A stretch of DNA of 64,000 nucleotides from Trissonchulus latispiculum (lineage: Eukaryota > Nematoda > Enoplea > Enoplida > Ironidae). The position numbers and the translations under genes are program-made. The first letter of the stretch is position 1. Each line of letters begins with the position of its first letter. Shown here in pieces: positions 1 through 64,000 of the stretch. The notes beneath the pieces are model-generated. The model worked only from the letters and a program-made list of their open reading frames with translations, did no database searches and was not told the DNA's origin. The stretch covers positions 1 through 64,000 of the forward strand of contig JASAND010018114.1 of assembly GCA_030248195.1 (NCBI GenBank), written 5' to 3'.

Positions 1-550
1 TGCAGACTTGAATTCTGAGCTTTTCAATTAGTTAAATCCAGTATGGAATTAGCGTATGCATGTCATATAGAATAACGGTCTATCATTGAAAACATAGTAA
101 TTATACAAATTATGATGGTTGATGTTGTGAGTAAACTTAATTAAAGACCGCACCAAAAATTGCGTTGGTGCCAATTGTAATCAAAAATTTGAATTCACAA
201 AACAAGTTGCTACATGTAATTTTAACAACACACTACAAAAACTAACATTGAGGCAGAATTCCCGCCGCCAGCTGTATTTGTCGCTACGTTGCACCGCCCA
301 TACCGAAACAGGTCCCCGCTGCATACCTGCCCATACCGAAACGTTGGGAACAGTACGGGTCTCCTCGTTGAGCTTACCCGCCCATATCGGCGAATTCCCG
401 CCGAGATTAACACTTCCAACAATTTTAAACGAGTTTAAAGTGCATTGTGCGCTCAGACTTGTCAGCGGGACACTATTGCTTTAACAAAGTCACAATATTG
501 GAAAGATCACGTTACTGGAACAGTTGGTTTACAGGTAATCGGGCACCGAT

Positions 551-1260
551 TTGATACAAGTTTTGTTGTTTGCTGATATTTTCCAATTTCTAGAACACAC
601 TGATCTATATTTCTGTTTTAGAACCATAAGATATGTGGAATGCTCCACGTGCGGTTTGGTGGTCAAATGGAAAAGCAAACACTCTGAACAGATACATTTC
701 GGTCATACCACCAAATGTATTGGACCTACAGCTACGAGTTGATAGTTACATTCTTGCTGCAAGAAAACGTCATTCCAAAAGTGGAGCAAAATTTCCGAAG
801 ATGTCCACATCTGCGGGAACAGCACGGAGATCTCTAAATTCATGTTCCGTGAGAATGTGGTTCAAGTTTTCAGAAGATTTTATCAACAACAAAGTGATCT
901 CACATCAATGGTGGTACAGCCCAGAAGAAAGGCAGCAGGCAACGGCCAATACCTGCTTAATAAACCAGAATTCAACAAAGAAAAAAACCAACGATAGAAG
1001 AGCTGGAGAAGGAAGATAAGAGTTAACAAGTGTTTGAGATGAACCCTGACATATCGAAAACTGGAATGTCATCAAAACTCATCATCGAGAAACGAAATAA
1101 AATGATACAATATCGGCTCAACTATTAAGGGATACGGATGAGAGTGTCATTGTGAAGAGTCTTCAGATACAACCACACTGAAAGTAGCGGAGTGCCTGTT
1201 TCTGGCCGTGCAAGTTGCGGAATGTCGTTACTGATGAACTGACCCGCCGGAACCAGTGCA
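551..1260 (+). pseudogene. Degraded copy of the zinc-finger/polymerase N-terminal gene (left arm)
   Basis: Read on plus, this matches the minus-strand gene fragments at 2190-2920 block by block: the shared bases around SKHSEQI, the LRVDSYI segment, and the bases around 1060-1095 and 1140-1240. Frames are broken by many small indels and no zinc-finger pair survives intact. It is a decayed second copy created by the inverted duplication, not an independent gene. Confidence 0.6.
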
Positions 1261-2021
1261 AATGGCCGAAGACAAGCTCCGGCCATGTCTTCATTCGCTG
1301 ATGAAGATTGCAGATTACCTATTTGACGACGGAATAAATATGATACCTCGAGTGTTCATATTTGTTGCCTTCGCAAAAGCCTTTACAGTAGAGCACAAAC
1401 TGAATCATCACGTAACTGAACTATGGTGTGCGATAACAATCTACAATCACTGCGGTTGGAGCTGGTTACGCAATCATGATTGCGTTATCACGGCTATGAT
1501 TACAGACGAAATTAATAAAAGGAACCGCTAAACAACATCTTAGCATCAACAACAACTCAACCAACCCGCAACAAATATGATTGAACCGTACGAACATAAC
1601 GAGCCAAGTTTTGGCTTGAAATGGATACAAATCTACGACCGTGTGGCCATGGACAGTGAGACTTGGATCACTCGGATTAGCAATCTCTTAAGAGGCAAAC
1701 GTAAAGTCTGTATGACTGTCAACAATGGTACTGGAACTTTGGTCCCCATTGCACTTACGGATGTGGAACGCTTCCCGAAACAGACTGTGGCCCACATTCT
1801 TCATAAGAAGACAGCCATTGAGCTCTACTTGTGCCGTGCCGTGCAGTGCCTCTGTCGGGAGATACTGCGGACGGAGTCGGAGTCGGACTAATACTGATTG
1901 ATGGAATGACAAAACCTCTCCGGAGGTTCCGCCTGAAACCACAGCGTGGCGGGAAGGCTTTATTCCAGGTAAAAAGGCATTTATACATACAGAACAACTT
2001 GTTTACATATAACACATATCT

Positions 2022-2459
2022 TTACAAAATGGGAACATTGAGTTTGTCAACAATAATTGTCACATTTGCGATTCTCTCCACTGAATATCTTGATCCAGGT
2101 CGTTGCAGACGAGCCCATTCCAGTACATCCACCACATCTAGCTGAATCAGAAGCTTATCAAAGTCTGCTCGAGTTCCAACCGGCATTGGGCGTTTTAGCA
2201 CATTCGTATTTCCACTGGCGTAGAAATAGGTCAGTTCATCAGTAACGACATTCCGTAACACGCAGCCAAAGTAGATACTCCATTTGCCAGTGTGAGTTTG
2301 TATCCTGAAAGACTCTTCACAATGACGCTTGATCTCATCCATATCCATGTAGTTGAGCCGATAATTGTATCGATTTTGTAATTTCGTTTCTCGATGATGA
2401 GTTTTGATGACATTCCAGTTTTCTCGATATAGTTTGTCCAGGGCCTCATCTCCAAACAC
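2022..2459 (-). pseudogene. Fragment resembling the N-terminal module found with Polinton polymerases
   Basis: An open stretch of 145 codons. It contains a run of aromatic and charged residues (GKWSIYFGCVLRN), then YFYASGNTNVLKRP, then DVLEWARLQRPGSRY and a final NVTIIVDKL. From memory of the family, this pattern (FGxxLRN, YxxSxNxxxL, DxxEWAxxxRP, NVTxxVxKL) belongs to an N-terminal module upstream of or fused to Polinton family B polymerases. It lies directly downstream of two C2H2 fingers on the same strand, the same order of ideas as element B, whose polymerase also starts with C2H2 fingers. No polymerase catalytic motifs follow, so it is a truncated relic. The family assignment is moderately sure. 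Confidence 0.5.
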
Positions 2460-2531
2460 TGTTGGCGTCTTATCTTCCTTCTCTAGCTCTTCTATCGTTG
2501 GTTTTTTCTTTGTTGGGTTGTCTGGTTTGGT

Positions 2532-2920
2532 CTAAGCAGGTATTGGCCGTTGCGCTGCTACTTGCTTCTTCTGGGCTGTACCACCATTGATGTGAATCCT
2601 TTTGTGGTGTCCGTCTAAATGCTCTTTCCTTCTGAAAGCGAGACCACATTCTCCGCAGACATGAGATTTAGAATCTCCGTGCTGTTCCCGCAGATGGCGT
2701 TGATAGACATCTTCTCGAGGAAAGGTACGCTCGCACAGATAACACGTTTTCTTTGCCTCAAACAAACAAATGTAACTATCAACTCGTAGCGTAAGGTCCA
2801 ATACATTTGGTGGTGCATGACTGAATATCTTATCTGTTCAGAGTGTTTGCTTTCCATTTGACGCCGAATTCCAAACTTCCGCGTGAAGACCATTCCACAT
2901 ATCTTGCATTGATGGTTCTA
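2532..2920 (-). pseudogene. C2H2 zinc-finger fragment (about three fingers)
   Basis: Two classical C2H2 fingers are visible in one frame: CYLCERTF...RHLREQH and CGECGLAF...GHHKRIH, each with C-x2-C, twelve residues, then spaced histidines. A third, in another frame upstream, begins CGMVFTRK and ends near SKHSEQ, so at least one frameshift separates it. The fragment precedes the polymerase-like module on minus. C2H2 fingers also start the polymerase gene of element B, so this is probably the 5' end of another Polinton polymerase gene rather than a host factor. Confidence 0.6.
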
Positions 2921-3129
2921 AAACAGAAATATAGATCAGTGTGTTATATACGTAGGCGATATCATCAGCAAACAACAAAACGTATCGTCGGTTAGCATGC
3001 TTGATTACCTGTAAATTAGCTGTTCCAGCCATTGCTAACGTGATCTTTCCAATATTGTGGCTTTTGTTAAAGCAATAGTGTCTATTTGATAAGTCTGAGC
3101 GCACAATGCACTTTAAACTCGTTTAAAAT

Positions 3130-3345
3130 TGTTGAGCAGGTGTTATCTCGGCAGGAGTCCTCGCTATTAATGTTTCAATATGGGCAGGTGCAAGCTCAGC
3201 AGGGGACATTACTGTTTAACGTTTCAGTATGGGCAGGTGCAAACACAGCAGGGGACCTTACTGTTTAATGTTTCAGTATGGGCAGGTGCAAATACAGCAG
3301 GGGACCCAAGCGTTAAATTTTTAATAACGGCAGGTGCAATCACAG
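3130..3345. repeat. Tandem repeat, about 49-bp unit, roughly four copies
   Basis: The block gtttcagtatgggcaggtgc recurs at about 3180, 3230 and 3280 with decayed flanking copies. Reverse-complement copies are visible at about 280-400 in the left arm, so the array predates or shares the inverted duplication. Confidence 0.8.
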
Positions 3346-3649
3346 CAGGGTGCCTCAATGTTAGTTTTTGTAGTGTGTTGTTCGTTACATGCTTAGCAAC
3401 TTGTTTGGTAATTCAAATTTTTGATTAGCCACATTTGGTTGAATTATGCTATAACACCCAATTTTGGTGCAGTCTTGGTAAGTTTGCATTACTCCTGTAT
3501 CAACCATCATAATTTGTATAATTGCTATGTTTTCAATGATAGATACTGGAACCGTTGATTTCTATACTTGTTTATGCATACGCTAATTCCATACTGAAGT
3601 TTAGCTAATTGAAAAGCTCAGAATTCAAGTCTGCAAAACCCTACAACGG

Positions 3650-4280
3650 AGGTTATCCCATCGAAAATGAGCAACTTTCAGTTTTAAGCTAAGGTTAGCT
3701 ATGATTCCGGCAGCAGAAAATACAGAAAAACGAAGCTCATTTTCAGATTCTGCGGCCCCGAAAACCCAATAGTGGAACTTTGCCCCGTCAGAAATGGACA
3801 ACTCTCACTTTTCAGCTAAGGTAAGCTGTGGTTCCGGTTCATGGGTTAGCTACAGCAGAGAGCTCAGGTTATAGAGGGGAAACTAAGCTCATATTTGAAT
3901 TCTGCATGGTAGAAAATCCTATAGGCAAACTTTTGCCGCCGAAAAGGGACAACTTTTAATTTTAAGCTAGGGTCAGCAATGGTTCCGGTCACGTACAGGT
4001 TGGAGCTTAGGTAATACAAGAAAACTAAGCTCATATTTGAATTCTACATACCTGAAAACCGTATATACAAACTTTTCCCGTCGAAAAGGGACAACTTTTA
4101 ATTTTAAGCTAGGGTCAGCAATGGTTCCGGTCTAGGACTAGGTACAGAACGGAGCTTAAGACATGGAGGATAACTAGGTTTATTTTCGAATTCCGCATGG
4201 TCGAAAACCCCTATATAAAGCTTTCCCCTACGAAAATAGAGAAATTTAAATTTTAAGCATGGGTCTGTCATGGTTCCGGT
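3650..4280. repeat. Degenerate tandem repeat, about 130-150-bp unit, about 4.5 copies
   Basis: Each unit contains a variant of ttttaagctagggtcagc followed by atggttccggtc, then a variant of actaagctcatatttgaatt. Copies occur near 3670, 3800, 3950, 4090 and 4240. No gene is seen. Confidence 0.75.
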
Positions 4281-4300
4281 CTCCACAGAAGCTACAGCTG

Positions 4301-4497
4301 AGCCTCCGGGCCTCTTTACACCACCACCTCCCCCAGAGCCTCCCAGCCTCTTTACACCACCACCTCCCCCAGAGCCTCCCGGCCTCTTTACACCACCACC
4401 TCCCCCAGAGCCTCCCGGCCTCTTTACACCACCACCTCCCCCAGAGCCTCCCAGCCTCCCAACCTCCCAGCCTCTTTACACCACCACCTCCCCCAGG
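4301..4497. repeat. 36-bp Pro-rich minisatellite
   Basis: About five copies of a unit containing ctctttacaccaccacctcc followed by cccagagcctcc. One plus frame reads as repeated EPPGLFTPPPPP, but the open frame is a product of the repeat and has no conserved flanks, so I do not call a gene. From 4498 to 5177 I see nothing recognisable. Confidence 0.85.
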
Positions 4498-5181
4498 CGC
4501 TACGCCTGGTGCTCACCTATTACTACTGCAGCCATTCAGAAACCCACAATATTCGTTTTTCTCAACAAAAATAGATTTTTCCCAAAATAGAAAAATTAGG
4601 ACAACCTGGGATAACCTGAATTTTGGAGTAAAGTCACCATAGTTTCGGTGAGCGGACGCAGTCACGACTTGGCAATGTAGAAAAATTCAAATTTTTCAAC
4701 AATTTGGTTATTTTGGTGCAATTTAAAGCTGCTTCCAGGAAGGTATATTCGACGGTGACTCTGGCTCTTTCTGGATCAAACAGTTCCAGCACTGGATCAA
4801 AGAGTTGGTTCGCTAAGGAGACACACGTTATTACAAAAGATCTTGAAAATTTGTTGGTAATTGGAATTGATTCCCATAAATATACCCAACATTATACGAT
4901 ACCAAAAATGCCAGTGAACAGGAGCTAGTTAAAGCTGTCTCTGATAAAATATCCAAGAGGTTTGCTGAATATAATTTCTGGGAATTTAGTTGATGAATGA
5001 ATAAATTTACGAAGGTTGAATTATCTTTCACACACAGTGCTTTCGTTTATTTATGGCAGAATTATGCAGACAAGATAAATATTATACTATACGGGTGTTT
5101 GTCAAAAAGTAGCGAATGAGCTAGGTCGGAACGTACAAATATATATTAGCATCAATACAATACTTATGTTTGATTTCTTAA

Positions 5182-6370
5182 GGGGGGCTACTAAAATCGA
5201 CTTGCCACGACTTTGTCCGACTGGCCTTCCTTTTGGCGAAGATATATATATATAGAGAGAGAGAGAGCATTGGTGTGGTCAAAAAATATCTGGTACTGAG
5301 ACCTTGCTGCCTTAAAGCCGTGTGCAGCCGTCACGTTTGAAATAAATTTGACCTTTTCACGACCCATTGCACTCAATTACGACAAGTCCAATCTGAGTTT
5401 CTTTGGACTGCCTTACAGAAAAGGTCAATCTCAGGTCAAATAAATGTACTTCTATTTTTGTCCCCACAGAATTCCAAACGTTACCATAACAGGTGCAAAT
5501 GTCCGACTTACTTTAACAATTAAGAAATGGCTCATATTTAATATTGCTTTTGACGCCAATCCTATTTACAACGCTTGAAAGGCGGTTTGCGATTGGTAGA
5601 AATAGTGAGTATATTGTTACGTACCGTGGGCATATACCTGTCCAATCGTATATTCAAACTTCTCTTATACCCCACTCAGCTTTGGCGATAACAGGATTTG
5701 GTCCATGTTTTTTACCCGCAAATCGGGGGAAACACATGGTGCTGGGAAAAACAGGGCAGGAATTTCTGCCAATCGCAAAGCGTGTTCAAGCGTTGTAAAT
5801 AGGATTGGCGTCAAAAGCAATATTAAATATGAGCCATTTCTTAATTGTTAAAGTAAGTCGGACATGAGCACCTGTTACGGTAACGTAATACAAGTACATT
5901 TATTTGACCTAAGATTGACCTTTTCTGTAAGGCAGTTCAAAGAAACTCAAATTGGACTTGTCTTAATTGAGTGCAATGGGCCGTGAAAAGGTCAAATTTA
6001 TATCGTGGTCCCCACACCGTACACAAAAGCCCTAAACTTTTGCCGAAACTTCAACTTTGAAGAGTAATTCCCTTAGATATAGATAAGATATAGACGTCTA
6101 GTATTTTTTGCAGATAGAAGCACATGTGCCAAATCACATTGGGAAATGGCAACCTTGAAGCTAGGGTCTTGCAGCCATCAGACATTTTTAATTAATTATG
6201 TTGGTAGCTGTGAAAAAGTGAGGGTCGGGCACATAAACGCAACGGCTGCACATAGCTGGAATGCAGCTAAGATGCCAGTTCCCGATATTTTTGACCACAC
6301 CCATGCTCTGTATCTTCGCCAAAAAGTAGACCAGTCGAACAAAGTCGGGGCAAACCTTTAGTAGCCCCCC
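5182..6370. mobile_element. Fold-back (MITE-like) element with TTAA target duplication
   Basis: The element starts ggggggctac and ends gtagcccccc, and is flanked by TTAA at 5178-5181 and 6371-6374. The arms (5190-5560 and 5790-6005 plus 6215-6360) are reverse complements, for example the bases around ttgaccttttctgtaaggca. The right arm is interrupted at about 6003-6215. TTAA duplication is typical of piggyBac-type transposases, but no transposase gene is present, so the family is inferred. The AT dinucleotide and GA runs at 5245-5270 are microsatellite-like. Confidence 0.8.
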
Positions 6371-6374
6371 TTAA

Positions 6375-9300
6375 GGTGCTGGTTTCCCTTCAGGTATTTT
6401 GACTCATACGGCTCTAATCCTTTACGTAAATAGCTATAACTTGCTAAATAACCTATTTCCGTGCTCTTTAACATTCTGGGACCAGTTCCGGATTTTTAGG
6501 CCAAAAGATAGGAAAGTTTTGGTTTTTAGCCTTAGGCTTCCAGTAGGTAGACCAGACACCGGATTGGTTGTCATGGCTGGAAAGAGGATACAAAAATGAA
6601 CATTTTTGCTTTTACAGCCTTTGAGCCATCTTCAGTGGGTAGTCAGTATAAGCAAAAAACCATTTTCAGTGTCAAAAAATGGCCATTTTCGCGGAAATCA
6701 GTTTTTTCAGAATTACTGCCAAACCTTGCGAACAATTTTGTTCCATTCATACTCAATCGATATCGATATCGGACTTTATTGCTTTCAGCTAGAGATTTGG
6801 CCGGAAAACCATTTTGGCAAAACTGCGGTTATTTTGTTTTAAACATCGATTTCTCAAAAACTACTCGACAGATTCCGGAGATTTTTGGCAAAATGGAAGT
6901 TCGTGCTTTTGCGGAGGTACGTTTTCCTTGGTTTTGGTTAAAACGTTCCCAGTTTCGAGAAAATTTAGTGCAAAGTTTAAAAATTTAGTGCTTCCGTGCA
7001 TTTTGCAAATTTTCTCTACCCATGAGTGATAGAGCAAAACCCCAAAAAACGTCCCTCGGCCCATATGTCCTCTGTATGATAGCGCAAAAAGAAATTTTGT
7101 CTGGCTCCGGAGTTTTGAAAAATCAATGTTCAAAAATTTTTGGTCTATATCTAGCCGTTATGTCAGAAAATGTTTGCTAATTTTTTAATAATTTGTGGTG
7201 TTTACAATTCACGTGTTACTGTTACATTGTTAATTGTTATTGCTGAAATATGCAAATATATTTACTGCCTGCCTCCAGGCTTGAAAAACTGCTCTGCCAA
7301 GGCCGTTTCTAGGCCGAAGAAGAGGTCGGAGTCGCTTCCAGACTCCGTGCGCAGGCCGTTCCAAGGCCGAAGAAGAAGAGGTCAAAACCGCTTCCAGGCT
7401 TTGTTCCTTGGCCCCTCCATATCATAAATATGATGCTGAGTACATCAAGGTCAGATTCTTCGCCACTGGCCTCTCTGACTCATTGCTCAGCGTTGCAGAT
7501 GGAAAAATTCTCTTCCCGTGCTCTCCTGGAACGAGAGGTGAGCTGTGATCACAGGTGGACAAGGGGGGAGGGCCCCCTCGGTGACGTCGTCCACAAGGGG
7601 TGGCTAAATTGCTCCCACGAGGGATAAGAAAATTTCCCAAAAAATAGGTTTTACGACTAAAATTTCCAAAGCTTCGCCGGAATGTTTCACTTAAAATCAC
7701 TATTTTTAAAAAAACGTCCGAGAAACGCGTTTTTGCTAAAAAATAGCTTTGTTTTAATTTAAAGTTTAAATTAATTTCCCATTTTAAGGTGGGGGGACTA
7801 CGAACGAGTTGGCACGACATCGTCGGAGAGAGAGCTGCTTTTCCTCCAAAGTTAGCCAACATATCAAAGTAAAAATGTTTAGGGTGGGCAATAATATATC
7901 TCACCTGAACTGTATTTTGCAGGACGCCAAAGTACAAATTTTGGTGCGATCAATGGGATTTTTCAAAAAAGTATTTTCAGATCTGGTGGATTAACGGTCA
8001 ATTCTGAAACCTTTAGCCATAAATGTTAACTGTTACCAGTGCTAAATATTGAAAGTATTCCGGCTTTCGAGCGTTGCTTCCTTCTTCAGCTATAACAGCT
8101 CCAAGTTTGAAATTTGGCAAAAAGTTACGATGTGACCGTGCGCCGTTTTCGATCTAATAAAATTGGCAGCCCCTAGCCTACCCCAGCTTTTTACCAAGTA
8201 TTAGGCTCTAATAGGGGCGGACTGTCTGTAAGTTTCAAGGGCTTTGGTTTTGTGGTTAGTGTGCTAGCAAACTTTTTGTTAAGAAATAACCCTTATTTTT
8301 AGGGCTGAAAAGCTAGCTAAGCGCAATAAAAATGGGGTCGAAAAATTTTTTGTCTCCGATTTTGCCGAGAAGGAGCTTATAGGGTTTAGTTGACCTCTGA
8401 ATCCGAATATGAAATCCGTTTTTCGATATGACGCTTCCTTTGTGCAGTATGCGCTTACAACTGTCTTAAAGCTTTTTGGAGCGATCACCTCCATACTTCG
8501 AGAAATCAATCTAGCATTTCTAAGCATTGGAGCGAGGTTTAGTGACCTAACTTTCTGCACTTCTTGGTATGCTCACTGGCCTGTAATGCGCAAAGTTTCT
8601 GCCCATTCTGCCAGTACTTTGGAGTAATTGACTCACATCTTCGAAATGGTACCAAATAACAGCGACAATATCGATAATGTAATCTAGCACTGCGAACGCA
8701 GCGATTAACGAAATCACGTCATTTTTACAAAAGTTAAGACGGATACTTGGAGTATTAATTGCAGCAAAATTGGGTTCATTTGGTAAAGCAAAATTTGGTT
8801 CACAGCTCATTAGACGTTAGTTAACCTCCACCCGTATAGACCTACAACATCCAACTTTTCGCACTTTGATTGTATCCCACAGAAAAGTATACACTGATCT
8901 AAGGATTATTTTACACGATACCAAAGCGCTATTTGTCAGAAATATTTCTGGAAAATTTTGGTACCGTGCCTTCCGCATAGCGATCAGCGCGATGCGAAGT
9001 TTGTGTACGTGTCATGTCGAGTTTAGGACCGACAACACCAACTTCTGATGGAAGTGTAGTTAGTGCCACTGTGGTACAGTGAAAACTATACATCTCGTCC
9101 ATTTCCAGTCTTTTTCTCAAAATGAAGATGATAAGAAATATTTTTGCACAAAGATATTAATGCAAATGAATGGGGACGGGATATTCTTTTATTTCTGTAA
9201 CACTGTCTAAGTAAAATTCCTCTTGGCTTCAGTTATATAAGTGAAATTCGGTATATAACTTTGTGTCCCTTGCACCAAGGTGTGCTCCCAAACTGCACTG

Positions 9301-9630
9301 ATGCACCCAAAAATATGCAATCGATTGACTGTTGACAGTTGACAACTGCGAGAAGATTGTAGATTCCGTTGTTTAAATAGCTGCTAACCTAGTTTGCATA
9401 AATTAACTTCCCAAAAAGCGCCCTATACTAGCCCTGTGTTGAAGAGAGGGCCACGTCGTGACAAAATGGAGAAAACACACACTAAACATAGCCAAGCTTC
9501 GTTTTATACATTCCTGCTCCAGCAGGAATAAAAACAGTTGTACGTCAATGCATACAGACAGGAATCAAGTAGGCTTCTCGTAAAACCTGTTAAGTGAAAG
9601 TTTTGGCTGCGGGGTTCAATTTCCCAATCA
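6375..9630. other. Gene-poor stretch, no supported gene
   Basis: AT-rich sequence with long runs of A or T and only short open frames without recognisable motifs. The part around 7040-7160 (containing gttttgaaaaatcaatgttc) resembles 35095-35200, so it belongs to a dispersed repeat family. A short imperfect repeat with aggccgaagaagaagaggtc lies at 7300-7390. Nothing else is recognised. Confidence 0.6.
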
Positions 9631-9639
9631 ATTCATTGA

Positions 9640-10130
9640 GTTAAGTGCACGTCTATAAGTCCGAAAAGGTGTGCATGATTATCTTGCAGAAAGAATAGGG
9701 TCCAAGACCCACGAAGAGGTATAATTCCAGTCGAAAATTCTAACTCCATAAAACGTATTAGTATCGTAGAAATACACAGAGGAGCCATCTGGCCTATACA
9801 ACAGTGTCTTGTTTTGGAGTTTGAAAGGAATTTTTGATAGTGACTGCATTCAGCATAGATACCGTCAGTACGAACTCTAAGTGTCTTCGTCCATGTGGCC
9901 ACTGGCCTATGTCCGGTATTCCAAGTCCTTTCCATCTTCCGTGACAATTTTGATTTTCCAATAAAGATTTATTCAAATCAAATATTTTTATTCAAACCCA
10001 GCATAAAGGAATTCTTTGGCAAATTGTTTGTTAGTGGACTCTGAGGATAATATCCTGCCCAGTAGCCTTTTCTACAGCAACTTGAGTAGGAGGATAGGTC
10101 CAGTTCACTTTTGAATTCAGGTTATGATTG
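9640..10130 (-). pseudogene. Relic of a Polinton capsid (F54H12.2-like) gene, N-terminal part
   Basis: Read on minus from about 10110 downward, translated fragments line up in order with the first part of the intact capsid gene at 40524-41843: LDLSSYS, then GYWAGYYPQSPLTN, then PKNSFMLGLNKN, then KIKIVTEDGKDLE. These correspond to MDLFSLPP, GYMAEIYPLNPVTSN, PKDSYMLDLNRN and YLKLRITDSDGK. Stops and frame changes separate the blocks. It follows the core-gene relic at 10259-10500 in the same order as in element A. The remaining two thirds of the capsid gene are missing, so this is a truncated third Polinton copy. Confidence 0.65.
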
Positions 10131-10258
10131 GGCATCAAGTTGTTTAGCATTTCCAAATATGTCAGATCGTAGTGTTACTCTACGCCACTTTCTTAGCCTT
10201 CTTATGTTTTTACCAGTGGCCTATAACCAATGTCTTCGCCCTTTTGATGCTACGCTTC

Positions 10259-10510
10259 CTAAATGAGCTTTTTATGTCGTTTTTCATTTAGATAGTCTCT
10301 TGCAACTTCGCTTCCTATTCCAAATGCTTCCTTTCCGACATGAACACCACCCTTTACAACAGTTGCCCACACGGCTCGAAACAGGCCCCTAAAGAAACTT
10401 CCACTTCTATAGTCCTTTGATAAGGTTGACCGGAATAAGTTGAAAGTGCACCTCCTGTTTGCAACAGCGCGTCCTCCCAAGTCTTTATCCTTTTTCCTGC
10501 TGCGTCACGA
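10259..10510 (-). pseudogene. Relic of the small Polinton core-type gene (homologue of 41889-42275)
   Basis: One frame reads SGSFFRGLFRAVWATVVKGG and then GSEVARDYLNEKRHKK. This matches GSLLRGIGRFIWPVVRRVG and AGDVARDYLNRGED in the intact 128-residue protein of element A. A preceding segment in another frame (TWEDALLQTGG, YSGQPYQR) matches VEDWQLHLIQRGSGFYAGQRYQR, so a frameshift lies between them. With the capsid relic just downstream it marks a third, mostly deleted Polinton. From 10511 to 11610 I see no other supported gene. Confidence 0.7.
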
Positions 10511-11614
10511 CGCAGCAGGTCTACTATAATCGGTTTTAGAAGTAATTTAACACATACATAATAATATTCACAGTTTTTCCTATGAAATACACATACTGCA
10601 TTGTGGAAATGCAATGATGTGATGACATGCAAATTAGATTTTTGCAAAAAGAAGAAATTTTTGGATGACATGTTATGTGCAAATAAATGAACCATGCAGA
10701 TCCAAAACCTGCTACAACTCCATACACTCACAGTTTGTTTTTCAGCGAAGCAGGTTCTCCAGTCCTGTCGTAGACCATTGTCTCCTTCAGTCCGCAATCT
10801 ATTTTCCACACACGCACAAATGTGAGGACGGAATGGAATCTTACACAACATGGATTTCAGAAGAAATATATTAGAGACTGTAGCGGTTTTGCATTTTCTA
10901 AGAAAATCTTGGGAGTTCTGCTTTTAGATGCTGCGCAGACCGCGATGATGCGATCTACTACCACAAGTAGTAGCTTTACTTTTCAAATCTGAGCTTCGGA
11001 TGGCAAAATCCATGAGACCACAGAAATAAACTTTGGCGTTAAACTAATTTTCATATCTTTAAACAGATCAGTTCTAGCAACAGTGTGATATAAAAATTAT
11101 CGTAGTTCAGGCTATTTTTAGAAAACGTCCATATTTATAAGCGTCCATGTTTATAAACGTCCACATAGCAAGTTTGCACGCTGGGAGGCTCCCCCCCCCG
11201 AGATTTAGACCTTCGTGCTTTGAGCATATTGCAAGTGAAATACTTTAGCAAAAGCGGAGGGTCCTTCCTATTGTAATCTCTTGGTTCAGCATGTATATTC
11301 TTTCTAGCAGCAGGCCTATAATTTCCGCAAATGTGGTCTAAACAAATTCATTTTGCATAAAGTTTTTGCTTGTTGTATAGTAGGGAGTTCTCATTGTCTT
11401 AGCCTTTTAAAGTGTAGTCTGACAAGAACTTCCAAATGCAAATTTAACAGGTTTGACACTGCATTCAAAAACAGGACTGAACTCTTGTCATGAAAAATAT
11501 GCAAATTACCACATCATGTTAGGATTCACTTTGTCCTACGCAATCGGTGAAAGCGCTTGGTTTATGGTAGATTAAGCAATTCTACTATTTATCAACAAAA
11601 ATTTGATTAGACAT

Positions 11615-12290
11615 TTGTGTACTCGCCACATTGGGACCTATTTTATCCATATATAATTGTATCTATGTACCTAAACTAGAATACGGTTCCGAGGTTTGGT
11701 CACCTCATTATTTAAAAGACATTGATTTAATCGAACGTGTTCAACGATCATTGACAAAAAGATTACCTGGTAAGTTTATCATACACTGAACGTTTGAAGA
11801 AGCTTTGCTTAACCTCGTTGGAGGAACGTCGTATTATAAAAGATTTAATTATGGCATATAAAATCGTTCATGGTCAAGTTGATCTTAGATTCAATGATTT
11901 TTTTTGAATATAGTCAGCTCTTATCCACAAGAGGGCATGCTTATAAATTGTCTGTTAAAAGAAGTAACACTGATATTAGAAAGTATTTTTTCAGTAACAG
12001 AATTGTTAGTATCTGGAATGCTCTTGATGAAACTGTTGTCGATGCTTTAAATGTAATAGAATTTAAAAGTCGAATTGCCACAATTTTTTTGCATCGTATT
12101 TGAGGGGCCGGGGATTAGAAGTCGGTCAAACGGCCCACCCCGCCCCCTCCCAACCATAATGTTATTGTTTACTAATTTGTAAGCTTTCCATCATAAGTTT
12201 ATGTTGATTTATGTATTTGGTTGCTTATGCAATTTTCTGTGTTGATTGGTTGGAAAATAGATTAACATACATAACATACATACACTGCAA
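11615..12290 (+). pseudogene. 5'-truncated non-LTR retrotransposon, C-terminal part of reverse transcriptase ORF and 3' tail
   Basis: Conceptual fragments read YVPKLEYGSEVWSPHYLKDI, IERVQRSLTKRLPG, YTERLKKLCLTSLEERRIIKD, KIVHGQVD and then FSNRIVSIWNALDETVVDA. This is the typical region after the reverse transcriptase of jockey/CR1/L2-group elements (LEY..xVWsP, qr.fTKrlpg, LeeRR, NRvvxiWNaLp). There is at least one frameshift near 11772 and another near 11900. The coding end at about 12103 is followed by an untranslated region ending in an acatacataacatacata repeat. The 5' end with endonuclease and catalytic motifs is missing. Confidence 0.8.
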
Positions 12291-13475
12291 TCGGCCAAAA
12301 TCCTCAAATCTAATTGATTTTTCTTGATTATTCTTCAACTTGATTGATTTTACTGAAGGGATAAGGGACACCTATGCTTCTATTCTTCAAGTCTGGCAGT
12401 AGAATGTAAACAGTTGCCTCGTTTTCTTCAACAACAGGGCGTTTCTGAATGCAATAAAAGGTTTGCGCTGTTGACAGATCTGTTTGGCAGATTATTAACT
12501 CTTACGAAACACATTTCGTGACAAGCATCAAACTTTGTCGTTTTCTACAGTTCAATTGGTAACATTTCCGCAACGGCAACAATTACTGCAACTGTAAAAT
12601 AAGATGTATCAACTGCAATACAAAAGCGGCAAAAGTAAAACCGCCTGAGCTTCATTTTCCTCACAGCAGGAGCGAAACTAGGTATATCCCCTTTCAGGGG
12701 TAGCTTGTTTATCGTTTCTTCATCTTCTCCTTAATTTCAATTATCGATCATTTCGCTAGCTAGCTCAAACAGAAGTCAAACCCACTTACAAAAATGATAA
12801 ATGTGAACGGATTTTCCTACAGCCCATTTGGCTGTCAGTAGAACAGTTTCTTTCGTCAACCTACAAAAGTATCGCCATGCCTTCAGGATTAAGCAATTAG
12901 CTAATGCCTAGACGATAGCTGAAAATTTAGCTTCGATGAAGCTCACATAAGACTATATGAGGTATCTTGACATGAGAAATTATGCTAATAATGCTTAATT
13001 AGTGTTAAGTAGAGCAGTGAGTACCTAAGAATCTCTAGAACTGCCTCATAGAAAGCTATGGAGCAACAGTTTAATCTGTCCAGTATTGCCCTGCAACGAC
13101 CAGACACAGTGCTTTTCTGGACATTATTACCGCGGACTATACTCATTTGCTTCTGTGGATTCGCAGCAAATTCTGCCATTGTGACGCTGGACTATTTTTG
13201 GCCAAATTTACACTACAAAAATTTAATCATCCTTACGATATCATTTCTGGACCACCTTATTTGTCTGCTAATATTGCTCTGGACAGTTAGTTCATTTATG
13301 GAGTAGAGTGTGCGTGAAGTTTAACTATCAGACTCAATAACGCTGTATAATGTAAAGTAAAATGTGTTGTCTATCGTAAGCTAAATCGAGAATAAGGTCA
13401 AGAAGTTACTTCAGTGGTGTGCGATGCAAACAAAAACAGATCTCAACCCTAATAAACTGAAACAATGTTTTCAAT
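12291..13475. other. No supported gene
   Basis: AT-rich sequence. A short open frame at 13058-13306 ends in a hydrophobic stretch but lacks a homologue I recognise. No repeats of note. Confidence 0.5.
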
Positions 13476-14303
13476 AACACAAATTTAGTAACAGTGTCCT
13501 GAAGTTCAAATAAGCAAGTCAAAGGAATAATTTCCGACGAGTTGACAACCAAATACACATTTTAAATTTGACAAACACTAACGAAAATTTACCACACTCC
13601 ATCCTTAAAACGGACTGCCGAAATCCATGATACTAGATCAATATAAAAGACTGCTACTATCTCCCGGAGCAAGTCTCAACAACACTAAATTTAGTAACAG
13701 TGTCCTGAAGTTCAAATAAGCAAGTCAAAGGAATAATTTCCGACGAGTTGACAACCAAATACACATTTTAAATTTGACAAACACTAACGAAAATTTACCA
13801 CACTCCATCCTTAAAACGGACTGCCGAAATCCATGATACTAGATCAATATAAAAGACTGCTACTATCTCCCGGAGCAAGTCTCAACAACACTAAATTTAG
13901 TAACAGTGTCCTGAAGTTCAAATAAGCAAGTCAAAGGAATAATTTCCGACGAGTTGACAACCAAATACACATTTTAAATTTGACAAACACTAACGAAAAT
14001 TTACCACACTCCATCCTTAAAACGGACTGCCGAAATCCATGATACTAGATCAATATAAAAGACTGCTACTATCTCCCGGAGCAAGTCTCAACAACACTAA
14101 ATTTAGTAACAGTGTCCTGAAGTTCAAATAAGCAAGTCAAAGGAATAATTTCCGACGAGTTGACAACCAAATACACATTTTAAATTTGACAAACACTAAC
14201 GAAAATTTACCACACTCCATCCTTAAAACGGACTGCCGAAATCCATGATACTAGATCAATATAAAAGACTGCTACTATCTCCCGGAGCAAGTCTCAACAA
14301 CAC
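13476..14303. repeat. 206-bp tandem repeat, four near-identical copies
   Basis: The start of the unit (aacactaaatttagtaacag) occurs at about 13476, 13681, 13887 and 14093. Copies 2-4 look identical over their length; the first differs by small changes at its beginning. High identity implies recent amplification or homogenisation. It stops about 520 bp before element B; 14304-14817 holds nothing recognised. Confidence 0.95.
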
Positions 14304-14817
14304 TGTATCACCCAGCCGTCATCTAACTTTCTAATGAACTTAGACAACACTGGGAAATACTGAGTGTTTGCCAAACATAGTTGATTTCGCTCAAGGTAAT
14401 ATCTTGTGACTAAGTGCTATCTTCACAAGCGGACACGTCGCGGCTGCCGCGGATACCCCTACGTTATAGTCTTGCTGTGCGCCAGTGAAAAATTAACATT
14501 AGGCACCGAAAGACTTTTGGCCACAGTGGCATTTAAACTGTTCACACACAGACTGTGAAAGCCACAAGTGCCATAATCTCAGCTGGAGCTTGCCTCCAGG
14601 TCTTGACTATCGTGGTATAGCGATGATGAGCAAATCAGAGTTTTTTGGTTGGTTTCTGGCACTGTGTATAGGTTTGATTTCAGGTTGTTCGGATTGTTTT
14701 TGTTACTGCTATCGAATTGATGATTTAATCAGTAAAATTAGACTACGTTACTTTTTCCGAATATTGTCCTGTTTGGTAAAGGTCGACATTTTTCGGACTT
14801 CGCATACCACGATAGTA

Positions 14818-14823
14818 ACCAGT
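14818..14823. other. Left target-site duplication of element B (ACCAGT)
   Basis: The six bases before the left terminal repeat are accagt; the six after the right terminal repeat (35056-35061) are atcagt. A 6-bp duplication is the known hallmark of Polinton insertion, and the single mismatch fits an old insertion. Confidence 0.8.
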
Positions 14824-16856
14824 AGTAGTGGGTTATTGAGATTTCTAGGACCACTCGCCACCGCCACCCTCCGTCACCCCTGGCTTATTTGTTTACATTA
14901 TTTGGGAAGTTGGTTTTGCATGCTGGCTTCGATTATTCGTGTGTTTTGACGTCCAGTTTTGCATCCAATTTTACACGTCCAGTTTTGCAGCTGCAGGTTA
15001 TGCTTCAGTGTTTGAAGGCTGCTATTGCTAGCAGTGTTGCAATATTAATTCCGATTGGTTGTTTGAGCAAAGCAAATTTGTAGCCTAGTTTGAAGACTAA
15101 AAATGCATATTAGCCACATGTAAATGATACACTTTTCTTTCTCTTCTAACGTAAAGCAAGCTAGACACATTGGTTTTCCCAACTGAATTTTCAAGCACAG
15201 CCATTATCACGTGTCGTCCATTTGATTGGCTGGTAGAGCAATACTAATTCAAAGCCTAGTCTGAATGCAAAATTTGCAATGTTTACATGCAGTTAATGGA
15301 AGGAATTTTCAAGCAGTGCCATTATCACGTGTTATCCATTTGGTTGGCTGACAGAGCTCTACTAATTCAAAGCCTAGTCTGCATGCTAAATTTGCATTTT
15401 TTATATACGAAATAGAGGCCTGCATTACGGCCCGCGGCCCGGCCTGGCCCGGCCCGGCCCGTGCGCCGGGCCGCGCGGGCCGACGACCAAAGTTCACGGG
15501 CCGGGCCGCGGGCCGAAACTCACGGGCCGGGCCGGGCCGCGGGCCGACAGTCCGGCCCGCCATCAGTTTTTGAAAGATTTAACTATAAAATAGTAATTCA
15601 TATTTTAGCTTAAAATGTTTTGTGTTTCCGTAATATGTTTCGTTCGAACTAACACTGATTTCCCGCAGTAACGTTAGCATTTTATTTTCATGAATAATTC
15701 ATGTATTTATCGTCACATCATTAATGTTAAATCCTCAATTCGCCTAAGTAATTTTAGCGTTTACAACATTAGAATATGAAACTTTTGGAATAGGGCAATA
15801 TATATGGCATTAGTAACAGTGTAAGTATTTTATTTTGGTTTTGATGTATTCGCTGTCTTTTTCAAGAAAACGATGCCTTTTACTTAGAAAAACGCAGTTT
15901 TAAAAAAATCAAAGTTTAGAGTTTATGGAGCAAAGATTTACTACTTCTTTAGAAATGAAAGTTTACTCCTTCTGCACAATTGCATCTTTTTAAAGTCCTC
16001 TACTTCTAATTAGTTTATTTCTCAACTAATTCGTATAAAAATGCGCACTTCACAAAATTTCATCTGGTTTAATAAAAGTACAATATTTAAATGTTGCCAC
16101 TGTAACCTTTTAGGGAATTTTCAGTTTTTTGTTTTTCTAGCGTTCCAGCTTATATACAAAGTGTCAACATGAGGCAGTATCTTTTTGCGGTCCTTTTTGC
16201 TTTCATTTGTAGAACGACAAAAATTATTTTGTCCTTAAAACTGCGTTTAAAAACCATTAAAACTCGAAAAATCAGTTTTTAGAAAGCACACTTTTCCTAG
16301 AAAAAGCACTGAAAATCAGTGATTCTGTTTTTAATAACCAAGCTAAGAAAATTATTTACGTAATTTTGCATTTTGGGACAAATGAAAAAATTTCGTGGCC
16401 CGGGCGGGCCGAAAATTTTGACGGGCCGGGCCGGGCCGGGCCGAAGTATCTGACGGGCCGGGCCGGGCCGGGCCGAAGCAGTTGACGGGCCGGGCCGGGC
16501 GGGCCGAGAAAGATTTTTCACGGGCCGGGCCGGGCCGGGCCGCAAAAATTCGGCCCGTGCAGGCCTCTAATACGAAAAGGATAGACTTTGTGTGAAGCAA
16601 GCTGAGAAAAATTTCAACACTGGAATGCCTTTTAAGACCAATGCATTTTATTGGCTAGTGCAGCTACACAAATTCTAAGCTTCGTCTCAAGTAAGAATTT
16701 TACATTGTAGACATAGGCAATCTTAGCATTCACAACAAACTTCTTCTTTGAGAGTTTTCTTTCGCGAAAGTATGCAGTCTCTGCAACAACACTGCCTGTC
16801 TAGGGGAGCACGTGCAGGGCTGATTCTGATTGGTTGAATTGAAAGTGTAGTTTAAA
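14824..16856. repeat. Element B left terminal inverted repeat (interrupted by a 1.16-kb insertion)
   Basis: Bases 14824-15080 match the reverse complement of about 34790-35055, and 15190-15412 plus 16578-16856 match 33065-33440. Without the hAT-like insertion the left repeat is roughly 0.87 kb. The inner edge is near gtgcagggctgatt, after which the arms diverge. The terminal six bases AGTAGT are shared with element A. Confidence 0.85.
15413..16569. mobile_element. Non-autonomous hAT-like element with G+C-rich arrays
   Basis: Begins tagaggcctgca and ends tgcaggcctcta, flanked by 8-bp direct repeats atacgaaa (15405-15412 and 16570-16577). An 8-bp duplication and TAG-type ends point to the hAT superfamily. 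Both ends hold arrays of ggcccggcc-type repeats interrupted by near-identical spacers such as ccgaagtatctgacgg; the middle is AT-rich and non-coding. The uninserted site is preserved in element B's right repeat near 33332-33345 (reverse complement of atacgaaaagg). Long open frames over the GC arrays are artefacts of the repeats. Confidence 0.9.
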
Positions 16857-17147
16857 GACTTCATAGTTTTAACATTCAAAGTACACAAAATTTTATCATT
16901 TTACACAATGATTCTCTGCTTAATTTTCTACCATCTACAGCTCGTAATTAACAATTTATACACACTTTAAAGGTATTTAATGGGAAGTTCTTACTTTCAA
17001 CGAAACATTTAGTCAATAATTCAAAGTTTTTCATTAATTAACAAATGCAGGCTAATTTTTAGCGAAATCTTAGAAAACAGAAAATAAACTTTTCAAGTAA
17101 TTCTGCATAAACTTTTCAAGTAATTCTGCATTTGTTAATTAAATCAA

Positions 17148-18086
17148 TCAGTGCAAAAATAACCCCGTGCGAGGGCTGTATTCACCCACGAATACAATAT
17201 CCTCTGCAGCTTCGTCCATTTGATGCCCAGCATCGGAAGTCTCATTGTCGCCGATAATGTCTATGATTTCCTCATCGGTTTCGACATTTGAGGGATCCAT
17301 TTCTTCCTCCATCGCTGGGGTTGGAGGGTGAGGGAGCAGCCATTGTGGTGACGGAGGGGGTGATATGGAGTGGTCCTCTTCTAAGACCTCCACCTCCTCT
17401 TCTTCGTCATCGTCCGAATCCCACGCATTGGGATCGTATTCAGCAAACGGATCCAAAATGGCTGGGGTAGGGGGTCGTGGAGGGAGCCATTCAGGCGTTG
17501 GGAGTAAGGGAATGTATTCAACGTCGTTTGAAGAATCCTAAAAATAATATAAATTATTACAAAAGCATGGTTATCATTATTTTATCCAAAATTGAGGTCT
17601 GTTAGGTGCATTCCCGAATTTTGCTCAAAGTTTTATTTCCTGACAATTTTAGAAACGATACGTACCGTTGTTACATACAATTATAAATAATTGTTATAAT
17701 CTGTACTCAATTTGTAAGTAATTTATGATATGAATCGGCTATGGTTATAAAATGTGCTCTATCCAGCTTTATAATTTTTCACTAAATATTGCTAAATAGG
17801 ACTGCTTATTTATTTAGTTTACCTACAACGTACACGACTTTCTTCTTTCTTTCATATTAAATAGTAGACTACTTACAGTTAGCTGAAAATCCTCTCCATT
17901 ATTGGAATAAGTAGTGAAAGGCTTTCGGCAGGCTGGGCATTTCGGCGTTTTATATTCCGCCAATTTAATGGTGCAGCGGAGGCACACGGACGGTCGAGAA
18001 CCGCAATATTTCGGATCGCAGCCTCCAAAAATGCAATCAGGAACTCTGTCCATGCACACAAGACATTCAGTAACAGGTAAAGGCAT
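17148..18086 (-). CDS. Spliced RING-finger protein with acidic, Pro-rich tail
   Basis: Two exons joined in phase 0: exon 1 18086-17877, intron 17876-17538 (gtaagt donor, ttttag acceptor), exon 2 17537-17148; about 199 residues. Residues 7-55 form a RING-like zinc domain: CLVC, then C and CDPKYC, then VCLRC, then CPACRKPF. RING domains usually recruit E2 enzymes as ubiquitin ligases, so a role in ubiquitylation is inferred. Exon 2 encodes Pro-rich stretches (PTPEWLPPRPPTPA) and a very acidic run (DSDDDEEEEVEVLEEDH), with no other domain seen. The gene lies inside element B, on the strand opposite to the replication and capsid genes, beside another spliced gene. Both exons are open and in register, which argues for a real transcript. 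The substrate is unknown. Confidence 0.7.
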
Positions 18087-18931
18087 TTTTTCTAAAAAAT
18101 AAAGCATAAAGCAATTATAGTGTATTGGTAAATCATAGACACATTGGGATGGAAAGGTAGCTAGGAATAACCCTACAACCGACGGGAGACAAAGGGACAA
18201 GGGAAAATTGTTCCAGAAATTACTTAAACATAGGTTGAAATTTTAAAAACTTTCTAGCAGTGTTTTAGTACAACGTTTCCAATTTTATAGTAATTGTACA
18301 CCCCTGTTTCTAAGAATAAAAACTCTGTCAGTTTTATGCTGCAAGAAGATTTCATGGTTTTTGAAAGTTTGCTGCAACTACCCTCTCCCATTCTAGGACT
18401 TAAGTTAATGCTCACTTAATAAGACAATGAAACCGATATTTCAAATTTTGTTGCAAACAAAATCCTACATTAGTCAGCACCTACAATCCTTCTAAACTCA
18501 CCAATCACTAACTCAGTTGTGCAAAAGTTGTGCAAGAAGTAAACCTGGTACATGTCAGTCACAGCTAAGTAAGACAAGTATTCAAACAATCAAAACAATG
18601 TTTACTTACCAAATATTTGTGTAAATGTCAACAAATTTGAATTTAACTTTCAAAAATCTTTTATTAACACGAAATTAACAATCATATATAATTACCTACA
18701 ATTTTTAGGTTTTAAGCGTACGTAGATTTAGTACTTAACTAAGTTCGAAGTATATTTTGCGGGCGTCTCAATTAGCAGGGTGGCAGCAGAGAGCCTCAGG
18801 ACTAGCGACGGTGACTCCAATCCCTGGCGCCTCCTATTTTCGATATTTAATTGTTTCATTTTTTTCATTTTTTTCATTTTTATTACAACAACTTACATAA
18901 AGAACAATTACAATTTATGTACAACGTATAT

Positions 18932-19302
18932 TTAAAACGTTTCTTCAAGATCTTCGTTAGGATAAGCCGTGACCAGAAAATTGTGCGATTTGTTGAGCAC
19001 TACCTAAAAATATATTACTGAATTAAATGCAAATAAGAAAATAACATAACTATATCGCTAGCTTTTACTTCCAGAAATGAATGTTCTTTAAATCAAATAT
19101 TCCTTAATTACGTATGCACCTTAATTGTTTTTGTGGGCACTTCATTGCAAGTGACTCCAATGTTGTAGTCAAACTGAAACCATAGGAGCACAATATTTTC
19201 GTTTGAATGGTGAGGCAATTCACACAGCAATTTATCCACTGCAGGAATTCTTCTTTTTATTTCCAAAAAATTTTCCAACTTTTTCGCTGGAATATTTTCC
19301 AT
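18932..19302 (-). CDS. Spliced small protein, 84 residues, function unknown
   Basis: Exon 1 19302-19120 begins ATG and ends at a gtgcat donor; exon 2 19003-18932 follows a tttttag acceptor and ends TAA; the junction is phase 0. The N-terminal half is basic and Leu-rich (KKLENFLEIKRRIP). The C-terminal half includes FDYNIGVTCNEVPTKTIK and, after the junction, VVLNKSHNFLVTAYP. The ending (T-x-x-x-x-V-V-L...VTAYP) faintly resembles the last strands of BECR-fold nuclease domains, but no catalytic set is evident, so this is only a hint. It lies between the RING gene and the start of the polymerase gene in element B. An AATAAA-type signal lies about 50 bp downstream. Confidence 0.5.
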
Positions 19303-19639
19303 GTTTCATAAATACATGCGGCGATACGTATATCATAATTGCTGCTTTGTTAGATTTGATTTCAACTTTCGCAACTTGCCGCTAAATGAAAGTTTTTTAA
19401 ACTGGTCACTAGTGCTAGCTGATACTGGTCTTTCGTGGTATCAATTACATTAATCATTACACCACAGCAAGTCTAGTTGGTACAACGTGGTTTTGCCTGC
19501 AAATGAAATGAGTCATTTGAGGTTTTTAATAGATGATAAAAATTTCGCAACTTTTTGTTGATACAATTGTCTTACCATAGGAATGTAGAATGCAAGTGAT
19601 GCCTAAATGATTCCAGCAAAATCAAAACTTGTGAAATAT

Positions 19640-20165
19640 ACCTTGATGCAACCCACCAAATGTGACAAACAAATGTAGCAATATAGCACAATAATAAGTG
19701 AGTATGATGCAATCCGCCAAGATAACTTACTGCACTAAGTCTAAGAACAGAACTCGGAAGTGGCTCCTATTATCCCAACTGCCCTTCTAAGGGCAACCAT
19801 TTCAAATAGAACTTGTTTGCTTATCGAAACCTAGTTGTTTAAGAACAGAACTCGGGAGTGGCTCCTATTATCCCAACTGCCCTTCTAAGGGCAACCATTT
19901 CAAATAGAACTTGTTTGCTTACCGAAATTGCTGATTGTGACTCAGTCTAAGAAAAGAACTCGGGCTCAAGTTGCTCCTAGTACCTCCCAATAGACATAGT
20001 CCAGCCAGGCGAATCCACCAAATGTGGCAAACAAATGTAGCAATGTAGCACAATAATATGTGAGTATGATGCAATCCGTCAAATGTAACAGACAACAGTA
20101 ACACAATTGTGAATCAAATGGAGCAATCTAGCACAATAATGTGTAAATATGGTGCAATTCGGCAA
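19640..20165. repeat. Short direct repeats upstream of the element B polymerase
   Basis: Two motifs alternate: cccaactgcccttctaaggg inside near-identical blocks at about 19740-19838 and 19839-19920, and a block with gtagcaatatagcacaataa near 19675, 20035 and 20115. The first motif also occurs inverted at 33565-33596, in the right terminal region of the same element. The function is unknown. Confidence 0.7.
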
Positions 20166-20223
20166 ATATATAAGACAAGATGCTAGAGGAAAAGTTTAGT
20201 TCACTGAATTGAGTTCGAAGCAT

Positions 20224-23200
20224 ATGGATCCGTTCCAGTGTCCGCATTGCAAACTAGCATTGTCGCGACGCGACACCCTAATCAGACACATAAAGTGGAA
20301 ACATTCAATCGGAAGAGAAGAAGTATGGACTTGTCTGGAATGAACTTGTCTGGCATGGTGTGAAATGCTTGCAAACTAACCTTATGAGATCGGCATCGAA
20401 AACGCCGACCACACGGAGGCGTCTGCTGTACAAAATCCAGTAGCATGTCCAACAGTGTGGAAATTGAAGGGCCAGCGGCGACAGGCGAACTTGGGATAGC
20501 CAGGGAAAGCTCCACCCATCGCGGAAGTCGTTGGTTGAAAAGTTTGCAAGGATTTCACAGCATTACGTTGCCAAGTGCAGCCATGCCTTGAGTGCCTTTT
20601 GCAGTTCTAAGAAAACTGCATAAGGGATTGGCTCCCTTGCTGCAGCAGCGCCTTTGTGCGTTTTGCACGCTGCAGCATTTGACCTAGTGGCAGGAGTCGG
20701 CAATCTTCATAGCAGAGGTAGTAGGTGGGAGACCCCTCGCGGCTGTGCTCATAAAATTCTAGATTTAACGCTGAGGAGCACAACTAGCGTTATACCCCGA
20801 ACCTAAAGCTATGTCGGAATAGGGTGCTGTCACTTAGGTAATTTCTTTGTAGAACTTCTTACTTTTCAGTGCTTATCCCAATTGACTTTATGAGTGCAAC
20901 CTTCAATGATCTGCAATTTAACCTGATTTAATCTGATTTTAATGCATTTATCCCAACTGATTTTAAAAAAAATTGTGATACATTTGTGTAAATCTGTGCT
21001 AATTTCTAGCGCTAGCTGACAACTTCTTTAACACAGTTACAGTTTGTTCACACTAAAGTGTGGAAATCTATTCTATTTTTGCATCTAAAGTATTTTTTCA
21101 GGTAACTGAAGCAACCAATTGCGCAAATGCTCAATCAGTATCAGTAGACTCAATTATCAGTATAGTTTTGCCAAAATCTTACACAGTATGTGCTTAAATT
21201 AATGATTTGAATAAGTGAACCCTGATTTATTATAGTTGCAAAATTTGTCATAATGTAACAATACATAACAAATTTCACTTACAAAAAGTATTTTCAGTGC
21301 CAGAATTGCGACAGATCATTCACAGAGAAGAAAGCCCTGAATCGACATATTCGAGAAATCCATGAAAGGAAAAATAATTTTGCTTGCTCTGTTTGCTCAA
21401 AATCCTTCTCCAGAACTAACGATTTAAGCAAACATAAAGAAATGCATAACAGGAAAAGGACATTACCAGAGAAATCAATGCCTCCTCTTGTGATTCCCAG
21501 AAAAAGTCCTAGAAAAACGACGACATTTACTCAGACCGCATTAAATAATTTATTGCGAACACTAAAGCTACTACCCACAAATGAACAGGATCCCGTTTCT
21601 TTTCTGAATTCTCAGGCAACAGCAATCAAAGATGCTATTGAAAATATTTTGGAAAACGAATATGGAGTCAAACTCTGGCTGAGCCTCAAAATAATCTTCG
21701 AAAGGGATGTTAACCCGACAGAAACAATGGATGCTCACTTCAACTGTAAGAACAGGATCATACTCCGAGGAAATAATATTGGCAAAGAAATTACAGAAGC
21801 ATTCGCTGAAGTTCACAACAACATTGAAAACTTCCTCCGCCAAAGTTCTGGTTGGATTATTCGAGAGCTTTGTCATTTAGACGTTCACTTTGCTCGATAC
21901 CGTCCTCTCAGAGGATCCTCTTACATTGCTCTACCCTCAAACATAGCGACAAAAAAGCTGTCATTAATGTTCAGAATGGAGACAACCAGTGCTTTAAGTG
22001 GTGCCTATTAGCTGCTCTCCATCCTGTCGCCATCCATGCCGAAAGAATTTAGAATTACACAGCTTACTCAAACGAGTTAAATTTCGCAGGTATTCAATTT
22101 CCAGTAGCCGTTTCAGCTATTCCCAAGGTGGAAGAACAAAACAACCTCCGGATTAACGTTTACAGTCTCAAAAATAACAGTATAATTCCTTTGTACATAT
22201 CCAAACGAGAAGACAACACTTGCATTGATCTGTTACTTATGTCAAAGGGAAGCAACTACCACTACTGCTGGATAAAAAATCTCGATAGACTTCTCTCAGA
22301 TCAGCGTCATGGAAACCGTAAAAAACATTTTTGTCCTCGTTGCCTGATCCCCTGTAACTCGGCTGATAACAAAATTCGACATCTTCAATTGTGTAAAAAT
22401 CACGAAGCTACGAGAGTGGAAATGCCTAGCGACAAATGGTTGACCTTCCGCAATCTTCACAAGATGCAAAGACTACCTTACATAGTAGGTTGCAATTTTA
22501 CTATATACAGCCTGTCTTGAAAAAAATTCATTCAAAAAGTCTTCATTGTGTAACTAATTCAAACAAAAAAATTTATTCAACCGTTCATAATATTATCGGT
22601 TTTTAGATCTACGCCGACTTCGAATGCCTAACGGAGAAATTGCTTGGTTGTCGTGCAAGTAATGATGTTTCCTCAACTCAGAGATATCAAAAACACACTC
22701 CTTGCGGGTTTGGTCTTGTGGGGATAAAAGACTGTTGTGGTTCTCACCCAGAAATTGAAGAAAGTGTCATCTACCGTGGACAAAATGCAGTACAAAAATT
22801 CTTAGAAACTATCATTGAAGTAAGCCCCAAGAATTGCTTCAAATTCTACGAGTGTAGTGCGGAAATTGTTAAGATGAGCTTGTACACGATAAAATGAAAT
22901 TTTTTCAATGTTTAGAAAATCGTTAATATTTCAGAAAAATAACAACTACCAAAGTTCTCTACGTGAAGAAGAGCCGCTTCAATTGCTTGCTTCAAACCAT
23001 TTGCCAGTGAGCGTTCAGTGCGGGATCACTGTCATATTTGTGGTCAATACAGAGGAGCAGCACATAATCAATGCAACTTGGGTTTCCGACTCTCACGCGA
23101 TATTGTTGTCGCGATACATAATTTGAGAAGATATGATACCTTATTATGGAAGTAAGTGCACATGCTTTCACTTCAGGGCCAGAAAGATTTGCAAAATCTG

Positions 23201-25326
23201 AATGTTAAATCCAAATATCATAAAAATCAAAGTTCTTATGCAGCTTATATATTATAGGAAATGGGATTAATCTGTAATGAATTGGGCCTCACCTTGGATT
23301 GCATCCCGAAAGGAATGGAGGATTATCTAAGCTTCACTCTGAAAAAGAAAAGAGTCCGGAAACGACAACCTGACAACAATTTTATCAATGATGAAGCTGA
23401 TGATGACGATGAAGAAGAAAACGGAAATTGGAAGATTAAATTTATCGACACATTTCAGTTCCTGACCAGTTCACTTGAGACACTTGTAAACAACTTATCT
23501 AAGGAAAACCTCGAACTGTTCAAAGCTATGGCGAAAGAATTTGATGAAAACACATTGAAGTTATTGGTAAGAAAAGGAGTGTATCCTTACGACTATATGG
23601 ACAGTTGGGAGAAATTCAGCGAAAACCAGCTTCCCTCTAAGGATAGCTTTTGGAATCAGCTGAATTAGGAAGTCATCAAAGATGAGGATTATGAGCACGC
23701 ACTACACGTTTGGAAGGAGCTTTCTATAGAAAACCTTGGCCAATATCACGACCTATATTTAAAAACTGACGTCTTGCTATTAGCTGACGTTTTTCAGAGT
23801 TTTCGAAATTTTGCGCTACAACATTATGGGCTTGATCCAGCGCACTACTTTACTTTGCCGTCCTTTGCGGGATGCATGCTTCAAAATGACAAAAGTCTGG
23901 CTTGAGCTGCTTCAAGATCCAAATATGTACTTATTCTTTGAAAAAGGTATTAGAGGTGGTATTTCTATGATCTCCCATCGATTTGCTAAAGCCAATAACC
24001 CTCAAGTACCCGGATTCGATCCTTCAAAACCAAATTCCTGGATAATGTACCTTGACGCAAACAATCTGTATGGATGGACAATGGTCCAGAAACTACCTGT
24101 GAAAGACTTCCGCTGGTTAAGTCGACAAGAAATTGATGTCATTGACTGGCTTAATCAAAGTGATAATCAGAATTGTGGTTATGTCCTTGAAGTCGATCTC
24201 GCCTAACCCCAACAACTCCATGATTTACATAATGGTTATCCCCTCGCCCCCGAGATGCTACGAATTACTGGAGAAATGTTAAGTCCTTTTGCCCAATCAC
24301 CTTGCGAAGACCTTGGAACAACTCCATCGAAGGTTGAAAAATTAGTTCCAAACCTTCGTCCCAAAACCAACTATATTATTCATTACCGCAACCTGCGTCT
24401 GTATCTCAAACTTGGATTGAAGCTAACTCATATTCATAGGGTCCTTAGGTTTGATCAACGTCCTTGGATGAAGCCATATATTGAATTTAATACTGAAATG
24501 AGAAAAAATGCTAAAAGCGATTTTGAAAAAGATTTATTTAAGCTTCTAAATAATGCGGTATTTGGGAAAACAATGGAGAACGTACGAGCTTACCAATCCG
24601 TAGAGCTTGTGACAACCGAACGGAAGTTTGTAAAACTGACAGCTAAGCCTAGATTTAATCGCTTTTTTTCTATCGCAATCTGTATTTTCTGAAGAATTAG
24701 TAGCTGTTTCAATGAATCGAGTTTCTGTAAAGTTATGCAAACCTATTTATGTTGGATTTAGTGTCCTTGATCTATCCAAATACCTCATGTATGATTTCCA
24801 CTATAATTATGTTGTAAATACCTACGGTTCAAATGCAAAATTATTGTTTACTGATACTGATTCCTTGTGTTATTGTATTTATGCTGATAATATATACAAG
24901 AACATGTATTGTGATATTGCGTTATTTGATACGAGTGACTATTCACCATCTCATTTTCTTCATTCTACTCAAAATAAGAAAGTTTTGGGTAAAATGAAAG
25001 ACGAGACGGCTGGGAGTCCAATTAGTGAATTTTGTGGCCTGCGTGCCAAAATGTATAGTTTTGTATGTGAAGGTATTGATAAAAAACGTGCAAAAGGTAT
25101 AAAAAAGAATGTTGTAAGGAAATGTATTGCCCATGCCGACTATGTAAATACTTTGCAGCAGCGAACATCTATGTACCATAATATGAATTTGATTAGGAGT
25201 AATTTGCATCAATTGTATAGCGTGCATTTGAACAAAATTAGTTTGTCTTGTTATGATGATAAGCGATATTTGCTTGATGATGGCGTATCTAGTTATGCTT
25301 ATGGTCACTATAGAATAAACTATTAA
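20224..25326 (+). pseudogene. Protein-primed family B DNA polymerase with N-terminal C2H2 fingers; interrupted by introns, stops and frameshifts
   Basis: This would replicate element B. Exon 1 (20224-20322) starts ATG and encodes one C2H2 finger (FQCPHC...RHIKWKH). A phase-0 intron (20323-21297, gtatgg to ttttcag) leads into two further fingers (CQNCDRSF, CSVCSKSF) and then the polymerase body. Further GT-AG gaps lie at 22485-22606 and 22820-22934, each where the intact polymerase of element A is continuous; a third at about 23152-23257 is one base out of phase. Conserved parts: exonuclease YADFECL after 22607, an HNH/endonuclease VII-like RDHCHICG near 23010, motif A DANNLYGW near 24060, motif B LLNNAVFGKTMENV near 24545, and TDTDS near 24853. 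Breaks: frameshifts near 21950, 22980, 23870 and 24665; stops at 22050, 23666 and 24204. It is non-functional as it stands. Confidence 0.85.
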
Positions 25327-25354
25327 AGACTTACTCATTACAAATTTACCAAAA

Positions 25355-26396
25355 ATGGATAAAATCTACTATAGCTTGAAGGAGCCAGGATCGTTAAGTA
25401 GCATCGAAAAGCTTTACAAAGCTGCAAAAGCAGCAAGATTGAATGTCAGCAGAAAAGAATTGTGAAAGAATGGCTGCTGAGTCAAGAAGCCTATACGCTG
25501 CATAAGCTGCGCCATCTAAATTTCAAACGTCGTCGAATAATTACCAAGGGATTAGATGATCTGTGGCAAATGGACCTTGCTGATATGAGTAGTGTAGCTA
25601 AATGGAATGATGGCTTTAAATATATTTTAGTTGTTATAGATACATTTAGTAAATTTTTGTGGGCACTTCCAGTAAAGGATAAAAAACCAGAAACCTAGCT
25701 GCGTTTTCTCAAATTCCTCGTACACCTCAGCATCTGATGACGGATAAGGGAGGAGAATTTTTAAACTCAAAATTAAAAAATTATTGTGCTGACAAAGGAA
25801 TTATATACTATACCAGTCAAAATCCAGATACTAAAGCAGCTATTGCAGAAAGAGTTATCAGAACGCTGAAAGGAAAAATTTATAAATATTTTACTCATTC
25901 AAACTCTTGGCGATATGTTGATGTATTGGAAGATTTAGTCATCTCGTACAATAATTCAAAACATCGTAGTATAGGAATGGCACCAGTTGAGGTTAGCGAT
26001 ACCAACGAAGATGAAGTTAGAGCAAAATTATTTCCTCCAAAAAATCGAACAGTACGTTATAAATTTAAGCTAGGAGATTTGGTTAGGATTACGAAGGAGC
26101 GAGGAGTTTTTCAAAAAGGTTACTTACCACTATGGACGAGAGAAATCTTTTCAATTAGTGAACAAATTCCTAATGATCCAGTTGTTTATAAAATAAAAGA
26201 TGCTAATGATGAAGAAATCGTTGGGACCTTTTACGAGCCAGAACTTCAGAAAATTATACAAGCTGATAACGTCTATAAAGTTGAAAAAGTTTTAAGAAAA
26301 CGAAAATACAAAGGAAAAGTACAATATCTTGTAAAATGGTTGGGATACCCTTCATCGATGAATTCTTGGATTAACGAAGAAGATATTGCCGGCTGA
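25355..26396 (+). pseudogene. Retroviral-type integrase with C-terminal chromodomain, frameshifted
   Basis: This enzyme inserts Polinton DNA by cutting and joining ends. The start MDKIYYSLKEPGS matches LEKIYYDPQSPAA of the element A integrase. The catalytic core is recognisable: LWQMDLADM (first Asp), MTDKGGEFLN (second Asp), then IAERVIRTLKG (Glu). A chromodomain closes it (YKVEKVLRKRK, YLVKWLGYP, SMNSWI), a domain thought to target chromatin. Frameshifts near 25455 and 25695 split it into three frames. Its TGA stop is supplied by the first unit of the following 7-bp minisatellite, so the end of the protein may have been altered when that array arose. It lies just downstream of the polymerase, as the second plus-strand gene of element B. 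Confidence 0.9.
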
Positions 26397-26678
26397 CGAC
26401 TGACGACTGACGGCTGACGGCTTACGGCTGACGACTTACGGCTGACGGCTTACGGCTGACGACTGACGGCTGACGGCTTACGGCTGACGGCTTACGGCTG
26501 ACGGCTTACGGCTGACGGCTTACAGCTGACGGCTTACGGCTTACGGCTGACGACTGACGGCTGACGGCTTACGGCTTACGGCTGACGGCTGACGGCTGAC
26601 GGCTGACGACTGACGGCTTACGGCTGACGGCTGACGGCTGACGGCTTACGGCTTACGGCTGACGGCTGACGGCTGACG
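26391..26678. repeat. 7-bp minisatellite (CTGACGG / CTTACGG / CTGACGA)
   Basis: About forty head-to-tail 7-bp units mixing three variants fill the gap between integrase and ATPase genes. The integrase stop codon falls in the first unit. Confidence 0.95.
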
Positions 26679-26723
26679 TCTTAAAAATATAAAAGTAGTA
26701 AAATAATAATTGCAGCATCCAAT

Positions 26724-27407
26724 ATGCATAAGTGCAATAGTTGTAGTAAAGAATTCAAGCATCGACAAAGCTTGCACAAACATCAAAAGTCACACGATTT
26801 GAAAGAGCCAATCTTTAAATTTCATGCGCCTTTTACAATGATTGTTAGTGGAATGACTGGTTCAGGAAAAACCAAATGGGTGATTGATATGATAAAAAGC
26901 AAGTTGATTGATCCTATGCCGACAAATATTATGATTTGTTACAGTATGCTTCAGCAAGTTTACAGTGACATACCTGCTACTTTGCATGAACGGTTTCCTG
27001 ATGAGTTGCCTGAGAAGGATACTTTGCTTATACTGGACGATTTGATGGCCGAAGTAGGAGATAAACAAATCACTCAGCTTTTCACTAAGATGAGGCATGT
27101 GAACGTGAGCACTATTTTCATTGTGCAAAACTTGTACTTTGAATCAAAATATATGCGTACAGTTTCCCGCAATGCTCAGTATATCATACTGTTCCCAAAC
27201 TATAGAGATGTTTCAATGATTGCGACAATTGGTAGACAAATGTTTCCAAACAAAAAAGATTTTCTGCCAGAAGCCTTTGAAATGGCAACAAAGCAAACTT
27301 TCGGATACCTGGTTCTTAATTTAAAGCCAGGTAGTGATTCAAAATTAAGAGTACTTAGTGGTATCCTGCCAGCAGAAAAGCCTTATGCCTATCTTCCAAG
27401 AATATAA
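26724..27407 (+). CDS. A32/FtsK-like DNA packaging ATPase with fused N-terminal C2H2 finger
   Basis: An intact 227-residue frame. Residues 3-23 form one C2H2 finger (HKCNSCSKEF...HKHQKSH). The P-loop GMTGSGKT is at about 42-49 and the Walker B TLLILDDLM at about 99-107. After it come a sensor-like TIFIVQNLYF and RNAQYIILFPNYRD, as in A32-type ATPases that pump genomes into capsids of Polintons, adintoviruses and nucleocytoplasmic large viruses. The element A homologue shows the same middle and C-terminal blocks (VVLDDLM, NSQYIVLMKNP, RQMYPG). A DNA-binding finger on the packaging motor is unusual to my knowledge; it might help select the genome. It begins a run of closely packed plus-strand genes. 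Confidence 0.9.
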   Translation: MHKCNSCSKEFKHRQSLHKHQKSHDLKEPIFKFHAPFTMIVSGMTGSGKTKWVIDMIKSKLIDPMPTNIMICYSMLQQVYSDIPATLHERFPDELPEKDTLLILDDLMAEVGDKQITQLFTKMRHVNVSTIFIVQNLYFESKYMRTVSRNAQYIILFPNYRDVSMIATIGRQMFPNKKDFLPEAFEMATKQTFGYLVLNLKPGSDSKLRVLSGILPAEKPYAYLPRI

Positions 27408-27437
27408 AAGGTCAATAGTTTAGCTGAAATTTGAAAA

Positions 27438-27740
27438 ATGGCTCAAAAACATATTCATACCCTAACATTTTTGAAATCAGCGCCACAAACTGTTGTAAAT
27501 GTGACTGTATCATCTTGTCCGATTGATTTGATTAATGCTTTTGCAGAAGTTGCATTCAACGCACTGTATGGTGATTTTGCATTAAACCCGTCAGATATAT
27601 CCAAGTTGAGAAAATTTAAAAAAGATATTCTCATTCTAGCAGACAAGAAAGTGGCAATTGTTACTAAACGGAAAACTCTTAAAAGGGATCAACTAGTGCA
27701 TATATTGCTTGAAGTTATGCTAAAATGGCTAAACGATTAG
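27438..27740 (+). CDS. Small conserved Polinton protein, 100 residues
   Basis: It sits 30 bp after the ATPase gene and overlaps the next gene by 16 bp. The N-terminal half is hydrophobic/helical with FAEVAFNALYGDFALN, followed by a basic stretch (SKLRKFKKDILILADKKVA). It matches in position and general pattern the 98-residue basic protein at 45468-45764 in element A (GNVKISQKDKKRLARYKHAL), but lacks the C-terminal GGFLPALLGP segment. In other Polintons small proteins of this type are presumed virion or core components. The function is unknown. Confidence 0.6.
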   Translation: MAQKHIHTLTFLKSAPQTVVNVTVSSCPIDLINAFAEVAFNALYGDFALNPSDISKLRKFKKDILILADKKVAIVTKRKTLKRDQLVHILLEVMLKWLND

Positions 27741-28108
27741 CTCTGATTCCTTCTTCTCCAGTGAAAACAGCACAAGAAGCGATTCAACCTGTTGTGAAAA
27801 TAGTGGAAGAGGAAGGGGCGTCTAACTTAGTCCCACTTTTTCCTAAACATTTACGCAATAAGGCCTCTTTATTCTTGCAACATGTTAATGTTGAAACAGA
27901 CGCAAACGGACGAGTTATTTATCCTGACAAAACAATCGGTTCAAATTTGTATGATCTGGTGAGATATTTTATAACACCTGCTAACTTTAGCCCACAGCGA
28001 CCTCTGGATGCTCCTAAATTTGAACAGTTTCTTGCATCTGTACCCAAAGCAGCATTGGGTGTTGGTCGTACTTCCGAACCGATCAAGTGGTTAAAATATG
28101 AAACCTAG
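27725..28108 (+). CDS. Conserved Polinton core-type protein, 127 residues
   Basis: An open frame from ATG overlapping the previous gene. It aligns with the middle and C-terminal part of the 175-residue protein of element A (44910-45437): FPKHLRNKASLFLQHV with LPPTLQQKGRHLIEHI, then GRVIYPDKTIGSNLYDLV with GEIEYQGQPAVGSRIYDLI. The shared block (N/S-G-x-I-x-Y, G-S-x-x-Y-D-L-I) recurs in many Polintons; I infer a scaffold or core role without proof. This copy lacks about 80 N-terminal residues present in A and the basic C-terminus. It is followed by 73 bp without a gene. Confidence 0.65.
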   Translation: MAKRLALIPSSPVKTAQEAIQPVVKIVEEEGASNLVPLFPKHLRNKASLFLQHVNVETDANGRVIYPDKTIGSNLYDLVRYFITPANFSPQRPLDAPKFEQFLASVPKAALGVGRTSEPIKWLKYET

Positions 28109-28181
28109 CACACTGATGCAGCACTAGGAAAAGAAAAGTTGAATTGTGAAGCAAAAACAAGAATTGTTTTTTCGTTAAAAA

Positions 28182-29034
28182 ATGCCTACCTACTATTGCC
28201 TTAGCTTAGACAACCAGCCAATGGTTGTGTTTCATTCTGGCTGGTCACCATTTAGTAATTTCCACATTGCACCTTTTACGTTGGCTGGCATTGAATACAA
28301 CTGTGTTGAACAATACTATCAAAGCGAGAAGGCCAAATTCTTTAATGATGTCAAGAGTACATAATAACTAAGAGTGTGACAAGCGTCACGCTCTTAGTTA
28401 TCAAGCGAAAAACATCATCTGCACAATAACGGCTGACCCCCCCCCACAACTGAGTATGTGCACTTCAAATATTTTTGCCCGCTATGCCTACGTTCTAAAG
28501 CTCGCTACAGACGCACATTGAACCAACTGACTAGTTGTGTTTTTGAGCTTTAGAACGTAGGCATAGCGGGCAAAAATATTTGAAGTGCACATACTCAGTT
28601 GTGGGGGGGGGTCAGGTGTTATTGTGCAGATGATGTTTTTCGCTTGATAACGAAGAGCGTGACGCTTGTCACACTCTTAGTTATTATGTACTCTTGATGA
28701 TGTGTACACTTATCGTGAGATTATCAAAGCCAAATCACCTCGCGTTCACAAACAACTTGCAAAAGGGATCAAAGGATTTAATAAAGATAAGTGGATGATT
28801 GTTGCTGAAGATATTATGCTTATGGGTCTGAGAGCGAAGTTTGCTCAGAATCAACGGCAACGTGAGCTGTTGATAGAAACTAAAGATTGTACCATTGCTG
28901 AAGCTTCAAAGTGGGATACATATTGGGGTATTGGATTGGACATTAACGATGAAAGGGTTATAAATATAAATGACTGGCCTGGAGAAAACATACTTGGTCA
29001 ATTATTAATGCGTGTTAGAAATGAATATCGTTAA
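28182..29034 (+). pseudogene. NADAR-superfamily (YbiA-like) gene split by a fold-back insertion
   Basis: The N-terminal part (28182-28350) has FHSGWSPFSNFHIAPF, YNCVEQYYQSEKA and FFND. The C-terminal part (28703-29034) has SPRVHKQLAKGIKGFN, AKFAQNQRQRELLIETKD, YWGIGLDIND and WPGENILGQLLMRVR. These are signature blocks of the NADAR family (YbiA, DUF1768), which act on ADP-ribose or riboflavin-precursor N-glycosidic bonds and often sit in anti-phage and NAD-related systems. A 347-bp fold-back element with a TGATG duplication lies between, and the two parts are in the same frame once the insert and one duplication copy are discounted, so the gene was whole before the insertion. The end overlaps the TBP-like gene start (29021). 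In a virus it might counter ADP-ribosylation or NAD-based immunity; this is inference. Confidence 0.85.
28351..28697. mobile_element. Fold-back MITE inside the NADAR gene
   Basis: It starts tcaagagtacataataacta and ends with the reverse complement; arms of about 145 bp surround a short spacer near 28500-28540. It is flanked by TGATG (28346-28350 and 28698-28702). Each arm has a run of eight to nine C or G. No coding capacity. Confidence 0.9.
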
Positions 29035-29536
29035 TGTAATAGTAACTGCTGATTTTAACTGTAATATAGATTTGTACAGTTTACCTAATGTAAAGTATAA
29101 TCCAAAACGTTTTAGTGCTGCAACTTTGAAATTGTCTTGTACCTGTCAAATTTTTTGTAATGGTCGTATTGTATGTCTTGGTGCCAAATCTGTTAATAAA
29201 GCTTATGAAGCTATCAAAGAGTGTGCTGTGTTTTTGACTAGATTAGGCTATCTTGTGCAATCATGGGAGCTGAAAATACAAAATATTGTCGGAACTTGTG
29301 ATGTAGGCAGAAAACTTGATCAGTCTTGGATATATAGCTACTTACGAAAAAACTACACATTAAATTTCACTCCCGAAACATTTCCAGCAATTACTTTGGA
29401 ACTAAAAGCGGGTAGTACTGCGCTTATTTTTAGTGGAAAATGTGTAATTACTGGTAATAAATCTCTACAGCAGCTAAACCAATCACATAAGGAATTGATA
29501 AAAGTTATAAAAGCAAGTAATCTGTCGATTTTATAA
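29021..29536 (+). CDS. TATA-binding-protein-like factor, two TBP repeats
   Basis: About 171 residues, covering the two-repeat TBP core. Repeat 1: NIVNVIVTADFNCNIDLYSL, NVKYNPKRFSAATLKL, then IFCNGRIVCLGAKSVNKAYE. Repeat 2: LKIQNIVGTCDVGRKLDQ, FTPETFPAITLEL, TALIFSGKCVITGNKS. These are the diagnostic TBP signatures: NPKRFxA, the (F/S)GxxxxTG strand after ALIF in each half, and KIQNxVGxCDV. Cellular TBP cores are about 180 residues, so this one is nearly full length but very divergent, and the acidic N-terminal arm is absent. The ATG at 29021 is chosen because it starts at NIVN; it overlaps the end of the NADAR gene. It should bind a TATA-like DNA, perhaps directing late viral transcription. 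Element A carries an orthologue (47495-47998). Confidence 0.88.
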   Translation: MNIVNVIVTADFNCNIDLYSLPNVKYNPKRFSAATLKLSCTCQIFCNGRIVCLGAKSVNKAYEAIKECAVFLTRLGYLVQSWELKIQNIVGTCDVGRKLDQSWIYSYLRKNYTLNFTPETFPAITLELKAGSTALIFSGKCVITGNKSLQQLNQSHKELIKVIKASNLSIL

Positions 29537-29538
29537 AA

Positions 29539-29871
29539 ATGGAATTTGTGACAATAGTTAAGCCGCTTAATGAAATGAAAATCCAACTTGCTACGCCTGT
29601 AGAAGCAAGTCAAATATCACTTCAAACAGTCATACTGCCTATTGATGAATGGGTTATGATTCAGGTAGAGTTCATTGAGCCTCAAATTTTCAATGGAAAC
29701 TACGTCCCGCTACTATGCATTGCTCGTTCAGAGTATCAATCAAGCACTCTAGTGTTTCATGCAACTCGTCAAAGTACAATCGATAGAATTGAAGTATCTA
29801 TTTCTGATCTTCGTGGACAGCTTGTGACAAGTGAAGAGTTGGGGCTGGTTGAAATGATACTAAAAGCTTAA
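29539..29871 (+). CDS. Small beta-rich protein, minor-capsid-like
   Basis: A 110-residue frame two bases after the TBP-like stop codon. Its C-terminal part (STIDRIEVSISDLRGQLV) resembles the ends of the two element A proteins at 42244-43790 (NSIKVHINNHIGRSVHFEYG and DSIEIHIKDDHGMAVDFEYG), which I take as penton-like minor capsid proteins. It is less than half their length. It lies between the TBP-like gene and the basic protein that precedes the capsid gene. A jelly-roll fold is plausible but not shown. Confidence 0.5.
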   Translation: MEFVTIVKPLNEMKIQLATPVEASQISLQTVILPIDEWVMIQVEFIEPQIFNGNYVPLLCIARSEYQSSTLVFHATRQSTIDRIEVSISDLRGQLVTSEELGLVEMILKA

Positions 29872-29902
29872 AAGTGTTAATATTACTGGTTTGGGAATCA
29901 CA

Positions 29903-30046
29903 ATGTTTCCAATAAGGTTTAAGCAAATTAATTCTGACGCAAGGAATATTAACGAATACAAGAAGAAAGTGGCTTCCAAGAAAAAAGCAACTGTTAAGAA
30001 AAAGTATAAAAGTAAGAAAAAGAGTACAAGGAAAACAAACTTCTAA
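29903..30046 (+). CDS. Lys-rich small protein, 47 residues (DNA-condensing candidate)
   Basis: The frame begins MFPIRFKQINSDARN and then becomes almost all Lys/Arg/Ser/Thr (KKKVASKKKATVKKKYKSKK). The TAA stop overlaps the capsid ATG (TAATG), a compact arrangement suggesting linked expression. The position just before the capsid gene and the composition resemble small core proteins that package DNA in adenovirus-like virions; this is inference. It is too short for family assignment. Confidence 0.55.
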   Translation: MFPIRFKQINSDARNINEYKKKVASKKKATVKKKYKSKKKSTRKTNF

Positions 30047-31333
30047 TGGCTACATGTGGAAATAAACTGCTTGAATGGAACACCCCAGTTCCTGTTCACG
30101 AAGATGTTATAAGCTCACAGTTGGTTGAAGTACCCTGCACTACAGCCCTTCCTCGCTCAGATCTTAACAACATTGAATTAAAAATCGATAAAACAGATAC
30201 TTTTGTTGATCTGACTTCTTGTTTTTTATTCATCAGAGCTCAAGAAGTACTTAAAAAAGATGGGACACAGTTAGCTGAAATCGATAAAACAGGACCAATC
30301 AATAACTTAGGCTACTCAATGTGGTCCAGCGTAGACTGCCTCATTTCCGACCAATCAATTACATTGAAAAATCCGTATTATCCTTGGTTATCCTATTTGT
30401 TATGTCTAGTCAATTATACAAAACCTGAAAAAGATGCGCTGCTTTGTGGGGCAATGTATGAACAAGACTCTCCTTTGTTTTTTGACATTAACTTGGATGG
30501 AGGTGCCCCTCCAATAGTCGTAAATGAAGGCTTAGAAAAACGATACGATAGAATTAGAGATTCCAAAATTTTCACATTATACACCAGGGTATTTACAGAT
30601 ACAATATTAATGCCAAAACTGCTACCTCCACAAACTGAAGTGAGTTTCATCTTCAAGCGTTCTGAACCGAATTTAATATTCATTGGTAAAAAAAGTGGAG
30701 TGTATTTTAAAAATATCAGATGCCAAAATGTTTGTATCTCGAATTAAGTTGAGTGATCAGGCACTGATACAACATAACAAAATTCTAAATTCTACAGGTT
30801 GCACATATCCGGCTCTTCGCTACGATACTAAATGTCGTACACTCTCTATTGGAGAACAAAATCTGGATTGGGTACCTTATAGTGGTTCCCTTCCAAACGT
30901 CTTCATGGTGAAACAGTCAGCGTATAATGGTTCTTTGCAAAATAATCCATTTTACTTTTTGGATTTTGGTGCTCAACGAATCTATGTTTATAAAAACGAA
31001 ATGCTCCTTCCTCATTCAACTCCACTCCAAACTCTTGGAGAATATAAGTATCCAAATTTGTTTATGGAATTTCTTAGAGGTTTAAACTATAACAATATTG
31101 ATCCTGGGTTTAAGTGGGATGACTACAGAGGCGGATTCTTCATTACGTGCGTTGACTTGACTCCTGATCATTCCGCTGATTGCAACTATATTAGTCCCGA
31201 GCAATATGGGACAATTAGAATTAAAATTGACTATAAAGAAGCTTTGGATGCATCAATTGTCGTTTTCTGTGCAGCTGAATATAATGCACCAAGAGTTAAT
31301 AATAGCAAGAGTACGACACCGTACCCTTGCTAG
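30046..31333 (+). pseudogene. Major capsid (F54H12.2-like) gene, frameshifted, 3' end replaced by a fold-back element
   Basis: The first frame (30046-30747) has LPRSDLNNIELKIDKTD, GYSMWSSVDCLISDQ and ILMPKLLPPQTEVSFIFKR. A second frame (from about 30685 to 31333) carries the rest: SAYNGSLQNNPFYFLDFG, then FLRGLNYNNIDPG, then GFFITCVDLTPDHSAD. These align with SEAFNGSQKHNPLEFQHC and YTIFAFDLTPDNIDT of the element A capsid. The frame change falls at an A7 run near 30690, a likely slippage or sequencing-error site. The last about ten codons read into the fold-back element at 31312-31772, so the native C-terminus is lost. Length before breakage fits the 439-residue homologue. It would form the virion shell. 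Confidence 0.75.
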
Positions 31334-31772
31334 TGTAATTGGCCTGTCATATGCTCGGAACATTAAGGCCGAAATCTCGGGGGGGTCACGGTTAACACAG
31401 TTAACCATGTGTTTATATGCGTTTGAACTAAAATGAATCTGATTGGCTAATCCCCTACCTTATGTCAAAATTACGTGTATAAGCTGACCCCCCCGAGATC
31501 TCGGGGGGGCTCAGCTTAACGTTGTTAAGCGTGTGTTTATATGCGTTTTAACTGAAATGCATTTGATTGGTTACTTAGCTATCGTAGCCCTCACCAGTGC
31601 ATTTCAATAGCAGCAGCTAAGCAGCCAATCAGATTCATTTTAGTTCAAACGCATATAAACACATGGTTAACTGTTAACCGTGACCCCCCCGAGATTTCGG
31701 CCTTAATGTGCCGAGCATCTGACAGGCCAATTACACTAGGAAGAGTCCCGTGTCGTACTCTTCCTATCATCT
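31312..31772. mobile_element. Fold-back MITE at the 3' end of the capsid gene
   Basis: Left arm aagagtacgacaccgtaccc... and tagtgtaattggcctgtc pair with gacaggccaattacactagg and cgtactctt on the right. Inner arms contain acatggttaactgttaaccg-type sequence. Runs of seven C/G and a perfect palindrome around ccgagatctcgg (near 31497) lie inside. The outer bases aagagtac are shared with the fold-back element in the NADAR gene, suggesting one family. No clear target duplication. Confidence 0.8.
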
Positions 31773-31880
31773 ACTCTTGAATGCACTCATGAAGCTTGAC
31801 AAAAATAGAAATCCTTCTTGGGAAAAGGTATAAAAGCAATTAACAAATTTGATGACATAAACGAAACATAAACATAAACG

Positions 31881-32276
31881 ATGGAGAAAAAAACGATACT
31901 TGTGATTTTTACGTCTGTTTCAGTAACGTTTTCATTCAGTGTGATTATTTTGACTTGTTTATGCGTACAGCGAAACATATCATTTCAGCCAGTAACAATT
32001 GAGATATTAGAAAACGGAAGTGTTGCTTTCGTTCAAAACTCGGCAAGAAAGGTATTGACAATGAAACAATTCTATAAGTTTCAACATTTCATTGATGACT
32101 GTGCTAACCATCGTTGTATACTGAATAAGACTGAGAGCTTACTGTGTCCATATGTAGCTACAGGTAGTAGTTGGACGCTGTGTATGGCTGATGATAAGCA
32201 AATTATGTTTGGGTGGCTTGAACAATTTACTTTGTCTCGAGAAATATTGCTTAAAATAAAACAATTACGGTTTTAA
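31881..32276 (+). CDS. Membrane protein with Cys-rich ectodomain, 131 residues
   Basis: A hydrophobic segment (about residues 6-30, ILVIFTSVSVTFSFSVIILT) is followed by an ectodomain with spaced cysteines. It aligns with the 149-residue protein of element A (46872-47321): QFYKFQHFIDDCANHRC with SFHEIRQFIYNCLNFQC, then LCPYVATGSSWTLCM with PCPYTSTYNETTLCL, ending in an aromatic block. Because it is conserved between two diverged elements and single-pass, it could be an envelope or cell-surface protein, but no function is known. It carries an N-glycosylation site (NKT). Confidence 0.65.
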   Translation: MEKKTILVIFTSVSVTFSFSVIILTCLCVQRNISFQPVTIEILENGSVAFVQNSARKVLTMKQFYKFQHFIDDCANHRCILNKTESLLCPYVATGSSWTLCMADDKQIMFGWLEQFTLSREILLKIKQLRF

Positions 32277-32328
32277 AGATCCTTCCGTTCTGGTAATGCA
32301 TTTTTTTATATCTCATCCCATTTTTTAA

Positions 32329-32580
32329 ATGATTTCATTTATAATGGCGAAACGCTGCAAAACGTGTCTTAAATCTAAGAATTGCGAGTGTATTCTGGAC
32401 TTGGTTGCCCTTGGAGTTTGGACCCGCAAAAAAGCATTAAAGCCAAGGCGGTTAACGAGTACACAGCCCAAACGATTGCAGCTTTGCCACGTTTGCGGAC
32501 GCTTCACTACTAGACTTGGAGCTCACTTGGTTTTTGAATGCTGTCGACCAAGTAAAAGAAGATATACAGGACTGGAATGA
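32329..32580 (+). CDS. Cys-rich putative zinc-binding small protein
   Basis: Start ATG at 32329, with an in-frame ATG at 32344 as alternative. It contains CKTCLKSKNCEC near the N-terminus and CHVCGRFTTRLGAHLVFECC near the C-terminus with a basic linker between, consistent with metal binding. No family recognised. Its stop overlaps the start of the next frame (32577), as in other tightly packed genes of the element. Confidence 0.4.
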   Translation: MISFIMAKRCKTCLKSKNCECILDLVALGVWTRKKALKPRRLTSTQPKRLQLCHVCGRFTTRLGAHLVFECCRPSKRRYTGLE

Positions 32581-32771
32581 TGGATGCAGTTGCCAAATTT
32601 GTGAAATGTAATTTCCACGATCATAATTTGAACCTACCTACCCCAGAAGGTTCAGACTGCTTTCTAGAACACATTCGATTAATTGCCCAAAATGTATTCC
32701 GAGAAAGAAGTAACACAGGGAGAATAATTGCATTTATTGCCTATTGTAGCGTGTTGGTTGATGTAAAATAG
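32577..32771 (+). CDS. Short frame with a Bcl-2 BH1-like motif (truncated)
   Basis: 64 residues ending VFRERSNTGRIIAFIAYCSV and LVDVK. The core NTGRIIAF resembles the BH1 signature of Bcl-2 proteins (NWGRIVAF), with a Phe-Arg preceding as in BH1. No BH2 block (usually W-I-x-x-x-G-G-W) follows in any frame nearby, and the usual length is about 180 residues, so this is at best a truncated or intron-split anti-apoptotic gene. Viral Bcl-2 homologues are known in animal DNA viruses. The evidence is one motif only. Confidence 0.3.
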   Translation: MMDAVAKFVKCNFHDHNLNLPTPEGSDCFLEHIRLIAQNVFRERSNTGRIIAFIAYCSVLVDVK

Positions 32772-33064
32772 ACAAAAATACTGCAATTTACTGGTGTTCT
32801 TTATGTATATATGCTTACAGTAAATAAAGCTCCTAGTGTACATTGGTTGAGAAAACGTAGACACTTGTAAGTATGCGGATTAGAGTCACTGAAAATCTGC
32901 ATTTGTTAGTTAATGAATGACTTTTTATCTGTTTTGTCGAAAGTTAAAAACTTGCTATGAAACGCCTTTTTATGAGTGTGTAAATTACTGTTTGTGAGCA
33001 GAGAATTCGTAGGTAACTTGATAATTTTTCTGTACTTTATACTTGAAAACTAGAAATGGACGTT

Positions 33065-35055
33065 ACACTTTGAATTCAACAAATCAGCCCTGCACGTGCT
33101 CCCCTAGACAGGCAGTATTGTTGCAGAGACTGCATACTTTCGCGAAAGAAAACTCTCAAAGAAGAAGTTTCCTGTGAAGGCTAAAATTTCCTATGTCTAG
33201 AATGTAAAAATCTTACTTGAGACGAAGCTTAGAATTTGTGTAGCTGCACTAGCCAATAAAATGCATTGGTCTTGAAAGGCATTCCAATGTTGAAATTTTT
33301 CTCAGCTTGCTTCACACAAAGTCTATCCTTTTCGTATAAAAATTGCAAATATAGCCTTTAAACAAGGCTTTGAATTAGTATTGCTCAACCAACCAATCAA
33401 ATGGACGACACGTGATAATGGCACTACTTGAAAATTTTGTTAGGACAAAAGTTTGGTTTACACTGAGAAGGTTGTCGGTAAATGACTATGGGAAAGCGGT
33501 AAGAGCATGCAAGTTTGGAACATAACACTTTCAGTTGATGTCAGAAAATGTGAAGTTCTATTAAGATGGTTGCCCTTAGAAGGGCAGTTGGGATAACAGT
33601 TAGTTTTGCTCATCTAATATTTTGACTGATTCAGAAAGCCATCCTTTTGTTGAGATCGCAGTAGCAGTAATCGTAGTCACAGTTTTGTCGCTGAAAACAG
33701 AATCTTCACAGTATCCTCAAAATCCAGAAGAGTTGACTGGCTTCTAGCATCTGCATTAGAATCAGGAAAAGTAGATGTACAAATTCCCCAAAGCTGTCAG
33801 ATGTGGAGATTATGTTGAAATCCATCTCAATTCAAGCGTTTTCTCAAGACTCCTTTTGTTCAGATCGCAGTAGCAGTAATCGTAGTCACAGTTTTGTCGC
33901 TGAAAACAGAATCTTCACAGTATCCTCAAAATCCAGAAGAGTTGACTGGCTTCTAGCATCTGCATTAGAATCAGGAAAAGTAGATGTACAAATTCCCCAA
34001 AGCTGTCAGATGTGGAGATTATGTTGAAATCCATCTCAATTCAAGCGTTTTCTCAAGACTCCTTTTGTTGAGATCGCAGTAGCAGTAATCGTAGTCACAG
34101 TTTTGTCGCTGAAAACAGAATCTTCACAGTATCCTCAAAATCCAGAAGAGTTGACTGGCTTCTAGCATCTGCATTAGAATCAGGAAAAGTAGATGTACAA
34201 ATTCCCCAAAGCTGTCAGATGTGGAGATTATGTTGAAATCCATCTCAATTCAAGCGTTTTCTCAAGACTCCTTTTGTTGAGATCGCAGTAGCAGTAATCG
34301 TAGTCACAGTTTTGTCGCTGAAAACAGAATCTTCACAGTATCCTCAAAATCCAGAAGAGTTGACTGGCTTCTAGCATCTGCATTAGAATCAGGAAAAGTA
34401 GATGTACAAATTCCCCAAAGCTGTCAGATGTGGAGATTATGTTGAAATCCATCTCAATTCAAGCGTTTTCTCAAGACTCCTTTTGTTGAGATCGCAGTAG
34501 CAGTAATCGTAGTCACAGTTTTGTCGCTGAAAACAGAATCTTCACAGTATCCTCAAAATCCAGAAGAGTTGACTGGCTTCTAGCATCTGCATTAGAATCA
34601 GGAAAAGTAGATGTACAAATTCCCCAAAGCTGTCAGATGTGGAGATTATGTTGAAATCCATCTCAATTCAAGCGTTTTCTCAAGACTTTCAGCTTAAGTT
34701 TATATGACTTCAGTTCCAGATTCCAGTATTGACGCTCAAAAGTACCTTCTAACTATTAAACTAGACAGATAGCTTTAACAAATTAGAAACAAGCTGCTTT
34801 AAAAACAACCAATCGGAAGCAATATTGCAACACTGCTAGCAATAGCAGCCTTCAAACACTGAAGCATAAACTGCAGCTGCAAAACTGGATGCAAAACTGG
34901 ACGTGTAAAATTGGATGCAAAACTGGACGTCAAAACACACGAATAATCGAAGCCAGCATGCAAAACCAACTTCCCAAATAATGTAAACAAATAAGCCAGG
35001 GGTGACGGAGGGTGGCGGTGGCGAGTGGTCCTAGAAATCTCAATAACCCACTACT
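33065..35055. repeat. Element B right terminal inverted repeat (with tandem expansion)
   Basis: Bases 34790-35055 and 33065-33440 are the reverse complement of the two halves of the left repeat. Between them 33440-34790 holds a five-copy 209-bp tandem array absent from the left arm. The end is cccactact at 35055, giving AGTAGT when read inward. Confidence 0.85.
33640..34688. repeat. 209-bp tandem repeat, five copies
   Basis: The block gatcgcagtagcagtaatcg recurs at 33654, 33863, 34072, 34281 and 34490, exactly 209 bp apart. Copies appear nearly identical. It lies inside the right terminal repeat of element B. Confidence 0.97.
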
Positions 35056-35827
35056 ATCAGTGTGCCATTTTCTGAAACATTTAGAGCTTCTGAGCCAAAT
35101 CCAAAAATCTACCTCGGCCGACATGTTCTCCATGTTATGGAATAAAAAGGATTTTTGGCCGATTCTGCAGTTTTGAAAAAGAATGTTCAACAATCGATGT
35201 ATTTAGCTGGTATGCCAGAGAACAGCCATTTTGCTAGTCACGGGTCACGGACCAAAACTCCGAGAGTTGCCCATATCCACAACTCAGTACTCACGACTTT
35301 ATATATTTCCAAATCTGTCCCGCAATCTGCTTTTGTAACACAAGTCTTGCTTGCAATCACTTTGTATTTTAGTCGAAAACTATCCTGTCCACATTACCGC
35401 CTAACATTTATCGCTCTGCTATTCGCCTCCACAGATCCCGACCCTATTTGGACGAAGTACCTGATTGCGACGGGATGAGGCATGGGTCGATAGGGCGAAA
35501 TTAGGAGACAGACAGCGTTCATTCGATGTGTGTTGGGCCGAAAAAAGTTTCGCTTTTTTTAAACAGGGGAAGGAAAAGGGAATGGGAGGTGTGGTGAGAA
35601 GGTGGTGGTGCCCCGCGGGAGAAAAGGGGCGCGAGGGGGAAAGAAAAAAAAAAAAGGGGGGGGGTGTTTGGGGGGGGGGGGGGGGTGGGGGGTCTTTTTT
35701 TCCTTTTTTTTTTTTTTTTTTTTTTGTTTTGGGGGCGGGGCCAAAAAGGTTGGGTTTATTTTCTAGGGGGGTAAAGGAAAAAAAAAAAAGGTGTTTTGTT
35801 GTGTTAAGTTGGGGGTGGGAACTAGGT
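35056..35827. other. Junction between elements B and A; contains homopolymer-rich suspect sequence
   Basis: 35056-35061 is the right target duplication of B (atcagt). 35095-35200 resembles 7040-7160, a dispersed repeat. From about 35570 to 35815 the sequence collapses into long runs of G, A and T, including G runs over 15 and a T run over 20, unlike anything else nearby. I suspect a base-calling or assembly defect. Open frames across it are not credible genes. Confidence 0.6.
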
Positions 35828-36039
35828 AGTAGTATAAAAACCCGGGTTCCAGCGCACTTAGCTAATAGTTCTGGCTTCTACTGGCTTTGCGCTTTTACAC
35901 ACTAGTAGCTACAATGAAGTTCTATACCCTTAGCCTTAAATTGAATTAGCTTTTTACGACCTAAGGTTTGTAACAACTATGACCTTGAAATTCTAACTAG
36001 CCTTAAAATCCGTAGTAGTATAGGAGAGTTCAAATGGGA
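35828..36039. repeat. Element A left terminal inverted repeat
   Basis: 212 bp, the reverse complement of 51254-51465 with a few mismatches; outer end agtagtataaaaac, inner end caaatggga. Confidence 0.95.
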
Positions 36040-36063
36040 GCTCAGTATCAAATCATCACTTTA

Positions 36064-36069
36064 TTTATT
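36064..36069 (-). terminator. Candidate polyadenylation signal (AATAAA) after the element A polymerase
   Basis: Read on minus, AATAAA lies about 55 bp past the polymerase stop codon and just inside the terminal repeat. Confidence 0.4.
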
Positions 36070-36121
36070 CAACAAGCATATGCATACAGTATTTATCAAT
36101 ACAAGTTCCACAAGTAACAGT

Positions 36122-39100
36122 TTATTCAATCAATACATGTCCATATGCAAATGAATGGATACCATCGTCAAGTATATATCGTTTGTCATCATAGGCGCTT
36201 AATCCTACCTTGCACCGCTGTACTGTAGTCAGTTGATGACCTCTTCTATCGATACTGCTCATGATATGTCGGGTTCTACCTCCCTGCCTCAATATTCGCT
36301 TATAATCTTCGTGCCTTAGTCTAACTGACCTATTAAGTCCCTTTGCCGCTGTCTTATCATCACCTTCACACTTGATGCTGTACATCTTTGCCCTTAACCC
36401 TACAAATTCACTAATTGGCTTACCCTTGACTTCATCCTTCATCTTGCCTATCACCTTCTTGTTAGTATTGCTATAAAGTGGGTGGTCCTTAGGGTAGTTA
36501 CTGGTATCGAATAGGTCAATGTCCTGGCTCATATCCTGGTAAATGTCAGGGGTTGTCACATGGTAGCAAAAGCTGTCCGTGTCTGTGTACAGTAAGCTAA
36601 CCCTGTCACCATACTTCTGCCTCATGTAGTTATAGTGAAAGTTGTACATGAGGTATTTTGACAGTTCAAGTACAGTGAATCCTACATACACGGGTTTGCA
36701 TAGCTTGACTGTACGTTTCTGCATCTGCACTGCTACCAGGTCTTCTGAAAATGCTTCACACGCCTTGTACCTAGGGTTTGCAACTAACTTCTCAAACTTC
36801 TCTGGGCAGGTGACTAGTCTAACATCTACATGGTTGCGGACGTTCTCCATCGTTTTCCCGAATACCGCATTGTTCATGAGTTTGTAAAGATCTTCTTCAA
36901 ACTTACTTTTCGCCGCTGCCCTCTTAACCATATTCAACTCAATGTAAGGCTTCATCCACGCCTCCTCCTCAAAGGTCACCCCTCTATGTATCTTCCTAAT
37001 CACTAACCCTTGATCTATGTATTGCTGCAGGGTATGCTTGTGCACGATGTAACGAGTCTTATTGCGTAAATTAGGTACTAACTTCTCACATCGCATGTAC
37101 CCTCCTTGCTCCTTACTATATGGCGATATCATCTGCTCAGTAATTGCAATCCTCTCGGGTGCAAGTGGGTAGTCATTGTGAGCGTTGTGTAGATGCTGTG
37201 GGTAGTCAAGGTCAACCTCAAGGATGCACGGAACTTCTCTCCATTGCTCCAAGTTGACCATCCACCTAAAGTTGCGCACAGGGAGTTTCTGGACCATTGA
37301 CCACCCATATAGATTGTTCATGTCCACGTAGGTGATGTAAGAGGTTGGCTGCTTGGGATCATACCCATCGAGCAGTGGGTTATTGGCCTTTGCGTACCGT
37401 TGGGTAACCATTGCCACCCCACCTCTTATACCATCTTCAAAAAACTTGTACATATCTGGATCAGTCAAAAGATCTAACTCCTGTCCAGTATACTTGAGGC
37501 AGGCGTCCCAGGCAAATGAAGGTAGAGTACAGTAGTGGCAAGGATCTAAGCCATACGTTTTCAGGCTAGTCTTGCGAAAGTTCTCTACCACATCTGCCAA
37601 TAATAGGACATCTGTTCTCAAGTATTCATCATGATACTGTCCCATATTCTCTATACCTAGCTCATTCCACACAGTCTTTGCATGCTCGTAGTCTCGGATG
37701 TCAATATCACTATCAGTTAGTGTGCTGTGGAAGGCTTCAATAGGTGGTAACTGAGTCTCACTAAATCTATCCCACGAGTCCATGTACTCATATGGGTAAA
37801 CTCCCTTTCTTCTCATCAGTGAAAGCTTATCTCCGTAGACACTAGATGTGAATGTAAAGTCTTCATCAGTCAGTCCGTCTGCCAGTGTATCCAACGATCT
37901 ATTCAGGAACTGGTAACTATCGATGAATCTAATACGCCACTCCTGTTCGACATTCAGTTCAAAACAAAGGTAGTCTTCTAATCCCTTCGGTACACAGGTG
38001 ATGTCTAACTTAAATTCCTTGCTAATCTTACCAACCTCTTGCATAATTAGGTGACCGTCATATCGTCTTAGGTTATGGAACATTACAGTCACCGTACGAC
38101 CCAGTTTATACTTCAGGTTACACCGCCTATGGGCATACCCCCTGAAGGTGCCACAAATGTGACAGTGGTCTCGGGTTGATTCCCCACCTGCAATCGTGCC
38201 ATGACATAAGTGACATTCACTGCCGTGCTGAAGGAGTCGCTTGGGTAAACGCGGGTATTTATTCAATCGTTCCTGGTACTGTTGGCCTTTCAGTAGGATG
38301 GCTCTAAGGAATTGTTGCACTGCGTCCTCCCCACGGTAAATCAACGGTTCACCTCGGACAACAGGCATCCCCTCACAACACTGGAGCACATCTACTAATC
38401 CAAATGCACATGGCCTATGACTCTCATACCTGTTCGTATACGAGGAGTATGGGTTGGGTTGGCAAGTATCTATCTTCTCTAATAAACACTCAAAATCTGC
38501 ATAAATCACATAAGGTCGCATTAAACGTCTATGATCATTCTGAAATTTTAGTTTAGTTGACGATGGCATTACTGTTATCTGCAAATTATCAGTACTACAA
38601 AGTTTCTGGTGATTGTTACACTTTTCTTCTGTTGGAAATGGAAATAGGCAATGATTACAAAAGTATTTTCTTCCTTTATCCTTCCGTTGATCATGCAGGA
38701 GTCTTCCAAGGTTCTTGATAAGGCAATAGTGCTGATTATTCAGAAGGAGTAGATGAAGATGCTTCTCTCGTTTGGTTCTGGAAAGGTACAGGATATGGAC
38801 TGATCTGTCGTATCCATAGACATTGACGGAGACATCATTCTGTCGTTCAAACTTCGGGATATCAGTCAGTTTCATAGGGAACTCCAATCCTTCAAAGTTC
38901 AGTTCATCCACAAATTGCTGATACTTAGATATTCTTCCGCCGTCTTTCTTCATCGGATGGAGGCCTGCCAATATACTCCACATGAAACATTTATTGTCAG
39001 TGTTCTTGGGATTGATGATTGCTGTTTTGTCCAGGAGTTTCTTCGGTAAAGGCACGTATGTTGATCCATATAGTGGACGGTATTTGGCCAGGTGAATATC

Positions 39101-39445
39101 CAGGTATCGCACATGATCGATCACCCATCCTGATCCATTGCGTTGGAATTCTTCGATATTGGTGAGGATGCGGTTAATCATAGAGTTCATAGGCACATCT
39201 TCTCCGGGAATGATGATAGTCTGTTTGCTGGCAAAATAGCTGCTCATCGTTTCGTTGGTAATCTCGTTGATGAATAAAATATGCAGTCTCAATTGCATCT
39301 TCAAGGCTCGGTCACCAATGAGGCTCTGAATAGCTTCGGTGCAGTCCAATAGGAATTCTTTAGGATCATTGGTTGACTCATCGGGTGTTATGCGGTACCA
39401 CCGATAGTACCCACGCAAAGACGCCGCTTGACGCTGCAAACTCAT
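36122..39445 (-). CDS. Protein-primed family B DNA polymerase (intact), 1107 residues
   Basis: It replicates the element from protein-primed ends, as in adenoviruses and Polintons. Visible parts (numbering from two codons upstream of the ATG at 39445): a Cys/His cluster at 265-285 (CNHCLF...HQKLC); exonuclease I YADFECL at about 317-323; an HNH/endonuclease VII-like zinc block at 413-444 (CHLC, RDHCHICG, HRRCN); exonuclease II FHNLRRYDGH at about 458; exonuclease III YHDEYLRTDVLLLAD; polymerase motif A DMNNLYGW at about 710; motif B KLMNNAVFGKTMENV at about 857; and motif C YTDTDS at about 955. It then has KMKDE and a conserved C-terminal AYDDKRY. No stops or frameshifts. It is the last gene of the minus-strand series. 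Unlike element B it has no N-terminal C2H2 fingers. All catalytic motifs look intact. Confidence 0.96.
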   Translation of the reverse strand: MSLQRQAASLRGYYRWYRITPDESTNDPKEFLLDCTEAIQSLIGDRALKMQLRLHILFINEITNETMSSYFASKQTIIIPGEDVPMNSMINRILTNIEEFQRNGSGWVIDHVRYLDIHLAKYRPLYGSTYVPLPKKLLDKTAIINPKNTDNKCFMWSILAGLHPMKKDGGRISKYQQFVDELNFEGLEFPMKLTDIPKFERQNDVSVNVYGYDRSVHILYLSRTKREKHLHLLLLNNQHYCLIKNLGRLLHDQRKDKGRKYFCNHCLFPFPTEEKCNNHQKLCSTDNLQITVMPSSTKLKFQNDHRRLMRPYVIYADFECLLEKIDTCQPNPYSSYTNRYESHRPCAFGLVDVLQCCEGMPVVRGEPLIYRGEDAVQQFLRAILLKGQQYQERLNKYPRLPKRLLQHGSECHLCHGTIAGGESTRDHCHICGTFRGYAHRRCNLKYKLGRTVTVMFHNLRRYDGHLIMQEVGKISKEFKLDITCVPKGLEDYLCFELNVEQEWRIRFIDSYQFLNRSLDTLADGLTDEDFTFTSSVYGDKLSLMRRKGVYPYEYMDSWDRFSETQLPPIEAFHSTLTDSDIDIRDYEHAKTVWNELGIENMGQYHDEYLRTDVLLLADVVENFRKTSLKTYGLDPCHYCTLPSFAWDACLKYTGQELDLLTDPDMYKFFEDGIRGGVAMVTQRYAKANNPLLDGYDPKQPTSYITYVDMNNLYGWSMVQKLPVRNFRWMVNLEQWREVPCILEVDLDYPQHLHNAHNDYPLAPERIAITEQMISPYSKEQGGYMRCEKLVPNLRNKTRYIVHKHTLQQYIDQGLVIRKIHRGVTFEEEAWMKPYIELNMVKRAAAKSKFEEDLYKLMNNAVFGKTMENVRNHVDVRLVTCPEKFEKLVANPRYKACEAFSEDLVAVQMQKRTVKLCKPVYVGFTVLELSKYLMYNFHYNYMRQKYGDRVSLLYTDTDSFCYHVTTPDIYQDMSQDIDLFDTSNYPKDHPLYSNTNKKVIGKMKDEVKGKPISEFVGLRAKMYSIKCEGDDKTAAKGLNRSVRLRHEDYKRILRQGGRTRHIMSSIDRRGHQLTTVQRCKVGLSAYDDKRYILDDGIHSFAYGHVLIE

Positions 39446-39692
39446 TATCAATACTGAATAACTGAACTGAATAACATATGTGATACCCTTCTTATTACCA
39501 CGAAAATTTGAATTTCATGAAGCAACAAACAACAAACAAATTAGTTTACATTTACCGGTAATCATGAAGTTAGCAGTACATTTAAAAAAGCTGACATTTA
39601 AAAATTGTGATATTACAAAAGGCTGCTTTTATAAATTTAGATTTTTCATAAAGTTACACGAAATGTACAAGACATTACATTAGACAAAATAC

Positions 39693-40031
39693 TTAGTAGT
39701 AGTATTCACTTAGGGCACCACGTAGGTATTCAAGTTCAGAGGTATTGGCAATCTTAAAGCCAGTCATCTTATCGTGGATAGACTGAAGGCGTCTGTCAGT
39801 GTCATAACAGTACTCCCAACATTGATCCCATTCAATGTAGTGACAGGCATTAGATCGATGGCTTAGACCACCCTCGCGACACAGGTGTAGACTACAGTCC
39901 TCTAACCGGTGATATAGGTGATCACTTTCTACGACGGTGGTAATATTGCCTTGAGATAGTTGAATACCAATGTCGGTCTCTGTAATGTCTACAGAAGACA
40001 CTATAGCGATTAGGCTCAGTAGTAGCAACAT
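39693..40031 (-). CDS. Small secreted Cys-rich protein, 112 residues
   Basis: An N-terminal signal-peptide-like stretch (MLLLLSLIAIVSSV) precedes a domain with spaced Cys and aromatic residues (EDCSLHLC, ACHYIEWDQCWEYCYD). The spacing and the aromatic/Cys flavour recall the ectodomain of the membrane protein at 46872-47321, so they may be paralogues, but I cannot prove it. It lies between the polymerase and the protease genes. The function is unknown; a host-interaction role is only a guess. Confidence 0.5.
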   Translation of the reverse strand: MLLLLSLIAIVSSVDITETDIGIQLSQGNITTVVESDHLYHRLEDCSLHLCREGGLSHRSNACHYIEWDQCWEYCYDTDRRLQSIHDKMTGFKIANTSELEYLRGALSEYYY

Positions 40032-40062
40032 TATAACTTATAGCTCAAAATTATTAGTGCAC

Positions 40063-40527
40063 CTATGCAGACTTTTTATGGGATTTCTGGCAGTAAGGTG
40101 TGGGTTCTAGTGTCACCCGATCAACAAAGGTCTTGACAATGTTATCATTAGTGTCGCTTCTTCGCCTCAGATAGTTGACAATTGAGTCCATTGATCTTCC
40201 TCGGGACCTGTGGTGAAGGAAGTATATACAGTACTCCCCACATACATCAGTAGTGAAATCTTGCAACTGAATGCGATTATACTGTAGTTCCCTCCTGCCA
40301 ATGAATGACATGAAGAGGAGAGGTGGTAGTCCGTAGCTGTCAAAATATTCTACCCTGTTATCCTCTAGCCACATTGCAACCCAGTGTTCACCAGCCTGAC
40401 CGGATGCCTCAGTGTTAGCAACAAGACATCCTGGACGGTACCGTGGTAGCTTATCACTGGGAAATACTCCTAGGAGAGGAACTTTGCAATCTTTCCTTAA
40501 GGTCTCAAGGATCTCACGAGTATTCAT
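40063..40527 (-). CDS. Adenain-like cysteine protease (virion maturation)
   Basis: 154 residues. The catalytic set of the adenovirus-type protease family is visible: His in GEHWVAMW, Asp in VEYFDSYG, then Cys in TDVCGEYCIYFL, in the expected order and spacing. In adenoviruses, Polintons and adintoviruses this enzyme cleaves capsid and core precursors. The stop end is close to the secreted-protein gene, and its start overlaps the capsid gene stop by four bases, so the two are probably co-expressed. No inactivating changes seen. The equivalent gene was not found in element B. Confidence 0.88.
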   Translation of the reverse strand: MNTREILETLRKDCKVPLLGVFPSDKLPRYRPGCLVANTEASGQAGEHWVAMWLEDNRVEYFDSYGLPPLLFMSFIGRRELQYNRIQLQDFTTDVCGEYCIYFLHHRSRGRSMDSIVNYLRRRSDTNDNIVKTFVDRVTLEPTPYCQKSHKKSA

Positions 40528-41843
40528 AGTGCGTAGTCAAAGAATGGTGTCCGATTATAGTCTATTGATATGAGGTTATCAAATTCGCCGTATATAATGA
40601 TTTCAACACCCTGGGGATAAGTGGCCGCTGGTAGGGCCTTCTCCAGTTGCATCCTGAGTGACACATCACCTTCCTTGATCAGTTGCATCGCCCCTGTATC
40701 AATATTGTCTGGTGTCAGGTCAAAGGCAAAAATAGTGTATCCCTTGGCAAAGTCTTCGTAGGAAATGTCTGCTCCCTTGGTGGATCCGGCCATATCGTTG
40801 CCTTCGTAGAGGTATATGAAGGGCATTGTATACTGGAACTTATCCCATGCCATCTTCATTGGCTGCTTTGGTACAAACTCATCACCATACTTTAGGGCAA
40901 TCTCACTTACATTACAGTGTTGGAACTCGAGGGGATTATGCTTCTGACTTCCATTGAATGCCTCTGACTTGACCATTGCCACTAGGACTCTACGTGGGAG
41001 TTGACCGGTGAATATGGAATTCTCTACGACAGTCTGCACACCAGGAGCGATATGCCTTGTCACCAGTTTAGTTCTTCTGATTGGATACTTGGCTGTCTCA
41101 TGGTCTCTTAGTACACCCTCAATTGCCATGGTGAGAGAGTCTTGTGGTCTGACTTTCCACACATACCAACGTATATCGTCGACTAAAAGTTTGTATCCAC
41201 TGGTTGCTGACTGGAGGAGGATGTCGTCACTGTTACGGTGTAATTCCAGACTCAACTGGCACTCACTCAGGAGGTACCTGTCTTGCTTGAAGAGGTCGCA
41301 ATGAAGGGGTCCTGCCACCACGACATACCGGCCATCTGTAAATGGTATACCCCGATGCTTAGCTGCAGTAGTGGAGATATCGTTGAAATCACTATCCTTT
41401 GCAAATAGGTTACTCTGCAGATGAGATGTCTTTGCTTCTTTCCCAAAGTTGGCTATAGTCTCCAGGTACGCTCCATAGTGATAAAGGTCTCCACTGTTGT
41501 AAATTTCCTTGTCGGATAGTTTGACCACTAATCGTCTAATGAATGACTTTGCTAGCATATTGATGGGTGCTACTGAGATACTACCGTCGGCTGCCTTTGC
41601 TACTGCCTTTCCATCACTATCAGTTATCCGTAGTTTCAGGTAAAGGTAGTTCCGGTTCAGGTCAAGCATATAAGAATCCTTAGGTACAAGGAATAGGTAT
41701 GGACCATTACTGGTTACAGGATTTAGGGGATAAATTTCTGCCATATAGCCACTCTCCACACTGACCTGAGTTGGAGGTAGCGAGAAGAGATCCATTTCGG
41801 ACTTGAAGCCCGGCATAGACCGTTCATCTACTTGCTTAGCCAT
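40524..41843 (-). CDS. Major capsid protein, F54H12.2-like (hexon-type)
   Basis: 439 residues, intact. It begins MAKQVDERSMPG, has MDLFSLPPTQVSVESGY and NPVTSNGPYLFLVPKDSYM near the N-terminus, then repeated beta-rich blocks, SEAFNGSQKHNPLEF in the middle and FAFDLTPDN near the end. This family (called F54H12.2-like in animal genomes) is typical of Polinton/adintovirus loci; a jelly-roll shell protein is the accepted kind of role but is inferred here from length, position next to the protease and conservation in element B and the 9.6-kb relic. The distance to the next gene is small. Confidence 0.75.
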   Translation of the reverse strand: MAKQVDERSMPGFKSEMDLFSLPPTQVSVESGYMAEIYPLNPVTSNGPYLFLVPKDSYMLDLNRNYLYLKLRITDSDGKAVAKAADGSISVAPINMLAKSFIRRLVVKLSDKEIYNSGDLYHYGAYLETIANFGKEAKTSHLQSNLFAKDSDFNDISTTAAKHRGIPFTDGRYVVVAGPLHCDLFKQDRYLLSECQLSLELHRNSDDILLQSATSGYKLLVDDIRWYVWKVRPQDSLTMAIEGVLRDHETAKYPIRRTKLVTRHIAPGVQTVVENSIFTGQLPRRVLVAMVKSEAFNGSQKHNPLEFQHCNVSEIALKYGDEFVPKQPMKMAWDKFQYTMPFIYLYEGNDMAGSTKGADISYEDFAKGYTIFAFDLTPDNIDTGAMQLIKEGDVSLRMQLEKALPAATYPQGVEIIIYGEFDNLISIDYNRTPFFDYAL

Positions 41844-41888
41844 TGAAATAATTGTTAGTATATTACTATAATTACATAGGGCGGGTTT

Positions 41889-42275
41889 TTATGGGCTGTA
41901 AATATCGCGCTTCAATCTCTTAACTTTGCGTCTATGTGGTCTGCTTCCAATACCTTCCCCTTGCTGTATTGCCTTTCCACTGTTCTCCAGCAGGCGTCCA
42001 ATGGCTGCCTTCCCATGTCGTTTGAGTGCTTCTTTTGGATCTTCACCTCTATTCAAGTAATCACGAGCCACATCTCCGGCTGTCTGAAAGGCCTGCCTGC
42101 CTGCCTCTAGACCTACACGACGTACTACTGGCCAAATAAAGCGTCCAATACCTCTCAAGAGGCTACCTAGGCCATCTCCTCGCTGATACCTTTGGCCGGC
42201 GTAGAAACCAGACCCTCTCTGTATCAGGTGCAGTTGCCAGTCTTCAACGGTTTCTGGATGATATCTGGTCCTCAT
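41889..42275 (-). CDS. Small basic core-type protein, 128 residues
   Basis: A Gly-rich start (QRGSGFYAGQRYQRGDGLG) leads into an amphipathic stretch (LLRGIGRFIWPVVRRVGLEA), then AGDVARDYLNRGEDPKEALK and a basic tail (RPHRRKVKRLKRD). It lies between capsid and minor-capsid genes and overlaps the latter by 32 bp. The amphipathic helix plus basic tail is reminiscent of adenovirus internal proteins that lyse membranes or bind DNA; homology is not demonstrated. A relic homologue is at 10259-10510. Confidence 0.6.
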   Translation of the reverse strand: MRTRYHPETVEDWQLHLIQRGSGFYAGQRYQRGDGLGSLLRGIGRFIWPVVRRVGLEAGRQAFQTAGDVARDYLNRGEDPKEALKRHGKAAIGRLLENSGKAIQQGEGIGSRPHRRKVKRLKRDIYSP

Positions 42276-43029
42276 CTTTCTTGAAGTGTAACTTGATAAC
42301 TATACTACCATACTCAAAATGTACACTCCTGCCAATGTGATTGTTTATATGGACTTTAATGCTATTGATCACATGCTTATTCACAGGGACGTAGTGAGGT
42401 TCTGGAGAGTACTGGATGGTATTCCCATACTCTTCACCCGCCTTTACTACTGCCAGCAGGTTGCCGGTAGTTGTGCCCACCAGTTGTTCTTTCACGATAT
42501 CACAATGGACTTGAAGATAGTGAAAGTTAAGGCTGGGTGGACGTTGTGCGTAGAATTTCTTTGTCCTCAGGGCATCTCTGCCATCCTCTACTGTGAATTT
42601 CTGAGAGTCAAAGCCAAGCATGCGTACAATGGTAGGAGCAAATTGAATAAACCCGAAGTTGGGTCTTTCAAGGTGTTCTGGATTTTCGTATAAGTCTAGG
42701 TAGACTCGATCCTTTTCCTGATCATAGACGAAACGTATAGGAGGTGATTCCTGACGTTCATTAAGAATTGACTGAATGGTAAGGTTGATGGTATTTATCA
42801 GATCGTGAAGGTTATAGTACCGCCGCCTGGGTATATTACTAACTGCTCTCTCGTCTGCCTCAAATAGGACTATGATGAATGTGTCTGCATTAGAATTGAT
42901 GGCTTTCCAGGTGTGCGGATAGATAAAGTCAACCATTGCAACAGACCACCTGCCATGTAGATGCAGAGGGTGAGCTAGCTGGTTCTCAAAGGTTCCGTCC
43001 TTTCCGGTCACATACAGGTAGAAACTCAT
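42244..43029 (-). CDS. Minor-capsid (penton-like) protein, paralogue 1
   Basis: 261 residues, starting MSFYLYVTGKDGTFENQ. It is paralogous to the adjacent 254-residue protein: both have an N-terminal FYLY...NxL(A/H)xxxxL, then GxWxVAxVxxxYPxTWxxx, and a C-terminal NSIKVHINNHIGRSVHFEYG followed by LHFKK. The beta-rich pattern suggests a jelly-roll or penton-like virion protein. It overlaps the neighbour by four bases (ATGA), a sign of tandem duplication and tight packing. Being present twice is odd; the two may form hetero-oligomers. Confidence 0.55.
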   Translation of the reverse strand: MSFYLYVTGKDGTFENQLAHPLHLHGRWSVAMVDFIYPHTWKAINSNADTFIIVLFEADERAVSNIPRRRYYNLHDLINTINLTIQSILNERQESPPIRFVYDQEKDRVYLDLYENPEHLERPNFGFIQFAPTIVRMLGFDSQKFTVEDGRDALRTKKFYAQRPPSLNFHYLQVHCDIVKEQLVGTTTGNLLAVVKAGEEYGNTIQYSPEPHYVPVNKHVINSIKVHINNHIGRSVHFEYGSIVIKLHFKKDEDQISSRNR

Positions 43030-43790
43030 CTTCGCTTCCGGAAGTGTAACTTAGCAAAGACCTTTCCGTACTCAAAGTCTACCGCCATACCGTGATCATC
43101 CTTTATATGTATTTCAATACTATCAAACTCCTTTCTTAGCACTGGTATATAGTGTGGATTATTGTATATTCGATCAACAGTATCATTATGCTTACCCTCG
43201 ATACTGACAACACGAATGATGGGAGCAATGGTGTTTCCTATCATTTGCGGTGCCACCACGTCGCAGTATATGAAGAGGGAATATAGTCCGCCTCTCAGGT
43301 CTGGTGCATTAGCGGCCACTGCGTATCTAGGTGGTGAGACTGTCTTTTCCTTTGGAACGACCTTTGTGTCAGAGTATCCTAGCATATACTTTAGCTGTTT
43401 ACTAAAGTGTAACGCCTTAAAGTCTGGTTCTTCATCTAGGGTAGTAGGTTTAAGTCCGACACGTCTATGAAGTTCATCGTAGGCCAATTCACAATTGATC
43501 TTCTTTGTTAGCTCAAGGGTATAGTTGATGGCATCGCAGAGTTGAAATATTGATTCATAGTTGTTTAGTGGAATGTGATTATGGAAGGTCTTCTTACCAA
43601 CTGTCACTCCAAGTTTTGCGTCATCCTTGTTTCCTACATTGAACCAGGTGACAGGATATCCGAGCTCTACAAGTGCCACCTCCCATTCGCCTTCGAGGTC
43701 AACACGATGAGGAAGTTTGACTCGGAAATTGTGCAGTTTGTTTGTTGCATAGTCTGCTGTATTACTGGGTAGGTATAGGTAAAAATCCAT
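43026..43790 (-). CDS. Minor-capsid (penton-like) protein, paralogue 2
   Basis: 254 residues, starting MDFYLYLPSNTADYATNKL. It shares GEWEVALVELGYPVTWFNVG, the HNHIPLNNYESIFQL region and the C-terminal DSIEIHIKDDHGMAVDFEYG plus LHFRKRR with its neighbour. It is the first of the duplicated pair downstream of the integrase and overlaps the integrase 3' end by 29 bp. The role as virion vertex protein is inferred from order and fold-like pattern only. Confidence 0.55.
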   Translation of the reverse strand: MDFYLYLPSNTADYATNKLHNFRVKLPHRVDLEGEWEVALVELGYPVTWFNVGNKDDAKLGVTVGKKTFHNHIPLNNYESIFQLCDAINYTLELTKKINCELAYDELHRRVGLKPTTLDEEPDFKALHFSKQLKYMLGYSDTKVVPKEKTVSPPRYAVAANAPDLRGGLYSLFIYCDVVAPQMIGNTIAPIIRVVSIEGKHNDTVDRIYNNPHYIPVLRKEFDSIEIHIKDDHGMAVDFEYGKVFAKLHFRKRR

Positions 43791-44925
43791 TGTCTTCAGT
43801 TATCCAACTGTTGAACTTGTCAGGGTATCCAAGCCACTTGACAAAATACTCTTTTCGACCTTTTCGACGCCTGGTTTTTATAACCTTTTCTACCCAATAG
43901 GTGTCTGGTTCGTCAACCTTTTGTACTTCAGGCTGGTAGAATCCACCGACCACCTCTTCGCCACCATAGTCTTCTAGGAGGTACATGGGCGGGTCTCCTG
44001 TCCTGACACTTCTGATACGGAACAACTCTTCTGACCAATTAGGGAGGTATCCTTTGTCAAAGAGACCCTTTGTTTTGCTAATACGGACCATATCTCCCTT
44101 CTTTAATTTATTTTCACTTGGCTGGGTTGTTTTTTGTGATGCACGTCTAAGCGCCCTGTTAACCTCTTCCATATTTTCAGGTTTCGATGCCTCCACTGGC
44201 GTCATACGAATACTCCTGTGGCGAGCATTGTTGTAGCCTTCCACGAGTTGAGGAAGGTCGTCAATGTACCTATACGATCTGGTCTTTGTAAAGTATTTCC
44301 ATATCTTTGTCTTGATGGTTCGATTGAAACGCTCAACGAGGCTACACTTGATCACTGGATTATTGCATGTATAAAAGTTGATGTGGTTCGCCTTGAGGAG
44401 TGACTGGAAATCTTTGTTCAAAAATTCTTTGCCTCTGTCTGACTGTAGGTGTTGTGGTCGTCTGCCATCTGCCAATATTTTACGAAAAGCTCTAGTCATC
44501 TCTTGACCACCCTTGCTTTTAACTGGGATCACCCATGCGTACTTGGAGAAGACGTCAATGCAGTTGAATAGGTACTTGTAGCCATCATTCTTGTCTGCTA
44601 TAGATACCATATCTGCCAGGTCTATTTGCCATAGGTCGTCGATACCGGCCACCTGATACCTCCTCGTTTGGAATCTGTGTCTAACTGGTTTATGGATGCT
44701 GTAAGTGTACTGTTTCTCCAACCAATCAGTGACTTTGGACCTCGAGATTCCATGTCTTTTTGCCTCCTGATACACCCGATTAATACCGCCAAATGCTGCA
44801 GGACTTTGCGGATCATAGTAAATCTTCTCTAAGGTGGAATTATGACCACTATTAGTATTACCATTAGCAGTATTATTATTGTTAGTATTATTATCAGTAT
44901 CTGTATTCTCTAGTGCCGCTTCCAT
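43762..44925 (-). CDS. Polinton integrase (RVE family) with chromodomain, intact
   Basis: 387 residues. The N-terminus is Asn/Thr-rich (low complexity, about residues 10-30), then a domain starting LEKIYYDPQSPAAFGG. The catalytic core has D in LWQIDLADM, D in LQSDRGKEFL and E in SLVERFNRTIKTK, the D,D,E of retroviral integrases. The C-terminus is a chromodomain (YWVEKVIKTRRRKG, YFVKWLGYP, FNSWI) that may bind modified histones and guide insertion. It performs integration and gives 6-bp duplications. No breaks. It overlaps its neighbours at both ends. Confidence 0.95.
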   Translation of the reverse strand: MEAALENTDTDNNTNNNNTANGNTNSGHNSTLEKIYYDPQSPAAFGGINRVYQEAKRHGISRSKVTDWLEKQYTYSIHKPVRHRFQTRRYQVAGIDDLWQIDLADMVSIADKNDGYKYLFNCIDVFSKYAWVIPVKSKGGQEMTRAFRKILADGRRPQHLQSDRGKEFLNKDFQSLLKANHINFYTCNNPVIKCSLVERFNRTIKTKIWKYFTKTRSYRYIDDLPQLVEGYNNARHRSIRMTPVEASKPENMEEVNRALRRASQKTTQPSENKLKKGDMVRISKTKGLFDKGYLPNWSEELFRIRSVRTGDPPMYLLEDYGGEEVVGGFYQPEVQKVDEPDTYWVEKVIKTRRRKGRKEYFVKWLGYPDKFNSWITEDNGFLPIPTQ

Positions 44926-45437
44926 TTGAGTTTTCTTAGGGCTGACCTAATTCCTTGACCTGTCTGTATATTTATGTACCGTGGATTTCCGATAAGTTCT
45001 CGAGGTACGTTGCTGTCTCTTAGTGCCTTTGCCAATGTTTGCCACCCTGTTGCCGGTGGTTGACTGGGTCTGTTGCGAATGAAGTCGTGAATCAGATCAT
45101 ATATTCTAGATCCAACTGCTGGCTGACCCTGATACTCTATTTCACCTCGACTGTTAACCTTGAGACCTGGTATACTCATGATATGTTCAATCAGATGCCT
45201 ACCCTTCTGTTGCAGTGTTGGGGGTAAGGTAGATACAATGTCTGGCATAGCATGGGACTTCACGGTCATCTCCGTTGGTCTATCTCGTAGTATTCGACGC
45301 CTATAGTCTGCCTGTTTAAACAATTTACTCTTGATATCTGCTGGTAGTTTAGACTTGAGAACATTGCTAGCTTCCTTCTCCAACACCCTTGTGTGCTCAT
45401 CAAAGTAGTCTGGCTTAACTAGTATTGAGTATTCCAT
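44910..45437 (-). CDS. Conserved Polinton core-type protein, 175 residues
   Basis: The first in-frame ATG gives MEYSILVKPDYFDEHTRVLE. The middle contains KQADYRRRILRDRP and LPPTLQQKGRHLIEHI; then GEIEYQGQPAVGSRIYDLI and a basic end (ALRKLKWKRH). Conserved with 27725-28108 in element B. Such proteins are recurrent in Polintons; a scaffold or core role is presumed. It overlaps the integrase start by 16 bp. Confidence 0.65.
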   Translation of the reverse strand: MEYSILVKPDYFDEHTRVLEKEASNVLKSKLPADIKSKLFKQADYRRRILRDRPTEMTVKSHAMPDIVSTLPPTLQQKGRHLIEHIMSIPGLKVNSRGEIEYQGQPAVGSRIYDLIHDFIRNRPSQPPATGWQTLAKALRDSNVPRELIGNPRYINIQTGQGIRSALRKLKWKRH

Positions 45438-45467
45438 CGTTACTTTGCTCACCAGTGTCAGTTTTTA

Positions 45468-45764
45468 TTATCTTATGAGATTCCCGAGCAGTCCACTGAC
45501 GATACCTACAATAGGTCCCAGGAGAGCTGGTAAAAATCCTCCGTGCTGAATGATTAGTTTCTTCTTCTTCTTAAGGCTGACTCGTTTCTTTCTTAGGGCT
45601 CTTAGGGCGTGTTTATATCTTGCTAATCTTTTCTTGTCTTTCTGGGAAATCTTTACGTTGCCAGAGGGGTTTTTTTTTGCAAGGTCAAAAATAGTTTTAA
45701 GGGGGGGGGAATCTATGAGGAACAAATACTTCTCTCTGTTTTTTTGTTTTTGTTGCGACAACAA
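45468..45764 (-). CDS. Small basic protein with GGF-hydrophobic tail; 5' end damaged
   Basis: The C-terminal part is convincing: SGNVKISQKDKKRLARYKHA, a Lys/Arg-rich run, and a hydrophobic tail IIQHGGFLPALLGPIVGI. The N-terminal part passes through homopolymer-rich sequence (45670-45840) and lacks a sensible ATG, so the true start cannot be set. It is positionally equivalent to 27438-27740 in element B. The hydrophobic GGFLP tail might be membrane-active, or interact with the capsid; unknown. Confidence 0.5.
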   Translation of the reverse strand: MLSQQKQKNREKYLFLIDSPPLKTIFDLAKKNPSGNVKISQKDKKRLARYKHALRALRKKRVSLKKKKKLIIQHGGFLPALLGPIVGIVSGLLGNLIR

Positions 45765-45844
45765 AATAATTGGATGGATTGTTTTTTTTTTAAAATTAAA
45801 CTTTTTTTTTTTTTTTTTGTTTTTGTTTGTTTTTTGGAATATAC

Positions 45845-46480
45845 GTCTGTATAAGGATCATCTGGGAAAATATGCCCTCTGAGGCGGAGTTTTTCTGGTG
45901 TGTTCTGGTCTAGGTCTATCAATAGATATCCATGCGGTCGACTAGTGGCATGCTCAAAAGCTTCCATAAATCCTTTCACTCTACCTGGATACATTTGCCT
46001 AGCCAAGTTCATAGGTGTTAGCTTATCTGCTGGATTCTTCATGAGGACAATATACTGACTATTTATCCTATTAGTCCGCTGCCTATCGTAGAAGATGTCT
46101 TGTGTGATATTGATGACACTACAGGACCAATGGTGGCAACCTCGAGTGAACAGTTGAACAAGGTTAGGTTGCTGCTTAATTTCGCTCATCAGATCATCAA
46201 GTACTACCAACTTTGCGTCAGGGGTTTTCAGTTTCTCTAGATCCGGTAGACCTTTGACAAATTCTACCTGGGGAAACCCATTATATTCTTCCTGCCAATT
46301 AGTATAACAACAAATTATTTTTGGGGGTGGGTGTTGAGTTCATTTGTCTGGTTGTTCTAGCGGTGGGGAAAAAAAGGTTGTTCTTCCTTTCTTTGGTGGG
46401 GCCGGCAAGATACAAGTGGACGGGTGGTGAAAAGTTTGGTGTCCTAACTCCTTCCTTACTTACTATGAAAAAACCAAGGT
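45845..46480 (-). pseudogene. A32/FtsK-like packaging ATPase, N-terminal half broken (possibly by sequence error)
   Basis: The intact part includes VVLDDLMSEIKQQPNL (Walker B), INITQDIFYDRQ, NSQYIVLMKNPADK and RQMYPGRVKGFMEAFEHAT, matching the ATPase of element B. Upstream, an open stretch reads CCYTNWQEEYNGFPQVEF in one frame; a different frame reads VHLYLAGPTKERKNN where a P-loop would be expected. The Gly-Pro-Thr start is right but the rest is altered beside C/G runs. Homopolymer miscalls at 46310-46500 and at 45670-45840 may explain it. Whether the gene is truly dead cannot be decided from the sequence. Confidence 0.6.
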
Positions 46481-46604
46481 TGTTTATATGATTTTTTTTT
46501 GTAGTACAAAACACAATATTACGATCATCAAGTAGTCACTATAGTGTCATATTTCTTCATATATGTATTCTTTCTTCATATCATTCTTCGTGAATAGTTC
46601 ATCA

Positions 46605-46820
46605 TCATTTCGTAGTATCTATCATATCTTCATCATCGAGAATAAGTTCTTCGACTACTTCATCTTCATTGATCAGTTGCTTCATATCGACATGTAGAAT
46701 TCGTCGCCATCCAATGCCAGGAATAGAAATGATTATCTTCTGTCTCGGATATCGTCTGCATTTATTCTTGTGATAGCGGCTGAGGCGGATCAGGCTCTGG
46801 AGTGCCTTATAGATGCCCAT
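46605..46820 (-). CDS. Small protein with acidic C-terminus, unknown
   Basis: 71 residues from ATG at 46820: a basic N-terminal half (KALQSLIRLSRYHKNKCRRY) and an acidic tail (EDEVVEELILDDEDMID). No family recognised. It lies upstream of the ATPase, on the same strand. Could be a real gene or chance. Confidence 0.35.
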   Translation of the reverse strand: MGIYKALQSLIRLSRYHKNKCRRYPRQKIIISIPGIGWRRILHVDMKQLINEDEVVEELILDDEDMIDTTK

Positions 46821-46871
46821 GGTGCAATATATGGAATAAATGTGGTATTTACACCAGTATCGTAGGCCTAC

Positions 46872-47321
46872 TTATTGACTATAGAGCTGGTATATCTGGT
46901 CTGCTGTAAAACTGACAGGGCCAACAAAGCCACAAAGGACACGCTTATCTTGATCCAGGCAAAGAGTTGTCTCGTTATATGTGGATGTGTAGGGACACGG
47001 TATCGATCCGTTGATATAGACTGGGCACTGGAAGTTTAGACAATTGTAGATGAATTGGCGGATCTCGTGAAAGCTATCAAGTGATACAAGGTGCTCAGTC
47101 CAACCGTTGTGAATAAATATGGCATTGTCTACCGTGACGGAATCCTTCAGTGGTGGTAGCTTACACTGGGTATGCTGTGACAACAAAATCGCTAATACAA
47201 TCGTAGACAATAAAAATTTTATGAGAAGGCTTGTGATTATACAGGGAACTCCTTTGACCAATTGGAGTTTCGTATAGTTTAAAAAGGAATGCCCTTCTTG
47301 GGAATTTGCACCAGTAGCCAT
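46872..47321 (-). CDS. Membrane protein with Cys-rich ectodomain, 149 residues
   Basis: A hydrophobic segment at about residues 25-48 (CIITSLLIKFLLSTIVLAIL) is followed by an ectodomain with spaced Cys: NCLNFQCPVYINGSIPCPYT, then TTLCLDQDKRVLCGFVG, and an N-glycosylation site (NGS). Homologous to 31881-32276 in element B, so conserved through considerable divergence. A short overlapping frame begins MWNTKVSPHVYKKHG at 47484 and may be another small gene, but its evidence is weak. Could be an envelope, receptor-like or immune decoy protein; not known. Confidence 0.6.
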   Translation of the reverse strand: MATGANSQEGHSFLNYTKLQLVKGVPCIITSLLIKFLLSTIVLAILLSQHTQCKLPPLKDSVTVDNAIFIHNGWTEHLVSLDSFHEIRQFIYNCLNFQCPVYINGSIPCPYTSTYNETTLCLDQDKRVLCGFVGPVSFTADQIYQLYSQ

Positions 47322-47494
47322 AGTCAGGATCTTGTACGGCGCACTTTAACAGTACCTCTATTCGCTTCTTATTACCATAGAACTTAGATGCCGTCTTTGT
47401 ATTAGCCCTACTACCATGCTTTTTATAGACGTGGGGTGATACCTTAGTGTTCCACATTAATAAGTGAGGGTGATGTGATACCAAGGGAATAACA

Positions 47495-47998
47495 ATGATT
47501 GTTAATGTTGTTCTCAGTGGACGCTTTGACAGGGAACTTCACTTAACGAACATTCCTAACATTAGACTCTATCGTGGATTTATTGGCGGTAGTCTGAAAC
47601 ACGAGGAGGCGACTTTCCAATTATTCACCAGTGGTAGTTTTGTTTGCCAATAAATCAATCAATGTAAATCAATCGAACGAGCTAATCAGTGTATTCGTCA
47701 ACTAGCAGGCGCTCTTAATGTCGGTATTCTTCGCGAAGGCGAAGTGGTGAACCTGGTGGGATCCTTCTCAGTTGGCAGGTATATAGACCTAAGGAATTTA
47801 TATGAAAGTATCAGGCATACCCATCAAGTTTGCTATGAACCGGAGCTATTTAATGGTCTCACATGCAAGATTGCCGGGGTTACTGCACTCATCTTCCACA
47901 CTGGCAAGGTCATATTAACTGGCGCTCGAAGTGAGTCTGCCCTATCAGATGCAAGGTCTTTAGTTAATAAGAAGGTGATAAGGTTTAAAGTTCATTAG
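47495..47998 (+). pseudogene. TATA-binding-protein-like factor with one internal stop
   Basis: In one continuous frame from ATG 47495 to TAG 47996. Repeat 1 starts MIVNVVLSGRFDRELHLTNI and includes ATFQLFTSGSFVC; repeat 2 has VNLVGSFSVGRYIDL, PELFNGLTCKI and ALIFHTGKVILTGARSE, a strong match to the TBP C-terminal repeat. A TAA at 47651-47653, at the end of repeat 1 beside a short aatcaat duplication, interrupts an otherwise open frame; it might be a recent mutation, a sequencing error, or a read-through site. The gene is on plus, opposite to most element A genes and divergent from the membrane-protein gene. It is a distant orthologue of 29021-29536. Confidence 0.85.
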
Positions 47999-48004
47999 TG
48001 CATA

Positions 48005-48391
48005 ATGTCTGCCCGAAGCCAGTTGAACGAACTGTTACAAAAGGCCCTGCGACAAAGTCCACCTATTCGCATTGAGATTACCGGTCATTATGTTGCAGTT
48101 ATGACTATAGGCAGTAAGTCCTGGACAAGCTCACAATGTCCTGACCCACGTACTGCCATTGAGGAGGTGTCTCGTAAAGCCTACGGTGCGTTGTGTCACG
48201 GCGACGAACATCTCATCAGACGGGAATGCGGACTGCCACCAAGACCTCACATCTACGAAATTGATGCAGTCAGGGATAAGATGAGAGACCTACGTGAATA
48301 CAAAAGATATCGCAGAAGTATTCAACCTATCTACAATATGCTAGACAGGCTAGAAGCAGAAATGCTCAAAAATCCGTGTTTTCATGGCTAA
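48005..48391 (+). CDS. Unknown basic protein, 128 residues
   Basis: An open frame six bases after the TBP-like stop, from ATG. Residues 18-60 (PPIRIEITGHYVAVMTIGSK...AIEEVSRKAYGAL) have a beta-beta-alpha pattern that loosely recalls a double-stranded-RNA-binding fold, and the C-terminal half is highly charged (DKMRDLREYKRYRRS). It is probably transcribed with the TBP-like gene. No confident family. Confidence 0.5.
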   Translation: MSARSQLNELLQKALRQSPPIRIEITGHYVAVMTIGSKSWTSSQCPDPRTAIEEVSRKAYGALCHGDEHLIRRECGLPPRPHIYEIDAVRDKMRDLREYKRYRRSIQPIYNMLDRLEAEMLKNPCFHG

Positions 48392-48505
48392 CTGCCTACC
48401 TACCAACTAATGTTATCCGTAACATTTCGTTTATTGTATGCAACATTTTACAGTGTTTTGCAATACAATACTGTTAAGCAATGGTTTACAGTAGTAATAC
48501 CTAAT

Positions 48506-48508
48506 ACC

Positions 48509-48567
<59 letters not shown>

Positions 48568-48568
48568 G
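48506..48568. repeat. (TAA)n microsatellite
   Basis: About twenty uninterrupted trinucleotide units, with further short taa runs to 48720 mixed with a repeated caatggttt(a/g)cagtg motif. Confidence 0.95.
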
Positions 48569-48736
48569 TCAATGGTTTGCAGTGATTATGCAATACTACA
48601 CTGTTATTCAATAATAATGGTTAACAGTGTTATGCAATAATAATAGTAATAATAATAGTCAATGGTTTACTGTACATGAGTAATGCCATATGAGTCAATA
48701 ATAGTAATAATAATAGTCAATGGTGCTATGCAATTG

Positions 48737-49407
48737 TTAGTGTTCTTTGCAGTCCTGATGATTCCACGGAGACACGAACCACTCAGGCACATTCCACTGC
48801 TTCACCATAGAATTTCCAATCCACTCGATGAATACGACGGCACGGTTGTCGCATCCCAAGGGTCCAAGGGCCACCGCTGCGTCCAGTCTCGCTGCTTGCA
48901 CTGTAGGAAATGTGTCCTGGCTTTCTCTTAGCAAATATTTGCTCTTTGTGTAAATCTTCCACGTGACTCCCTTCTGATTCGTTCCTCCTTCGAATAGTTT
49001 GGCTAGGTTGTACTGCTTCGACTTCACCAAGGCCTCGTGGAGCAGGGGCACGATATCTTTGCTCCGCTTCAATCGCAGTAGGAGATCAAACACTCCATCA
49101 TATCTTGTTTCGGACTTGATGATATCTCGATAATCCGGGGTTATGCGCCGATGTTCAACCATGTAGTCTGCCACGGGCGCTGGATCCATTTCATCACAAA
49201 GAATAACCAAATTATCAATGATCTTCTCCACAGAAGGTGAACCTGAAACGCAACAAATAATGCTAATCTAAAACTATGAAATGTTCAAACTGTAAAATGT
49301 AATGTTTAAAATTGTACTATACAAGAATTCAAAAATTTGAACGACTAAAAAATACAACGGACAAAAATGCTACAATTAACAATCTTACCATTTTTCACAA
49401 AATTCAT
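48737..49407 (-). CDS. Spliced CARD-like (death-fold) protein in the right arm of element A
   Basis: Exon 1 49407-49389 (MNFVKN plus one base), intron 49388-49243 (gtaaga to gtttcag), exon 2 49242-48737; the phase-1 junction restores one open frame of about 174 residues. The N-terminal 90 residues look like a CARD: helix-rich, with VADYMVEHRRITPDYRDIIK, then GVFDLLLRLKRSKDIVPLLH and LAKLFE, as in caspase-recruitment domains (L-x-x-x-x-x-I-T...LLxxLxxRG...FxxALxxxxxxxLA). The C-terminal part (TWKIYTKSKYLLRE, VFIEWIGNSMV) is not recognised. CARDs mediate apoptosis or innate-immune signalling, so a host-derived modulator is plausible. The gene lies outside the tight core gene cluster. Confidence 0.6.
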
Positions 49408-49589
49408 TGTCACGGTGATGTGTAGTAAGTTAACAAGTCGGGTGAAAGTCAATGTCAGTAAGGTTAATAAACCTGCCAAACTTGCAATATATGTCTAAAC
49501 TTTGCAGCATTCTTGTGCTAGGTTTCATAAAATACACCATCAATCTTTCATACTTGTTCATTAATTATTGAACAAAAGTTGTATTGTCT

Positions 49590-50110
49590 TTGTACCAAAA
49601 GTTCTATGTAACAATATTTTCATTACACACAAATTTTCATAGTCACCTTTAACTAATTAGTTAACCTATAATTATCAACAGGTGACCGAAGTTAGTTCAT
49701 TATTGCTTTATTACACACGTACCATAATTAACCTAATAGGTATCAACAATCTTACGTAATTGGAGACATAAAATTTTCATTTTCAGCCAATTGTTATAGT
49801 TGACTTTAGTAAATCATTACTAACTAATTAGTTAACTACTAAACAAAATTAGTTGACCGAAGTTAGTTCAACACATGCTGTTTACGTTGACATAAAACTT
49901 TTCACATAAAGTTTTCCCAATCTTACGTAATTGGAGACATAAAATTAAAATCAATTTTAATAGTCAACTTTAACAAATTATTACTAACTAATTAGTCAAC
50001 CAATAATTACCACCAGGTGACCGAAGTTGGTTCAATACATGCTCTTTAAGCTGACACCAAAATTGGTGAGATAAGTATTGCCAATATTACGTTATCGCTG
50101 TCACAAAATT
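49590..50110. repeat. Degenerate tandem repeat, about 150-200-bp unit, three copies
   Basis: Recurring blocks actaactaattagttaac and gtgaccgaagttagttca with cttacgtaattggagacata at about 49640-49790, 49820-49950 and 49970-50100. Part of the non-coding right arm of element A. Confidence 0.75.
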
Positions 50111-50199
50111 TTCATTTTCAACCAATACCCTTGTTTACGTCTTTAATTTCAACAAGACAGGTGCAATCAAACTAGATAAGGCGAATTGGTAAGCTTTGG

Positions 50200-50700
50200 G
50201 AGATAGGTTAAAGTCCTCAGTATGCTATTCCTATGAGCCTGCTAGTAGGGAGAGAAATTTTTAAAGCAAGCAGGCTGCTAATAGGGAGAGAAAGATTTTT
50301 GACAGCTTTGAGTCCTCAGTGTGTTATTCCTATGAGCCTGCTAGTAGGGAGAAAAAACTTTTGACAGGTTTGAGTCCTCAGTGTGTTATTCATATGAGCC
50401 GGCTAGTAGAGAGAGAAATTTTTAAAGCAAGCAGGCTGCTAATAGGGAGAGAAAGATTTTTGACAGGTTTGAGTCCTCAGTATGCTATTCCTATGAGCCT
50501 ACTGGAAGGCTGCTAATAGGGAAAGAAAGATTTTTGACAGGTTTGAGTCCTCAGTGTGTTATTCATATGAGCCTGCTAGAAGGCAAGGAAGAGAACAATT
50601 TTAAAGCAAGCAGGCTGCTAGCAGGGAGAAAGACTTTTGACAGGTTTGAGTCCTCAGTATGCTATTCCTATGAGCCTACTAGAAGGCTGCTAATAGGGAG
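50200..50700. repeat. Tandem repeat with tttgagtcctcagt, about 60-130-bp unit
   Basis: The block gtttgagtcctcagtatgct recurs six times between 50208 and 50665 with spacers such as gctgctaatagggagagaaa. Open frames over it are repeat artefacts. 50760-51250 is AT-rich without a gene. Confidence 0.9.
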
Positions 50701-51253
50701 ACTCATGTCATCTGAAGTACGTAACTACAAATTTTGGATTCCTTAAGTGTTTATTTTCTTCCTTCCATTTCAAGGTTAATACAAAGGTCCAGATGTCCTA
50801 TAGAAGGATAAAGGCAACGAAAATTTAGTTGTTTAAGGAAAATGGAAAAAATTTGTAGAAATATAGTTCGCCTTTACAACTCTGAAGCAAGTAGGTAGCA
50901 GAAGCGTCATTGACAAACAGTCAGGTAAATAAAAGTTTGAAAAAAAGTTTGAAAATGTTACTTAATTAAATTTACGTACTTAATTAGACAGTTAATTAAC
51001 AAACACTAATTAGGCAGGTAAACAAACTATAGTCTAGCAAACTTAAAGCTAAATACGTAGACAAATACGTAAGTAAAGTAATATAGTCCAATAACACTTT
51101 TAAAAATTTAGTACAATGTTAGAAAGCTAAGCTAAGCTAAAGGGAAAATTGGCCAACAATGACCTTGAGAACATCTGCCTGCATGATTAATGACCTTACC
51201 TGTATGATTAATGACCCTATTCGTCAAGCCAAAGATACATCTGTACAAACTGG

Positions 51254-51465
51254 TCCCATTTGAACTCTCCTATACTACTACGGATTCTAAGGCTAGTTAG
51301 AATATCAAGGTCATAGTTGTTACAAACCATAGGTCGTAAAAAGCTAATTCAATTTAAGGCTAAGGGTATAGAACTTCATTGTGGCTACTAGTGTGTAAAA
51401 GCGCAAAGCCAGTAGAAGCCAGAACTATTAGCTAAGTGCGCTGGAACCCGGGTTTTTATACTACT
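51254..51465. repeat. Element A right terminal inverted repeat
   Basis: Reverse complement of 35828-36039, ending ggtttttatactact at 51465. Confidence 0.95.
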
Positions 51466-52650
51466 TAGAGTGCTAATATCTATACGACGTTATTTCCTGT
51501 AGGGCCGCTGATTTTATACGAATTTTCAAAGTTCGGGAAAAGCGGTTTTTGCTCAAAATCGCTCTGCAAATGTGTAGGTCATTGAACGTTTTGTCCTGTC
51601 CAGAACTAACCCTTTGGTGTAGAAACTTCGCGTTTAGATATTAGCACAGCATATTGCTAGAGCTTTATTTTGCATATAATCAATCCCTATTAGGGCTTTT
51701 CAGTAGCTCACAGTTTTGGTAGCAGAATTTCCTTTTTCTTCAAAAATCGTCATTTTTCGATAATTTCATGTTTGTTGCTTCATAAGTCAGTCAAATCTTA
51801 AGGTATCTCAATTAAATTTGGCATGCTAATAGGCTGGCATAAAACCTACCTGTATGTAAAGTTTCATGCCAATAGCCTGTGTTTATCTCTGGTGACATAC
51901 TACGACATACTACGACAGCATGCGGACACCTATTGGCAAAAAATGTCAAATTTTCAACTTTTTCAAATATAGCCATATTTTATATCAACTTGAAGCTCTC
52001 GATGTCCTGAACATATTATCTTCTTGCACCAAGTCTCCACAATGCAGTATGAGAAAGTTAGAGCGAGTTAAAGTTTGAAGCAAATGACAGCCGGAATAAG
52101 CTTTACCAAATCGTCCAAACGCCCTGTCTCGCTCGTTGCATGGCTTGTCACTGCAATTTATGCGGTAATAAACACCTAGAGGTAAATGCTTTAAATTGAT
52201 GTATTTGTCATGCCACAGTCTCTTGTCATCCTATGTGTACGCGACTTCGAAGCCCTCAGCCAGGCATACTAACGTAAATACTAAATTGTATGGATTTGAA
52301 CTGCAATATCTCTAGACTGGATTGACCCTGGACTCTAAAAATTTGTCTTGTTTTTGGGCACATATGGGGGTATATAATACCCAAAAATGAGCGAAATCGG
52401 TGACTATAAAATTTGGTACCTGGCGACCCCCCCCTTAAGCAAGTGAGCATAGAGCATGTGAGCGTACCCACGCTTTGACCAGTTAATGATTTGTAGAGGA
52501 TCCCTGGGCTCTCTGATTTGTTGGGGAGTTCAGTCGTTAGCAGAGTATGCTTTTTACAATGATAACAGAAACTTTCTTTGTGACATACTCCTATATAATA
52601 TATCATGCACTCTTGCTCCTAGTTACAAAATTACATACAATAGAACTATA
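51466..52650. other. No supported gene; spacer between element A and VPS16
   Basis: AT-rich sequence with short frames only. The segment gaccccccccttaag near 52425-52440 resembles the end of the TTAA fold-back element at 5182-6370, so an unresolved relic of that family may lie here. Confidence 0.5.
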
Positions 52651-52657
52651 TTGTATC

Positions 52658-52663
52658 TTTATT
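52658..52663 (-). terminator. Polyadenylation signal of VPS16
   Basis: AATAAA on minus about 55 bp beyond the VPS16 stop codon. Confidence 0.6.
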
Positions 52664-52716
52664 CAATAAATAATGTTTAACATACAGCAATTTAGTAATA
52701 AACACAGAAAATTCAA

Positions 52717-55700
52717 TCAACGAGCATTATCCAACAATTTCTGCTTCATATTTCCAATCTTTTCGGTTAGACCTCGATTTTGTGGACCACATCTGGTGAG
52801 AACCATGTTCAAACCGTCTTCACTCTTTTGTTCAAAAGCAAGATCGGCAGCCTCATTCAGCATGCTAAGAAAAGTTAAAAACCCGGAAGGTAACTTCCTG
52901 TAACTTTCAGAGTATATATTTTTGCAACTAAAAGGAGACAATAAATTCCATTAAACCTTTTCTGAATAATTGAATAGTTCAAACAACAAACTTGAAGCAA
53001 GGGACGTAACTTGTACATATTATAACCTAAAAAGGGACGTACCCTAATTTTACAAATGCTTTAACTTTGTCCTCAGCAGACAACTTCGGAATGTACTTTT
53101 TGGCTTCGGCACTTTGGTTGTATTTGGCACAAATTTCCACAAATGGCTAAACAATAGCAAACAGAAAATTGATTAAGCAGAACACAAAACAATAATAACA
53201 TGGTAATAACAAATCTATTAAATTTTTTATACATTAAGTCATGGTTTTTTTGTGTTTTTTACTGTGTTTTCGCACACTTTTTCTTAGAAAAACACACTTT
53301 TTCTTAGAAAAACACACTTAAAAACACACCGAAATTTTGAGATTCAGAAGCAAAATTTTACTAATTTCTTTAAAAGTTTTGAACTACAGAAGACCGTTTC
53401 CTGAAAAAATTTTGCGCCTGCGGCGCGCTTGTCTTTTCATTCATTTTTTCAAAACTTTGGCGTCCTACCTCTGTGCTTGTGTCCTTTTTCTTTTGTAATC
53501 CTCTAGTATATGTATAAGTATATATATGGTATATATATACGTACATACTTATTATTATATTAGTTTACCACATTATTTACTTTAAGCTGCAATGCTGCAT
53601 TAAATCTCTAGCACCGTTTCAAAAGAAAATACGGTTTACAAAATCAAAAGGTTCAACTGTTTCCATTGTGGTTTTTTACCGATTTTTAAAAAATTTCCAG
53701 CTCCGCCCCCAGACCCCCCGTTGCAACTACGCTTTTCTTCCTTTTCTTTCGATGATATTGCGCTCATTTCGTCCAAATCGACCATACACGTCAGTATCTA
53801 TTGACTTTTATCGCTAGAACGACAAAAACCAACTAGGAATAGGCTATATGTAGTAAAAATAGTCGTACACATTTAAAACGCGAAAAATCAATTTTTATAA
53901 AAAACACACATTTTCTTAGAAAAACACACTTTTTCTTAGAAAAACACACTGAAAAGCACGGGTCCGAATTTGAAAAAAAACCCTGCATTAAGTACAGCTC
54001 ATGTCAAAGTGCAATTATATATGAATGAGTAGCACGTCATCTGGTGAAAGAGGAAATGTATGCGAAACATCAAAGATGTTAGCAAAATGCAGTTCAAAAT
54101 TTTCTACAAAACAGAGCGAGCTTGCTTTGAAAAATGTGCCGTTAAAATTGTACTTAGAATTAATAGACCTGTATGTTACCACAGATACAACTCTATAACT
54201 ACCAAAAACAATTTGGTTGGGTTGACCTTTACTTGTTATCGCTATTGTTACAGATTACTAAACTGTTGAATAAACAAAATGTGAAACAATCATTATTGTT
54301 TACTTTCACTACTAAAAATCACGAGTAAAATCTACATACTAAAAATCCTATTGGGGATTTCTTATTCTTGGCAAAGGCTTCAAGGTCATCCCATTGCTCT
54401 GACCGACAATACCCCTCAATTTTCCACCACCAATATCTGAAAAATGAACAAACTTCTGCGGACTTCAACAAATGGACCGACTTAGTTACATCCTGACTTA
54501 CAACACTATATTATTACCATTACAGGTTTAACCCTGTTCAAATAAGCATTGATGTATTATACTGTTTGTCCGTAATCTTGAAATCTTTCTTCAGCGATTC
54601 AGCCCGAGAAAATTCACGAATTTCAATCAATTTAATGGTGGTATCACGTAGAGTGAGATCAACCAAAGGCTGGGACAGTTTCTCCTCCAGTTCCTCCTGA
54701 AGGCGAAGCAGTCTGATCTGATCCTGAACCAACGAAGCTGAAAAATGCAAAACAATACAAATACAGTTCCATTTATATATAGATAAATGATTATCATTAA
54801 GACATGGGCTTATTCTACAAGGGGGGGGCGGGGCGGGGGCCCCATAAACACCCTTCCCCAAAATCGTTCCTCTCCCCAAGAAAAGTGGGTCCCCTTTTTG
54901 GTACCAACTTTTTTCCCTGAAAAAATCGCTCAGAATCCAAATTTTCAAAACTTTTCCGGCTTCGCCGGAGGTGTTTAGTCAATTTTTGCCTATGTAAGCA
55001 CTAAATCTGCTCAGTTTTTGGCGATTACTATAACAATAGCGCAATTTTTGACCCCCCAAAATGACTCGCCCCCGAGGGCCCCCAAAGAGCCCCCAAGAAA
55101 AATTCCCTAGAATAAGCCCAGGCACTATAACTGTACAAATAGCATAAAATAGGCACCCATTACTAATAGAAAAGCTGGCGGCTAGAGATTGCTTCAAGAT
55201 ACAATTCGATAAAACATCAGCACACTGGTAATGCAAAATTCACAGCGATTAAAGCTGTCAGATAAATTAGTCTGCTGAAATTGTTAAGATGACAATACTA
55301 AATTATTGCAATACTATAGGGGCTACTTAAAATTGCAAGCAAATTACGCAATCATAGCAATATATACCACAAGCTTCATTCTTGGCATTAGTAAAGCTTC
55401 GTTCTGCCGACCGCAGGGCGTCTAATTCTTCTTTAATTTCAAATACCTGAAGCAACAATATAACACAGTAAAGGTAACAGTCACTAAACAACGAACGCAT
55501 TCACATGCTGCTAGTTTTGTTGTACTCTTGATTTTGTTAAACTAATAAGTGCAAAAACCAGTAAGTAAGCACACACACCAAAAAGAAACTTAAACTGTTT
55601 GTTGAAATGTACTCAATTTGTTTACCGAAGTTGTGGCTGCCTGCTGAAGATAGAAGCAAGCCAATCCTGTATGGTCATCTTCTTGTTCATATAAGGCCTT

Positions 55701-56667
55701 CAGATGCTCAGGGGCCTCTTCACGGCAATACTGAAAAAATCACTATAATATGTAAGACTTTAGATTTTAAACAAAAATTCCAAAAACTCATTACTAAATT
55801 TTAGTTTTTGCCATAAAAAATAAACGATCATTTATGCATACAGTTATCATATTTTATTTATGTGCGCTTGGAGTTCAACAATAAGCAGTCAACCATTAGC
55901 GAACATAGCATGTAGCTAGAGCTGATAACAGAGAGCTTGCCTGTTGACATACACTTATATATTATGTACTCTTGGTATCATGTACCTGCTTATACAAGGC
56001 GAAAGCCATAGGAAATTTCCTGAGAATGAAGTCAAGATCTCCCTTCTTTTCCAAAGAATCTTTCAAATGCAAGATCACAAAATTAACTGAAAAAGGAGAC
56101 AAAGTAATTTAAACACAATTAATGGTTTTGCTAATCTATGTCCAGAGTAACATTAACGTAAGGCAAGAAAAAGGTAAAACTTCTCCACGTCACAGAAAAT
56201 TAGTTCGAATTCCTTCTTTCCTTTAATAATTCAATTCTTAACATATACCAAGTTACTTAATGACACGAGTATGATGCCACCGCGTGCGTATATCCTGTTA
56301 GAGTGAAAACTATGCTGTGCACGCTAACAGTCCTGCCCGTAAACAAATTGGACTTTTGTGGACACAAGATTTAGTGCGACTAGATCTGGGCACAGAAGCT
56401 GGAAACGGCTGTATACTAACACACTGCTTTTATTGTTCGTCTTGCATTATGTACCTAACCAAGAATGGGCAGGCCAAAATGTTTCCGCTTCCATAACATA
56501 AATATTCAATCCCAATTTTTATTTGAGTAAGTGCCGAACCGCTAACGCTGCTACGTACTCAGCTCGGGATCTCCACTTTGAATGGAGCGTTGGAGCGCCT
56601 TTTCATTGTTTCCCAGTCTCATGAAAAGACTGACTTGTCGCCACACCTGAGGTTCACATTCGAGTAG
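52717..56667 (-). CDS. VPS16: VPS16 homologue, C-terminal eight exons (host gene)
   Basis: Exons on minus: 56667-56559, 56086-55986, 55730-55626, 55446-55368, 54737-54563, 54436-54340, 53146-53043, 52864-52717. All have AG acceptors and GT donors, and phases agree at every junction. Encoded blocks match the VPS16 C-terminal domain in order: ECEPQVWRQVSLFMRLGNNE, FVILHLKDSLEKKGDLDF, LYEQEDDHTGLACFY, QIRLLRLQEELEEKL, SQPLVDLTLRDTTIKLIE, YWWWKIEGYCRSEQWDDLE, KNKKSPIGFL, PFVEICAKYNQSAEAKKYIP and a final MLNEAADLAFEQKSEDG. VPS16 is a core subunit of the HOPS and CORVET tethering complexes at endosomes and lysosomes. About 305 of the usual 840 or so residues are here; upstream exons are not seen to 64000, so they lie beyond the window or past a large intron filled with repeats. 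Confidence 0.93.
53240..53980. repeat. AT-rich repeat in a VPS16 intron
   Basis: The block cttagaaaaacacacttttt is present at about 53283-53310 and again at 53890-53950; related sequence (tagaaaaagcactgaaaatc) occurs inside the hAT-like element near 16297-16318 and, inverted, near 56830-56890. Probably a dispersed non-autonomous element. Confidence 0.5.
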
Positions 56668-56945
56668 CTAAAACAAGTACATTGGTAATTCTACACTGCA
56701 AAAGAATTCGTACACTAAGACTACTGACGATAGCAACTGAATTGGAATGAAGATTCAAACGGAATTTCATACCCGCTGATTGGTTTATAGAAACTATAAG
56801 ATAACAGAGAACCAGGGTTTTTTCCAAATTTTACCTGTGCTTTTTAGCGTGTTTTTTAAGAAAATGTGTGTTTTTAAAATCTGTGTTTTCCAGAAATTCT
56901 CTTTTCGCAGTATTAACACGTTTTTAACGGTTTTTACAGCATTTA

Positions 56946-57672
56946 CAAGTAGGAAAAATGCTCCTTGCAGTCGCATGAAAAAGTTAATATGAGCTAAGAT
57001 GGTCAACATTTAACTGTGTCAAGGACAAGATTTAAAATGTTTAATATGAGCCAACATCTAAATAAGTAGAGGACAAGATGTAAACGGCTAATATGAGCCG
57101 CTACGTTTCTCTTGGGCTCATATTGACGCTCATTTAGTTTTTGCTTACTTTTAATCCAACACTGAAATGGCTTGGATGAAAAAAATAACGACGCATAAAC
57201 ATTAATTTTGCAAAGCTGTACGTAAACGTTTTCTTCTCCACCGCTACATCCAAGTATATACACGTTTAAGGCCACCATAGAAGTCAACAAAACGAAACCG
57301 AAGTCCAATCTAATGAAGAAACGAAAATGTGGAACTTACACATGTTGTGAAATCTTGAGAAAAATCACATTTGAAGTTATCATCGCAATCATCACATTAA
57401 TTCAATATATTCCCAAGCCAATCAAATCGTTTATAAACACTGATGCTTATATGCCAACCGTAAACTGTATATATGTTTGCCATTTTAGTCGCGTCAATAG
57501 CCCAAGAGAAACGTAGCGGCTCATATTAGCCGTTTACATCTTGTCCTCTACTTATTTAGATGTTGGCTCATATTAAACATTTTAAATCTTGTCCTTGACA
57601 CAGTTAAATGTTGACCATCATAGCTCATATTAACTTTTTCATGCGACTGCAAGGAGCATTTTTCCTACTTGT
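56946..57672. mobile_element. Fold-back (MITE-like) element with about 200-bp arms
   Basis: The left arm begins acaagtaggaaaaatgctcc; the right arm ends ggagcatttttcctacttgt. The arms (56946-57150 and 57485-57672) pair along their length with repeated oligomers such as ttaatatgagc. The centre is unique and non-coding. No target duplication is obvious. Confidence 0.85.
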
Positions 57673-57736
57673 CCTCCGTCTAGTTTTTGGGAACGCTGCC
57701 ATAACTGTGGCAGCAGCAATCACAAATTCCACCTGT

Positions 57737-58300
57737 GAATTCCCCATGCCCAATAAGCTTTGCATGTAAAATTTCAGACTTTCAGCTATCTCCAGTAGCT
57801 TGAACCATGAACCAGTTGAACCAGATCTGGCCAGCCATGGGTTAGATCAGCGAAGTAGCACCACCAGTGAATTCCCCATGCCCAATAACCTTTGTATGCA
57901 AGATTTCAGCCTTTCAGCTATCTCCAGTAACTTGAGCCAGGACCAGGTTTAACTGTTTAACATTGAACCAGTTGAACCAGATCTGGCCAGCCATGGGTCG
58001 GATCGCCAAAGTAACACCACCGGTGAATTCCCCATGCCCAATAACCTTTGTATGCAAAATTTCAGCCTTCCAACTATCTCCAGTTGCCTGAACCAGGAAC
58101 TGGTTCAACTTTGAACTAGTTGAACCAGATCTGGCCAGCCATGGGTCGGATCACCAAAGTTACACCACCACTGAATTCCCCATGCCCAATAACCTTTGTA
58201 TGCAAAATTTCAGCCTTTCAACTATCTCCAGTAGCTTGAACCAGGAACTGGTTCAATTTTGAACCAGTTGAACCAGATCTGGCCAGCCATGGGTCGGATC
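57737..58300. repeat. 148-bp satellite, left block (about four copies)
   Basis: The unit contains gaattccccatgcccaataa, then tttcagccttccaactatct and a palindromic ggttca/tgaacc cluster. Starts at 57737, 57869, 58025 and 58173. Continues after the retrotransposon at 62714. Confidence 0.92.
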
Positions 58301-58355
58301 TTCTTCTTCTTTCTTCCTGGGTCTTCTGAGATGAATCTCAATATGACTGGATCGG

Positions 58356-61300
58356 CTATAGCCGACCCACATCCCGGAGGAACCCTATCACCTTGGGAGG
58401 GCACCCCGAGAGGACTTCCAGTGACGGGCCGGGGCCGAACCAGCGTTCCCTTGCAGTCTGTTTTGAGGGGCAGTGGAGCAAGAGATGGGACAAGGTTTCT
58501 TCTAGGTCAGGGCAGTTGGGACAATTAGGAGAATCGGCTAGGCCTATACGATGCCGGTAGGCCCGGAGTAGGAGGGAATGGCCCTTGCAGCGGAGTTGCG
58601 ACAGAATGACTCGTTCCCGTCGCGTGAGGCCTGTCTCTAAATGGGGGTCAACTGGTTTAGCACCGACAAAGATTTGTTCAGTGTCGGCCATCCGGGATTG
58701 ATTCAGACGCTTTTCCCTGACAGACCGCTTGACGGCGGCCTTTGCAGTAGTGAAGTCTGTGGGGACACCGGTTTGAGGGTGGGTGGAGGCTTCCTTAGCA
58801 GCACTGTCCGCCAGGTCATTGCCCCGAAGGCCGACGTGACTGGGCACCCACTGAAAGATTAGGAAGTGCCCGCTGTCGCTAAGATCTTTGATGAGTGTCC
58901 AGATCTGTGAGGCGATGCGAAGGTGCTGGGTGAGAGGGCCAGCTCGCAAAGAGCGGATGGCTGACTGTGAGTCCGTACAGAGATGAATTGTGCCGCCGCC
59001 TGTAAGATTTTGCTTAGCCCAGAGCAGTCCCTGGTGGATGGCTACCATTTCTGCCCTATAGCTAGAGCAGAACAGTCCAGCAGGCTGACGAGTGGTTGCC
59101 AGGGTGCTTCCTTTGCTGTCGGTTATGACAGCCCCGCTGCCGCCATTTCTGAAGGAATCCTGGACTGAACCATCTGTCCAGATGGTGATTTTGGGGGTAG
59201 GCAGTAGGCTTAGTGTTTCTATGGCATTGGCTTTCAGTTCCTCAGGGATCCAGCTGTTCTTGGGGGAACAATCCCGGATTAGCTTGTCGTTGAACCGGAC
59301 ATTAGCATCGCGGATGTAGGGTCCGGCTGTTCCAGGGAGAACCAGCATTTCTGGATGCATATCATTTAGGCCGTAGCGTTCTGCCAGCTGTCTTCCCTCG
59401 ACTCTCCAAGAGCCTTGGGTTTTCAGCCTTTGACGGACATCTGCATTCGTTGAATTCCTTCTTGGATTGTCAGCAGGGAGTCGGATGGCCTTTTGGTAGT
59501 TTATGGCAGTCAGTTCTTCCGCTCTCAGGTTCAGCTGTGGCAGGTTCGCTTCCAGATTGAGATATTGGGTTGGTGTGGACTGAAGACAGCCGGTGATCCG
59601 TCTGGCGGCAGAGTTCTGGATGCACTCCAGCTTCTCGCGCCAGCTGCTAGGAGTAGACGAATACCATGAGCCCATTCCGTATTCCAGTAGGGCTCTGATG
59701 TAGGAGATGTAGAGAGTCCTTAGGTCTTCCTTACAGGGACCCCAGCTTCTGTGACTGACAGCTCCCAGCACAGCCAGTCTAGACCGGCATCGGTCTTTCA
59801 GTCCTCGTATGTGCTGGCCAAAATTCAGCTTCCAGTCAAATGTGATTCCGAGGAAAGTAGGGTTAGGGTCGTGAGGCAGAGTTCTTCCGTGTAGCGTTAA
59901 GTTGGGCACGTACTTGGACTGGCTGTTCTGCGTCGTGAAGATACATGACTGGCACTTGTCCACATTGAGGTAGAGGCGCCACTTTTTAGACCAGTCTTCA
60001 ATGGTCCGAAGAGCATCTTGTAGCTTTCTTTCAGCTACTTTGATGTCTGGATCTGAGCACCAAAGAGCCAGGTCATCAGCGTAGATGCTGGCTTCCACAT
60101 CGGCAGGCAGTTGATGTAGGATATCGTTGATGAAGACAATGAAGAGGGTCGGTGATAGGACCGCACCTTGGGGGACACCTTGCCAGAAGATTTTTTGCCG
60201 TGCCGAACTGCCGTTGTACCGGACACTACCCTTTCGGTCAGAGAGAAATTCATGGATCCATTTACTGCAGCACACAGGCACTCCGCATGATCTGAGTTTC
60301 ACTAAAAGAGCCGGTCTGAGGACTGTATCGAAGGCACGAGCAAAGTCTATCAGTGCCAGTACAGTTCTTTTGGCCGGTCTGTGCTGGAACCCGTCGACAA
60401 TGGACTGGATCATTTTGGCAATTTGGTCTTCGGTTCCTCTGAGACTTCGGAAGCCTGCTTGCCTTGGGTCCAGTGCGCCTGTTGATTCCAGATGGTATTG
60501 GAGACGGGCCTGAACCAGGCGTTCCATAAGCTTGGCTATGGAACTTGTGAGGCTCACTGGTCTATAGGAGGAGATGGCTGATGTCGGCTTCCCCTTCTTT
60601 AGGATCGGGATAATGCAGGCTTTCTTCCAGCTGTGAGGGATTTTTTTAGTCTTCCATGACGCATTGAACAGGGCAAGCAGGTAGGCACGCCCTTCCGCAG
60701 GGAGATTCATTATCATTTCATTTGAGATCTCGTCTGGCCCAGGGCTTTTGTTCTTCTTCAGCTGGCTGATCGCTTGTTCCAGTTCAAGCATTGTATATGC
60801 ATTGCACCAGATGGATGACTGATTGGCCTCACAGTCGCAGCATTTGTTGAGAGCCCTTCTATTTTCCGTCATCATATTTCGATCCGATCTCAGGAGCTTG
60901 ACGTAGCTCACCTTTGCATATTCTTTGGTGAAAGCTTTCGCTTTCTGCTGATCGGTTGCCAGGATTTTTCCTCCATATTCCATTGTACAATCCTGGGTTC
61001 CAGCAGCTTTCTTACCATCCAACCTGTGAATGGTGTTCCAGACTTTCTTCGGGTCCGTTCGGACAGACAGAGAGCTTGCAAAGTCCTGCCAGCTCTGACG
61101 CTTCAGTCTACTGATTAGCTCAACTGCCTCTCTTCGTCGCTGAGTCAGTTCAGGTTTTAAGGCAGGATCTATTTCAGCTCTTCTTCTGGCCTCTCTGCAT
61201 CGTTTGACTGCTGCTTCCGCTTCTGGGCACCACCACGGCACCAGGGTGCCAGGTTTTTGAATCGGAATGCTGCGCCTCGCAGCGTTCAGAATGGCCTGGT

Positions 61301-62609
61301 TCAGGATGTCACTGGCACGGTAGACACCAACGGCATCCGGGGAGGGTGCATGTTTTAGCCGTTCCGTCAGGAGGCTCTTAAATTTGGGCCAGTTGGCTTT
61401 GGCGTAGTTGAACCTCTTCCTAGTTCGATTTGTAGATGCCGGGGTGCGTCGGTTGACAACAGCCAAAATGGGTAGGTGGTCAGATAGAGAGTCTTCCACT
61501 ACTCTCCAGCTGCAGAGGGGATGGATAGCCGAATGGACGAGGGTCAGGTCTGGAGCAGTACCACTTTCTGCCGCAGTTACCCCCGGCCGAGTCAACGTGC
61601 CATCGTTGAGGGGTGTGAGCGATTCTTCCACCAGCCATTCGTCGACTTGGTCGCCCAGGTCGTCTCCTTGGCGGCCCGGTTCCCACGTAGGGGAGTGTGC
61701 ATTTAGGTCGCCTGCAATAATCACGTTTCGGCCAGTTGGAAGGTGGCTGGGGTCGAAGTTCTGGGTTCTGGCTTCCTGGACCTGGCGTTGAATAGGTGGG
61801 ACATACACATTGACCACTGTAAGGTCGCCGTCGTTTAGATGCAGCGTCACTGCAAGGGCGTCAGTGGATCTGTCGTTGGGGTGGGTCAATGGTTCCAGGA
61901 TTCTCGAATGTTTGATTCCCAGTTTAATCGCCGTTAGCACGCCCCCGCCCTTGGTAGGGGCATTAGTCGTCCGTCCCTGTCTTCGGTTCTGGTACTCGAC
62001 TGAATAACCGGGGATTTTGGGTGGAGCCGTGGCGTCAGTGAAATGGGTTTCCTGGATAACTGCAATGTCAATGTCCAGTTCTGACAGGGTTTTGACCACC
62101 CAGGGTAACTTTGACCTTAGGCCGCCCGAGTTCCACTGCCACAGCCGCAGGCCAGAGGGTATATGTACAGCAGGGGGGCCAGGGGGCGGAGGGAGAGAAG
62201 GGCCCGGGGTGGATTGGGCGGGTGGCGAGGGGCGAGGCATGGGCCTGACCGGTGGGGGTGGGGTCGGGGCGCGGTTTACTGGGAGGAATTGATTCGGATT
62301 TGGGGCGGGCCCACAGATGGGGCATCGCCAGGCCGAGGTATAGTCCCTGAGGTTTGATAGTCCCGAACACTTGAGGTGGGTCCAACCCCCACATAGGGAG
62401 CACCTGACACAGTTCGATTTTGCGTTCTGCCCACAGACTGGGCAGGGCCATTTTGGGGCTGGCTTTGGGGGACCCGGATTGGTTTCGATATCTCCAGCCT
62501 TAAGCAGCAAGAGACTCCAGTAGGCTGGATTGCCGGAGCCTCCACTGAAAAACCCGTACACCAAAACAGTCCAAATAGGGTGACCTCCGACTGAGGAGAA
62601 GGGCTCCAT
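58356..62609 (-). CDS. Non-LTR retrotransposon polyprotein: 2A-like motif, PHD-like zinc finger, APE endonuclease, reverse transcriptase, RNase H
   Basis: The frame is open from 62693, but the first ATG is at 62609 (about 1417 residues). Order: a 2A-like motif (AGDIETNPGP, at 62469-62492); a Cys/His-rich PHD-like domain (CPVCG, CVRCSLCGGWTHLKCSG, CPICG); an apurinic-type endonuclease (IAVIQETHFT, VIIAGDLNAHSP, SDHLPIL); reverse transcriptase (SPGPDEISNEMI, SSYRPVSLTSSIAKLMERLV, GVPQGAVLSPTLFIVFIND, YADD at 60072-60083); RNase H (TIWTDGSVQ, YRAEMVAIHQGLLWA, LCTDSQSAI, WVPSHVGLRGNDLAD); and a terminal Cys/His patch (CPNCPDLEETLSHLLLHCPS). The 2A motif directs ribosome skipping in many elements of this kind, here freeing a short leader peptide. 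RNase H after the reverse transcriptase suggests the I-like group; the clade is unassigned. No breaks are seen. Confidence 0.95.
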   Translation of the reverse strand: MEPFSSVGGHPIWTVLVYGFFSGGSGNPAYWSLLLLKAGDIETNPGPPKPAPKWPCPVCGQNAKSNCVRCSLCGGWTHLKCSGLSNLRDYTSAWRCPICGPAPNPNQFLPVNRAPTPPPPVRPMPRPSPPAQSTPGPSLPPPPGPPAVHIPSGLRLWQWNSGGLRSKLPWVVKTLSELDIDIAVIQETHFTDATAPPKIPGYSVEYQNRRQGRTTNAPTKGGGVLTAIKLGIKHSRILEPLTHPNDRSTDALAVTLHLNDGDLTVVNVYVPPIQRQVQEARTQNFDPSHLPTGRNVIIAGDLNAHSPTWEPGRQGDDLGDQVDEWLVEESLTPLNDGTLTRPGVTAAESGTAPDLTLVHSAIHPLCSWRVVEDSLSDHLPILAVVNRRTPASTNRTRKRFNYAKANWPKFKSLLTERLKHAPSPDAVGVYRASDILNQAILNAARRSIPIQKPGTLVPWWCPEAEAAVKRCREARRRAEIDPALKPELTQRRREAVELISRLKRQSWQDFASSLSVRTDPKKVWNTIHRLDGKKAAGTQDCTMEYGGKILATDQQKAKAFTKEYAKVSYVKLLRSDRNMMTENRRALNKCCDCEANQSSIWCNAYTMLELEQAISQLKKNKSPGPDEISNEMIMNLPAEGRAYLLALFNASWKTKKIPHSWKKACIIPILKKGKPTSAISSYRPVSLTSSIAKLMERLVQARLQYHLESTGALDPRQAGFRSLRGTEDQIAKMIQSIVDGFQHRPAKRTVLALIDFARAFDTVLRPALLVKLRSCGVPVCCSKWIHEFLSDRKGSVRYNGSSARQKIFWQGVPQGAVLSPTLFIVFINDILHQLPADVEASIYADDLALWCSDPDIKVAERKLQDALRTIEDWSKKWRLYLNVDKCQSCIFTTQNSQSKYVPNLTLHGRTLPHDPNPTFLGITFDWKLNFGQHIRGLKDRCRSRLAVLGAVSHRSWGPCKEDLRTLYISYIRALLEYGMGSWYSSTPSSWREKLECIQNSAARRITGCLQSTPTQYLNLEANLPQLNLRAEELTAINYQKAIRLPADNPRRNSTNADVRQRLKTQGSWRVEGRQLAERYGLNDMHPEMLVLPGTAGPYIRDANVRFNDKLIRDCSPKNSWIPEELKANAIETLSLLPTPKITIWTDGSVQDSFRNGGSGAVITDSKGSTLATTRQPAGLFCSSYRAEMVAIHQGLLWAKQNLTGGGTIHLCTDSQSAIRSLRAGPLTQHLRIASQIWTLIKDLSDSGHFLIFQWVPSHVGLRGNDLADSAAKEASTHPQTGVPTDFTTAKAAVKRSVREKRLNQSRMADTEQIFVGAKPVDPHLETGLTRRERVILSQLRCKGHSLLLRAYRHRIGLADSPNCPNCPDLEETLSHLLLHCPSKQTARERWFGPGPSLEVLSGCPPKVIGFLRDVGRL
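62469..62492 (-). promoter_or_regulatory. 2A-like ribosome-skipping motif (DIETNPGP)
   Basis: The D-x-E-x-N-P-G-P signature is complete and preceded by a Leu-rich stretch (YWSLLLLKAG), as in active 2A peptides. Known in several non-LTR retrotransposon lineages of invertebrates. It acts during translation, separating the N-terminal leader from the enzyme. Confidence 0.9.
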
Positions 62610-62713
62610 CCGTGGAGCCAGGGGGGTGTGAGAGCCATTCGTTGCCACCAGGGGGGGATCCAGGGTGGGTTCTGCCCGGCCACCAGACTGCAAGGCGCTC
62701 TCGGGACCAGGAA

Positions 62714-63165
62714 ATGGGTCGGATCACCAAAGCAACACCACCAGTGAATTCCCCATGCCCAATAACCTTTGTATGCAAAATTTCAGCCTTCCAACTATCT
62801 CCAGTAGCTTGAACCAGGAACTGGTTCAATTTTGAACCAGTTGAACCAGATCTGGCCAGCCATGGGTCGGATCACCAAAGTTACACCACCACTGAATTCC
62901 CCATGCCTAATAACCTTTGTATGCAAAATTTCAGCCTTCCAACTGTCTCCAGTAGCTTGAACCAGGAACTGGTTCAATTTTGAACCAGTTGAACCAGATC
63001 TGGCCAGCCATGGGTCGGATCACCAAAATAACACCACCAGTGAATTCCCCATGCCCAATAACCTTTGTATGCAAATTTCAGCCTTCTAGCTACATCCAGT
63101 AGCTTGAACCAGGAACTGGTTCAACTTTGAACCAGTTGAACCAGATGAACCAGGCGAGATACGGT
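62714..63165. repeat. 148-bp satellite, right block (about three copies)
   Basis: Continuation of the left block after the retrotransposon; unit starts at 62746, 62894 and 63042. The last copy is truncated at about 63165. Confidence 0.92.
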
Positions 63166-64000
63166 GTCGGCACATCGTGTTCAGCGACCCCGATTTACTA
63201 TATATTGGTACCACACCACCCCAAGGCCGAAAAACGCTGTTTTTGCCCGTTTTTAGACTATTTTCAAATTTTCGGACTTGGAAATTTTTCAGCTTGAAGG
63301 TGTCCAAAAACGCTATTTTTTCCATTTTTGACCATCTATAAAAATCGAACCAGATCGAAATTCGGAAAAAAAACATAAACTTGCTAAGTACCATTGCCTA
63401 GATATTCAAAAAATAGTATAGAAAAATTTTTCCTATGGGCCGTTCGAAAAATCGAGTTAACACAAAATTGACAAAAATCATGCTGAATACAGAGAAAAAA
63501 ACCCACTTTTAAGAGAAAGTCGATTTTTTCAAAGTTCATTTTTACCGGGCAAGTTTGGTGTCATTCGAAAGCTCTTGGCCTGGAGATTTCAAAAATGTAA
63601 ATATTAGCTCTAAATTCCTTCCCGTTAATTAGTTATGCCTAATTAGCACTTTTCAAAATCCGCAAAGTGCCTTTATAGCTCATATTATGGGGGGCTCTCC
63701 GAGCTCCCCCATGATAACTATATTTATCATCTTTCGCGTGTTACAGAAGAAATACAAAACATAATTGCTTGCTTAGACTTTATAAACGATATTTCAATGT
63801 TCTGAACGTTAAATATTTGTGTTGAAGACGTCTTTTTGCGCTAAAATGGGGGTCTGGTGGGCGGAGGTTGAGAATTTTTTGAAAAATGTGAAATTTTTGG
63901 TCTGAAATTCTTCAAAACATTTACTTTTTGACAGCATATTTTATTCCAATTTCTTGAATTTGGAAGCATAATTTCGTAGAAAAATATGCCTATACAGTCC
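63166..64000. other. No supported gene
   Basis: AT-rich sequence with T and A runs; a small hairpin (ggggggctctccgagctccccc) at 63689-63710 is the only structure noted. Confidence 0.5.

Follow-up and report, generated by a model that had tools for sequence, protein, structure and literature searches.

One of the described systems closest to the locus reported here is KSHV ORF24, the late TATA-binding protein (TBP) mimic of a gamma-herpesvirus. In the available parts of the report on it, ORF24 serves virion genes, uses the variant TATA box TATTWAA, works with host RNA polymerase II (Pol II), is a multi-domain protein extending to residue 752, and belongs to a six-protein complex (PMC12529657). 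Giant viruses and mirusviruses, with Heterosigma akashiwo virus 01 and CpV-BQ1 as examples, are likewise large eukaryotic DNA viruses with their own TBP, according to viral models in BFVD and to sections of two reports (PMC10132985, PMC12085832). A Polinton-encoded TBP was not found in print by a search of limited reach, which included parts of PMC10675990 and PMC12220804, and this is a weak indication that the literature lacks one. The initial annotation of the present locus held that such a factor is not a standard Polinton component. The statement fits the consulted portions of PMC11071308, PMC8097293, and PMC4028283, yet TBP genes are common in the Polintons of the genome described below.

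The window is the whole stretch of DNA that was analysed, 64,000 nucleotides of the nematode Trissonchulus latispiculum (GCA_030248195.1, contig JASAND010018114.1, positions 1 to 64,000), and contains two Polintons, elements B and C. Element B is bounded by terminal inverted repeats (TIRs) at 16570..16825 and 33082..33337 (inverted pair I1). Its TIR arms of 256 nt are 96% complementary, and its outer span of 16.8 kb falls in the 15-20 kb range of Polintons/Mavericks, which have long TIRs. The TIRs of element C are located at 35828..36039 and 51254..51465 (inverted pair I2, 98%). No matching 6 bases that would mark a 6-bp target duplication stand beside the TIRs of element B or C as aligned, and the ends are possibly some bases off. 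The window shares with known Polintons/Mavericks and adintoviruses the TIRs, a DNA polymerase B (in element C), an rve integrase with chromodomain, a packaging ATPase, and capsid candidates.

The polymerase and integrase of element B are in pieces, and the copy is damaged. Its integrase occupies 25462..26396 (+) in two ORFs (25462-25698 and 25737-26396) with the chromodomain at the end; the first ORF matches Pfam rve at E=1e-5, which is below the cut-off, and the second matches Chromo at E=1.7e-12. DNA polymerase B (polB) is represented by pieces only, and the one piece scanned has no Pfam match. The inverted repeat I7 pairs 24684-24809 with the polB of element C, and the polB region of locus L031 matches 23744-24134. 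The virion half, all on the + strand, begins with the packaging ATPase (26724..27407, Pfam Pox_A32 E=2.1e-8), a small ORF that is conserved in the family copies (27438..27740), and an ORF with weak similarity to ORF 44910 of element C (27725..28108; ~32-36% over ~55-85 residues at L021, L023, and L029). A NADAR gene follows at 28182..29034, and its C-terminal ORF matches Pfam NADAR at E=1.3e-29. It is split by a MITE-like inverted-repeat insertion of 347 bp (28351..28697) with 153-bp arms (98%) and 5-bp target repeats TGATG, and element B is therefore not an intact copy. Behind the TBP gene lies an ORF at 29539..29871, which is similar to the C-terminal part of a minor-capsid-like protein of other lineages (profile E=2.3e-10, five sequences searched). 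Two overlapping ORFs (30046-30747 and 30683-31333) at 30046..31333 are without Pfam match and are the candidate for the major capsid protein gene. They are related to the capsid candidate of element C, which matches at these ORFs in family copies at ~19-28%.

Several other features were seen in and around element B. A tandem array of the 7-bp unit CGGCTGA (41 copies, 26390..26678, Tandem Repeats Finder) lies directly upstream of the TATAAAAG box of the ATPase gene and stops ~10 bp short of it. The aligned family copies have similar repeats, and the array could be a factor-binding array or a replication signal. Near the left end, 17823-18200 (-) holds a RING-finger-like ORF (PF13920 E=1.5e-4, below the cut-off). 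A nest of inverted repeats (I5, I10, I11) at 31290-31779, behind the capsid ORFs, is probably another small inserted element. Outside both elements, stretches at ~9915-11453 are 64-75% similar in DNA to the Polinton virion genes of L031/L035 and are perhaps a third, partial Polinton. The interval 58356-62693 (-) contains an ORF of 1445 aa that we take to be of LINE type, with an N-terminal GDIETNPGP motif that is presumably 2A-like.

The TBP gene of element B occupies 29021..29536 (+). Its translation runs without internal stop over 171 residues and contains all four sequence blocks that were quoted earlier as diagnostic, including KIQNIVGTCDV. Pfam PF00352 matches in two stretches with 113.8 bits (E=3.4e-33, cut-off 22.9 bits), a result that rules out a chance ORF, and TBPs in the PDB match in sequence with E values from 1.6e-21 to 1.7e-14. 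The AlphaFold2 model (pLDDT 91.9, pTM 0.80) has two strand-helix repeats in a saddle fold. In a Foldseek search of the PDB, the top 44 matches of this model are TBP chains or TBP fusions (E<=4e-11), with TMq of 0.88 (1qna), 0.89 (1cdw), and 0.90 (6uep). Plant and human TBPs are thus found at 0.88-0.90, whereas the viral models of BFVD are less similar (TMq <=0.79, identity <=23%). The protein is a bare core without N-terminal domain. A PHROGs search gave no match at E 0.1, and a protein database search with the element B TBP alone listed ten proteins, none of which was recognised as a Polinton protein. The initial annotation had read two TBP repeats from the letters alone and had named the absence of a significant profile match, or of two repeats in a predicted structure, as grounds for giving up the claim. 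Both the profile and the model bear the claim out. On its sequence and predicted structure, the ORF is a gene for a two-repeat TATA-binding protein.

The TBP gene is closely set between its neighbors: its start overlaps the NADAR end (29034) by 14 nt, and 2 nt separate its stop at 29536 from the next ORF. A search of the genome (733.8 Mb) with the element B TBP, in which 150 of 782 candidates were scored, gave at least 152 matches. Over the whole genome the matches to TBP number in the hundreds, and with copies on dozens of contigs an assembly artefact is ruled out. Among the matches listed, at least 47 stop-free TBP copies have 78-100% identity and almost the full length. Of lineage B, twenty copies were read, all picked from the stop-free matches, and their open TBP frames are for that reason no evidence in themselves. 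The order NADAR, TBP, ORF 29539, and capsid is kept in 20/20 of them, and 18/20 have the ATPase and both small ORFs as well. NADAR thus belongs regularly to the gene order of lineage B, and it is open at 166-180 aa in 10/20 copies, a count made with a motif by which some open copies can be missed.

Selection has acted on the protein. With the window copy included, the median dN/dS of TBP is 0.146 over the 200 of 210 copy pairs with dS >0.1, pairs that are not mutually independent (codon bootstrap 0.099-0.186), and the two TBP repeats give 0.158 and 0.129. The five closest copy pairs, when summed, show 25 amino-acid vs 11 silent changes, and constraint is much weaker there, a pattern that fits selection while the element is active followed by neutral decay once a copy has inserted. 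The initial annotation had assigned the gene to the Polinton because of its overlapping ends. The NADAR overlap, the constant gene order, the low dN/dS of ~0.15, and a clade of its own (see below) uphold this assignment, and at the sequence level they strongly support the TBP gene as part of the element.

Element C also carries a TBP gene, at 47498..47989 (+), which the initial annotation of the element B gene did not mention and which occupies a different gene position from that of element B. This gene is broken by one in-frame TAA stop and is 91% identical to the TBP of L033 (83% by tblastn). Element C encodes an rve integrase (E=5.3e-15) and a polB (DNA_pol_B_2, E=7.6e-17) by Pfam. Its capsid and adenain-type protease candidates are without Pfam match. 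A genome search with a TBP of the element C lineage, with 150 of 875 candidates scored, gave at least 151 matches, and roughly two thirds of those listed are without stops. Every distinct TBP type read, as chosen from the match lists, adjoins Polinton genes; the types read one by one are those other than L003-L007, L009, L010, and L052-L055. In lineage C1 (L033, L034, L042, L044-L047), TBP and the ATPase are on opposite strands, ~1 kb apart. In lineage C2 (L031, L032, L035, L038-L041, L043, L048, L059, L061, L062), it adjoins the adenain-type gene, with polB on the other side where in view (L031, L061). In lineage D (L036, L037, L049, L056-L058, L060, L063), it stands right behind the integrase and is followed by a minor-capsid-like ORF where checked (L036, L056, L057, L060, L063). 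The label minor-capsid-like is based on position and on similarity to ORFs 42244 and 43026 of element C, not on a named profile. The dN/dS of TBP is 0.22 in C1 (9 pairs) and 0.15 in C2 (3 pairs).

A tree of 27 rows places 17/17 element TBPs in one clade (support 100/98). The remaining rows, which all fall outside the element clade, are eight TBPs from databases, the TBP of the host, and that of one large virus. The split of B+C vs D within the clade has a support of only 82/74, and long-branch attraction may be the reason why the clade is placed beside TBPs of some protists. The topology suggests a single old capture of TBP by Polintons, which would have been inherited within the elements since then. 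The host TBP gene (C14517) gives 331 bits against human (1cdw), 298 bits against yeast (1tbp), and 296 bits against plant TBP (1qn3), scores by which alone the analysis took the host for an animal, as a COX1 search gave matches without a usable locus. The host gene is intron-split, unlike the element TBP core. The element TBPs compared are only 22-32% identical to the host TBP, which rules out a host TBP pseudogene or a recent capture. Mobile elements can pick up host genes, and TBP is a host gene, so the element TBP could be thought of as a passenger copy without function in the element. The low identity and intronless core, the hundreds of copies in a single clade, and above all the selection data (dN/dS ~0.15) contradict this explanation and make it scarcely credible. 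In the IMG/VR collection, no related locus was recovered by scans with the single TBP sequence, with an alignment of element TBPs, or with the ATPase, the capsid, and the integrase, and the collection is therefore uninformative on Polinton TBPs. A wider TBP alignment recovered two loci there, which by eye are large-virus fragments with a SNF2-like helicase and an AAA-type protein, and one of them (L001) also has a PolB-like protein by eye.

Several genes in the virion half of element B are preceded by a common box. The sequence TATAAAAG occurs at 26688..26695 (-36 from the ATPase ATG, kept in 17/18 copies), 27403..27410 (-35 from ORF 27438, 18/18), 29506..29513 (-33 from ORF 29539 and still within the TBP gene, near its 3' end, 19/20), 30005..30012 (-41 from the capsid ORF, 17/21), and 31829..31836 (-52 from ORF 31881, as read in the window copy). 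All 5 boxes are on the coding strand, 33-52 nt upstream of ORFs of the virion half, and there is none in the polymerase/integrase half (16826-26600). At the ATPase, ORF 27438, ORF 29539, and the capsid gene together, the box is kept in 71/77 copy-by-gene cases, and it is absent at ORF 27725 (0/19), NADAR (0/21), and TBP (0/21 copies). A TATAWA site is present before the TBP gene in 21/21 copies, but it lies inside the NADAR coding sequence. Where a box overlaps the TBP coding sequence, codon variation is low but not unique (5th lowest window). In the whole window, TATAAAAG was observed 12 times vs 5.0 expected, and 4/12 of these are in one spaced repeat (13642-14267). The chance of boxes at 5/11 lineage B starts is ~2e-4, a value to be read with the fact that the box motifs were selected after inspection of the sequence. 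The lineage B box is well supported by this conservation across aligned copies. TATAAAAG is a good site for host TBP too, and for this reason the lineage B boxes need no viral TBP.

Lineage C tends to a partly different box. In element C, CATAAAAA is found by motif scan at 40073..40080 (-) upstream of ORF 40031 and at 41886..41893 (-) upstream of the capsid ORF 41843, and over the entire window it shows no enrichment (6 seen vs 7.9 expected). The motif CATAWAA/G precedes 4/18 (P=0.005) and 3/10 (P=5e-4) of the lineage C starts and TATAWAA/G none, in a small, post-hoc sample in which homologous genes enter more than once. CATAWAA/G vs TATAWAA/G is thus distributed as 7/28 and 0 in C, and as 0 and 5/11 in B (Fisher on 5/0 vs 0/7, p=0.0013, with cases that are not all independent). 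CATAAAA is kept in 7/7 and 5/7 copies at two C1 ORFs and in 2/2 and 3/3 copies in C2 of the L031 type, with none at other genes. The boxes are absent at the capsid and adenain-type genes of the L035 type (0/5 each) and at C1 ORF 44910 (0/7). The contrast between the lineages is not clean, because some C starts have TATAWA and some B starts have CATAWA. The C site at ORF 2122, CATATAAAC, contains CATAWAA/G plus TATAAA, with TATAWA in 5/5 copies, and the C1 ATPase has TATAWA in 3/7 copies. CATAWA in lineage B precedes ORF 27725 in 9/19, ORF 29539 in 4/20, and NADAR in 1/21 copies. The lineage C box CATAAAA is accordingly a lead from these motif counts.

The reading that we favor, with a probability of roughly 0.58, is that the TBP of the elements selects promoters of virion (late) genes and would do so with host Pol II and independently of host TFIID. 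The Polintons of this animal carry their own TBP, which would have been inherited in the elements from one old capture. In an active element, this TBP would bind the boxes (TATAAAAG in B, probably CATAAAA in C) ~30-50 bp before virion genes, bend the DNA in the manner of cellular TBP, and recruit the host Pol II machinery. The packaging and capsid genes would thereby be transcribed without the need of host TFIID. The data show the TBP fold, the place of the gene in the element, selection on the protein, and the conserved boxes; from these we infer the single capture, the binding to DNA, the late timing, the recruitment of Pol II, and the independence from TFIID. The element TBP would resemble KSHV ORF24 as a virus-encoded TBP with late virion genes, a variant TATA box, and host Pol II, as far as the available text on ORF24 goes and with a late role that is presumed for the Polinton. 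In contrast to ORF24, it is a bare core in a small integrating element. The initial annotation had proposed a role in promoter choice or in late or cytoplasmic transcription. Promoter choice and late transcription agree with the data circumstantially only, by the occurrence of TATAAAAG before virion genes and by the partial change of this box in a second lineage. Cytoplasmic transcription is not supported, as the listed ORFs of element B, inspected by eye, include no gene recognised as an RNA polymerase, and host Pol II is for the same reason the likely partner. That the TBP serves a non-host (viral, cytoplasmic) RNA polymerase, for example that of a helper virus, would be in line with the TBPs of giant viruses among the BFVD matches. 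With boxes of the Pol II TATA type and no polymerase gene seen in element B, such service is very improbable.

The positions of contact residues were assigned by alignment. As in eukaryotic and archaeal TBPs, the two-repeat saddle in lineages B and C has four Phe and two Asn; element B has 4/4 intercalating Phe and both central Asn, and among the compared rows of B and C the only exception is one Phe -> Tyr in L059. Lineage D keeps both Asn and lacks the third intercalating Phe in 4/5 rows. In contrast to cellular TBPs, the element TBPs are element-borne and have shorter loops, and in B and C helix 1 lacks ~4 residues. The positions I194 and V203, presumably the altered-specificity positions of yeast TBP, are occupied by T/S and by T, respectively, in the rows of B and C, and L059 retains I at the first. 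Residue 205 (L or R) does not follow the box type across the element TBPs compared, and no contact residue is therefore claimed as the cause of CATAAAA.

The TFIIB-contact triplet E-E-L is T-E-T in B and altered in D. Together with the lack of an N-terminal domain, this would suit a decoy or dominant negative that occupies host TATA boxes or binds TFIIA, TFIIB, or TAFs unproductively and thereby lowers host transcription or the antiviral response. On the other hand, lineage C retains the triplet, or nearly so, and the conservation of boxes before virion genes of the element itself suggests use in cis, which leaves a decoy unlikely.

Lineage D offers a further arrangement. Among the 150 listed TBP matches, 27 sit in open frames of 388-437 aa, and the five long-frame loci read (L036, L049, L056, L057, L063) have the integrase and then TBP and the minor-capsid-like protein in one frame. 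The single open frames, of ~400-437 aa, are L036:2785-3975, L056:305-1570, L057:704-1924, and L063:107-1417. With this arrangement TBP may be virion-associated and packaged, whether to bend DNA in an architectural role or to initiate transcription when the particle enters. However, the minor-capsid-like part has its own Met in the four types examined and may be translated separately, and the two genes are separate in lineages B, C, and L060, so that a virion-associated TBP is possible but improbable. The favored role in promoter selection could be extended to a history in which one TBP acquisition gave rise to at least three deep lineages, the boxes (TATAAAAG vs CATAAAA) changed along with it as a private virion-gene code, and in one lineage a capsid-fused TBP enters with the particle. 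This extension is conceivable but doubtful.

To our knowledge, no factor for the separation of early and late genes is described in Polintons, and the element TBP opens a way to ask how these elements might achieve it. The many diverged TBP copies and boxes in one genome are a natural experiment on the co-change of TBP and TATA box. If the proposed role is true, small (17-kb) integrating DNA viruses, too, can carry their own promoter-recognition factor, and not herpesviruses and giant viruses alone.
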